Source: an uncultured Lachnospiraceae bacterium | Lineage (GTDB): Bacteria > Bacillota > Clostridia > Lachnospirales > Lachnospiraceae | Reading direction: 5' to 3' | NCBI GenBank assembly: GCA_947625755.1 | Contig: CANQPJ010000018.1 | Location: forward strand, 1-42,874 | DNA length: 42,874 nt | Shown here: positions 1 to 42,874 of the stretch, piece after piece | Position numbering within the stretch: position 1 is the stretch's first letter | Layout of the letters: each line of letters opens with the position of its first letter | Notes under the pieces: generated by a model | Database searches by the model: none | Told to the model about the DNA's origin: nothing | The model's input: the letters and a program-made list of their open reading frames with translations, nothing else | Made by a program: the position numbers and the translations under genes

Positions 1-2
1 AG

Positions 3-83
3 TGCAATAACAGCGGTTGGGATTACATCGTTTATGACAAACGCACCTCGGTCAAAGGAAAGGGGTGCAGGAATGTCAAATAG
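3..83 (+). CDS. Possible C-terminal end of an upstream gene (partial)
   Basis: Frame 3 is open from the window edge to a TAG at 81-83 and reads WDYIVYDKRTSV and then a basic tail. It would overlap the first excisionase-like start at 73 by 11 bases, the kind of overlap seen in coupled genes. Frame 1 is also open here, so the assignment is uncertain. Too little is visible to name a family. Confidence 0.3.
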   Translation, partial: CNNSGWDYIVYDKRTSVKGKGCRNVK

Positions 84-294
84 CAGTGAAAAAAAGAAGC
101 GTTACAACATTCCTCTTTGGTGTAAACCAAACCTGTCTATTGAGGAGGCGGCAGCTTATTCCGGTATTGGAATGGGAAAGCTTTATGAAATGACGGAAAG
201 TCAGGATTGTCCTTTTGTTCTTTGGATTGGTAGCAGAAGAATGATTAAAAGGAAAGTCTTTGACGAGTTTATCGAAAGGCAATACTCGATTTAA
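73..294 (+). CDS. Excisionase-like small HTH protein, copy 1
   Basis: The protein has 73 residues. The start at 73 is preferred over an in-frame ATG at 34 because GGGGTGCAGG lies just upstream. Its body carries the Tn916/Tn1545 Xis-type pattern: LSIEEAAAYSGIG (a MerR-like winged helix), then CPFVLWIGSRRMIKRKVF and an aromatic C-terminus. Xis-family proteins bind the ends of an integrative element and steer its integrase toward excision. This is the first of four related genes in tandem, all pointing at the integrase at 1129. It could instead be a small regulator that has lost its recombination role. Confidence 0.8.
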   Translation: MSNSSEKKKRYNIPLWCKPNLSIEEAAAYSGIGMGKLYEMTESQDCPFVLWIGSRRMIKRKVFDEFIERQYSI

Positions 295-391
295 GGAAAA
301 AGTCAAGTCTGCGATGAGCCGATTCGCATAATTGGCTTACCGCAGACTTTTGAGTATGCTGTAATCACCAAAGGCAAGGAGGTTACAGCGT

Positions 392-613
392 ATGTCTGAC
401 AAACAACTTAAATCCAATATGTCGAGTGTCCCAATTTGGAAGAAGATGAACCTTACGGTTGAAGAAGCTTCGGAATATTCGGGCATTGGCACATCAAAGA
501 TAAAAGAACTATCGAATAGCGAAGATTGTCCTTTCGTTCTTTGGAACGGAGCAAAGCGATTGATTAAAAGAAAACAATTTGAGGAATACCTGTCATCGCA
601 GTATTCCCTCTGA
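392..613 (+). CDS. Excisionase-like small HTH protein, copy 2
   Basis: The protein has 73 residues, with AAGGAGG a few bases before the ATG. It shares with copy 1 the LTVEEASEYSGIG helix-turn-helix core and the CPFVLWNGAKRLIKRKQF wing and basic segment, but the two are clearly diverged in sequence. A 97-bp gap separates it from copy 1, and copy 3 follows after 13 bases. The family role is that of a DNA-bending accessory factor for tyrosine recombinases. Which of the four copies is the working excisionase cannot be told from sequence. Confidence 0.8.
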   Translation: MSDKQLKSNMSSVPIWKKMNLTVEEASEYSGIGTSKIKELSNSEDCPFVLWNGAKRLIKRKQFEEYLSSQYSL

Positions 614-626
614 CGGAGGTGGTGTT

Positions 627-863
627 ATGGGAAATAAGCAGACTGAATTGAATAATTCAGGCAATCGGGTGGAAACCGTGCCGGTTTGGGTTAAGCCTTA
701 CCTTACGATTGATGAAGCGACCGCTTACACAGGCATAGGCAGAGACAAACTTTATGAGATGACAAGCCAAGAAAAATGTCCGTTCGTGCTGTGGGTAGGA
801 AACAGACGAATGATTAAGAGACGAGTTTTTGATGAGTACATTGAGAAAATGTACTCAATATAG
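627..863 (+). CDS. Excisionase-like small HTH protein, copy 3
   Basis: The protein has 78 residues. The start at 627 is chosen because ACGGAGGTGG lies just upstream; the longer reading from 579 would run back into copy 2. It has LTIDEATAYTGIG and then CPFVLWVGNRRMIKRRVF, and is closest to copy 1 in the second half. Its first 20 residues are polar and differ from the other copies. It lies in one operon-like run with copy 4 and the integrase, with a 12-bp gap to copy 4. Confidence 0.8.
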   Translation: MGNKQTELNNSGNRVETVPVWVKPYLTIDEATAYTGIGRDKLYEMTSQEKCPFVLWVGNRRMIKRRVFDEYIEKMYSI

Positions 864-875
864 GAAGGAGGGCTT

Positions 876-1115
876 ATGGACAACGGTGTTTTAGCTTACA
901 GAGCCTTACTCGAAAAGCGTAAAGAAAAAGCTCCCTTTTGGGAGAAGAATGTTCTAACTGTTGAGGAAGCAGCCGAGTACACCGGTATAGGTAGGACAAA
1001 AATCAGGCAAATCATAATGAAGGGTGATTGTCCCTTTGCTGTTACTAACGGTGTTCAGGTCTGTGTAATCCGAGACAAATTTATTGATTATCTTGATAAG
1101 CAATTTCGCATTTAA
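876..1115 (+). CDS. xis: Excisionase of Tn916 type, copy next to the integrase
   Basis: The protein has 79 residues with GGAAGGAGGG before the ATG. LTVEEAAEYTGIG aligns with the other three copies, but the second half is different: CPFAVTNGVQVCVIRDKF replaces the CPFVLW...RR.IKR block. It ends 13 bases before the integrase start, the position xis normally holds in Tn916-like elements, so it is the best candidate for the real excisionase. Because the putative DNA-contacting wing is divergent, it should recognise a different sequence from copies 1-3 (inference). Confidence 0.8.
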   Translation: MDNGVLAYRALLEKRKEKAPFWEKNVLTVEEAAEYTGIGRTKIRQIIMKGDCPFAVTNGVQVCVIRDKFIDYLDKQFRI

Positions 1116-1128
1116 GGGAGGAAAAATT

Positions 1129-2382
1129 ATGCCAAGAACAAAAAGAAAAGACAAATCAAGAGTAGTGCTTCGCACAGGCGAATCACAGAGAGCCGATGGT
1201 ACATACCATTTCAGTTGGACGGACGCCAACCACAAAAGGCGTTATGTGTATGCCAAGACACTTGATGAACTGCGATACAAAGAGGAACAAATCGCAAAAG
1301 ACAAGAGCGATGGCATTAAGGCAGAAGCTCGTTACACAACGGTCAATGACATATATGAGCTTTGGAAGGATTTGAAGCGAGGACTGAAAAACAACACCTT
1401 TGAAAACTACAAGTATATGTATGAGACCTTTGTCCGTCATCAGATAGGTTCAAAGACTGTATCTTCTCTGAGAAAAACAGATATAAAGAGGTTCTATAAT
1501 TACCTTGCAGACGAACGCCATCTGAAGCCGGCAACCATTGATAATATTCATACGGTTCTCCATCAGATTTTGGATATGGCGGTCGATGATGACTACATCA
1601 GGAATAACCCGTCAAACAATGTGCTTAAAGAGTTGAAACAGTCCCATTGTTTTCAGACCGAGAAGCGTAGAGCCTTAACAAAGCCGGAGCAAGAGTTGTT
1701 TCTTGACTATCTGAAAAACTCTCCGACATCAAAGTATTGGTATCCGGTGTTTGCGGTTATGATTGGTACGGGACTTCGTGTTGGAGAGGTTACAGGGTTA
1801 AGATGGTGCGATATTGATTTGGAAGAAGGTATCATTGATGTGAACCACACGCTGGTTTACTATGACCACCGTACCGAGGGCAGTAAGCGTGGCTGTTACT
1901 TCAATGTTAATACGACCAAAACCCCGGCAGGAAGAAGAAAAGTGCCTATGCTCGGTTTCGTCAAAGAAGCATTTTTAATGGAAAAAGAAAGACAGGAATT
2001 GCTTGACCTTCATTGTGAAGCGACTGTTGACGGATACACCGATTTTATCTTTATCAATCGTTTCGGACAGCCGCAACATCAGGCAACCCTCAACAAAGCA
2101 ATTCGCCGTATTATTCGTGACTGTAACGACGAGCAGTTGTTGAAAGATGAAAATGCAGAAGTATTGCTCCCGCATTTTAGCTGCCATTCTTTAAGACATA
2201 CTTTTACAACAAGAATGTGCGAAGCAGGGGTAAATGTTAAGGTCATTCAGGACACGCTCGGTCATAAAGATATTTCAACTACGCTTAACATCTATACCGA
2301 TGTAACGAAGGAACTGAGGAAGTCCGAGTTTGAAGGTCTTGACTCCTACTTCAAAAATGAGTATAATAAAGTGTCGGTTTGA
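1129..2382 (+). CDS. int: Tyrosine recombinase (integrase) of an integrative element
   Basis: The protein has 417 residues. The ATG at 1129 follows AAGGGAGGAAAAA; the longer reading from 1084 overlaps xis. Order of parts: a Tn916-type N-terminal arm-binding domain (about 1-70), a SAM-like core-binding domain (about 75-165) and a catalytic domain. The catalytic set is visible: Arg217 in GTGLRVGEV, His353 and Arg356 in HSLRHTF, His379 in LGHKDI and the nucleophile Tyr389 in LNIYTDVT. It integrates and excises the element by a Holliday intermediate. The gene appears intact and should mark the right end of the element, with the att site downstream of its stop; the rest of the element lies left of the window. 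Confidence 0.93.
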   Translation: MPRTKRKDKSRVVLRTGESQRADGTYHFSWTDANHKRRYVYAKTLDELRYKEEQIAKDKSDGIKAEARYTTVNDIYELWKDLKRGLKNNTFENYKYMYETFVRHQIGSKTVSSLRKTDIKRFYNYLADERHLKPATIDNIHTVLHQILDMAVDDDYIRNNPSNNVLKELKQSHCFQTEKRRALTKPEQELFLDYLKNSPTSKYWYPVFAVMIGTGLRVGEVTGLRWCDIDLEEGIIDVNHTLVYYDHRTEGSKRGCYFNVNTTKTPAGRRKVPMLGFVKEAFLMEKERQELLDLHCEATVDGYTDFIFINRFGQPQHQATLNKAIRRIIRDCNDEQLLKDENAEVLLPHFSCHSLRHTFTTRMCEAGVNVKVIQDTLGHKDISTTLNIYTDVTKELRKSEFEGLDSYFKNEYNKVSV

Positions 2383-2751
2383 CAGATTAAATTGATACGG
2401 ACTTCATAGTTGGTGGATAAAAGCATTTACATCATTTACATCAATTTTTACACAAAGCCCCCACGAAACTAATCGAAAATAAAGTAAAGTAGGATTTTGA
2501 AAAAATCTGATTTGCGACTTATTTTGAACTATGTTGGGTTATAGCAAGAATTGAAACGATGTCCTAAATCGTCCCTACGTTAAAGTCCGATTCTGGTAAT
2601 ATCAAATCAAAACGCAATAAATAGACCTATTTTCCTCTATCGTGTTGGCAAAATATAGTCGTTTGACAGCATTTTGACAACATTTTCCTAGTTAAATTTA
2701 GGAAACATAAGTTTTATACAGGAAAGCAGGGAATTCAACATTTCAAAATCT
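2383..2751. other. Non-coding stretch after int, probable element end
   Basis: No convincing gene is seen in about 370 bases. AT-rich sequence with two TTTGACA-like repeats near 2662-2683 and a CCTA...TAGG inverted repeat follows. In Tn916-type elements the right att site lies in such a region just beyond int. I could not find a matching left copy within the window, so the exact boundary is not assigned. Confidence 0.4.
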
Positions 2752-2796
2752 AAAGGACACTTTTAGAAGATTATTTCTAAAGGTGTCCTTTTTTGT
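2752..2796 (+). terminator. Rho-independent terminator-like hairpin
   Basis: AGGACACTTTTAGAA pairs with TTCTAAAGGTGTCCT around a short loop, with one G-U pair, and is followed by TTTTTT. It lies between the integrase region and the next small gene and could end int transcription. Confidence 0.75.
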
Positions 2797-2829
2797 ACTC
2801 TAAAATGCTGATAGTGGAAAGGAGTGAAA

Positions 2830-3102
2830 ATGAGCGAAAGTTACTATGACATCAAAAAATTAAAAGAGGTTAGGGAAACTAACAAGAGATTGCGGAAACA
2901 GTTTTTAAGATATCAGGAGGCAGAGATTGTCTATAGTATCCAGCATAAAAAATTGTTAGAGCTAGCAAGCAGGGCAGGAGCGATTTATAGAATTGATGGC
3001 TATGTATTAATTAATAGAGATTGGATGAAGCAAAAACATAATGTGTACTACTTAATATTACTATATTTGAAATACCGCTTTTGTGAGCGGTATTTTTTCT
3101 GA
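2830..3102 (+). CDS. DUF6462-like small protein with an altered C-terminus
   Basis: The protein has 90 residues; the ATG at 2830 has GGAAAGGAG upstream. Residues about 10-65 (RYQEAEIVYS, then LLELASRAGAIYRIDGYVLINR) match the winged-helix DUF6462 family of small DNA-binding proteins found in Clostridia, often near integrative elements. The last 20 or so residues are read through a terminator hairpin (3071-3098) and look unlike the family, so the native 3' end may have been lost by truncation or frameshift. Its function is unknown; a regulatory role is likely from the fold. Confidence 0.6.
   Translation: MSESYYDIKKLKEVRETNKRLRKQFLRYQEAEIVYSIQHKKLLELASRAGAIYRIDGYVLINRDWMKQKHNVYYLILLYLKYRFCERYFF
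3071..3098 (+). terminator. Terminator hairpin overlapping the end of the DUF6462-like gene
   Basis: AATACCGCT and AGCGGTATT form a perfect 9-bp stem around TTTGTG, followed by TTTT. It lies inside the reading frame of the small gene, just before the stop. Confidence 0.8.
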
Positions 3103-3138
3103 CAAATGTTATAAAATCAGACTGTTTATGGCATTTCA

Positions 3139-4017
3139 TTATTCATGAAACCATTCCCTTAATTCTTCAAGCATTTTATTGGCAATAGGAGTAAACATCT
3201 GATATTTTTTCCAAACTAAATATAGTTTTGTTTCAAGTCTAGGGGTAAGAGGACGGAATACCAAGCCGCTGTCAAGACTTGTATCAATCAAATGCTCAAA
3301 GGTAAGAAGATATCCCAGTCCCTCTTTGACAAAAAGAGAGCCATTGTATGATAGCCTAAAAGAACCTTCTAAATGCAGATTGTCTATTTTATTGCCACAC
3401 CATCTGGAAATGTCTTTAGACCAGCCCTGTTCCGAGCAGAATAAAGGAAGTCCGGTCAAATCATCAACAGAGACAGACTGTTTTTCTGCAAGAGAGCAGT
3501 CGTTAGGCATGACAACACCCCATAAATCTGATTCTGGAAATATCAGGTAATGATATTTGTCTGTATTTGGTTCCTCTGCCAGAACAGCAAAATCAATGAC
3601 ACCTTTATCCAGCTTTTCTGTTACCTGCTCCGTGTCCCCGCTGGTAATGTGATATCGCAGATCGGGATAGGTATTTTTGAATGATTTAATTTTAGCAGCA
3701 AGATGTCTGATCTGATAGGACTCTGCCAGACCAAAATAGATTTCACCGCCTAATACATCATCCAGTGAAAGAAATTCCGTAGTGATTTTGTCTGCCATTG
3801 TCACAAGGTCTTCCGCACGTTTGCGGAGCAGGACGCCCTCGTCTGTCAGTTCTATGTGGAAACTGTGACGGATAAACAGTTTCTTTCCCAGCTCATCTTC
3901 CAGTGATTTTAACTGTTTGGAAAGCGTAGGTTGGGTGACGTGTAGAAGTTCTGCTGCACGGGTCATATTTTCTTCTCTTGCTACAGCAAGAAAATACCGC
4001 ATTGTTCTTAATTCCAT
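3139..4017 (-). CDS. LysR-family transcriptional regulator
   Basis: The protein has 292 residues. The start at 4017 (MELRTMRYF) is preferred to 4047 because it matches the family N-terminus and has AGAGAG upstream. It has an N-terminal winged HTH (about 1-60, with NMTRAAELLHVTQPTLSKQL) and a LysR substrate-binding domain (about 88-290). It is divergent from a small helical protein and an alpha/beta hydrolase and probably controls both, plus itself, through the palindrome at 4052-4067. The inducer is not readable. A 97-bp piece of this gene (3728-3824) recurs almost exactly at 22239-22335. Confidence 0.92.
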   Translation of the reverse strand: MELRTMRYFLAVAREENMTRAAELLHVTQPTLSKQLKSLEDELGKKLFIRHSFHIELTDEGVLLRKRAEDLVTMADKITTEFLSLDDVLGGEIYFGLAESYQIRHLAAKIKSFKNTYPDLRYHITSGDTEQVTEKLDKGVIDFAVLAEEPNTDKYHYLIFPESDLWGVVMPNDCSLAEKQSVSVDDLTGLPLFCSEQGWSKDISRWCGNKIDNLHLEGSFRLSYNGSLFVKEGLGYLLTFEHLIDTSLDSGLVFRPLTPRLETKLYLVWKKYQMFTPIANKMLEELREWFHE

Positions 4018-4051
4018 ACATTTTCTCTCTTTCTTTCGATATTCCAAAAAA

Positions 4052-4067
4052 TTATATCATGATATAA
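4052..4067. promoter_or_regulatory. Palindromic LysR-type operator candidate
   Basis: TTATATCATGATATAA is a perfect 16-bp palindrome 35 bp upstream of the lysR start, in the divergent intergenic region. It satisfies the T-N11-A pattern of LysR boxes. Assignment to this regulator is inference from position. Confidence 0.6.
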
Positions 4068-4145
4068 ATTATAACCATTAGCAAAATGGAAGTCAATTAC
4101 CTATACTAAAATTACAATCAGAAGGGAGGCGGTTATACGGAGAAT

Positions 4146-4346
4146 ATGATTCAGAATATGAAAGATGCAGGATGCGATAATGAAATTATTACAAAGATAT
4201 GCAGATTGTATACTGAAGGACAGATTCAGGATGCTGTGAAAATTTTGAGACGGCATCGATGCAATCTGATGGAGCAACTACATGAAAGTCAAAACAGGGT
4301 GTACTGTCTTGACTTTCTGATAAGACAGATGGAAAGCAATGTATAA
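4146..4346 (+). CDS. Small helical protein of unknown function
   Basis: The protein has 66 residues and is predicted all-helical, with no membrane segment. The second half (LRRHRCNLMEQLHESQNRVYCLDFLIRQME) reads like the C-terminal dimerisation helix of MerR-type regulators, but no helix-turn-helix is present. The start is a little uncertain: GGAG lies only 3 bases before the ATG, though a stronger GAAGGGAGG lies further up. It sits between lysR and the hydrolase, in the same direction as the latter, so co-expression is likely. Its function is not recognised. Confidence 0.6.
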   Translation: MIQNMKDAGCDNEIITKICRLYTEGQIQDAVKILRRHRCNLMEQLHESQNRVYCLDFLIRQMESNV

Positions 4347-4427
4347 AGTTTATCTAAGTTCATGAATGAAAAAGATTTAAGGATGGATGATAAACTAACC
4401 CGAAATAAGAAAGGAAGGTAATGCAAA

Positions 4428-5429
4428 ATGATAGAAACAATGAAACTGGAATTGACAAAAGAGTGGGATAAAACATTCCCGAAAAGCGATAAGGTAAATC
4501 ACAGAAAGGTAACTTTTCCTAACCGCTATGGTATTACGCTGGCAGCAGATTTATATGAGCCGAAAGGCGTAGAAGGGAAACTGGCGGCGATTGCTGTATG
4601 CGGGCCATTTGGTGCAGTAAAGGAGCAGGCTTCAGGATTGTATGCCCAGACAATGGCAGAGCGTGGTTTCCTCACGATAGCGTTTGATCCGTCATTTACC
4701 GGAGAGAGTGGAGGAACACCCCGTTATATGGCATCTCCGGACATCAATACTGAAGATTTTCAGGCGGCAGTGGACTTCCTTTCCGTACAGGATAATGTCA
4801 ATCCAGAGAAAATCGGTATCATTGGTATCTGCGGCTGGGGTGGCATGGCATTAAATGTGGCGGCGCTGGATACCCGAGTAAAGGCCACCGCTGCGATGAC
4901 CATGTATGATATGACAAGAGTCAACGCAAAAGGATATTTTGACAGTGAGGACAGCGAGGAAGCACGCTACCAGAAGAAAGTCGCCATGTGTGCGCAAAGG
5001 CTGACTGATCTCAAGGTCGGAGAATACGCTCTTGCGGGTGGTGTGGTTGATCCCCTGCCAGAGGATGCGCCGTTCTTCGTAAAAGATTATTACGATTATT
5101 ACAAGACTGACCGCGGCTATCACGCAAGGTCTCTCAACTCCAATGGCGGCTGGAACATAATCGGATGCGAGTCGTTTATTAATCAGCCCATCCTTAAATA
5201 CAGCAAGGAAATCAGAAGCGCTGTCTTGTTGGTACATGGAGAGAAGGCTCACTCCTGCTATTTTTCAAAGGATGCATATGAGGAAATGACGAAAGACAGC
5301 AAGTATACTGCAAATAAGGAGCTTATGATTATTCCCGCTGCCGTACACACCGATCTTTATGACGGCGGTGGAAAGGATATGATCCCGTTTGACAAGTTGC
5401 AGGGGTTCTTTGAGGAATATTTGAAGTAA
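4428..5429 (+). CDS. Alpha/beta hydrolase (dienelactone-hydrolase/YcjY-like)
   Basis: The protein has 333 residues, and GGAAGG lies before the ATG. It has an alpha/beta-hydrolase fold: strand-rich start (ITLAADLYEPKG), a GPFGAVKEQ oxyanion-side loop, the nucleophile elbow GICGWGG with Cys135 where serine is usual, and a late VHTDLYD that offers the histidine. A Cys nucleophile is known in dienelactone hydrolases and in the YcjY-like group. No signal peptide is seen, so it is cytoplasmic. Substrate is unknown; small esters or xenobiotics are plausible. It sits downstream of a LysR regulator transcribed the other way, typical for inducible detoxification genes. Confidence 0.85.
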   Translation: MIETMKLELTKEWDKTFPKSDKVNHRKVTFPNRYGITLAADLYEPKGVEGKLAAIAVCGPFGAVKEQASGLYAQTMAERGFLTIAFDPSFTGESGGTPRYMASPDINTEDFQAAVDFLSVQDNVNPEKIGIIGICGWGGMALNVAALDTRVKATAAMTMYDMTRVNAKGYFDSEDSEEARYQKKVAMCAQRLTDLKVGEYALAGGVVDPLPEDAPFFVKDYYDYYKTDRGYHARSLNSNGGWNIIGCESFINQPILKYSKEIRSAVLLVHGEKAHSCYFSKDAYEEMTKDSKYTANKELMIIPAAVHTDLYDGGGKDMIPFDKLQGFFEEYLK

Positions 5430-5445
5430 GCGAAACGGGAGGCAA

Positions 5446-5592
5446 GTGTCATATTCAACCAATGAGAAAATCGATACGGATGGAGGTATCGAGGGAAAAT
5501 CGGATGCCTACAAGGATATGATGATTATCGGGCAAGTTTGTGATAAAAGTGAAAAAATCTTTTGGAGAGGTGATACTATTGAGCTTGAATAG
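5446..5592 (+). pseudogene. Short reading frame or gene remnant after the hydrolase
   Basis: A GTG-started frame of 48 codons lies behind GGGAGG, but with only 3 bases spacing. It ends in VCDKSEKIFWRGDTIEL. The C-terminal part looks protein-like, yet it is too short to place in a family, so a decayed 3' fragment of a larger gene is as likely as a true small gene. A terminator follows at once. Confidence 0.3.
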
Positions 5593-5600
5593 ACGCTAAA

Positions 5601-5641
5601 ATCCCACAAAGCCTTTATTTATGGGCATTGTGGGATGTTTT
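5601..5641 (+). terminator. Rho-independent terminator of the hydrolase unit
   Basis: ATCCCACAA (5601-5609) pairs with TTGTGGGAT (5628-5636) with further pairing inside the loop, then GTTTTTA. Confidence 0.8.
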
Positions 5642-5705
5642 TATATTGGTGTGATTCTATTTATAAGAAAAAAGAAGTCTTGGGAGAATAATATCGCATA
5701 TATAT

Positions 5706-7379
5706 TTAATTATCGCATTCTAAAACAAGTACTTCACAACTATTAAGATTAAGACTGTTCATTGAAATTGTGGCCCTATTCATATTAGAAAGAAGTATTT
5801 TTTTGATTGGATAATTAAGGTCTATGCTAACAGTTTCTTTTCCAAAATTAGAAACAATTAATATGCGTTGATTATCAAGTACACGATAATATGCCATTAT
5901 ATTTTCAGTATTTTCATATACAGGAATAAATTCGCCGTAAGTAAATGTTTCTTTATAGTAAGGAGATTTTCGTATTGATATTAATTTTCGATAATAATTC
6001 AATACGGAATCTGGGTTATGTTCCTGAGTTTCAACATTAATTGATTTGTAATTTGGATTAATTTTTAACCAAGGTGTTCCAATGGTAAATCCGGCATTTA
6101 TGGAATTGTTCCATTGCATAGGAGTTCTAGCATTGTCACGACTCATTTTACAACAAGCTGAAAGAGCCTGACTGTCAGTAAGACCAGCTTCCGTAGCTAT
6201 TTGATATTGGTCTATGGTATTTATGTCGTTGAACTCTTCGATGCTGTTCCATATAGCGTTCTGCATTCCAATTTCCTGCCCCTGATAAATAAATGGAATT
6301 CCGCGAAGGAGAATACTTATTGTTCCAAGCATTTTTGTACCATCGGAATTTCTACCGTATTCCGGCAAAAATCTGGAAACTCCACGAGGCTCATCATGAT
6401 TTTCTATAATATTAGCTTCAAAACCAATTTGCTCTATTTCAATTTGAGATTTGATAATTGTTTCACGCCATTTTTTAAAATCAATGTCAGGAGCATCATA
6501 CCAGCCATGAATTCCATCGCTGAGAGTATGAGCACTGAAATCAAAAATTGTTGAAAAATGTCCATTGTCACCAATGAACTGATTAAGTTCATCTTTGTTC
6601 ATATTAAACACTTCAGCTACAGTGAACGCATCATATCTTTCAAAAGTGTTTTTCTTTAAATCTTCTAATAATTCACCAATGCCGTCGACACTTTCTATCA
6701 TACGCCAACAACTGGATAAGCCATCGGAACCGTCAGGCTCAAGAGTAGGAAAATCAAGGTCTTTTTTGATATTCATTATGGCATCGATTCTAAAACCGGC
6801 AAGACCTTTTTCGAGCCACCAATTTACCATGTCAAAAAGTTTTTGCCTGAGAAGTGGATTTTCCCAATTTAAATCAGGTTGCTCTTTTGCAAACATATGA
6901 AAATAGTATTTGTCAGTTCCAGGTACAGGTTCCCAACAACTACCACCAAAATATGAACGATAATTGTTAGGTGGATTACCATTTTTACCATCTCTGAAAT
7001 AGAAATAATCTGCATATTCTCCATCAGGGTTAGCTAATGCTTTCTGAAACCATTCATGTTTATCAGAACAATGATTGATAACTAAATCCATAATAATGTA
7101 CATATCACGTTTTTTTGCTTCTGCAAGCAATTCATCAAATTCATCCATAGTTCCAAATTCTGCAGCAATTGAATAGTAGTCTGAAATATCGTATCCCTGA
7201 TCAACAAATGGAGACTGATAAATCGGAGAAAGCCATATAATATCAATTCCTAATTCTTTTAAATAATCTAATTTTGATATAATTCCTCTTAAATCACCGA
7301 TACCATCACCATTTGTATCGAGAAAACTTTTAGGATAAATCTGATAAGCAACCTTATCATGCCACCATTTTTTTTTCAT
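5706..7379 (-). CDS. malL: GH13 alpha-glucosidase (oligo-1,6-glucosidase/MalL type)
   Basis: The protein has 557 residues, the usual size for GH13 subfamily 31. The (beta/alpha)8 barrel motifs are complete: MDLVINHCSDKHEW, GFRIDAI with nucleophile Asp199, FTVAEVF with acid/base Glu256, IENHDEPR with Asp329, and the subfamily signature KEQPDLNWENP. No signal peptide is seen, so it acts in the cytoplasm on imported short maltodextrins or isomaltose-type sugars. The residue after the nucleophile is Ala200; valine there is associated with alpha-1,6 and threonine with alpha-1,4 preference, so linkage preference stays open. It is divergent from the first AraC regulator and part of the maltodextrin cluster. 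Confidence 0.9.
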   Translation of the reverse strand: MKKKWWHDKVAYQIYPKSFLDTNGDGIGDLRGIISKLDYLKELGIDIIWLSPIYQSPFVDQGYDISDYYSIAAEFGTMDEFDELLAEAKKRDMYIIMDLVINHCSDKHEWFQKALANPDGEYADYFYFRDGKNGNPPNNYRSYFGGSCWEPVPGTDKYYFHMFAKEQPDLNWENPLLRQKLFDMVNWWLEKGLAGFRIDAIMNIKKDLDFPTLEPDGSDGLSSCWRMIESVDGIGELLEDLKKNTFERYDAFTVAEVFNMNKDELNQFIGDNGHFSTIFDFSAHTLSDGIHGWYDAPDIDFKKWRETIIKSQIEIEQIGFEANIIENHDEPRGVSRFLPEYGRNSDGTKMLGTISILLRGIPFIYQGQEIGMQNAIWNSIEEFNDINTIDQYQIATEAGLTDSQALSACCKMSRDNARTPMQWNNSINAGFTIGTPWLKINPNYKSINVETQEHNPDSVLNYYRKLISIRKSPYYKETFTYGEFIPVYENTENIMAYYRVLDNQRILIVSNFGKETVSIDLNYPIKKILLSNMNRATISMNSLNLNSCEVLVLECDN

Positions 7380-7393
7380 TGTAAATACCTCAT

Positions 7394-7420
7394 AATTACT
7401 AATTGAGAATATTAGTAATT
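7394..7420. promoter_or_regulatory. Inverted repeat in the leader of the GH13 gene
   Basis: AATTACTAAT and ATTAGTAATT form perfect 10-bp arms around 7 bases, 15 bp upstream of the GH13 start. It may be an operator or a short mRNA hairpin. Confidence 0.5.
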
Positions 7421-7436
7421 TCCTTCGCTTAATTTA

Positions 7437-7465
7437 TTGACAATGCATTGATTAGAATGCATTAT
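7437..7465 (+). promoter_or_regulatory. Promoter candidate for the first AraC gene with twin AATGCATT boxes
   Basis: TTGACA (7437-7442), 17 bases, CATTAT (7460-7465). The palindromic octamer AATGCATT occurs twice (7442-7449 and 7456-7463), 14 bp centre to centre, inside this promoter. AraC-type proteins often bind such repeated half-sites, so autoregulation is plausible. Confidence 0.45.
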
Positions 7466-7585
7466 ACTGCTATTATATAAACGAAAAATAGAATTATCTT
7501 GCAATATTTTAACAATGTATAACACAATACTGCTAATTAAATGATGATGTATAATTACTTTCACAAGATGAATGAGGTGGTTATT

Positions 7586-8476
7586 TTGAAAAAGATACAT
7601 ACGCTTGCAATAGAGCAAAAAGAAAATACTAAGCATGGTGAAACATTCTTTCCAATACAAAAATATGTGACCAATTTGTCTAGAGATTACTCTGGGGTTA
7701 CAAACCATTGGCATGAGGAGGCAGAACTTACATTGATTACATCAGGTAAGTGTACTTATCAGATTGATTTGCTTGAATATGAGGCAGAAGAAGGAGACAT
7801 CATTTTTGTTCCACCGTTATTTTTGCATTCAATAAATCTTGGTGAAAGTAAAGGGGCAAATTCAGAAACATATGTGTTTCATCTTAAATTTTTAGGAGGA
7901 AATTCAGCAGATATATGTTCGACACGATATCTTGCACCTATTATGAATCAGGAATTTGTAATGCCATATGTAATAAAGCCAAGTCATCCAATATATGCAT
8001 CACTTAAAAAAATATTTGACCAAATTAATACAATTTATAAAGAATCAGTAGTTGGATATGAACTTGCTTTAAAATCTTTACTTTTACAGGTTGTGTTTCT
8101 GTTACTCCAATATAGTAAAAAAATATCAACATCTGAGACTGAAAAATTATCAGATAAAATAAAAAATGTACTTGATTATATTGAAATTCATTATGCTGAA
8201 ACCATTACAGTGTCACAGTTAGCTAAGCTTTGCTATTTTAGCGATTATCATTTTATGCGTTTTTTTAAAAAGCATATGAATATGACTTGTGTTGAATATA
8301 TTAACAATTTAAGACTTGAAAAAGCAGTAGAGTTATTTGAACAAGGAAATTCATCGATAATGGAAGCTTCCTTATCGGTAGGCTTTCATAATCTTTCTTA
8401 CTTCCATAGAGCATTTAAGAAGAAATATCGTATGACACCACTTTCCTTTATAAATGAATTAAAAAAATATGAGTGA
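7586..8476 (+). CDS. AraC-family transcriptional regulator with N-terminal cupin
   Basis: It has about 296 residues from a TTG at 7586, which has GAGGTGG 5 bases upstream; an ATG at 7541 would give 311 residues but lacks a good ribosome site. It has an N-terminal cupin sugar-sensing domain (NHWHEEAELTLITSG, then EEGDIIFVPPLFLHSI) and a C-terminal double HTH (YAETITVSQLAKLCYFS; VGFHNLSYFHRAFKKKY). It is divergent from the GH13 gene and tail to tail with a second AraC protein. It probably activates cluster genes in response to a maltodextrin-derived sugar. Confidence 0.9.
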   Translation: MKKIHTLAIEQKENTKHGETFFPIQKYVTNLSRDYSGVTNHWHEEAELTLITSGKCTYQIDLLEYEAEEGDIIFVPPLFLHSINLGESKGANSETYVFHLKFLGGNSADICSTRYLAPIMNQEFVMPYVIKPSHPIYASLKKIFDQINTIYKESVVGYELALKSLLLQVVFLLLQYSKKISTSETEKLSDKIKNVLDYIEIHYAETITVSQLAKLCYFSDYHFMRFFKKHMNMTCVEYINNLRLEKAVELFEQGNSSIMEASLSVGFHNLSYFHRAFKKKYRMTPLSFINELKKYE

Positions 8477-8481
8477 TATAT

Positions 8482-9363
8482 TTAGTTATGAATATTTCTT
8501 CTGTATTTTCCTGGGGTAATTCCATATTTTTTCTTGAAACATCGGTTAAAATAAGATAGATTATCAAAGCCTGTATTAACAGATATATCAATAATATCAT
8601 CAGAAGTTGTGGTTAAAAGTTTAGCTGCAACTTCTAAACGATAATCATTAAGATACTGTATAAAACTCATCCCCATAGTTTCCTTAAAAAATTTCATAAA
8701 ATAAGATTTGCTGTAAAAGCAATGACCTGCTATTTCTTCTATAGAAATACTGTTTTGAAAATTATCAGCAATATAGGTAAGAATTGATTTAATTTTATCA
8801 AGTGATTTTTGACTTATAGGTTTAATTTCATTCATACCACAACTTGAAATAAGTATATAAAAAATTTGAAATAAATGTGATTTAACAGATAATTGGTATG
8901 CGTATGGATGCAAATCACATAAATTGTCAATTTCATTGATTAAGGAAAAAATGGAATTATAATATTCAAAGCAATCGTTAACTATAGGATACATATTTAA
9001 ATTTCCGGAAAGCAAAGACTGAATAAATTTGTCATTACATAAATCAGATCCTGAAGATTTAAGTAAACCGGATTTGAATAATATGTTTTCATATTCCATA
9101 ATGTTGTCTTCTTTTTGGATTATTGAATGTAATTGTCCGGGAAATACAAATATTATATTTCCAGCTTCAACGGAATATGATACCAAATTAACATTAACTA
9201 TTCCACATCCCTTTTTTATTACAATAATTTCAACTTCGTTATGCCAATGAAGATTAACGGACTTAAAATCTAATGGAATAGAACATAAATAAGTATTATA
9301 AGGAAAATCATCAGGTGTGTGTCTTTTATTTTCGTGATATATTTTGTATTGATCTTTATTCAT
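8482..9363 (-). CDS. AraC-family transcriptional regulator, second copy
   Basis: The protein has 293 residues. The start at 9363 is chosen because GGAGG lies upstream and the earlier reading (from 9537) would overlap the phosphorylase gene. It has the same plan as its neighbour: cupin (LHWHNEVEIIVIKKG, VEAGNIIFVFPGQLHSI) and double HTH ending in FDNLSYFNRCFKKKYGITP. The two genes end 5 bases apart in convergent orientation. It is divergent from glycogen phosphorylase, so control of that gene is likely. The related architecture suggests an old inverted duplication, now diverged. Confidence 0.9.
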   Translation of the reverse strand: MNKDQYKIYHENKRHTPDDFPYNTYLCSIPLDFKSVNLHWHNEVEIIVIKKGCGIVNVNLVSYSVEAGNIIFVFPGQLHSIIQKEDNIMEYENILFKSGLLKSSGSDLCNDKFIQSLLSGNLNMYPIVNDCFEYYNSIFSLINEIDNLCDLHPYAYQLSVKSHLFQIFYILISSCGMNEIKPISQKSLDKIKSILTYIADNFQNSISIEEIAGHCFYSKSYFMKFFKETMGMSFIQYLNDYRLEVAAKLLTTTSDDIIDISVNTGFDNLSYFNRCFKKKYGITPGKYRRNIHN

Positions 9364-9493
9364 AAAATAACCTCCATAATAAAAAAGGATAGTATTGTGC
9401 AAATAATCAAAATAATAATGCAATAATTTATAAGATGACAATATTATAATATAATTACAAAAATAAAACCATAATATTTTAGGAGGTACAAAA
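9364..9493. promoter_or_regulatory. Divergent promoter region, AraC-2 and phosphorylase
   Basis: This is 130 AT-rich bases. On the plus strand TATAAT (9445-9450) has no good -35 at 17 bp, which fits an activator-dependent promoter. AGGAGG stands before the phosphorylase ATG. No copy of the GAAACGTTTC operator is seen here. Confidence 0.5.
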
Positions 9494-11746
9494 ATGAAGG
9501 TTTCGGAAATTGTAAAAACAGAATATAATAAATCCATTTCAGAATGTACAAATGAAGAGATTTATTATTCATTACTTACTTTAGTAAAAAGTATGGCAGA
9601 AAATAAGACACACAAAGAATCTAAGAAGAAATTATATTATATTTCAGCAGAATTTCTTATAGGAAAATTACTATCAAATAATCTTATTAATCTTGGAATT
9701 TATGACGATGTTAAAAAAGAACTCTTAGAAAACGGAAAAGACTTGTGTGAAATAGAAGAGTTTGAAAAAGAACCTTCTCTTGGCAATGGTGGTCTTGGAA
9801 GACTTGCAGCATGCTTTTTAGATTCAATTGCAACATTAGGCCTTAATGGTGATGGTGTAGGATTAAACTATCATTTCGGTTTATTTAAGCAGATATTCAA
9901 AAATAATGCTCAGACAACAGTACCTGATCCATGGCTTACAGAAAAGAACTGGCTTAATAAGACAGATGTCACTTATAAAGTTAACTTTAAAGGGATGACT
10001 GTGACTTCAAGAATGTATGACATTGATGTTACAGGATATAACAATACAACAAATAAACTACGTTTATTTGATATTGAAAGTGTTGATGAAAATATTGTAG
10101 AGGATGGTATCAATTTTAATAAAGAAGATATAGAAAAGAACCTTACATTATTCCTTTATCCTGATGACAGTGATGATGCAGGACGTATCCTTAGAATTTA
10201 TCAACAGTATTTTATGGTATCGAGCGCAGCGCAATTAATTCTAGACGAATGTGTTGAAAAAGGATGCAAACTTTATGATTTATCGGACTATGCAGTAATA
10301 CAGATTAATGATACACACCCAACAATGGTTATTCCAGAACTTATTCGCTTGTTAGTAGAACGTGGATTAGAAATGGATGATGCAATAGAAGCAGTGACTA
10401 AGTCATGTGCTTATACAAATCATACAATTCTTGCAGAAGCATTGGAAAAATGGTCGGTTTCATATCTTAAAAAGGCAGTTCCACAACTTATGCCTATTAT
10501 TGAAGTATTAGATGACAAAATAAGAAGAAAATATGATGACAGTTCTGTGTATATTATTGACAACGAAGAAAGAGTTCATATGGCTCATATAGACATTCAT
10601 TATTCTTCAAGTGTTAATGGTGTGGCTTCACTTCATACAGAGATTCTTAAAAATAATGAATTAAATAATTTTTATAAGATATATCCGGAAAAATTTAATA
10701 ATAAAACTAATGGAATAACTTTTAGAAGATGGTTGCTTCATAGTAATCCGCAGCTTACAGAATTTGTCACATCGCTTATCGGAGATGGATTTAAAAAAGA
10801 TGCTACTCAGTTAGAAAAACTTTTAGAATATAAAGATAATGAAGAGGTATTAGGCAAAATACTCGAAATTAAGAATATAAAGAAGTTAGAATTGAAAAAA
10901 GTACTAATGGACAAACAGAATATTTCAATAAATGAAAATTCTATATTTGATATTCAGATTAAGCGACTTCATGAGTACAAGCGTCAGCAGTTAAATGCTT
11001 TATATATAATTCATAAGTATTTAGAGATTAAAGCAGGAAAAAAACCTACTACTCCAATAACAGTAATTTTTGGAGCAAAAGCAGCTCCTGCTTATATTAT
11101 TGCGCAGGATATTATTCACCTTATTCTTTGCTTGCAGGAACTAATAAATAATGATCCTGAGGTAAATCCGTATCTAAATGTAGTTATGGTTGAGAATTAT
11201 AATGTTACATGGGCAGAAAAATTGATTCCAGCATGTGATATTTCTGAACAGATTTCACTTGCATCAAAAGAAGCAAGTGGTACAGGCAATATGAAGTTTA
11301 TGCTTAATGGAGCAGTTACATTAGGAACTGAAGATGGTGCAAATGTAGAAATACATGAACTTGTAGGCGATGATAATATTTATATTTTTGGTGACCTAAG
11401 TGAAACTGTTGTAGAAAGATATGCAAATGGAAGTTATAATGCAGCACAATATTATAATGAAAATGTAGAAATAAAAGAAGCTGTAGACTTTATAACAGGC
11501 AATGAACTTATAGCAATAGGTGATAAGGAACGATTGGAAAGACTTTCAAATGAACTTATTGGAAAAGACTGGTTTATGACATTCCCTGACTTTAACGATT
11601 ATGTAAAGACAAGAGAACAGGCATATGCTGATTATGAAAACAGACACGAATGGGCAAAGAAGATGCTTGTCAATATTGCTAAGGCAGGATATTTTTCATC
11701 AGACAGAACAATAGAAGAATATAACAGAGATATTTGGAAATTATAG
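9494..11746 (+). CDS. glgP: Glycogen/maltodextrin phosphorylase (GT35)
   Basis: The protein has 750 residues with AGGAGG before the ATG. It removes glucose from alpha-1,4-glucans by phosphorolysis, giving glucose-1-phosphate. Family landmarks: [19 protein letters not shown] near residue 95, [28 protein letters not shown], and [15 protein letters not shown], in which Lys601 carries pyridoxal phosphate. It is shorter than the animal enzymes and lacks their N-terminal control region, as expected for bacterial maltodextrin-type enzymes. It sits between AraC-2 and the malEFG operon and has its own terminator, so it forms a single-gene transcript. Whether glycogen or imported maltodextrin is the main substrate cannot be told. 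Confidence 0.95.
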
Positions 11747-11756
11747 AATGTATGAA

Positions 11757-11802
11757 AATACCGTAAAAGAAATTTGATTGAAAGTTCTTTTACGGTATTT
11801 TT
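11757..11802 (+). terminator. Terminator of the phosphorylase gene
   Basis: AATACCGTAAAAGAA (11757-11771) pairs perfectly with TTCTTTTACGGTATT (11785-11799), ending in a run of T. Confidence 0.9.
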
Positions 11803-11983
11803 ATGTTAAAAACCTATTATTTTATAAAATAATTATAATTGATTGTACGCATAAATAATGAAAAAAAATGTGTATTATATTTAAAAAAACATTAAAAACG
11901 TTACAATTTATGTACAAAATGCACAAAAAAATGTAAAAAATTAGTCGAAAAAGCTGAAAAGTTGAAAAAAGGTAACATTATTA

Positions 11984-12033
11984 TTGAAAACGTTTCCAAA
12001 AAATGATAGTATCATCTCGTGGGAAACGTTTCC
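11984..12033 (+). promoter_or_regulatory. malE promoter bracketed by two LacI-type operators
   Basis: TTGAAA (11984-11989), 17 bases, TAGTAT (12007-12012) form the promoter, with the transcript start near 12019. Operator 1, GAAAACGTTTCC (11986-11997), covers the -35 and spacer; operator 2, GGAAACGTTTCC (12022-12033), is a perfect palindrome at about +4. Centres are 36 bp apart. The sites resemble both MalR/LacI operators and CcpA cre sites. A weaker AAACGTTA lies near 11897 and a half site GGAAACG near 12063. The LacI protein at 16998 is the likely binder. Confidence 0.8.
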
Positions 12034-12115
12034 AAAAAACAAAGTTAATAATAAACTTTAATTGGAAACGACGGAGGCATTTAGTTATTTTTTTATTTGA
12101 AAAGGAGAAAGAAAT

Positions 12116-13405
12116 ATGCGTAAAAAATTATTTAGCATAGCATTATGCGCAACAATGGTAGCAAGTTTATTTGCAGGATGTGGAAACAGTTCAGACAGTG
12201 GTAAGTCAAGTGATAAGGGATCAGTTTACTGGCTAAACTTTAAACCAGAAGCAGACGAAGCTTTACAGGACATAGCGAAGACTTATGAAAAAGAAAGTGG
12301 AGTAAAAGTAAAAGTAGTTACAGCAGCTTCAGGAAATTACAATTCAACATTAACATCTGAAATGGGAAAATCATCAGCTCCAACATTATTCGTAGTTGGA
12401 AATCAGGCAGCAGTAAAGACATGGGATGATTATTGCTTAGATCTTAAAGATACAGATGTTTACAATGAATTGAATACAGATGCATTTAACTTAACAGATG
12501 CAGACGGAAAGGTTTGTTCAATTGGTTATTGCTATGAAAGTTATGGAATTATTGTAAATAAGAAGTTACTTAAAGAAGCAGGTTATGAAGTAACAGATAT
12601 TAAGAACTTTGATTCATTAAAATCAGTTGCAGAAGATATACATAAGAGAGCTGATGAACTTGGATTTGATGCTTTCACATCTTCAGGAATGGATGATTCA
12701 TCATCATGGAGATTTACAGGACATTTAGCAAATATGTCTTTATACTATGAAAGTAGAGATGATAAGTGGACAGAAGCACCAGCAACAATTAAAGGAACAT
12801 ATTTAGATAACTTTAAGAAAGTATGGGATTTATACATTAACAATAGCAAGTATGACAAAAACACTTTAGCAACAGGTGGTTATGATGCTGAAGCAGAATT
12901 TAAGAACGGTGAAGCAGTATTCTATCAGAATGGTACATGGGAATATGATGCTTTAAAAGGAGCAATTTCAGATAATGATATGCAGATGATACCAATTTAT
13001 TGTGGAGTAGAAGGTGAAGAAAAAGCAGGTCTTAGCTCAGGAACAGAAAACTGTTGGGCAGTTAATGCAAAGGCCTCAGAAGCAGATCAGAAAGCAACTC
13101 TTGATTTCATGAAATGGTTAGTAACTTCAGAAGAAGGAACAAAAGTTATGGCACAGCAGTTTGGGGCTATTCCATATAAGAAAGCAGCAGACAGTGGAAA
13201 CGTATTTTTAAAGAATGCTAATGATTTAATTGAAGCTGGAAACTACAATGTTGACTGGGCATTTAACTACACACCAAATGTAGACGAATGGAGAGCAAGT
13301 CTTGTAGCTGCAATGAACAAATATGATGCAGGTGGATCATGGGATGATGTTAAAACAGCATTTGTAGAAGGTTGGGCTACACAGTACAAAGCAGCTAATA
13401 AATAG
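12116..13405 (+). CDS. malE: Maltodextrin ABC transporter substrate-binding lipoprotein
   Basis: The protein has 429 residues, with AAGGAGA before the ATG. It has an N-terminal lipoprotein signal (basic MRKK, hydrophobic core, lipobox LFAGC with the lipidated Cys near residue 22) and then a Ser/Gly-rich linker. The rest is a type-1 extracellular solute-binding fold with the family's features (aromatic residues such as WRFTGH and NGTWEYD for sugar stacking, and TENCWAVN). It binds maltodextrins outside the membrane and passes them to MalFG. It is the first gene of the operator-controlled operon; a strong hairpin after it should raise its transcript level over the permease genes. Confidence 0.93.
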   Translation: MRKKLFSIALCATMVASLFAGCGNSSDSGKSSDKGSVYWLNFKPEADEALQDIAKTYEKESGVKVKVVTAASGNYNSTLTSEMGKSSAPTLFVVGNQAAVKTWDDYCLDLKDTDVYNELNTDAFNLTDADGKVCSIGYCYESYGIIVNKKLLKEAGYEVTDIKNFDSLKSVAEDIHKRADELGFDAFTSSGMDDSSSWRFTGHLANMSLYYESRDDKWTEAPATIKGTYLDNFKKVWDLYINNSKYDKNTLATGGYDAEAEFKNGEAVFYQNGTWEYDALKGAISDNDMQMIPIYCGVEGEEKAGLSSGTENCWAVNAKASEADQKATLDFMKWLVTSEEGTKVMAQQFGAIPYKKAADSGNVFLKNANDLIEAGNYNVDWAFNYTPNVDEWRASLVAAMNKYDAGGSWDDVKTAFVEGWATQYKAANK

Positions 13406-13457
13406 ATGCTTAATATAAGCATTAAGACATATAAAACTTATTGAAACTATAAACAAA

Positions 13458-13480
13458 GGGGGCGGGTTAAGCCTGCCCCC
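13458..13480 (+). terminator. GC-rich hairpin between malE and malF
   Basis: GGGGGC (13458-13463) pairs with GCCCCC (13475-13480), with GG/CC pairs inside. Only an interrupted T tract follows, so it probably works as a partial terminator or as a 3' end that stabilises malE mRNA, giving more binding protein than permease. Confidence 0.7.
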
Positions 13481-13510
13481 TCTTATTATAAAATTGAGGA
13501 GGAGATTGCG

Positions 13511-14437
13511 GTGAAAGGAAAAAAGAAAAAACAAAACAGTGGAACATCTGTAAATTCTAAACTTCTTCGCAGACCTATTCAAAGATGTTTTCTTCTATTC
13601 CTAGCACCTACTTTCGGAGCTTTTTGTATTGGATTTATTTATCCATTTTTAAGAGGAATTTATTTATCATTTTGTGAATTTGTTACAATAGGTGATGCTT
13701 CTTTTGTAGGTTTTAGAAATTATATAGATGCATTTCATGACGCATCATTTATACATGCATTCTGGTACACAGCATTGTATGCAATAGTATCCCTATTTTT
13801 GATAAATATACTTGCTTTTGGTATTGCATATTTATTGACATTGGGTATTAAAGGAGCAAATTTATTTAGAACAGCATTTTTTATGCCTAACCTTATAGGT
13901 GGAATTGTTCTTGGATATATTTGGAGTATGATTTTTAATGGTATATTAGGAAAGATGAATACTTCAATTCTTATGGAAACAAGATATGGTTTCTGGGGAT
14001 TAATAATTTTGATGTGCTGGCAGCAGATTGGGTATATGATGATAATTTATATTGCAGGTTTGCAGGCAGTACCGGGAGAATTGATTGAAGCAGCTAAGAT
14101 TGATGGAGCAACAAAATGGCAGACATTAACAAAGGTTACAATACCAAATATTATGCCTTCAATAACAATTTGTCTATTCCTTACGATAACAAATGGATTT
14201 AAACTTTTTGATCAAAACTTAGCATTAACAAATGGACAGCCATTTGAACAAATGAAAGATGGATCAGTTGTAAAGACAACAGAAATGTTGGCGTTAAATA
14301 TATATAACACATTTTATGGACAGTCTCTTTCAGGTAAGGGCGTTGCTCAAGCAAAGGCCGTTGTATTCTTTATTTTAGTTGCGGGAATATCAATTATTCA
14401 GCTTAGAGCAACTAGATCAAAGGAGGTGCAGCAATAA
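13511..14437 (+). CDS. malF: Maltodextrin ABC transporter permease MalF
   Basis: The protein has 308 residues, with a GTG start behind GAGGAGGAGA. It has six predicted membrane helices starting with CFLLFLAPTFGAFCIGFIYP, and the ATPase-coupling EAA loop ELIEAAKIDGATKWQTLTKV near residue 195. It forms the inner-membrane channel with MalG. The 1-base overlap with malG shows translational coupling. The protein is short at its N-terminus compared with enteric MalF, as usual in Firmicutes. Confidence 0.93.
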   Translation: MKGKKKKQNSGTSVNSKLLRRPIQRCFLLFLAPTFGAFCIGFIYPFLRGIYLSFCEFVTIGDASFVGFRNYIDAFHDASFIHAFWYTALYAIVSLFLINILAFGIAYLLTLGIKGANLFRTAFFMPNLIGGIVLGYIWSMIFNGILGKMNTSILMETRYGFWGLIILMCWQQIGYMMIIYIAGLQAVPGELIEAAKIDGATKWQTLTKVTIPNIMPSITICLFLTITNGFKLFDQNLALTNGQPFEQMKDGSVVKTTEMLALNIYNTFYGQSLSGKGVAQAKAVVFFILVAGISIIQLRATRSKEVQQ

Positions 14438-15363
14438 TGAATAATGAAAAAACAATAAATAAAAATTTAAAAGATACAAAGTTAGTTGCTGCAACAAAAA
14501 AGAAAAAAATTAAAGATAACAACGAAATACCATTAAAGCGTGGTAAGATGTTAACAGTAATATTGTCAATAATAACATTAATTTATATTAGCCCAATATT
14601 TATTGTATTAATGAACTCTTTTAAGGCAAATACTTTTGTTAAAACTGATACGTTCGCATGGCCTACAGGAAAGGCTTTAGTAGGTTGGGCAAACTATATC
14701 AAAGGATTTACATTTGGAAATTATCCGTTTTTAAAATCGGTATTATATAGTTTTGTAATTACAGTAATATCAACAGCATTGATTTTAATTTGTACATCAA
14801 TGGCAGCGTGGTATATTGCGAGAGTTGATAGTATGGTTTGCAAAATAGTTTATTATTTATTTGTATTTTCAATGGTAGTACCATTCCAGATGGTAATGTT
14901 TACATTGGCAAATACAGCAGACTCATTAAAACTGAATACACCTTGGTCAATTCCAATTATATATTTGGGATTTGGAGCAGGAATGGCAGTATTCATGTTT
15001 ACAGGATTTATAAAAGGTTTACCTCTTGAAATTGAAGAAGCCGCAGCAATTGATGGATGTGGACCAATAAGAACATTTTTTATTGTTATTATTCCAATGT
15101 TAAAACCAACACTTATTTCAGTTGGAATTCTTGAAATAATGTGGATTTGGAATGACTATTTACTTCCATATCTTGTTCTTGACTTAGATAAATATAAAAC
15201 AATTCCTATTCACATTCAGTACTTACAAGGAAGCTATGGTTCAGTTGATTTAGGAGCAATAATGGCACTTATTATATTAAGTATAATTCCTGTTATTTTA
15301 TTCTATTTGACATGTCAAAAACATATTATAAAAGGTGTAGCCGCAGGAGCAGTAAAAGGCTAA
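14437..15363 (+). CDS. malG: Maltodextrin ABC transporter permease MalG
   Basis: The protein has 308 residues, with AGGAGG about 10 bases before the ATG. A long basic N-terminal segment (about 40 residues) precedes six membrane helices. The EAA loop PLEIEEAAAIDGCGPIRTFF contacts the ATPase. No ATP-binding subunit gene is present in the window, so a shared MsmK-type ATPase encoded elsewhere must drive the complex (established pattern in Firmicutes; inference here). Confidence 0.93.
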   Translation: MNNEKTINKNLKDTKLVAATKKKKIKDNNEIPLKRGKMLTVILSIITLIYISPIFIVLMNSFKANTFVKTDTFAWPTGKALVGWANYIKGFTFGNYPFLKSVLYSFVITVISTALILICTSMAAWYIARVDSMVCKIVYYLFVFSMVVPFQMVMFTLANTADSLKLNTPWSIPIIYLGFGAGMAVFMFTGFIKGLPLEIEEAAAIDGCGPIRTFFIVIIPMLKPTLISVGILEIMWIWNDYLLPYLVLDLDKYKTIPIHIQYLQGSYGSVDLGAIMALIILSIIPVILFYLTCQKHIIKGVAAGAVKG

Positions 15364-15383
15364 ACAGTATATAAGGAGGAACT

Positions 15384-16874
15384 ATGAGGGCTAGTGGAAT
15401 TTTATTACCAATTTCTAGTTTGCCGGGGAAATATGGTATAGGAAGTTTTTCAAAAGAGGCATATAAGTTTGTGGATTTTTTGAAAAATGCCAATCAGAAA
15501 TATTGGCAGATATTGCCGATTGGTCCAACTAGTTATGGAGATTCACCTTATCAATCATTTTCGACTTATGCTGGAAATCCATATTTTATTAGTTTCGAAG
15601 AATTAATTGAAGAAGGACTGTTAACAGAAGAAGAATGTGATAAGGTTGACTTTGGTAACAAATCAGACAAAGTTGACTATGAAAAATTGTATAAGGGTAG
15701 ATTTAAACTTTTAAAGAAAGCATATAAAAATAGAGATATAAGTGAAAAAGAAGCTTTTGATAAATTTAAAAGTGAAAATTGTTACTGGTTAGATGATTAT
15801 GCAATGTTTATGGCTATAAAAGATAGATTTGATGGCCAAAGCTTTGATAAATGGGCTGAAGATATAAAACTCAGGTGGGAATATTCGATGGAATATTACC
15901 GGAATGAATTAAAGGATGAAATAGAATTTTATAAATTTGTTCAATATGAGTTTTACAGGCAATGGAATAAATTAAAAAAATATGCTAACGAAAATGGTAT
16001 CAAGATTATTGGAGATATTCCAATATATGTAGCTTATGACAGTGCAGATGTATGGTCGCATCCGGAATTATTCCAAATGGATGAAAATGGAAGAGCAATT
16101 GCCGTTGCAGGATGTCCTCCCGATGGATTCTCAGCAACTGGACAACTTTGGGGAAATCCTCTATACAAATGGGAGTATCATAAGCAGACAAATTATAATT
16201 GGTGGATAAAGCGTATAGAAAGAAGTGTCAAGTTATACGATGTTGTAAGAATTGATCATTTTAGAGGATTTGATGAATATTATTCAATTCCTGCAGAAGA
16301 TGAAGACGCAACAAACGGACATTGGGAAAAAGGTCCCGGAATTGATTTGTTCAATGCTATAAAATATTGCCTTGGCGATGTAGATATAATAGCAGAAGAT
16401 TTAGGATGCATAACTGATTCTGTAAGAAAATTAGTTAAAGAATCAGGATTTCCAAATATGAAAGTATTAGAATTTGCTTTTGACAGCAGAGATTCATCGG
16501 GACCAAAAGATTATCTGCCATATAATTATGATAAAAATTGTGTGGTTTATACAGGAACCCATGATAATGAAACCTTAAAAGGATGGTTAACTAGCATTGA
16601 ATCTGAAGAGATAGAGATGATTCAGAAATACATAGGAAGGAAAATAGATGACAAAGAACAACTTGTAGATGAAATCATAAGAATGGCACAATCGTCTACG
16701 GCTAATACATGCATCATTCCTATGCAGGATTATCTACATTTAGATAATAAAGCGAGAATGAATACTCCATCAACTTTAGGAAATAATTGGTTATGGCGCA
16801 TGAAACCTACTCAGATTACTAAAAAGTTAACTAGTGCAATTGGAGAACTAACGATTCTTTATGGCAGACAATAA
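15384..16874 (+). CDS. malQ: 4-alpha-glucanotransferase (amylomaltase, GH77)
   Basis: The protein has 496 residues with AAGGAGG before the ATG. GH77 landmarks are complete: RASGILLPISSLPG at the N-terminus, GDSPYQSFSTYAGNP, the nucleophile Asp in VVRIDHFRGF, the acid/base Glu in IIAEDLG, and the third Asp in YTGTHDNETLKGW. It transfers glucan segments between maltodextrins, making chains long enough for the phosphorylase. It lies 20 bp after malG in the same operon and is followed by a terminator. Confidence 0.96.
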   Translation: MRASGILLPISSLPGKYGIGSFSKEAYKFVDFLKNANQKYWQILPIGPTSYGDSPYQSFSTYAGNPYFISFEELIEEGLLTEEECDKVDFGNKSDKVDYEKLYKGRFKLLKKAYKNRDISEKEAFDKFKSENCYWLDDYAMFMAIKDRFDGQSFDKWAEDIKLRWEYSMEYYRNELKDEIEFYKFVQYEFYRQWNKLKKYANENGIKIIGDIPIYVAYDSADVWSHPELFQMDENGRAIAVAGCPPDGFSATGQLWGNPLYKWEYHKQTNYNWWIKRIERSVKLYDVVRIDHFRGFDEYYSIPAEDEDATNGHWEKGPGIDLFNAIKYCLGDVDIIAEDLGCITDSVRKLVKESGFPNMKVLEFAFDSRDSSGPKDYLPYNYDKNCVVYTGTHDNETLKGWLTSIESEEIEMIQKYIGRKIDDKEQLVDEIIRMAQSSTANTCIIPMQDYLHLDNKARMNTPSTLGNNWLWRMKPTQITKKLTSAIGELTILYGRQ

Positions 16875-16885
16875 AAGAATGAATG

Positions 16886-16923
16886 AAAAAGCTGCGAAAG
16901 ATATGCTCTTGTCGCAGCTTTTT
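16886..16923 (+). terminator. Terminator of the malEFG-malQ operon
   Basis: AAAAAGCTGCGA (16886-16897) pairs with TCGCAGCTTTTT (16912-16923). Confidence 0.9.
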
Positions 16924-16997
16924 GCATAAAGAGTATAGTTGTGATAAAATACTAGATTGTGGAAAAATAAGTAAATGTAAAGCGAAAGGAGAAAGAC

Positions 16998-18026
16998 ATG
17001 GCAAATTTAACTATTAAAGACATAGCAAAAATATGTGGAGTTGGAATTAGCACTGTCTCTCGAGCAATTAACGATGATCCAGGTATTAATCATGAAACAA
17101 GAAAAAGAATTTTAAAAGTTATAAAAGAGTGTAATTATGTTCCTAACAATAGTGCAAGAAATTTAAAAATGACAGAATCAAATACAATAGCTTTACTTAT
17201 AAAAGGAATAGATAACCAGTTCTTTCAGGGAATGTTAAAGATATTTGAGGAGGAATTGAAAAAACTAGAATATACCTTTTTATTACAAGCGGTAGGTGAA
17301 GATCAGGATGATGTTAGTGTTGCAGTTCAGTTAGCAAAGGAAAAACGACTAAAAGGAATAATTTTTCTTGGAGGTCAAATGGATTATCTAGATACAAGAT
17401 TACAGGAGACAGGCGTTCCATATGTATTGTGTACTGTAGCGGTAAATATGATGGCACCAAAAAGAAAATGCTCATCAGTATCCATAGATGATGAAAAAGA
17501 AAGCTATAGGGCAGTTGACTATTTATGTAAAAAAGGTCATAAAAAAATAGCAATGATTTCGGGAAAATCTACTGATCAGGCAGTTGGTGGACTTAGATTG
17601 AGAGGATATGTGAGAGCCTTAAAAGATAATGGCATAGATATAAATGACAATTTAATCAGATATATGAAAGATGATATTCCAGAATATACAGTAGCAAATG
17701 GATATGAAGTAACTAAAGAGTTATTGAAATCTAAAGAAGAATTTACAGCGTTATATGCAATTTCTGATTTGACTGCATTTGGAGCATATAAGGCAATTTT
17801 GGAAGAGGGAAAATCAATACCGGATGATTACTCAGTTTTAGGATTTGACGGAATTGAAATGTCTAAGTATTTTCAACCATCGCTTTCTACAATGAAACAG
17901 CCATGTGAACAAATGGTAAAATCATCAATAGAGTTGTTGATGGAACTTATAAATGGAAATGATGAAAAGAAACAATTGATTTTTGAAGCAGAATTGTTGG
18001 AGAGAGATTCGGTAAAGGAAATTTAA
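16998..18026 (+). CDS. malR: LacI-family regulator, probable maltodextrin repressor
   Basis: The protein has 342 residues, with AAAGGAG before the ATG. It has an N-terminal LacI HTH (LTIKDIAKICGVGISTVSRA), a hinge helix with NNSARNLK, and then a periplasmic-binding-like sensor domain ending with the dimer region. It lies directly after the mal operon but behind a terminator, so it has its own promoter. The two GAAACGTTTC-type operators at the malE promoter have the central CG of LacI-family sites, which makes this protein their most likely ligand-responsive binder (inference). YesL follows 12 bases later. Confidence 0.9.
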   Translation: MANLTIKDIAKICGVGISTVSRAINDDPGINHETRKRILKVIKECNYVPNNSARNLKMTESNTIALLIKGIDNQFFQGMLKIFEEELKKLEYTFLLQAVGEDQDDVSVAVQLAKEKRLKGIIFLGGQMDYLDTRLQETGVPYVLCTVAVNMMAPKRKCSSVSIDDEKESYRAVDYLCKKGHKKIAMISGKSTDQAVGGLRLRGYVRALKDNGIDINDNLIRYMKDDIPEYTVANGYEVTKELLKSKEEFTALYAISDLTAFGAYKAILEEGKSIPDDYSVLGFDGIEMSKYFQPSLSTMKQPCEQMVKSSIELLMELINGNDEKKQLIFEAELLERDSVKEI

Positions 18027-18038
18027 GGAGAATTACAA

Positions 18039-18653
18039 GTGTTTGGAATTGACAGTAAATTATATGAAATAGTTTCGGGAATAGCTGATTTGATAATTTT
18101 AAATGTATTGTTTGTGATATGCTCGTTACCAATAGTTACCATTGGAGCATCTACAACGGCGCTCTTGGGCGTGACAAAGAAGATGGCAGACAATAAAGAA
18201 GGGTACATAATCAAAACTTATTTTAAAATATTTAGAGAAAATTTCAAACAATCAACTATAATGTGGCTGATTTTGTTAATATTAACAATAATACCGACAA
18301 TTGACTTGTATATAGTTAACTATTTAAATGAGGGAATAGTATTAACAGCATTAAAAGGATTGCTTCTTGGGTCGACACTGGCGATATTGTTCGTGTTCCT
18401 TTATGCAATGGCATTGCAAAGTACTTTTGAAAATACAATAAAAAATACACTAAAAAATGCATTGCTCATTGGTGTGGGACATTTTCCCTGGACATTATTA
18501 ATTCTTTTAATAACCTTATTACCGGTTATTTTAATTATAATATTAGGGAAAAATGCTGGAAGTGTTGTTTATATAATGCTATTTGTCGGCTTTGCGTTAT
18601 TAGCATATTTAAATTCATATATTTTTAATTTTATTTTTAAGAAGTATATGTAG
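18039..18653 (+). CDS. YesL-family (DUF624) membrane protein
   Basis: The protein has 204 residues, with a GTG start behind AAGGAG. It has five or so hydrophobic segments, beginning with IADLIILNVLFVICSLPIVTIG, the GA(S)TTAL motif typical of DUF624, and a second group near the end. YesL proteins accompany sugar ABC transporters in Firmicutes; their biochemical role is unknown. It is co-transcribed with the LacI regulator (12-bp gap) and ends at a terminator. Confidence 0.85.
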   Translation: MFGIDSKLYEIVSGIADLIILNVLFVICSLPIVTIGASTTALLGVTKKMADNKEGYIIKTYFKIFRENFKQSTIMWLILLILTIIPTIDLYIVNYLNEGIVLTALKGLLLGSTLAILFVFLYAMALQSTFENTIKNTLKNALLIGVGHFPWTLLILLITLLPVILIIILGKNAGSVVYIMLFVGFALLAYLNSYIFNFIFKKYM

Positions 18654-18667
18654 AAAAACAATAAGAT

Positions 18668-18709
18668 AAAAACTGTCACTGATAAAACATCAGAGGCAGT
18701 TTTTTTATA
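18668..18709 (+). terminator. Terminator after the YesL gene
   Basis: AAAACTGTC...ACTGAT pairs with ATCAG...GGCAGTTTT, allowing one G-U pair, then a T run. Confidence 0.85.
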
Positions 18710-18751
18710 AAAAAATTAAAAAAAATTTGTTGTAAGGTTTTTAAAAACAAC

Positions 18752-20200
<1,449 letters not shown>

Positions 20201-20264
20201 TTTAAAATTATTATATTATCTAATTGTATGGAACTGAAAAATAAATGTTTTATAAAATTAACAA

Positions 20265-20486
20265 TGTTGGGGCTGTCGCGTTAATGGAGAAATAAAATGC
20301 ATAGTGGTGCGGTTTATGACACCTGAGATACATTTTTGACAGCAAATTTTTGAAGAATGACGCACAACTGTGAAGTGTGACAAAGTTTAAGCGCAGACGA
20401 ACAGGATTTAAAGCAGCCCGCAAAGCACTTCTTGACATTACACATGAAGTGCTTTGTGGCTTTCCGGACGACTTTGTCACAGTCAA
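20265..20486. mobile_element. Probable remnant of an IS end
   Basis: The region starts with GGGGCTGTCGCGTTAATGG, which looks like the terminal sequence of IS1182-type elements. The minus strand is open for 78 codons with a transposon-end-like composition but no recognisable transposase motif. No matching right end was found. The rest of 20201-20572 has no gene. Confidence 0.35.
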
Positions 20487-20499
20487 AAATCCAAATTTA

Positions 20500-20558
20500 A
20501 ATTAGTCAAGTATAAATTACTAATTTATACTTGACTAATTATTTTTTTTTGATATAAT
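20500..20558 (+). promoter_or_regulatory. 19-bp perfect inverted repeat overlapping an ATPase promoter
   Basis: AATTAGTCAAGTATAAATT (20500-20518) and its exact complement (20522-20540) flank a 3-base centre. The right arm contains TTGACT (20531-20536), which with TATAAT (20553-20558) at 16 bp makes a strong promoter for the gene at 20588. A near-perfect palindrome over the -35 suggests an operator or a foldback relic. Confidence 0.65.
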
Positions 20559-20587
20559 TTACACAACTTAAGATGGAGGTTGTGCAC

Positions 20588-21991
20588 ATGTTTATAGGTA
20601 GAGAACGTGAGCTTAAGACGCTTGACAGTCTATACAAATCAAATAAATTTGAATTTGTGGTTATTTACGGCAGACGGCGTGTAGGTAAAACTGCACTTAT
20701 AAATCAGTTTATCGGAAATAAAAGAGCTATATATTTCATGGGTGTTGAAAGTAACGCAAAGCAAAATCTTGAAAACTTTTCAAAAAGCATTATGGAGTTT
20801 GCAAGCGGTTTTGAAACGGAATCATCTTTTCTTTCATTCCAAGCCGCACTTGAATATGTGTTTAAGTTTACCGAAAAAGAAAAAATCATCCTTGCGATTG
20901 ACGAATACCCTTATGTGGCTCATTCATCCAAAAGTCTTGCATCTACATTGCAGCTCTTGATAGACAAATACAAAGATACATCGAAACTGATGCTTATTCT
21001 CTGTGGTTCTTCCATGTCGTATATGGAAGACCATGTGCTTGCATATAAAGCGCCTCTCTACGGCAGAAGAACGGCTCAAATTAAACTTTTACCCTTTGAT
21101 TTTGAAGAAACCTGCGAGTGCCTTCAAAGTATGTCAGATGAGGATAAGGCGCTGATTTATGGTATTGCCGGCGGCACGCCACAATATCTTTTACAAATGA
21201 GTAGCAAATTGAGCGTGGAAGATAATATAAAAAGCACATATCTTAACCCTGCGTCCTTTCTTTATGAAGAGCCGACCAACCTGTTAAAACAGGAAGTGCG
21301 TGAGCCTGCTACTTATACGGCAATTATTACGGCTATCGCAACGGGTTCATCAAGAATGTCTGAGATTTCAAGCAAGGTGGGCGAAGATACAAATGTTTGT
21401 ACGAGATATCTTAAGAATCTTATAAATCTTGGGATTGTGCAGAAAGAAACGCCTTACGGCGAAAAGGCTTCACGTAGAACGATTTATTCCATCGAGGATA
21501 ACATGTTCCGTTTTTGGTATCGTTTTGTGCTTGACAATAATTCGCTCATTGTGCGCGGTGCTGCGGATTTGGTTTATAAAAGAATGGAACCTCAGCTTTC
21601 GGATTATATGGGAAAAGTTTTTGAAGAAATCTGTAAGCAGTATCTTTGGAAACAGCTTCTTTCCGGCAATTGTCCGATAGCATTCAAATCTCTCGGTCGT
21701 TGGTGGGGCAATGATCCTCAAGAAAAAGCCCAAGCCGAGATTGATATTATGGGCGAACAGGATAAAAATACAGCCCTCTTTGCAGAATGTAAATGGACAA
21801 ACGAAAATGTTGACCTTGGCGTTTTGGAAACTCTTGTAAAGCGAAGTGAACTATTTAATTATAAAACAAAGCATTACTACCTGTTCTCAAAATCAGGCTT
21901 TACAAAGGGATGTATTGATAAAGCGAATGATATAGGTAATGTGAGTTTGGTTGAGTATAAAGATATATGTTGCTCAAGGAGGATATTATGA
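20588..21991 (+). CDS. Archaeal-type ATPase with C-terminal DUF234/nuclease-like domain
   Basis: The protein has 467 residues. The ATG at 20588 follows GGAGG; the ATG at 20573 would contain the ribosome site itself. It has an N-terminal STAND-like ATPase_2 domain with Walker A GRRRVGKT (28-35) and Walker B IILAIDEY (100-107), a middle winged helix (about 255-300, MSEISSKVGEDTNVCTRYLKNL), and a C-terminal DUF234 segment with EIDIMGE...FAECKW near 385-405, the D...ExK pattern of PD-(D/E)XK nucleases. Proteins of this group are common, mobile and poorly understood; a role in defence or element maintenance is suspected for some. No partner gene is obvious. Confidence 0.88.
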   Translation: MFIGRERELKTLDSLYKSNKFEFVVIYGRRRVGKTALINQFIGNKRAIYFMGVESNAKQNLENFSKSIMEFASGFETESSFLSFQAALEYVFKFTEKEKIILAIDEYPYVAHSSKSLASTLQLLIDKYKDTSKLMLILCGSSMSYMEDHVLAYKAPLYGRRTAQIKLLPFDFEETCECLQSMSDEDKALIYGIAGGTPQYLLQMSSKLSVEDNIKSTYLNPASFLYEEPTNLLKQEVREPATYTAIITAIATGSSRMSEISSKVGEDTNVCTRYLKNLINLGIVQKETPYGEKASRRTIYSIEDNMFRFWYRFVLDNNSLIVRGAADLVYKRMEPQLSDYMGKVFEEICKQYLWKQLLSGNCPIAFKSLGRWWGNDPQEKAQAEIDIMGEQDKNTALFAECKWTNENVDLGVLETLVKRSELFNYKTKHYYLFSKSGFTKGCIDKANDIGNVSLVEYKDICCSRRIL

Positions 21992-22121
21992 ATAGATTTG
22001 ATATTATAAATACCATTGGTGATAAATATAGGGCAGGAATACAGAAACTGGTGAGTTTAGCTATGTTCAAGCATTAAAATCGGTTGGCAAAGATATAAAA
22101 GACTATCAAAAAGCGCAATGA
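21988..22121 (+). pseudogene. Frameshifted fragment downstream of the ATPase
   Basis: An ATG at 21988 overlaps the ATPase stop and has AAGGAGG upstream. The frame reads MNRFDIINTIGDKYRAGIQ and soon stops (22077). The next frame carries on as ETGEFSYVQALKSVGKDIKD to 22121. Together they look like one short protein or a truncated 5' and 3' end joined by a frameshift. The family is not recognised. Confidence 0.45.
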
Positions 22122-22169
22122 AAAAGGCGCTACCGATAGACGATAGCCCCCATTGATAAGTTATTGTTG

Positions 22170-22212
22170 ATAACCGCTCAGGTTTTCGAGGCTGTGGGCG
22201 GTTATTTTTTTG
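22170..22212 (+). terminator. Terminator after the ATPase region
   Basis: ATAACCGC (22170-22177) pairs with GCGGTTAT (22198-22205), followed by seven T residues. Confidence 0.85.
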
Positions 22213-22238
22213 CGTTATTGCTTCCTATTGCATATCCG

Positions 22239-22335
22239 AGACCAAAATAGATTTCACCGCCTAATACATTATCCAGTGAAAGAAATTCCGTAGTGATTTT
22301 GTCTGCCATTGTAACAAGGTCTTCCGCACGTTTGC
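22239..22335 (-). pseudogene. 97-bp copy of an internal part of the LysR gene
   Basis: These 97 bases match 3728-3824 with two mismatches only. In the intact gene the segment encodes the linker and the start of the substrate-binding domain. Nothing on either side matches, so this is an isolated fragment left by recombination or by a foreign segment carrying a close relative of that gene. It directly precedes the GC-rich permease. Confidence 0.85.
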
Positions 22336-22432
22336 TGCGGCGAAAAATGGCTACTTTTCGGTGTTTTGCGGGTCACAACCTCATGCTTTTCCATGCAAGC
22401 ATGGTGCATGATTTTTTGATTCTAGTATCATG

Positions 22433-23767
22433 TTACTGTGGCTTTTTAATATCCATATCTTGGGGCAGGACGAGGCTCAGGACGATGGATACCACGAACA
22501 CTACCGCGACGACATTCTCCGCAAATACGGACTGGAACAGCTGCGGGAAGATTCTCCAGATTCCGGATTCTGTGGATGCGGTGAAGCCCACACCGATCGC
22601 CAGCGACAGGGAGGCGATGGTGATATTTCTCTGGGTGAAGCCGCACTCGGAGATCATCTGTATACCGGACAGAGCGATGGAACCGAACATCATGATGGTA
22701 CAGCCGCCGAGAACCGCTTCCGGCAGGGACGCGAAAAAGTTACCCACAGGCGTCAGCAGGCCGGCGAGAAGCATACAGATGGCTCCGGTCATGATGGTGA
22801 AGCGGTTGACCACCTTGGTCATGTTGATCAGACCTACGTTCTGTGAGAACGAGGTGACCGGCGGACATCCGAACAGAGAGGAAAATGTGGAGGAATATCC
22901 GTCGCAGGCGAGCGATCCGGAGATCTCTTTGCCGGTAATCGTGCGGTTTAAGCCGCCAGACACCAAGGCGGACGTGTCTCCGATGGTCTCAGCCGCCGAC
23001 ACAAGGAAAATAATGCAGGCCGATAAAATTGCACTCGGATGGAATTCCGGCATATAGGGCATCAGATGCGGTAGCGCCACGATGTCTCCGGAAATGATTG
23101 CGGTCAAATCCACCTTGCCCATGACAATGGCGACCACATAGCCAACCATCAGGCCGACAAGTACGGAGAGCTGTTTTATGTACCCCTTCGCAAAGATGTT
23201 CCAGAGAAGGCAGGTCACGAGCGTGATCAGTCCGAGCAGCAGATTTTGCGCGGAGCCGAAATCGTCCGCATAGCCGCCGCCGAAGGATCTTGCGCCCACT
23301 GTAAACAGGGACAGACCGATGGCGGTTACCACAGAGGCCGCCACGATGGGCGTGATGATTTTCCGCCAGTACTTCGCCAGAAGTCCAAGGGTTCCCTCAA
23401 AGAGACCTCCGACCATGACTGCGCCCACAACGGCCGGGTAGCCGTAATTCGCCGCGATCATGCTCAGCACTGTGACGAAGGTAAAGCTGACGCCCATGAC
23501 GACCGGCAGTTTGGAACCGATTCTCCATATCGGGTACAGCTGAATCAGCGTGGCGATTCCGGCCACAAACATAGCGTTCTGGAGCAGTATTGCGACCTCA
23601 GCCTGACTCAGTGCCGGCTGCGCAGCCCCTGCAATCAGTGTGATTGGTGTGAGATTGGATACAAACATCGCAAGGATATGCTGCAGGCCGAAGGGAATTG
23701 CTTTTCCAATAGGAACCCTGCCGTCCAATTTGTAGATATTTTTAATGCTGCAATTGCTGTTGTTCAT
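22433..23767 (-). CDS. Nucleobase:cation symporter-2 (xanthine/uric-acid permease type)
   Basis: The protein has 444 residues from ATG 23767, which has GGAG upstream; the reading from 23899 extends into unrelated AT-rich DNA. It has about 12 to 14 membrane helices. NCS2 landmarks: GLQHILAMFVSNLTPI in the first helix, the Q/E-facing segment SAAETIGDTSALVSGG, and the signature QNVGLINMTK. It imports a purine such as xanthine or urate with protons or sodium. The base composition is strikingly GC-rich against AT-rich flanks, and no purine riboswitch stands before it, so transfer from a GC-richer donor is likely. Exact substrate is unknown. Confidence 0.9.
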   Translation of the reverse strand: MNNSNCSIKNIYKLDGRVPIGKAIPFGLQHILAMFVSNLTPITLIAGAAQPALSQAEVAILLQNAMFVAGIATLIQLYPIWRIGSKLPVVMGVSFTFVTVLSMIAANYGYPAVVGAVMVGGLFEGTLGLLAKYWRKIITPIVAASVVTAIGLSLFTVGARSFGGGYADDFGSAQNLLLGLITLVTCLLWNIFAKGYIKQLSVLVGLMVGYVVAIVMGKVDLTAIISGDIVALPHLMPYMPEFHPSAILSACIIFLVSAAETIGDTSALVSGGLNRTITGKEISGSLACDGYSSTFSSLFGCPPVTSFSQNVGLINMTKVVNRFTIMTGAICMLLAGLLTPVGNFFASLPEAVLGGCTIMMFGSIALSGIQMISECGFTQRNITIASLSLAIGVGFTASTESGIWRIFPQLFQSVFAENVVAVVFVVSIVLSLVLPQDMDIKKPQ

Positions 23768-24080
23768 AACGTTCTCCTTTCTTCCTTTATTTTTCAAAAA
23801 ATTAAATGAATTATAGCATAACTGATTTTTTTTGTATACAGAAAATGATAAAATCGTGGAAAAGAAATAGTGATAGAGGGGCTCTTTCTTGTACTGCAAA
23901 ATGGCTTGTGTTATATTTTAGCGCAGAGTCAGAGGTCGGGACGGCGTCGGCGTCATGTTTTGCAGACACAGATACACCAACATTCCAATAATATACATTG
24001 ACTATCATGGTGAATATTAAAGTCCACCTACCATAATATGGTGTTTCTATCATTTTAGCATTAGTGACCCATAAGAGAAA
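23768..24080. other. Upstream region of the permease, no gene seen
   Basis: About 310 bases. On the minus strand a TATAAT (complement of 23811-23816) could serve the permease. Nothing else supportable; short open frames here show no protein-like pattern. Confidence 0.4.
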
Positions 24081-24121
24081 AAAGTACACTTCCTAAAATT
24101 TCTTTTAGAAAGTGTACTTTT
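24081..24121 (+). terminator. Terminator-like hairpin
   Basis: AAAGTACACTT...CTAAAA pairs with TTTTAG...AAGTGTACTTT, then TTT. The stem is symmetrical enough to act on both strands. It resembles in layout the hairpin at 2752-2796 next to the integrase. Confidence 0.7.
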
Positions 24122-24188
24122 TGTGTAAAGTCTTTATATATTATATTTTCTTCTACAACTGATAACCACATATTATCATGTATTATGC

Positions 24189-24221
24189 GGTACAAATTTG
24201 GTACAATTTTGGTACAAAATC
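24189..24221. repeat. Three tandem 11-bp GGTACAA repeats
   Basis: GGTACAAATTT, GGTACAATTTT and GGTACAAAATC stand head to tail. An 11-bp step places them on about the same DNA face. This could be a protein-binding cluster or the 3' scar of an integrase gene. Confidence 0.6.
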
Positions 24222-24332
24222 TATATCGAATGCTCTGAAATACCCATAAATACTAGCTTTATTTCTCTAAACTCTTCATTGTCGGGAACATACACACTTT
24301 ATTTTTTGTTCTTATTGAAGTCTTATGTAGAC

Positions 24333-25106
24333 TTATTTTCCCCAAATAAATTTTTTCACTTGTTGATACTCAACTTTTGGATTCAACTTTTTAATATGTT
24401 CATAAATAGCATCAAAGGCATCCTCGGTTCTAATATTATTTGCTTTAGAAACAATTGCACTACCAACTTTTTTCTCAAGTGTACAAAATAATGTAACTGG
24501 CCATCCGTAGATTTGTCCATTCGTTGATATTTTATGTGCTTCGTCATATACAGTAATTAGCATCCTCATTTGAAGGTTAGTTAATGCTGTATTAAATTTA
24601 GAATAATCGCTTTTATTACAATTAAGTTTATTTTTTATATCATTTACTGAAACTATATGATCATAGGAAATACAGTCATATATTTGTTTTTCCATTTGAC
24701 TAAAGGAACCGTCATAATACATTTCCTCAAAGGTTTTACCATTTCTTCGAATTGATAAAAACATTGGAAGCCAATCAGTAGTTATCCATCCTGCTTTTTT
24801 ATAAAATAGTTTACCATAAACCATAAAGTCCACTTCCTTTACAGAACGAATTCGCCATTCCCAAGGGTCAGTATCAATATTACCAGTATGATTTTGTATA
24901 TAATTGCCATAGTAATTTTTTAAATTAAAAATCCTATTATCATTGCTAGCAATACAAAACCCAATGGTCTTCATTGCAATGGTGAAAATATTGAAGTGGG
25001 TTTGAGAATGTTTGAATCTCTCCCGACACTTAAGAATGTTCATGAAATGGCGCTTGATAAAATTGCGAAATTGAAGACGGGGTATGAAACTTAACTTTTC
25101 GAACAA
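24333..25106 (-). CDS. AlkZ-related protein (helical DNA-glycosylase-like family)
   Basis: It is open for 257 residues; the real start is unclear. From about residue 38 the protein follows the small AlkZ-related family of Clostridia: MKTIGFCIASND, then DTDPWEWRIRSV, GKLFYKKAGWIT, ALTNLQMRMLITVYDEAHKIS, YGWPVTLF. Full AlkZ/YcaQ enzymes unhook DNA crosslinks; these short relatives lack the QxQ glycosylase motif as far as I can see, so activity is doubtful. The first 37 codons run antisense across another open frame (about 24935-25095, plus strand) and are unlike the family, so the native 5' end may be lost. Confidence 0.6.
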   Translation of the reverse strand: MFEKLSFIPRLQFRNFIKRHFMNILKCRERFKHSQTHFNIFTIAMKTIGFCIASNDNRIFNLKNYYGNYIQNHTGNIDTDPWEWRIRSVKEVDFMVYGKLFYKKAGWITTDWLPMFLSIRRNGKTFEEMYYDGSFSQMEKQIYDCISYDHIVSVNDIKNKLNCNKSDYSKFNTALTNLQMRMLITVYDEAHKISTNGQIYGWPVTLFCTLEKKVGSAIVSKANNIRTEDAFDAIYEHIKKLNPKVEYQQVKKFIWGK

Positions 25107-25200
25107 AATATCATAATTTCGAGCGAAATACCAAAATAGAATTGATGCTTTGCTCGAAATATTTTGGTATAGCTTTCTGACTGTTGAATATAATATATTA

Positions 25201-25229
25201 TTGACATTAGTTCGGTCAACCGATATATT
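25201..25229 (+). promoter_or_regulatory. Promoter with an internal palindrome for the HTH/NTase operon
   Basis: TTGACA (25201-25206), 17 bases, TATATT (25224-25229). Between them TCGGTCAACCGA (25212-25223) is a perfect 12-bp palindrome, the typical place for an autorepressor site of an XRE-type protein. Upstream, TTTCGA-type motifs recur at 25097, 25117 and, inverted, at 25152-25160. Confidence 0.75.
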
Positions 25230-25250
25230 ATAGTAAAGGAGGGAAAGCTG

Positions 25251-25832
25251 ATGATTGTAAATGACTTACTTGAAAAAGAAAATATGTCAAGATATCGCTT
25301 GAGCAAAGAAAGCGGCGTAGCAATGACTACTATTACAGATATCTGCAGTGGAAAAGCTAATCTTGATAAATGCGCAGCCGGAACTTTATATAAGATTGCC
25401 AAGGTTCTTGGTGTAACGGTTGATTCCATACTGGAGAATAATAGTGTAGAAAAGGTGGATTATAGATGTTCTTTTGAAACATTTAAGAGTAATACATGCC
25501 ACCATGTAAAAAATATGGGCGACATTGACTTCATCATTGAAACACTTGAGACAGATGAGATACGTAAACTTTATGAACGCAGTTGGTATAGAGAAGCCTT
25601 ATATTTGTTGGCGATGATTGATTATCTGTCCAGAATGAATGGTCTTCCTATTTGCACTAATTATAACGATATTCGTTCACAGAAACTTGAGAAGCCATAT
25701 TTTCCTGCAGGCATTGTAGTATCATATGCAGCGACAGGAGATGAAAGCATAAAAGAAAAGGCATTGGCAAACGCTATACCTGAATTTATGCGATTTAATA
25801 TCGTGGAAAGTGAGGTGCGGAATGTCTGCTGA
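25251..25832 (+). CDS. XRE-family HTH protein, probable antitoxin/regulator
   Basis: The protein has 193 residues, with AAAGGAGGG before the ATG. It has an N-terminal HTH (MSRYRLSKESGVAMTTITDICSG) of the lambda-repressor class and a C-terminal helical part (about 75-193) of unknown fold containing WYREALYLLAMIDYLSRMN. It overlaps the nucleotidyltransferase gene by 11 bases. The pairing of a DNA-binding protein with a DUF6036-type nucleotidyltransferase resembles toxin-antitoxin and AbiE-like modules; the palindrome in its promoter fits autorepression. The partner relation is inference. Confidence 0.8.
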   Translation: MIVNDLLEKENMSRYRLSKESGVAMTTITDICSGKANLDKCAAGTLYKIAKVLGVTVDSILENNSVEKVDYRCSFETFKSNTCHHVKNMGDIDFIIETLETDEIRKLYERSWYREALYLLAMIDYLSRMNGLPICTNYNDIRSQKLEKPYFPAGIVVSYAATGDESIKEKALANAIPEFMRFNIVESEVRNVC

Positions 25833-26535
25833 TAAGCCTTTTACAAAAGAAAATCTGGATAGCTGTCTAAAGGAATTGGCAAAGGAGTTTCGCAAAAAGA
25901 ACGGTACTAGAATCCCTGCCGAGATTATACTTGTTGGAGGAGCATCCATTCTTATCAATTATGGTTTTAGAGAAATGACTTATGATATGGATGCAATTAT
26001 TAAGTCATCAGGGGCAATGAAGGAAGCAATTAACACAGTTGGAGACAGATTGGGGCTTCCAGTTGGATGGTTAAACACAGACTTTGTTAACACGAATTCA
26101 TATACACCGAGATTGGCAGAACATTCAAAGTACTATAAGACTTTCTCGAATATACTACAGATAAGAACGATATCTGCTGAATATCTGGTAGCCATGAAAC
26201 TTATGGCAGGTCGCCAATATAAGAATGATTTATCTGATATAGTAGGTGTATTGATTGAACAAGAAGAGCGAAATGAGCCACTGGGCTTTGAAAAAATCCA
26301 GAAGGCTGTAGTAGATTTATATGATTCATATGACAAGATACCAGAAGTTTCCAGAACCTTTATAGAGGCTGTTTACAAGAAAGAAGACTTGCATGAATTT
26401 TACGAGCAATGCAGAGACCTTGAACAGGAGAATAAAGATGTTTTGCTTGAATTTCAGGAGGATTATCCGGGGGTAGTTAATGGTGACAATCTTTCTGATA
26501 TCTTGAAGACTGCAAAAGCTAAAAAGCAACAATAG
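25822..26535 (+). CDS. DUF6036-type nucleotidyltransferase, probable toxin
   Basis: The protein has 237 residues from ATG 25822, with GAGG upstream. The nucleotidyltransferase core is visible: LVGGASILINYG (39-40 GG) followed by EMTYDMDAII with Asp55 and Asp57, the metal-binding pair, and later LVAMKLMAGRQYKNDLSDI, typical of the AbiEii/DUF6036 group. Such enzymes attach nucleotides to tRNA or protein; some work as toxins in abortive-infection systems. The substrate here is unknown. It is translationally coupled to the HTH gene and followed by a terminator at 26856. Confidence 0.82.
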   Translation: MSADKPFTKENLDSCLKELAKEFRKKNGTRIPAEIILVGGASILINYGFREMTYDMDAIIKSSGAMKEAINTVGDRLGLPVGWLNTDFVNTNSYTPRLAEHSKYYKTFSNILQIRTISAEYLVAMKLMAGRQYKNDLSDIVGVLIEQEERNEPLGFEKIQKAVVDLYDSYDKIPEVSRTFIEAVYKKEDLHEFYEQCRDLEQENKDVLLEFQEDYPGVVNGDNLSDILKTAKAKKQQ

Positions 26536-26593
26536 TAAGGTATATTTTGATATCCTTCTGCAAATTATCGATTTTTTCCTCAATATATCAACT

Positions 26594-26812
26594 TTGGTTC
26601 AGCAAACAAACATAATCTCTGATATAGAATATTATAAAGTCTTTTACTATACGGGAAACAAAGCAAAAGTTTATTATGTTGAGGAAAACCATGACTCGGG
26701 TAATTTCTTATGGTTTCATAAGGTGGACTCAAAATGGAAAATGATAGAATGGAAAACTGTCTGGTCTAAATATGGGAGTGCGAGTGGAATAACTTATCCT
26801 ATATATAAATGA
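26594..26812 (+). CDS. Short protein of unknown function or 3' gene remnant
   Basis: TTG at 26594 gives 72 residues, but without a ribosome site; the frame stays open further upstream inside the NTase gene. The text YYKVFYYTGNKAKVYYVEEN and WFHKVDSKWKMIEWKTVWSK reads like the C-terminal half of a beta-rich secreted protein. A truncated gene end is more likely than a complete gene. Confidence 0.35.
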   Translation: MVQQTNIISDIEYYKVFYYTGNKAKVYYVEENHDSGNFLWFHKVDSKWKMIEWKTVWSKYGSASGITYPIYK

Positions 26813-26855
26813 TTTGTCATATAGGTTTTATTCAGAAGTATATAGTTAGGAATCT

Positions 26856-26882
26856 AAAGCATCTGATTTTCAGGTGCTTTTT
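26856..26882 (+). terminator. Terminator
   Basis: AAAGCATCTG pairs with CAGGTGCTTT (one G-U pair), then TTT. It closes the HTH/NTase unit. Confidence 0.8.
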
Positions 26883-26990
26883 CTTATGGCTGTAAATTTG
26901 AACAGCCTGATTATTTTTCAATAATGAAATATCCTTAACATTTAAAGGAGACTGTAAAAAGTTTTTGTCAAGATGCTAGGTATAAATAGA

Positions 26991-27698
26991 TTACATATAT
27001 TGTATGCAAAACAAGCTAAATACATATGTAAATTCTTGGCAAATCGATGATAGGTGAGAATCAATTACATATATCTTTGGCAAAACCAGCCAGATATATA
27101 TGTAAATCTATGGCAAATCGATGATAGGTAAAAATCAATTACATGTATTTTTTTGCAAAATAAGCCAAATACATATGTAAATCTATGGCAAATCCATGAT
27201 GGATGAGAATTAATTACATACATTTTTTACAAAACAAGCTAAATACATATGTAAATTCTTGTCAAATCCATGGTGAGTGAAAATGAATTACATATATCTT
27301 TTGCAAAACAAGCCAAATCTATATGTAAATCTATGGCAAATTCATGATGGGTGAAAATCAGTTATATATATTTTCAACAAAACCAGCCTAATGCATATGT
27401 AAATTCTTGTCAAATCCATGGTGAGTGAAAATGAATTACATATATCTTTTGCAAAACAAGTTAAATACATATGTAAATCTATGGCAAATTCATAACCGAT
27501 GAAAATGAATTACATATATTGTATACAAAACAAGCCAGATACATATGTAAATTCTAGGGAAATTCATAACCAGTGAGAGTCAATTACATATATTGTATAC
27601 AAAATCAACCAAATCCATATGTAAATCTATGGAGAATCCATAACTGTTGAAGATCAATTACATATATTTTCAACAAAACGAGCCAAATCCATATGTAA
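26991..27698. repeat. Array of about ten 74-bp tandem units, each with an inverted repeat
   Basis: Units begin with TTACATATAT at 26991, 27065, 27139, 27214, 27288, 27362, 27436, 27510, 27584 and 27658; eight steps are exactly 74 bp and one is 75. Each holds TTACATAT, about 25 bases (AAAACAAGCC in the middle), ATATGTAA, then a 33-base linker with a CAAAT core and a GTGAAAAT-type end. The last unit lacks the linker, and a degenerate linker precedes the first. A 67-base stretch is identical at 148-bp offset (units 4-5 against 6-7), so the array grew in two-unit steps. No reading frame spans it. It lies between the 3' ends of convergent genes. Confidence 0.95.
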
Positions 27699-27762
27699 AT
27701 TAGGTTCTAAACTTCCCCCCTCACTCTTGACAAAGAGCCGCAAATTATAAACATAGTAAACC

Positions 27763-27796
27763 AGAACCTGCATTCGCTAATGCGGATGCAGGTTCT
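27763..27796. repeat. Strong inverted repeat downstream of the surface-protein gene
   Basis: AGAACCTGCAT and ATGCAGGTTCT flank CGC/GCG with one mismatch and a TAAT loop. It lies 65 bp beyond the stop of the minus-strand surface protein. A GGGG...CCCC pair with a T6 run sits at 27804-27826. Either could end transcription. Confidence 0.6.
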
Positions 27797-27860
27797 GCTA
27801 GCCGGGGACTTTTTTAACAGCCCCTTTCCTTATGTTTTTATGAACAAACCTTTAATTCCT

Positions 27861-30827
27861 CTACTTAAATTTTACTTTCTTTCTTTTTGCCCACTTCCCA
27901 TAAATACACTTTCCATTCTTTCTTTTGAAAGCACGGATTTTTATATAATATACCGTCTTTTTTTGCGCTTTTCCAAAAAGCCCAAGAAGCTTCCAAGTCT
28001 TTTTGCTTGATTTTATCGTTATTTTTCTTGCCTTCTTAAATTTCCGGTTTTTTGCATAGACAATTTGATAACCATCAGCATAGAAATTACGCTTCCAGGA
28101 AATCCGGATTTTCTTTTTCCTTTTTGATGTTTTTACCTTTTTCATGTTCAATTTTTTGACAATATTTTTCCGGCTGTTGTTTTTCGGTTTTGTAGTATTA
28201 TCCGGCTTTGTGGCTGGCGTAGTAGTAGGTGATGCAGATGGAAGAGTTTGTGTCGGTTTTTCCGTTGCAGTTTCTGTCGGTTTTTCTCCATCTGTACCTT
28301 TTACCGTTAATTCCACGCTGACATATTGATTTGTTAGTGCTCCAAAAATTTCCCCATAAGTTTTGTCGTTTTTATAATGCTCGGCATACTTTTCAAACAC
28401 TTCATAGGAAAGCACGGTGCCTACCGTTACCTTGGTATCATACTGCGGTATGGTTACACGAAGTGTCTGGTCGCTGATAATTTCGTTATGGTCGGATGTC
28501 CAATAACGAATATAATCCGGCACTTCTTCCTCCGGATTCACGACATTTACCAGAATTCCGTTATTATCCGGTTTATCGACATAGGAAGAAGTATACAGCG
28601 TACCGTCAGGATTTTCATAAATTCCATAGAAGGTTTTCAAATCAGAAGTAATATTTTCTTTATCTGTATTCTCATTCCGGATAAAGTCAAAAAACTGCCC
28701 CTTTGCTTTTTCCATAAATTGTACTGCGTGACGGATTTCCTCTTCGGCTAAAGGTATCACTGTAAGATGAATTTCTTTTGATGCAGAGATAGAAGCATTT
28801 TCTTTGTTTGTAATTGTCACAGTCAAAGTCACGTCCTGTTTTTCCTCTTCCGGCAGAGGACGGTAAGTGTAGGTGCGATAACCGTTGATTTCAATGACAG
28901 AAGGCGCACTGCTTTCTACAGAAATATTATAATACTTTCCATCAATTCCAAGCTCACGCGGTCGGGTCAACTGAATATCCCCTGTGACATGATCAAAATC
29001 AAGCGTGTTCCCTGTTTGAAAATCTTTCATAAATCCGGCATAGGTCTCCAGCTGCTCCTGAAGCATTTGTATTTCCTTTTCCTCTGTATTTTCTCCCGGC
29101 ACCACAATTCTGATTTCTCTGGTAATTTTCTCCGTCAGCGTATCTTCTTTAGAGTTCATTGTATATCGGTCAAAAGTAAACTCTGCGGTAATAACGACCT
29201 CTGTATCTTTGCTGGCGGGAACTACCGTTGCCTGATAATACCTGTTTGTATAATTTCTGTCCCATGTGTCTGTGTTACTAATACGGATAACATCAGGATT
29301 AGAAGAAGTGTAAGTAGCAGATACCCATTTGACTGTTTTTTCTGTTCCATTATGATTAATTACCGGATAAACAGGTAATGATAAATTTTGCGTCACTTCA
29401 TTGAGTGAAGGGTTATCACCCAAGATACTTTCCGCGTTGTATTCTTCTGCAACCGTATTCATATCTTCCTTTATTTTATCTAAATCCCAATATATATTGA
29501 CGCAGGAAGGCGAATACTCCGTCACCGCATTATTTAACCGAAGTTCAAAAACGACATCTGCCTGTCCGAAATAGATAGTCGGAGTTGTATCAAATAGGCT
29601 TTTATAAAAGTAATGAATCGTTCCATCTTCTTCAATATACGTTTGCGTATCACCCATTCTGTTTTCCACAGACTTTACAGAGACCGTAATTCCCTTTCCC
29701 TGATAAGCCTCTTTGGATTCAATCAGACTGCTCAAGTATGTATTAATATTTTTATCCCGATAAAAGGAAGGTGTCAGGACGCCACTAGGCAGTTCCTTCA
29801 CTAATTCCTGCAGCACAGCCATATCCTGCTGTGTGGTATCTGTTGACGATACCTGCCACTTTAAAACAGGATAGCCCTGATTAAAATTGTCCTGAACAGT
29901 AAATGCATCGCCCAATCCTACCTGTAAAGATTTTAACTGTTCCGGCGTTGTCATGATAATCCCGCTGGTATCTGCCTCATATTGAAAACCATATCCGGTT
30001 TCATGAGTCCCCTCCAGCCAAAAACAATTTGATACTGTAAAGCCGGTATAGAGATAACCTATAAAAGAACCTGCCTGCGAAGTACCTGTGACAACTCCAC
30101 TGTTATAACATTGACTGATTTGTCCCTGATTTGCAGTACACATTCCATATCCGACAATTCCTCCCACTCTCGCTGTTGAAGTAGAAGTTGTCGTGACTGC
30201 TCCGGTGTTATAACAGTTTTCAATATGAATCTCTGTGTTGGATTGTCCGACAATTCCTCCGGCATTTTTGATTTTTCCTCCAATGCTGCCTGTATTATAA
30301 CATTCTGTAATGGTACAGCTTTTTGCGTAACCCGCAATTCCGGCAAAACAGGTTGAATTATTCCCTGCACTTTGAATCTCAACTTCAGAACCACACTTTG
30401 TAATAGTACTGTTTTCTGCTTTTGCCGCAATGCCGGCGGTATACCCATATTTTACCTGAAGGCTTCCTTTGACCAATACATTTTTAATTTCAGCGCTCTC
30501 AATTGCCCCAAATAATCCGGTATAGTTCTCTCCTTCTGAAATATTCAACACGACCTCATGCCCCGCGCCATCAAAAACTCCTGTAAAAGGGTTGGTTGTA
30601 CTCCCAATAATGGTTTCCACGTTTTCAATATCCTGTGCCAGTTTATACTTTCCGTTCAAAGGATATTCTGCATCATTTCCGATTTTTGCAAGTTCTGTGG
30701 CAGAAGATATCAAAATTTCTTCTTCCGCTGCATTGGCATCCGCAGGATTAATTTCCAGTCCGGTAAAAGCCAATATCAGTGATAAAATCATTGCTCCTGC
30801 CTTTTTTGTTCTTTTTCTCATGTTCAT
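27861..30827 (-). CDS. Large secreted surface protein with GLUG, Ig-like and Fn3 modules, under a cobalamin riboswitch
   Basis: The protein has 988 residues; an ATG two codons in (30821) has better spacing from AGGAGG. It has a signal peptide (MRKRTKKAGAMILSLILAFTG, split AxA-like near residue 33). Next comes a beta-helix region of GLUG-type repeats (about 60-290: GYTAGIAAKA, CFAGIAGYA, NAGGIVGQSN, RVGGIVGYG, each followed by ITECYNTG-like turns). Then follow atrophied Ig-like domains (about 480-590 and 605-705) with SSNPDVIRIS- and SSAPSVIEIN-type motifs, a Pro/Thr-rich linker (about 870-905) and a Fn3-like C-terminal domain (ISWKRNFYADGYQIVY). No LPXTG or membrane anchor is seen. Expression should fall when cobalamin is plentiful, so a role in binding or gaining corrinoids is inferred; function is not established. 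Confidence 0.85.
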   Translation of the reverse strand: MNMRKRTKKAGAMILSLILAFTGLEINPADANAAEEEILISSATELAKIGNDAEYPLNGKYKLAQDIENVETIIGSTTNPFTGVFDGAGHEVVLNISEGENYTGLFGAIESAEIKNVLVKGSLQVKYGYTAGIAAKAENSTITKCGSEVEIQSAGNNSTCFAGIAGYAKSCTITECYNTGSIGGKIKNAGGIVGQSNTEIHIENCYNTGAVTTTSTSTARVGGIVGYGMCTANQGQISQCYNSGVVTGTSQAGSFIGYLYTGFTVSNCFWLEGTHETGYGFQYEADTSGIIMTTPEQLKSLQVGLGDAFTVQDNFNQGYPVLKWQVSSTDTTQQDMAVLQELVKELPSGVLTPSFYRDKNINTYLSSLIESKEAYQGKGITVSVKSVENRMGDTQTYIEEDGTIHYFYKSLFDTTPTIYFGQADVVFELRLNNAVTEYSPSCVNIYWDLDKIKEDMNTVAEEYNAESILGDNPSLNEVTQNLSLPVYPVINHNGTEKTVKWVSATYTSSNPDVIRISNTDTWDRNYTNRYYQATVVPASKDTEVVITAEFTFDRYTMNSKEDTLTEKITREIRIVVPGENTEEKEIQMLQEQLETYAGFMKDFQTGNTLDFDHVTGDIQLTRPRELGIDGKYYNISVESSAPSVIEINGYRTYTYRPLPEEEKQDVTLTVTITNKENASISASKEIHLTVIPLAEEEIRHAVQFMEKAKGQFFDFIRNENTDKENITSDLKTFYGIYENPDGTLYTSSYVDKPDNNGILVNVVNPEEEVPDYIRYWTSDHNEIISDQTLRVTIPQYDTKVTVGTVLSYEVFEKYAEHYKNDKTYGEIFGALTNQYVSVELTVKGTDGEKPTETATEKPTQTLPSASPTTTPATKPDNTTKPKNNSRKNIVKKLNMKKVKTSKRKKKIRISWKRNFYADGYQIVYAKNRKFKKARKITIKSSKKTWKLLGLFGKAQKKTVYYIKIRAFKRKNGKCIYGKWAKRKKVKFK

Positions 30828-30867
30828 TTTCCTCCTGTTTGCTACATATTTGCCGCATCACAGAAAA

Positions 30868-30896
30868 CCCCTGTATTACATTGCTGTAATCAGGGG
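30868..30896 (-). terminator. Intrinsic terminator between riboswitch and surface-protein gene
   Basis: On the minus strand CCCCTG-ATTACA pairs with TGTAAT-CAGGGG (one bulge), followed by TTTTCTG. It lies 41 bases before the start codon and about 170 bases after the riboswitch. It may be the riboswitch-controlled stop or a constitutive attenuator. Confidence 0.8.
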
Positions 30897-31064
30897 TAGA
30901 TAATTCTAATATTATCAGATGAGATTTTGCAGTGAATAGTGCCGGAAAATCTGCACTGCAAAAAATGCCTGCCAATCTACAGACAATTCTGTCTCACCAT
31001 ACAAAAATATGGTATTCCAATAATAGAAGTCATTTATCAATTCCCCGTGATATAACTCCAAACT

Positions 31065-31240
31065 CTATGCAGGTCTCCTGACTTACGAATCATTACCTTT
31101 ATTCCCCTTCCCGGTTTCCCAGTGGGTGAACCCTGAAGCTTCAGCGGTTCATGAATATTGGCTCCTCGCTTACAGTGGCGGGACCGTGCAGGACTTTCAC
31201 CTGCTTCCCTCTTGGCTGACTGTTACATCAGAACATAAAG
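31065..31240 (-). ncRNA. Cobalamin riboswitch
   Basis: Read on the minus strand it has GGGAAGCAGGTGAAAGTC, then CCTGCACGGTCCCGCCACTG, a peripheral stem (GAACCGCTGAAGCTTCAG side), and the B12 box AGTCAGGAGACCTGC at the 3' side. These are the conserved core elements of the AdoCbl-type riboswitch (Rfam RF00174). The next minus-strand gene is the GLUG surface protein. Riboswitches of this class usually turn genes off when cobalamin is bound. Confidence 0.95.
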
Positions 31241-31251
31241 TTTATTTTAAA

Positions 31252-31281
31252 ATTCTAGCATAACGTTCAAAGCACTGTCAA
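31252..31281 (-). promoter_or_regulatory. Promoter of the riboswitch transcript
   Basis: On the minus strand TTGACA (31281-31276), 18 bases, TAGAAT (31257-31252). The predicted start near 31245 lies exactly at the 5' edge of the riboswitch. Confidence 0.8.
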
Positions 31282-31335
31282 TTATTTAAAGAAGGTCTCT
31301 TACAATAAAAGCACCCAATACATCACTTTTTGTAG

Positions 31336-31364
31336 TTGACAATTATTCATCAATATGTTACAAT
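31336..31364 (+). promoter_or_regulatory. Promoter toward the ImmA gene
   Basis: TTGACA (31336-31341), 17 bases, TACAAT (31359-31364), nearly consensus. It leaves a leader of about 210 bases before the ImmA gene; no gene or known riboswitch was recognised in it. Confidence 0.7.
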
Positions 31365-31582
31365 TTAAACTCAATATAATAATTCTATGTTTCAGCGGCA
31401 TCTTGTGATAGAATATAAAAAGAACGTGCTGGTACCGGTTTTTCAAAGTATTACTAAAAGACCGTCATATGACATATCAGCTTATTATTCGACTATTATA
31501 TGAAAAAAATAAAATTAGCAGCTGAATTGTTGGTTGCATAACTGCCTCAATTTATTAAAATTTTTGAAGGGGAGATAGTGAA

Positions 31583-32200
31583 ATGTGTGCAATTATCAAT
31601 TTTAGTATGTATACGAAAAAGAGAAAAGAGAGAAAAAGAAATATGTTTGAAGAAATTACAAATGACATTAGAGAAAGAAGAAAGAGTGGGCAGGAATATA
31701 CCATTGATGAGATGGGAAATATCAGCCGGAAGTTTTTGAATCAGCTGTCTTTTAATGGCAAAGGACCTGTACCAATAGTGCAAATAGCTAAATCAATGGG
31801 GTTTAAAATTTATCAGCAGCCCATGGAAACTCGCCTATCAGGATTTATAGCTGTTGATGAAGAACTAAAAGGACTTTTTCATAATGATAAAATCATATCA
31901 GTGAATATTAATGATGAAATAGGACATCAAAGATTTGTTATAGCTCACGAATTGGCGCACTATTTATTCGACTATTGTCCGGAATCGAAGGAATATTACG
32001 ATACATATGTTAAAGATACTCATGAAACGGACAGTGAAAAGATTGCAAATCGATTTGCTGCTGAATTACTGATGCCAAAAAGCAGCTTTATAGAACAGTT
32101 TCGTAACTGTAAAAGTTCATCAAATGTTATTGATGAATTAAAGAAAAAATTCCAAGTACAGGATAAAGCTATTATCAAAAGATTAAGGGAGGTAATATAG
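31583..32200 (+). CDS. ImmA/IrrE-family metallopeptidase
   Basis: The protein has 205 residues; the ATG at 31583 has AAGGGGAG 8 bases upstream, though a later ATG at 31643 also fits. The zinc motif HELAH is at 122-126 (IAHELAHYLFDY) and the third ligand lies in EKIANRFAAELLMP. A C-terminal helical segment follows. ImmA-type proteases cut repressors of mobile elements or stress regulators. No XRE repressor is adjacent; instead a two-TM protein follows after 6 bases, so that protein may be its partner, substrate or effector (inference). Confidence 0.9.
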   Translation: MCAIINFSMYTKKRKERKRNMFEEITNDIRERRKSGQEYTIDEMGNISRKFLNQLSFNGKGPVPIVQIAKSMGFKIYQQPMETRLSGFIAVDEELKGLFHNDKIISVNINDEIGHQRFVIAHELAHYLFDYCPESKEYYDTYVKDTHETDSEKIANRFAAELLMPKSSFIEQFRNCKSSSNVIDELKKKFQVQDKAIIKRLREVI

Positions 32201-32206
32201 AAAGGC

Positions 32207-32815
32207 ATGAGCATTCCCTTTTCAGAAGACAAAAAAACGGTATATAAGTATATATTAAGTACAATAGAGGATGAGGCACTGACAGAAGCACCAACAGATA
32301 AAACATTAATTCAAAATGCCGGAATAGCTGATCTTTTAAAACAACATGGGAAAAACATGGATGAACACTCAAAGCATTATGGAAATATTTTAAGTGCGTA
32401 TTCGAAAAATGTGGAGAGAACATTGTCAATGAAAAGAAAGTTTAAGATTATTTTTTTTGTGTTTGCATTAGCTTCACTGCTTTTTACGTCAGTAGTTTTT
32501 TATTTAATTGTAAACAAAGCATTTAATTATATTGGAAAAGGATATAGTAATTTTAGTATCATATCGACATTGCTCTCTGCTGTAATATCTATTATTACTG
32601 TTTATAATGTTATTCCACAAATTATTGCCGAGTATTTGTTTAATAAAGAAGAAGATAAAACCATGACGGATTATGTAAGCAAAATCCAAGGGTATGATTC
32701 ATCATTGATGCAATATATCTTTTCAGAAGAACCTAATACAGCATCAAAAGAAGATGTTAAAGAAGTATCTGGGGAAAATTCCGAAATAATATTAGAGCAA
32801 AGAAGTAATAATTAA
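32207..32815 (+). CDS. Two-TM membrane protein paired with ImmA
   Basis: The protein has 202 residues. An N-terminal soluble helical part (about 1-78) is followed by two membrane helices (about 80-103, FKIIFFVFALASLLFTSVVF; about 118-145, ISTLLSAVISIITVYNVIPQ) and then a cytoplasmic tail starting IIAEYLFNKEEDK. The layout recalls small 2-TM effectors of the SLATT kind, but I cannot assign a family firmly. GAAAGG lies a few bases before its ATG. It is co-transcribed with ImmA. Confidence 0.75.
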   Translation: MSIPFSEDKKTVYKYILSTIEDEALTEAPTDKTLIQNAGIADLLKQHGKNMDEHSKHYGNILSAYSKNVERTLSMKRKFKIIFFVFALASLLFTSVVFYLIVNKAFNYIGKGYSNFSIISTLLSAVISIITVYNVIPQIIAEYLFNKEEDKTMTDYVSKIQGYDSSLMQYIFSEEPNTASKEDVKEVSGENSEIILEQRSNN

Positions 32816-32863
32816 AAAGATAAAATAGTATATTTGTGGAAAATACATGGTATTTCAGAGATG

Positions 32864-32941
32864 AAAGTGGACATTGAAGTTCAAAAAGTGGACATTGAAG
32901 TCTGAAAAGTGGACATTAAAACCCCAAAAGTGGACATTAAA
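32864..32941. repeat. Four direct repeats at exact 21-bp spacing
   Basis: AAAGTGGACATT starts at 32864, 32885, 32906 and 32927, followed by GAA in the first two and AAA in the last two. The 21-bp step is two helical turns. They lie between the 2-TM gene and the fic promoter. They could be a phased operator, or a relic of the multiple terminal repeats of an IS21-type element; no istAB genes are present. Confidence 0.85.
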
Positions 32942-32957
32942 AAATAAATTTTTAAAA

Positions 32958-33014
32958 TTATCTCCGTCATTTATTTACTATGTGCATCAAAATGTGGTAA
33001 AATGACGGAGATAA
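32958..33014. promoter_or_regulatory. 15-bp inverted repeat around the fic promoter
   Basis: TTATCTCCGTCATTT (32958-32972) and its exact complement (33000-33014) stand 27 bases apart. The right arm overlaps TAAAAT (32998-33003), a likely -10, and the left arm ends just before the -35 position. Two operators or one large looped site for fic autoregulation is plausible. Confidence 0.7.
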
Positions 33015-33036
33015 AATAAAAATGAGGTAGATAATA

Positions 33037-34083
33037 TTGAGAATTTATGATTATAAGGAATATCCGGAAAAAATACTTACACCCGATATTGTTGCAATGC
33101 TGACAAGCATACATGAACATAAAGGAAAACAGCAATTATTTCTTGAAGCAAATGCGGATGACTTGAAAAACTTGTTGGAAGTTGCAAAAATCCAAAGTAC
33201 AGGCGCATCCAATCGTATTGAAGGAATATTTACTTCAGATAAAAGATTGGAAAAATTGGTTAAGCAAAAAGCAGAACCACAAAACTGTTCAGAAGAAGAA
33301 ATCGCAGGATATAGAGAAGTTTTAGCAACAATTCATGAGAGTTATGAATATATTACTGTCAGACCGAATGTCATATTGCAGCTTCACAGAGATCTTTATT
33401 CTTATTCTAATAGCAGTGTTGGCGGAACATATAAAATTAACGACAATATTATTGCAGAAACTGATAATATGGGCAATCAAAAGGTTCGTTTTAAACCGGT
33501 TCCGGCATATCAGACTGCAGAAGCAGTTGAATTACTGTGCGATGCTTTTTTAAAAAGTTGGGATGAGGGAAAAATAGATAAACTGGTTTTAATTCCGATG
33601 TTTATATTAGATTTTTTGTGTATCCATCCGTTTAACGATGGAAATGGAAGAATGAGCCGATTACTGACATTGCTGCTTTTTTATAAGGCAGGATATATTG
33701 TCGGAAAGTATATCAGTATAGAAATGCTGATAGAAAAATCAAAAGAGACTTATTACGAGGCATTACAGGATAGCTCGTCAGATTGGCATAAGAATGAAAA
33801 TAGTTATATTCCATTTATAAAGTATTATCTCGGAATCATAGAAAAAGCATATAATGAATTTGAGTCAAGAGTAAAACTGATGCAGAATCGGACACTATCT
33901 AAACCGGAAAGGATAAAAACAGTCATAGATGAACATTTGGGAAAAATAACCAAAAAGGAAATTATGGAAATTTGTCCGGATATTAGCCAGACTACAGTTG
34001 AAAGAACTCTTACGGAATTGGTTAAAGAAGGATATATTGCCAAAGTCGGTTCAGGTCCGGCTACGGGATATGTAAGAATCTGA
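33037..34083 (+). CDS. fic: Fic-family protein with N-terminal inhibitory motif
   Basis: The protein has 348 residues; the TTG start has GAGGT 9 bases upstream. The Fic core HPFNDGNGRMSR begins at His197 and is complete, so AMP transfer to a target hydroxyl is expected. The inhibitory motif (S/T)xxxE(G/N) is present as SNRIEG (58-63) ahead of the core, making it a self-inhibited class II enzyme. The last 70 residues form a winged HTH (ITKKEIMEIC, then SQTTVERTLTELVKEGYI), which could bind the inverted repeat at its own promoter. Target is unknown. Confidence 0.92.
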   Translation: MRIYDYKEYPEKILTPDIVAMLTSIHEHKGKQQLFLEANADDLKNLLEVAKIQSTGASNRIEGIFTSDKRLEKLVKQKAEPQNCSEEEIAGYREVLATIHESYEYITVRPNVILQLHRDLYSYSNSSVGGTYKINDNIIAETDNMGNQKVRFKPVPAYQTAEAVELLCDAFLKSWDEGKIDKLVLIPMFILDFLCIHPFNDGNGRMSRLLTLLLFYKAGYIVGKYISIEMLIEKSKETYYEALQDSSSDWHKNENSYIPFIKYYLGIIEKAYNEFESRVKLMQNRTLSKPERIKTVIDEHLGKITKKEIMEICPDISQTTVERTLTELVKEGYIAKVGSGPATGYVRI

Positions 34084-34104
34084 TAAAAATAATAGCTTAA
34101 TCAT

Positions 34105-34141
34105 CACTTGTGGTACTGTCGATGAGTGCCACAAAGTTTTT
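34105..34141 (+). terminator. Terminator of fic
   Basis: ACTTGTGGTACT pairs with AGTGCCACAAAGT with one bulge and one G-U pair, then TTTT. Confidence 0.65.
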
Positions 34142-34199
34142 AATTCCAATTTTAATAATATCTTAAACTAAAATCAGGGCTGTATCCACAATATTACAA

Positions 34200-34229
34200 C
34201 AGGCAGAAACAATCTGCCTGTATTTTTTT
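34200..34229 (+). terminator. Second terminator hairpin after fic
   Basis: CAGGCAGA (34200-34207) pairs perfectly with TCTGCCTG (34213-34220), followed by TATTTTTTT. Confidence 0.8.
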
Positions 34230-34364
34230 GCAAAATACCGGATTTTTATACAATACACCGTGTTTCATGGCGATGATGCAGTTACCCGCCATATATTGTA
34301 AAATACAAAATATGACACATGTCATAAAAAAATTTATATGCTATAAAAATGTTTTTTTATTTGA
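34230..34364. other. AT-rich spacer left of the IS
   Basis: No gene is seen. Its last 11 bases (TTTTTATTTGA, 34354-34364) are the left copy of the target duplication. Confidence 0.5.
34354..34364. repeat. Left target-site duplication of the IS
   Basis: TTTTTATTTGA, identical to 36136-36146, directly outside the terminal repeats. Confidence 0.85.
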
Positions 34365-34419
34365 TAGGTAATTGCGAAACTCACTAACGTTCGTTTGCAA
34401 TCTTGAACCAAAACAAGGA

Positions 34420-34444
34420 AGAATTCGTGTTCCTCACGAATTCT
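34420..34444. terminator. Hairpin inside the IS after the transposase stop
   Basis: AGAATTCGTG and CACGAATTCT form a perfect 10-bp stem around TTCCT. No T run follows on either strand, so its role is uncertain. Confidence 0.5.
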
Positions 34445-34517
34445 AATATGGAATGTGAATAACAGCTGGTTTTAGGCGCACTTTAATAAGCTATAGGTTT
34501 TATTGAATTGGTAAGTC

Positions 34518-35993
34518 CTATGCAATGAGTGGTTTCAGGCTTCGAATGTATTCATGATGATTGATTTTATCTGCAAGAACAACTGTAATCAGTTGTGTTA
34601 TGCCTGCTAGAATTAAATCGGCATGCAGAGTCTTTTCGTTTTGAGTCCTTCGCCCTGCTAGACAGAGATTATCTTTGATATGATTGATATCTCTTTCGAC
34701 TGCGGTTCTTATTTTGTAAGTATTATCCCATTCCTCAGTTCCACGAATGGCACCGGGATAAGCTCGAAGGTTTTTTTCGGGATAAATATAAACCATACGA
34801 CCGCATTTTGAAGTGGTGCAGGGATTTTCACAAAAGCAATGTCTGTGAGCTTTTTGGGTGGATTTAACATAAACCCATTTCATTTTTGGACAGACAAACT
34901 TAAAAGTTGGCAAACCGCTTCTTAAGTTTGATTTACTACCTTCCGGTTTCATTGGAAGGGTAGGGTCATGAGGGCAACAAGGTATTCCATCTTCATTAAT
35001 GGTGTAATTCTGGTTTTCAAGACCAGACCTTGCATTTAGAGGAATATATGCTTTCTGGAAATGTCGGTCTGTGCCAAATGTATCACCAGTAAGAAGGTTT
35101 TTGTAGAGTTCAACCGTATCAAATGCAGCATCGCCCAGAAAGGTTTTAGGATTGATTAATGGATGTTTCAAAAAGAAATCTTTCAGTGTTGGAATTAGAA
35201 GTTTTGAATCATGAACACTTTTATCCTCGTCTGGTGAGCTGGATTTTTTCTCAACAATGATATCAGGATGAGCAGTCATAAAGTCTTTGTTGTAAAAAGA
35301 AATATGACGGATGATACCAAGTCCATTGGTTACAACACCAAACTTAAAGACATAACAAAAGTGACCATTTATATATAATTGTTTGATTTCAGGATTAGCA
35401 GATGCATGAGAAGGCATAGAACCATAAGCTGCCTTATAGGGATCATAAGATTTATCAAATCCTTGAGTCTTTGCGTATGCTTTCAGTTGTTTGATGATTC
35501 TGTTAGCATACTTTGGGTTGTTTTCCGTAACAAATGCTTCAATGCCAGAGGAATCGAAGATGGTCATATCTGCTTTAGCAGAATCAATGACCTGACAGAT
35601 TGGTTCGGTAAGGTCAACGAGGTTATCGAAAACGGATTGCAGGTCTTCAAGAAAGTCCTGTTTGAATCTGGTGATTTTGGAGGCATCCGGAACTTTGCTA
35701 AATCCACAGAAGTCTCTTAAGGGCTTGGAATAATGCAGAAACGTAAGCAAAAGCTGGTCTGTGGGAATAGAAAAAATACATTGAATAATCAAAGCCCAAA
35801 GTAGAGCGTGTAAAGGGTATTTTCGGGTTCTGCCCGTTGATGCATAGAAGTGATTACGAAAAGTAATCGGAATAATTTCATCAATGTCGATATGTTGTTC
35901 TAATAGAGCAAGAAACTGAGGTTTGTCTTCTTCAAAAATATTTTGGCAATCTTCAAAAATATCTGCCAAAGAAAGCTGTTTATGTGGTATCAT
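34518..35993 (-). CDS. DDE transposase
   Basis: The protein has 491 residues and is apparently intact; AGGAGTTATT lies before the ATG. The N-terminal part (about 1-120) is of the kind that precedes DDE_Tnp_1/IS1182-like catalytic domains (GRTRKYPLHALLWALIIQ; LRDFCGFSKVPDASKITRF). Acidic catalytic residues are visible in MTIFDSSGIEAF, KTFLGDAAFD and VERDINHIKDN. A Cys-rich segment (HRHCFCENPCTTSKCGR) lies late in the protein, as in relatives. It cuts and pastes the element through the terminal repeats at 34365 and 36135. Confidence 0.93.
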   Translation of the reverse strand: MIPHKQLSLADIFEDCQNIFEEDKPQFLALLEQHIDIDEIIPITFRNHFYASTGRTRKYPLHALLWALIIQCIFSIPTDQLLLTFLHYSKPLRDFCGFSKVPDASKITRFKQDFLEDLQSVFDNLVDLTEPICQVIDSAKADMTIFDSSGIEAFVTENNPKYANRIIKQLKAYAKTQGFDKSYDPYKAAYGSMPSHASANPEIKQLYINGHFCYVFKFGVVTNGLGIIRHISFYNKDFMTAHPDIIVEKKSSSPDEDKSVHDSKLLIPTLKDFFLKHPLINPKTFLGDAAFDTVELYKNLLTGDTFGTDRHFQKAYIPLNARSGLENQNYTINEDGIPCCPHDPTLPMKPEGSKSNLRSGLPTFKFVCPKMKWVYVKSTQKAHRHCFCENPCTTSKCGRMVYIYPEKNLRAYPGAIRGTEEWDNTYKIRTAVERDINHIKDNLCLAGRRTQNEKTLHADLILAGITQLITVVLADKINHHEYIRSLKPLIA

Positions 35994-36135
35994 AGTATCA
36001 GAATAACTCCTTTCTTGGGTGTGTGGTTTTTAGTTTCTGACAATTCTATTATACCATATCCAGTGAGGAGTTATTTGTTTTTTATAACAAAAAAGTGCCG
36101 TATTTATGCGGTTTGTGGCGTTTCGCAAACGCCTA

Positions 36136-36146
36136 TTTTTATTTGA
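36136..36146. repeat. Right target-site duplication of the IS
   Basis: TTTTTATTTGA. Its TTGA forms the first part of the -35 of the CotH-gene promoter. Confidence 0.85.
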
Positions 36147-36171
36147 CATAGAAAGGAAAAGAGAGTACTAT
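36143..36171 (+). promoter_or_regulatory. Promoter of the CotH surface-protein gene
   Basis: TTGACA (36143-36148), 17 bases, TACTAT (36166-36171). The IS ends 7 bases upstream of the -35, and the duplicated target preserves it. Confidence 0.75.
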
Positions 36172-36453
36172 AGAGATACTAGTATAACTATACTTGTGTT
36201 TATTATGCCTAATTGCAAGTAGAGAACGTGACTAAATCAGCAGGAAAAAGATGCAGGCAGTCCGGAAGCACACACAAAAAAGTGGCTCGCAAAAGAATTA
36301 TTTAGCGCAGAATTTGACTTTAACGAATAGTTGCACGGACAAAATTTTACATGAAAACCACTTCCACAAGTAGCGTCGAAGGCTGATATATAGGGATGAT
36401 AAGAGGCATAAACCACAAGAAAAGACATAAAAAGTCAGAAAGGAAGGAAACAA
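36172..36453 (+). promoter_or_regulatory. Long leader of the CotH gene
   Basis: About 280 untranslated bases. GTCCG (36260-36264) can pair with CGGAC (36336-36340), and AAGTGG (36280-36285) with CCACTT (36358-36363); the two pairings interleave, as in a pseudoknot. It does not match a c-di-GMP riboswitch I know. AAGGAAGG stands before the ATG at 36454. Confidence 0.4.
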
Positions 36454-39400
36454 TGAGAAAGACTAGAAAAACAATGAAAAGAATAGTCTCGGTGCTGTTG
36501 GCGATAGCGATGGTAATTACCAGCATCAGTTATACGCCAAAGATGGTAAGTGCGGCTGAACTGAAATCAGGAAACACTACCTATACAATCGGAAATGCTT
36601 CAGGAAACATTGAAGGTTTTGTGGCTCAAGGAGCATTTGAAGAAATAAGATTTGGTTTTGCATGGGCAGGTACCTCCTGCCAAGTTGAAATCAAACAGCA
36701 GGACCGACAGGTAGCAGATTTGGGCACTAAGAACAATGGAGAAAGTATTTACCTGACTGAACTGGACCCTCTGGGACTGGATAAAGGTGAATACACGATT
36801 GTTTTTACGCAGTCTGATACTGCAGTTGAAACGGTTCCATTGACAGTTTCTAAAGACGAAGTTGTAACAACTACGGCAGGAGCGGAAGAACCAATCACCA
36901 AACCTGCGAATGTCTTGGTGAGAAACTATGCAAAATATACAGGAAAATATGTATTTAAGTTTGATGAAGTAGAGGGCGCAACAGCATACAACGTATATGT
37001 AGACGAGAAGGAAGAGTCCGTGGCATCAATCAGCGGAAGTGGTGACTATATTACTGCGGATGAACTGGGAAGCGCAGAGCTTGCTCCCGGCGACCATAAG
37101 TTCTATCTGACAGCTGTTCTGACAGAGGCAGAGACAGAAAAGTCAGAGGCGATACCTTTTACATATAGTGCAGATGTTGGTGACAACACTGAAATTGCAC
37201 AGGTTTATATACAGACAGATGACCTTACCAAAGATGCAAAATCATTTGAAAAAGATCAAGGCAAATTTAATTCTGCAATTACGATTGTAGATAAAAAAGG
37301 CGGCGCAAACCCGGACATTTATGAAGACATGGCAAAGACGACCATTAAAGTAAGAGGAAACTCTACAGCGAATGCGCAGAAGAAAGCATTTAATATCAGC
37401 TTTACAGACAAAAGGAATGTGTTCGGTTTTGGAGATGCAAAAAAATGGTGTCTCCTTGCAAATGCGTTTGATAAGACAATGGTTAGAAATAAACTTGCAA
37501 TGGATTTTGCCTATGATGTATTGGGATTAACCAACACAGGCAGAAGCCAGTATATTGATCTTTATCTAAACGGTGTTTACATGGGCAACTACTTACTGAT
37601 AGAAGCAGTAGAAGCCGGTTCGACAAGAGTGGACATTCAGTCTGAAAGTGTAAATAGTAATGATATTCTGATTGAATTGGAAGGACTGGGACCTAACGGT
37701 AATGGCAAAGTTGAGGAAGGCGTAAGATACATTACCACGAATGGCGTTACAGGAGAAGGAAGTCAGGTACATTTTAATATCGGTTCACCGGAAAACGGAG
37801 ACGGAAAAGACGGTTCCGGCGTGGATGGTGAAATGACGGAAGAGGAATTAGCAGCAAAAGATAATCATGCACTGGAATTTTTAAACAAGTTTGAGCAGGA
37901 TTTGGCAAAAGATGATTACGCAGCATATTCACAATATATTGACATGAAGTCTTTTGTTGATTTCTATATTGTAAATGAACTTTTTAAGAATAAAGATTTC
38001 AGCTATAGTTCTACAAGATTTTATATTAAAGATGACAAACTTTATGCAGGACCGCTTTGGGATCTTGACCTTTCAAGCGGTAATGTAGGAGAGGAAGGTT
38101 TAGCAAAAGCAAATGAGGTACCGCTTTATTGCCAGGATATGCCTTGGTTTAAAGCGTTGATGAACAATGAAACATTTGCTAATGCAGTTGCGGAAAGATT
38201 TGAAGAAATCAAACCACAAGCTATAGCGCTCTATGAAGGTGATAGCAATAAAATAGATGCATTGATAGGTACGAATGGCGAGATTATCAAATCAGTCAAG
38301 AGAAATTATGCATCAGTAGAAGAAGGCGGCGCAGGCTGGAGTGATACAGAGCCGGATCCGTCAGACGCATACAGCAATGCAAATTCACGTAAAAACTTCG
38401 ATGAATCTGTTGCATATCTTAAAACATGGCTTGGAGAAAGAGTAGAGCATCTCACAAGATTGTGGGGTGAGGATACAGTACTTCCTGATTACAGTGAAGT
38501 ATCGGTTCCTGATGACGGTTGGACATCATTTGGTACTGATGAAAACGGTAATACATGGTATTATGCAACATCATATTATCAGGGCTCCGGACATCATTAT
38601 CTGGAAAATTATCCGGGTGAAAGAGGATATGGGGCTGATATTACAATAACAGAAAAAACAGTTGCTTTTGGATTTATTCCGGCTACAACTGCAAGCTCAT
38701 TCTGGGTTAATAAGACACATCTGCAAGATAAGTCGGAAACATTTTTCCATTCCACTGCTGCACCTGATGTAATATTCTTTGCACAGAGTCTTTTCAAACC
38801 GGGCGAGATTACTTACATTACCGTAAGAGGGCAGGATGGAGTAGATCATTTTCTGCCTATTAAGATTGAAAAGGCAAAAGCGCCGGCACATACCGCTGAT
38901 GTAACACAGGGATGGACAAAGCTTTCCGTAAAAGAAAACGCAGAGGTTCCATACGATTATTACATTAATACAGCTTTCTGGAATACATCAGGAGTTAATC
39001 AGGGAATTTCAGATATTTGTGTTCCGCATACAAAGACAAACTATCATAAAAGTGGCTGTCAATTTGAAGCGGATACAAACGCACTGGTACTTTATTTAGA
39101 AAATACGCCTGTACCAACCGCATGGATTAACGCGGACAGGTATCTGTCAGGCAGCAAAGATTATCATCAGCAGGATGATTGTTATGAGTTTAATTTAGAT
39201 TTATTTACATTAGGTACACATTATGTAACTCTTATACATCAGAATGGAAACCAGAAATATGACTTTGCTATTAAAGTTGTAGAAAAAGGTACGGATCCAA
39301 GCGAGGGTGCAAAAGAGATTGTTCCAATGACGGAGGATGAAATTGCAGCAGATCCGAAAGTAAGCGGTGAAGTTGATTGGGGAACAAAAGTGGAAGGTTC

Positions 39401-42400
39401 GGATATTTATGTATATGATCCGGATTCTGTTCGTGCTTCCGGTTCTTATGATGCAGGAATGGGAACCATAAGATGTACTTTAAGCGACAGTGTCATCAAA
39501 GGTAATCTCACAAAAGTCGTAATTGATGATGTGGATATTACGGAAGTAGGCGGAACCATTACAGGGGCAAGCAGAGAATTCCATTTGAATGCTGCACTTT
39601 TGAGTAAAGAAGGAATTTATAAGATAACAGTTACTGATGATTCCGGAAATACCGGTACCTTCTATTATAAGAGTGAAAAGTCAATCGTATATGCAATCTC
39701 CAGTGTAGCTGCTACGGAAGTAACTGCCGAGAGCGCTGTCATCAGTTGGATTCCATCAGAAGATTTGGCAGCATCTGAATGTACATACACAGTGATAATC
39801 GATGGTACTACCGTAACAGAGAATTCACTGACAACACCAAGCTACACATGGACACCGGAAGGAGGCTTGAAAGAGAAAGAAGAGCACACAGTTATCATCA
39901 AAGCGTTTAAAGATGGTGACCAGCTTGCTTCTACGGAAGAAGAGCCTTACAAATTCAAATATTCAAATGAGCCGACAGATGTTGACCTGGAAGTTAAGGA
40001 CGTAGATGTAAAATACGATCCGGAGCCGGGCAGTCAGGCTACAATTAAATTTAGTATTCATAATAACGGTAAGACGATTGATAATTTTAATGAAGCTAAT
40101 ATCGTATTAAAATTTTATGAAAAGCTTACATGGGATGATATTGATTCAGTAACCAATTGGTTCGAGGGTGATGGATGGCAGTTTGCTAACAACAGTACAG
40201 TTGAAGGATTAGCCGAAGATGGCAGTTTCCCATATGACAAGGATATTACAATTACATATAACAGAGCAACAACGACAAAATTCTATGAAGCAGAAGCAAT
40301 CCGGTTTGGTATTTCATGGGAAGGATTTATTGCAGGTAATGATAAGAACCGTGACAACAATTACTATGTCTGGTATGCAGTACAACCTGTACCAAATCCT
40401 GAAAATGTAACGCTCACTTCAAAGAATAATAACAAATCTCTGGAAGTAAAATGGGAGGAACCGGCGGATGCTGATACAAATGGACCATACAAGTATAATG
40501 TTTACTTAAATGGCAGTGAATCTCCGGCAAATGACGCTCCTATTGAGGGAACCACATATACAATTACCCAGGATAATGCATTTGAAGGAACACAGAACGT
40601 TACAGTAAAGACTGTCAAAGATGAAGACGGAGATCAGGTAGAATCCAAGGGTACAACTGCAAGTATCTTTGTATACAGTGTTGATGAAGGAAAATGGCAT
40701 GCCTGGGATAATGGTACCGGATCCGGTGATAACATGGATGATGAAACCGGTGCGCATTGCAAAGACGTATATGGCAATATATGGTACTACTATAACGGAT
40801 ATGGTACAGAACTGAACCCTGAAGAAAGTGATTTTACCAGTGATTTAGGTAAGAGAAGCGATCAATGGGCAGGACTTCATAACAACAGTGACAGAATGGA
40901 CGTACCTTCTGTAGAGCTGCTGTTTAAAACATGGAGAGCATGGAATAAGGTTACAATTAACGGAACAACTTATACTGCAGACAATAAAGAAGCAATTGTT
41001 GGTTTGAATGGCAATGAACGTTTGAATATTGCACAGAGTCTGTTCAAGCTGGGAGCGGGAGAAAAGAGTAAGGTATTTGAAATAACTGTCAGTGACGGCA
41101 GTCAGGATGTGTTTATACTTATCAAAGTTGCCGCACCGAGTGATATTCCTCCGGTTGAAAGTTTAAGAGCGATAGCATCAGATACAGGAAAAGATATTAC
41201 AGTCGGCTGGAACAGATATGATAATGAAAATCCTGGAGATTACACATATGAGATTTCCGTGGATGGAACAGTAAAAGTAACGACACAGGCGGAAACAAAC
41301 GAAAGAGGAAACAGAATGCTGGTTAATCTGACTGATGTGGAAGAAGGCAGACATCTGATAGAAGTCAGAAGAGGACAGGACAGTGATTATTCCTCTAAAG
41401 TAAGTACATATCTGGTTGTATATGATGAAAGTACACTGGAATGGAGTCAGTGGGCGGATAACAGAACACAGGATGTTGATAATGATACATGGTGGTATGC
41501 AAAGAACTTCCTGCAGGGAAATCATCTTCTCTTGGATGAAAACTATGGACCACAGATTACGACAGACGGTAAATATTTCAGGTTTGTTCTCAAAAAAGAC
41601 GGTTTAACGGGCGGTCCTTCTCTGGATCCTGCAACAGAAGTCACCGTAGATGGAACGACTTATGAGATTGGAACAGAAGCAGGAGACGAGGTACTTGCTT
41701 ACCGTGATGGAGACCAGATTTATTTGAGTCACAAACTCTTCCCGGTAGATGATGAGACAACGAGAGAGAGAATCTTCCCGATTACTGTAACAGGTTCCAT
41801 GGGTGCTGACCATGCAGTCGAGACATTCCTTGTAAAATTAGTAAACGAGGATTACTCCAGTCCGAATGTCAGCTTGAAATATGTTGATAAAGAAGGAAAC
41901 GAGACACAGGAGAAGGACGGTCATGTAGTATTCACATGGAAAGACCCTGAAGACGTTGCAGAATACGGTTATAAACTTCACTACTATGATTACACAGACC
42001 CTTATGACCCGAACAATCCGGAGGGTAATAAGGAAACTGTTAAGTGGATAAGAAATGGCGATTATAAAGTCAATGAAGATGGAAGCATGTCCTATCATCT
42101 GACAGAGAATGGAGTGAACCTGCGAAGCAATACAGAAATCCGTGTTGTTCCGGTTATCTCAAATAGCGGTGTCGAAGCAAGAGACGATTTAGGTATGGCA
42201 GTAGGTCAGGCAGAGCTTACATTCTACGGAGAGCCAACCACAAAAACAGGCGCATATGTTAGTGATACAGAAAAATCAACGATAGTATTTACAGTTATCA
42301 ACGTAGGTACTGCCGCAGTTGATACAAAAGCAATGTATCAGCAGGAACATCCGGCAGAAAAGCATATATTAGAAATCCAGATAACAGAATATACGAATGG

Positions 42401-42874
42401 AGACAGAGAAGAACTTACACCTGGAACGCCTGACCATGCAAATCCATTTATGTTCAGGTACAATTTTGAAGATGACAGTTTCCTTCCGGGTGAGACAATC
42501 GAGGCAACACATGACCATCTGTTCAAGGATAGAAATACATATTACTTTACAGCAGAGATTGACCCGAATAATTATATTTATGAGACCAATCAGGATAATG
42601 AGGGCTTAAACGGTAACAGCCAGAACTTTGAGCTTGCTGCAAGATACCGTGGAAACCTCAAGATAGAGTGGGACGAAGAGAGCAACTCCTATGTTGCATA
42701 CTTCCAGCCGGATGTTTCCCAGTGGAGTGCAGGTACTTCGGGCATGGGAGAAGGAGTTTCAGCTTTCGAGTTTAGTTACTATGATCATGGCGAATTGAAG
42801 ACATGCAGGATTAGTAACAGTGGAATTACTCCATTAGAAGGACATGAGTGGGGAGACCACGTATATAAAGTTAC
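36454..42874 (+). pseudogene. Giant secreted CotH-kinase-domain protein, frameshifted at the signal peptide and cut by the window end
   Basis: From ATG 36454 the frame reads MRKTRKTMK and hits a stop at 36484; adding one A in the A-run near 36478 restores MKRIVSVLLAIAMVITSISY, a normal signal peptide with AxA-like cleavage after VSA. From 36540 the other frame is open without a stop to the window end, about 2140 residues. Modules: a beta-rich start (35-240); a CotH kinase domain (about 245-670) with IKVRGNSTA, WCLLANAFDKTMVRNKLA, DLYLNGVYMGNYLLIEAVE and the metal-site-like PLWDLDLSSGN; then repeated modules with WYY and AQSLFK (about 690-805, 1415-1550, 1660-1795), Fn3-like domains in between, and a CARDB-like domain near the end (about 1930-2060). 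It is likely exported, with surface binding or protein/sugar phosphorylation roles; the true end is not visible. Confidence 0.85.

Follow-up and report, generated by a model that had tools for sequence, protein, structure and literature searches.

A cobalamin riboswitch in front of the gene for a GLUG and Ig-like surface protein, a candidate component of corrinoid acquisition, in an uncultured Lachnospiraceae bacterium

Results

Organisation of the locus

The DNA analysed, called the window throughout, is the whole 42,874-nucleotide stretch of contig CANQPJ010000018.1 (assembly GCA_947625755.1) of an uncultured Lachnospiraceae bacterium. Its minus strand carries a full-length cobalamin riboswitch aptamer, and the next ORF downstream encodes a 988-residue protein, designated P0001 (Table 1). 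In a cmscan search of the window, the riboswitch aligned with the whole RF00174 model (positions 1-189 of 189) at 112 bits (E 2e-27), the gathering score of this family being 31.5 bits. It is the sole Rfam match at the gathering level in the window, and no second RF00174 match was found in the genome of origin (2.25 Mb in 51 contigs, 99.5% complete). The first-pass annotation had recognised a cobalamin riboswitch on this strand, which the Infernal-type check confirms, and the interval that it had delimited (30868-31281) correctly covers the promoter, the aptamer and the terminator-like hairpin. The consensus promoter that it had placed at the 5′ edge is present, with 11 of 12 consensus positions matched, but promoter-like sites occur at near-chance density (5 in a 901-base region compared to 3.6 ± 2.0 in shuffles). 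The promoter alone is therefore weak evidence.

Table 1. Features of the riboswitch leader, the P0001 gene and its encoded domains in the window.
Feature	Positions	Strand	Basis or remark
Promoter-like site TTGACA-18-TAGAAT, TG before second hexamer	31252..31281	-	11/12 consensus matches; sigma-70-like
Cobalamin riboswitch aptamer, full length	31051..31253	-	RF00174 match
Terminator-like hairpin in expression platform, 7-pair stem, then T6	30966..30985	-	Terminator scan match
Stem-loop CCCCTGATTAC...GTAATACAGGGG then TTTT, possible intrinsic terminator	30868..30896	-	By eye and predicted fold
Ribosome-binding site AGGAGG	30831..30836	-	Read from sequence
P0001, secreted 988-residue surface protein	27861..30827	-	ORF next downstream of riboswitch
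GLUG β-helix, residues 38-300 of P0001	29928..30716	-	
517-residue module of helix-plus-Ig-like units, residues 331-847 of P0001	28287..29837	-	
Basic C-terminal Fn3-like domain, residues 888-988 of P0001	27864..28166	-	Putative wall-binding domain

Two hairpins that may act as terminators lie between the aptamer and the start of the gene. The one closer to the aptamer was returned by the terminator scan. The second one, the stem-loop CCCCTGATTAC...GTAATACAGGGG followed by TTTT, was not recovered by terminator scans, and its stem is paired in the predicted fold of positions 30860-31060 (z = -4.40). The leader is most naturally read as a transcription-terminating OFF switch, its polarity being a prediction.

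The N terminus of P0001 is signal-peptide-like by eye and its start is preceded by AGGAGG, in agreement with the first-pass description of a large secreted protein as the next gene. The same description had given this protein a GLUG/Ig/Fn3 make-up. Both the GLUG match (PF07581, 37.2 bits compared to a cut-off of 20.5) and the Ig-type aBig_2 match (37.2 bits compared to 27) are above the Pfam cut-offs, whereas the one Fn3 model match, at residues 434-451, falls below its cut-off. The orthologue of genome G219, described below, has an fn3 match near its C terminus that passes (28.2 bits compared to 25). The C-terminal domain of P0001 (residues 888-988) is probably its wall-binding part. The genome of origin holds 25 matches to P0001; among those listed besides P0001 itself, nine of nine are made through the C-terminal end. 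With 25 matches in the genome, nine of those listed being via this domain, and a single riboswitch, the C-terminal domain was ruled out as the part that determines the link to the riboswitch.

By sequence, P0001 has no solved relative at E ≤ 0.01, and a profile of its 517-residue module has none at E ≤ 1. The single structure model calculated for the protein has a mean pLDDT of 67.2 and a pTM of 0.36, with residues 850-988 under 50. Structure comparison returned β-helices and Ig-like domains, mainly for residues 34-306 and 579-693. The predicted β-helix resembles IgA1-protease chains and, among the lower-ranking matches, a streptococcal surface adhesin; the predicted Ig-like unit resembles those of S-layer proteins and intimin. 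The top Foldseek rows are mostly long Ig-like or cadherin chains with a high rmsd and a low TM-score, and are uninformative. Neither a peptidase model nor DUF4465 (the BtuH domain) was present among the Pfam matches at E ≤ 0.1, and no recognised B12-binding domain was found by Pfam or by profile comparison.

Several other features lie in the window. Just downstream of the P0001 gene, at 26990-27700, a 74-base AT-rich unit forms a tandem array of 9.6 copies with an 80% match. On the opposite strand, beyond the riboswitch promoter (31583-34083), lie the genes of an IrrE-like M78 protein, a protein for which no family passes its cut-off, and a Fic protein; this group is possibly mobile or of defence type. 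Overlapping genes at 25251-26535 encode an HTH regulator and a DUF6036/AbiEii-like nucleotidyltransferase in a toxin-antitoxin-like layout. The same contig carries the genes of a Tn916-type integrase (1084-2382) and a DUF772 transposase (34518-35993). Finally, the ORF at 36396-42872 runs off the contig end; it is at least 2159 residues long, contains a CotH kinase domain and also matches fn3.

Orthologues of P0001 and GLUG proteins in the genus

Matches to P0001 are found in 23 of 23 genomes of the genus. Among those listed, they are full-length only in G000 (the window genome), G219 and G213, which gives full-length orthologues in two of the 22 other genus genomes, with 55% identity each. Nearly all the other listed matches are made through the C-terminal end. 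In all three genomes with a full-length orthologue (3/3), RF00174 lies directly upstream of the gene. The G213 and G219 leaders retain the aptamer, which is 76% and 80% identical to that of the window, respectively (pairwise range of 76-83% across the three), as well as the stretch right after it. Terminator-like hairpins are present between the aptamer and the start in all three leaders, by scan for G000 and G213 and by eye for G219. In the G219 leader, the terminator scan returned no hairpin with a T tract, and a stem much like the second one of the window, followed by T5, was identified by eye.

GLUG ORFs number nine in the genus (E ≤ 0.001), one in each of nine of the 23 genomes. The three that follow RF00174 are the P0001 orthologues, and the other six are on contigs apart from the riboswitch contigs of their genomes. 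With three of nine GLUG ORFs behind a riboswitch, GLUG was ruled out as the domain tied to it. This corrects the first-pass description of the protein: the link to the riboswitch goes with the 517-residue module and not with GLUG.

Linkage of the 517-residue module to cobalamin riboswitches

The module profile (P0001 residues 331-847) was searched against 397 genomes of the family, nine of which have matches (the window genome included), and against 391 genomes of the class, 13 of which have matches (the window genome and three already found included). A search of a wider contig collection gave three loci, two of them being the known orthologues. A scan of this collection with P0001 alone gave 74 pattern matches and no confirmed relative. 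The module is thus found in 19 genomes in total, orthologues included, with G638 and G428 left out as weak partial matches. A riboswitch was counted when at or above the Rfam gathering score (31.5 bits for RF00174, 50 bits for RF01482).

Such a riboswitch is located immediately upstream of the module gene, or one gene further, in 12 of the 19 genomes. It is immediately upstream in ten (G000, G213, G219, G133, G225, G169, G108, G281, G543 and G796). In the other two (G488 and G447), it lies upstream on the same strand and is separated from the module gene by one gene. Two riboswitches barely pass: that of G281, with 32.0 bits compared to 31.5, and that of G796, which belongs to RF01482, with 50.9 bits compared to 50. 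The G796 ORF as called begins within the aptamer, and its true start must therefore be later. Where the called start lies past the aptamer, the distance from the aptamer to the first gene is 24 to 451 bases. In three further genomes, a sub-threshold riboswitch is present at the right place and on the right strand; it is strong in G644 (RF01482, 44.4 bits of 50, E 3.7e-5) and weak in G106 (RF00174, 22.1 bits, E 0.11) and G512 (RF00174, 21.0 bits, E 0.17). No riboswitch match at E ≤ 0.5 was obtained by the module genes of G027, G283 and L102, two of whose contigs are short (5.8 and 9.7 kb). G616 was kept outside the riboswitch scoring because its contig begins just upstream of the module gene.

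The linked module loci fall in five families (f1, f5, f20, f34 and f52). Family genomes that have any RF00174 match hold only one to eight, so that chance adjacency at this rate is, by estimate, not credible. In a tree of 21 module copies, rooted at the midpoint, linked copies are spread over most subclades and occur on either side of the root. The riboswitch label is clustered no more tightly on this tree than when shuffled (67 of 500 shuffles as low); thus the tree alone does not show that the link was inherited. We regard the module as the hallmark of the riboswitch-linked proteins and GLUG as an optional partner. The first-pass proposal of a tie between riboswitch and protein withstands this comparison of homologues, since three of three full-length orthologues and the 12 module genomes are riboswitch-linked.

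DUF4430 and toroid domains associated with the module

In 11 of the 19 module genomes, DUF4430 (PF14478) is present in the same polypeptide as the module. This is the case for six of eight genomes from other genera of the family (G133, G225, G106, G169, G108 and G281, by Pfam) and for five of the seven new class loci, where DUF4430 was detected by Pfam in G543 and by our own profile in G488, G512, G616 and, weakly, G447. GLUG is found in the module polypeptide of G169, G108, G543 and G512 and in an adjacent frame in G616, that is, in five of the 16 module genomes outside the genus. In G169, G108 and G543, GLUG, the module and DUF4430 are assembled in one chain behind a riboswitch. A toroid domain is part of the module polypeptide in G283, G106 and G488; in G133, G447 and G796, it is encoded by neighbouring genes. 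For G796, the neighbouring toroid and DUF4430 were seen with our own profiles only, Pfam being blank there at E ≤ 0.001. Several module relatives also bear wall-binding repeats of the choline-binding, SLH or CWB2 type.

The idea that the riboswitch tracks DUF4430 perfectly was found to be wrong, as G796 has no DUF4430 in its module chain and yet has a riboswitch at the cut-off. The five module genomes outside the genus without an in-chain DUF4430 comprise G796, which is linked, G644, with a sub-threshold riboswitch, and G027, G283 and L102, with none.

Some loci contain several riboswitches. At L106 (G169, 2496-17727), three cobalamin riboswitches are consecutive, and two of them each precede a giant DUF4430 protein with DUF4214 repeats. 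At L145 (G447, 2937-17628), three cobalamin riboswitches lie within 14 kb; the genes that they precede encode a protein of 393 residues, a toroid-DUF4430-SLH protein with the module protein after it, and a protein of 295 residues.

DUF4430 and the toroid presumably correspond to the two halves of transcobalamin and intrinsic factor. DUF4430 resembles the β domain of transcobalamin, and bacterial DUF4430 may bind corrinoids. The best PDB match of the DUF4430 profile is transcobalamin-2, with a weak E of 0.16, and the toroid profile matches squalene-cyclase-type chains in the PDB at 3e-6. According to PMC4350170, DUF4430 is located C-terminally in transcobalamins. P0001 itself has no DUF4430 by Pfam (E ≤ 0.1), by our own DUF4430 profile or by hhalign of residues 38-847, and no toroid by our own toroid profile or by hhalign. 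No hidden DUF4430 or toroid was thus detected inside this protein by the profiles or hhalign.

Other genes behind cobalamin riboswitches and the need for corrinoids

The genus contains 15 RF00174 matches, in 14 of its 23 genomes. Three of the 15 precede the P0001 orthologues, ten precede a DUF4430/toroid/ECF operon, one precedes a gene of G221 and one a gene of G209. Pfam annotation of the G208 operon identifies two DUF4430 proteins, one of them secreted and the other a lipoprotein, along with a toroid-type protein (PF00432 below cut-off), a CbiQ-like protein, a double ABC ATPase and an ECF S component. The remaining nine operons were assigned by like gene order, N termini and DUF4430 matches on the same contigs. 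The G209 riboswitch precedes a CbiK-type gene that is cut off at the contig end. The G221 riboswitch precedes the gene of a 2169-residue protein with three DUF4430 stretches (Pfam) and a toroid (own profile). By combining several DUF4430 domains with a toroid, the chain encoded at this locus (L077, 3792-10715) resembles an intrinsic factor with several heads; it also has a GLUG-like stretch, seen by eye only.

A DUF4430/toroid/ECF operon is also present in the window genome, on contig 8. The first protein of this operon, which carries DUF4430, ends in a P0001-type C-terminal domain there and in the sister species. No cobalamin riboswitch was detected at E ≤ 0.5 within the 17 kb examined around the operon of the window genome, nor within 15 kb for that of G219. 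The two operons, having no detectable riboswitch, are therefore not co-regulated by such a switch. For the S component encoded in the window species, the general ECF S-component model PF07155 gives a match above cut-off and PF12822 one just below it, and the NCBIfam folate and riboflavin models are far below their cut-offs.

CbiD and CobS were not found in the window genome, G213 or G219; each is present in one of the 23 genus genomes, G209 in both cases. The window genome encodes a MetH-type protein in which a homocysteine and a pterin domain are combined with both B12-binding domains; it scores far below the NCBIfam metH cut-off and is shorter than the model. On these two synthesis markers and the MetH-type protein, the organism is probably a corrinoid auxotroph that scavenges and uses corrinoid.

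As a base rate, we considered the first gene behind the 29 best-scoring RF00174 loci of the family besides that of the window, a set that is not a random draw. This gene encodes CbiM in five cases, CbiQ in two, a CobQ-type protein in two, CbiK in seven and an ABC-transport protein in three (19 loci together). It encodes a DUF4430 or surface-type protein in four (L003, L007, L012 and L013); it is absent or unrelated in five (L008, L011, L015, L027 and L028), and one locus reaches a contig end (L019). Surface proteins thus recur behind the switch, as a minority of these best-scoring loci (4/29). At L013 (1926-3206), the gene that follows the riboswitch is likewise an unusual one for such control, as it encodes a surface-type protein that contains an FMN-binding domain.

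Discussion

The computed results are the riboswitch, the gene behind it, the conservation of their link, the association of the module with DUF4430 and the toroid, the absence of CbiD and CobS and the presence of a MetH-type protein. We consider it likely that the locus comprises a corrinoid-responsive OFF switch placed on a secreted, wall-associated protein that helps to gather corrinoids at the cell surface. Of this reading, the OFF polarity, the attachment to the wall and the part in uptake are what we infer. In the simplest account, P0001 would belong to a cell-surface system for acquiring corrinoids and would be produced under B12 shortage, its direct binding of corrinoid being putative. 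At low intracellular B12, the leader would be read through its terminator hairpins and P0001 would be made; at high B12, transcription would stop ahead of the gene. P0001 would be a version, without the B12-carrier-like domain, of the larger riboswitch-controlled surface proteins in which the module is joined to DUF4430. In the window species, DUF4430 would be supplied apart, from the ECF operon whose first protein ends like P0001, and ECF-type import would be the likely membrane step. The first-pass annotation had suggested an extracellular corrinoid-capture role. A part in acquisition is backed by the riboswitch linkage, the DUF4430 fusions and the absence of CbiD and CobS together with the presence of MetH. 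Capture by P0001 itself fares less well, as the protein has no DUF4430 or toroid and the structure comparison matches only its β-helix and Ig-like unit.

Two contributions of P0001 can be envisaged, which we rate about equal, each being possible rather than probable. In the first, DUF4430 proteins from other genes would be displayed in the wall by P0001, or would dock with it there, and P0001 would make no contact with the corrinoid. Its relatives do combine the module, some with GLUG as well, with DUF4430 in a single chain. The window species carries DUF4430 in other proteins, the first of which shares the C-terminal domain of P0001. Ig-like units and β-helices are moreover common spacer folds. 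However, the 25 matches to P0001 in its own genome indicate that the C-terminal domain is not specific to this pair, and the ECF operon of the window species has no detectable riboswitch. In the second, of which we are a little more doubtful, the GLUG β-helix or the Ig-like module would bind corrinoid directly, as BtuG and BtuH do in Bacteroides. This is consistent with the riboswitch control of the gene, with the failure to find CbiD and CobS beside a MetH-type protein and with the retention of the full-length protein in three genomes. Moreover, P0001, its orthologues and the G796 module protein are all riboswitch-linked without a DUF4430 of their own. The lack of a recognised B12-binding domain by Pfam or profile comparison argues against direct binding, as does a structure comparison filled by β-helices and Ig-like domains, and in the fused relatives DUF4430 would be the expected binder.

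It is rather improbable that P0001 serves adhesion for foraging, that is, that a B12-limited cell shows an adhesin for corrinoid-producing neighbours, mucus or loaded host carriers. The fusion of relatives to DUF4430 and the nearness to ECF-type transport genes favour uptake over adhesion, even if the β-helix and Ig-like units resemble those of IgA1 protease, a streptococcal adhesin, S-layer proteins and intimin and several module relatives bear choline-binding, SLH or CWB2 repeats. Because Ig-like modules and β-helices occur widely in surface proteins, P0001 might still be structural or adhesive. A rearrangement that put the riboswitch before an unrelated surface gene, with no functional tie, is very hard to credit: some GLUG and module proteins have no riboswitch, and the window holds a transposase gene as well as a tandem repeat, but this reading is contradicted by a link kept at 3/3 orthologous loci and in 12/19 module genomes of five families, and by an aptamer and following stretch kept in the three orthologous leaders.

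The preferred reading, a surface protein that helps to gather corrinoids, bears on a wider question. Anaerobic Firmicutes also need corrinoids, and these are fought over in the gut. To our knowledge, little is known of how Firmicutes walls gather them, and the surface-capture proteins in the literature that we found are those of Bacteroides. In a partial survey of the open-licence literature, titles and the start of abstracts gave nothing linking GLUG to cobalamin biology and no bacterial corrinoid role for DUF4430, and no paper was found describing a module/DUF4430 surface system of Clostridia. The riboswitch link makes an anonymous GLUG/Ig surface protein a testable component of uptake, and the module provides a tag by which its remaining parts can be sought in other Clostridia. 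If DUF4430 and toroid proteins do bind corrinoids, bacteria would use carriers built like human intrinsic factor. We tentatively suggest, as an idea that still stands below an even chance, that Clostridia might possess an undescribed wall apparatus made of the Ig-like module, GLUG and domains like the halves of transcobalamin, under the control of riboswitches, in which P0001 would bind corrinoid or a loaded carrier by a new surface. Such an apparatus, kept across several families, might then be to Gram-positive bacteria what the Btu surface system is to Bacteroides.

Comparison with known systems

The putative corrinoid importer of the window species is of the ECF type, like ECF-CbrT, which is said to be a characterised ECF-type B12 transporter. 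The riboswitch belongs to the same aptamer family as those found before cbiM, cbiQ, cobQ, cbiK and ABC transporter genes, whereas P0001 is a single large surface protein. Compared to the GLUG β-helix of BACOVA_03286 (3n6z) and to IgA1 proteases (M26), P0001 has no peptidase domain, and its partners and regulation are different.

PMC6143338 describes BtuG as a surface B12-capture lipoprotein of gut Bacteroides, encoded in a cobalamin-riboswitch-controlled locus, and reports that B. thetaiotaomicron does not synthesise B12 and has MetH; no homologues of BtuG were detected outside Bacteroidetes in that paper. BtuH (DUF4465) is likewise presented in PMC13398666 as a surface B12-capture lipoprotein of gut Bacteroides. 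Like BtuG and BtuH, P0001 appears to be a riboswitch-controlled surface protein in a gut-type, apparently B12-auxotrophic bacterium. Unlike them, it is built of a GLUG β-helix and Ig-like units, without DUF4465, and its corrinoid binding is putative. P0001 shares the genus, the riboswitch family and the type of C-terminal domain with the DUF4430/toroid/ECF proteins, and other genera and families have DUF4430 and the P0001-type module joined in one polypeptide. It differs from these proteins in having neither DUF4430 nor toroid.
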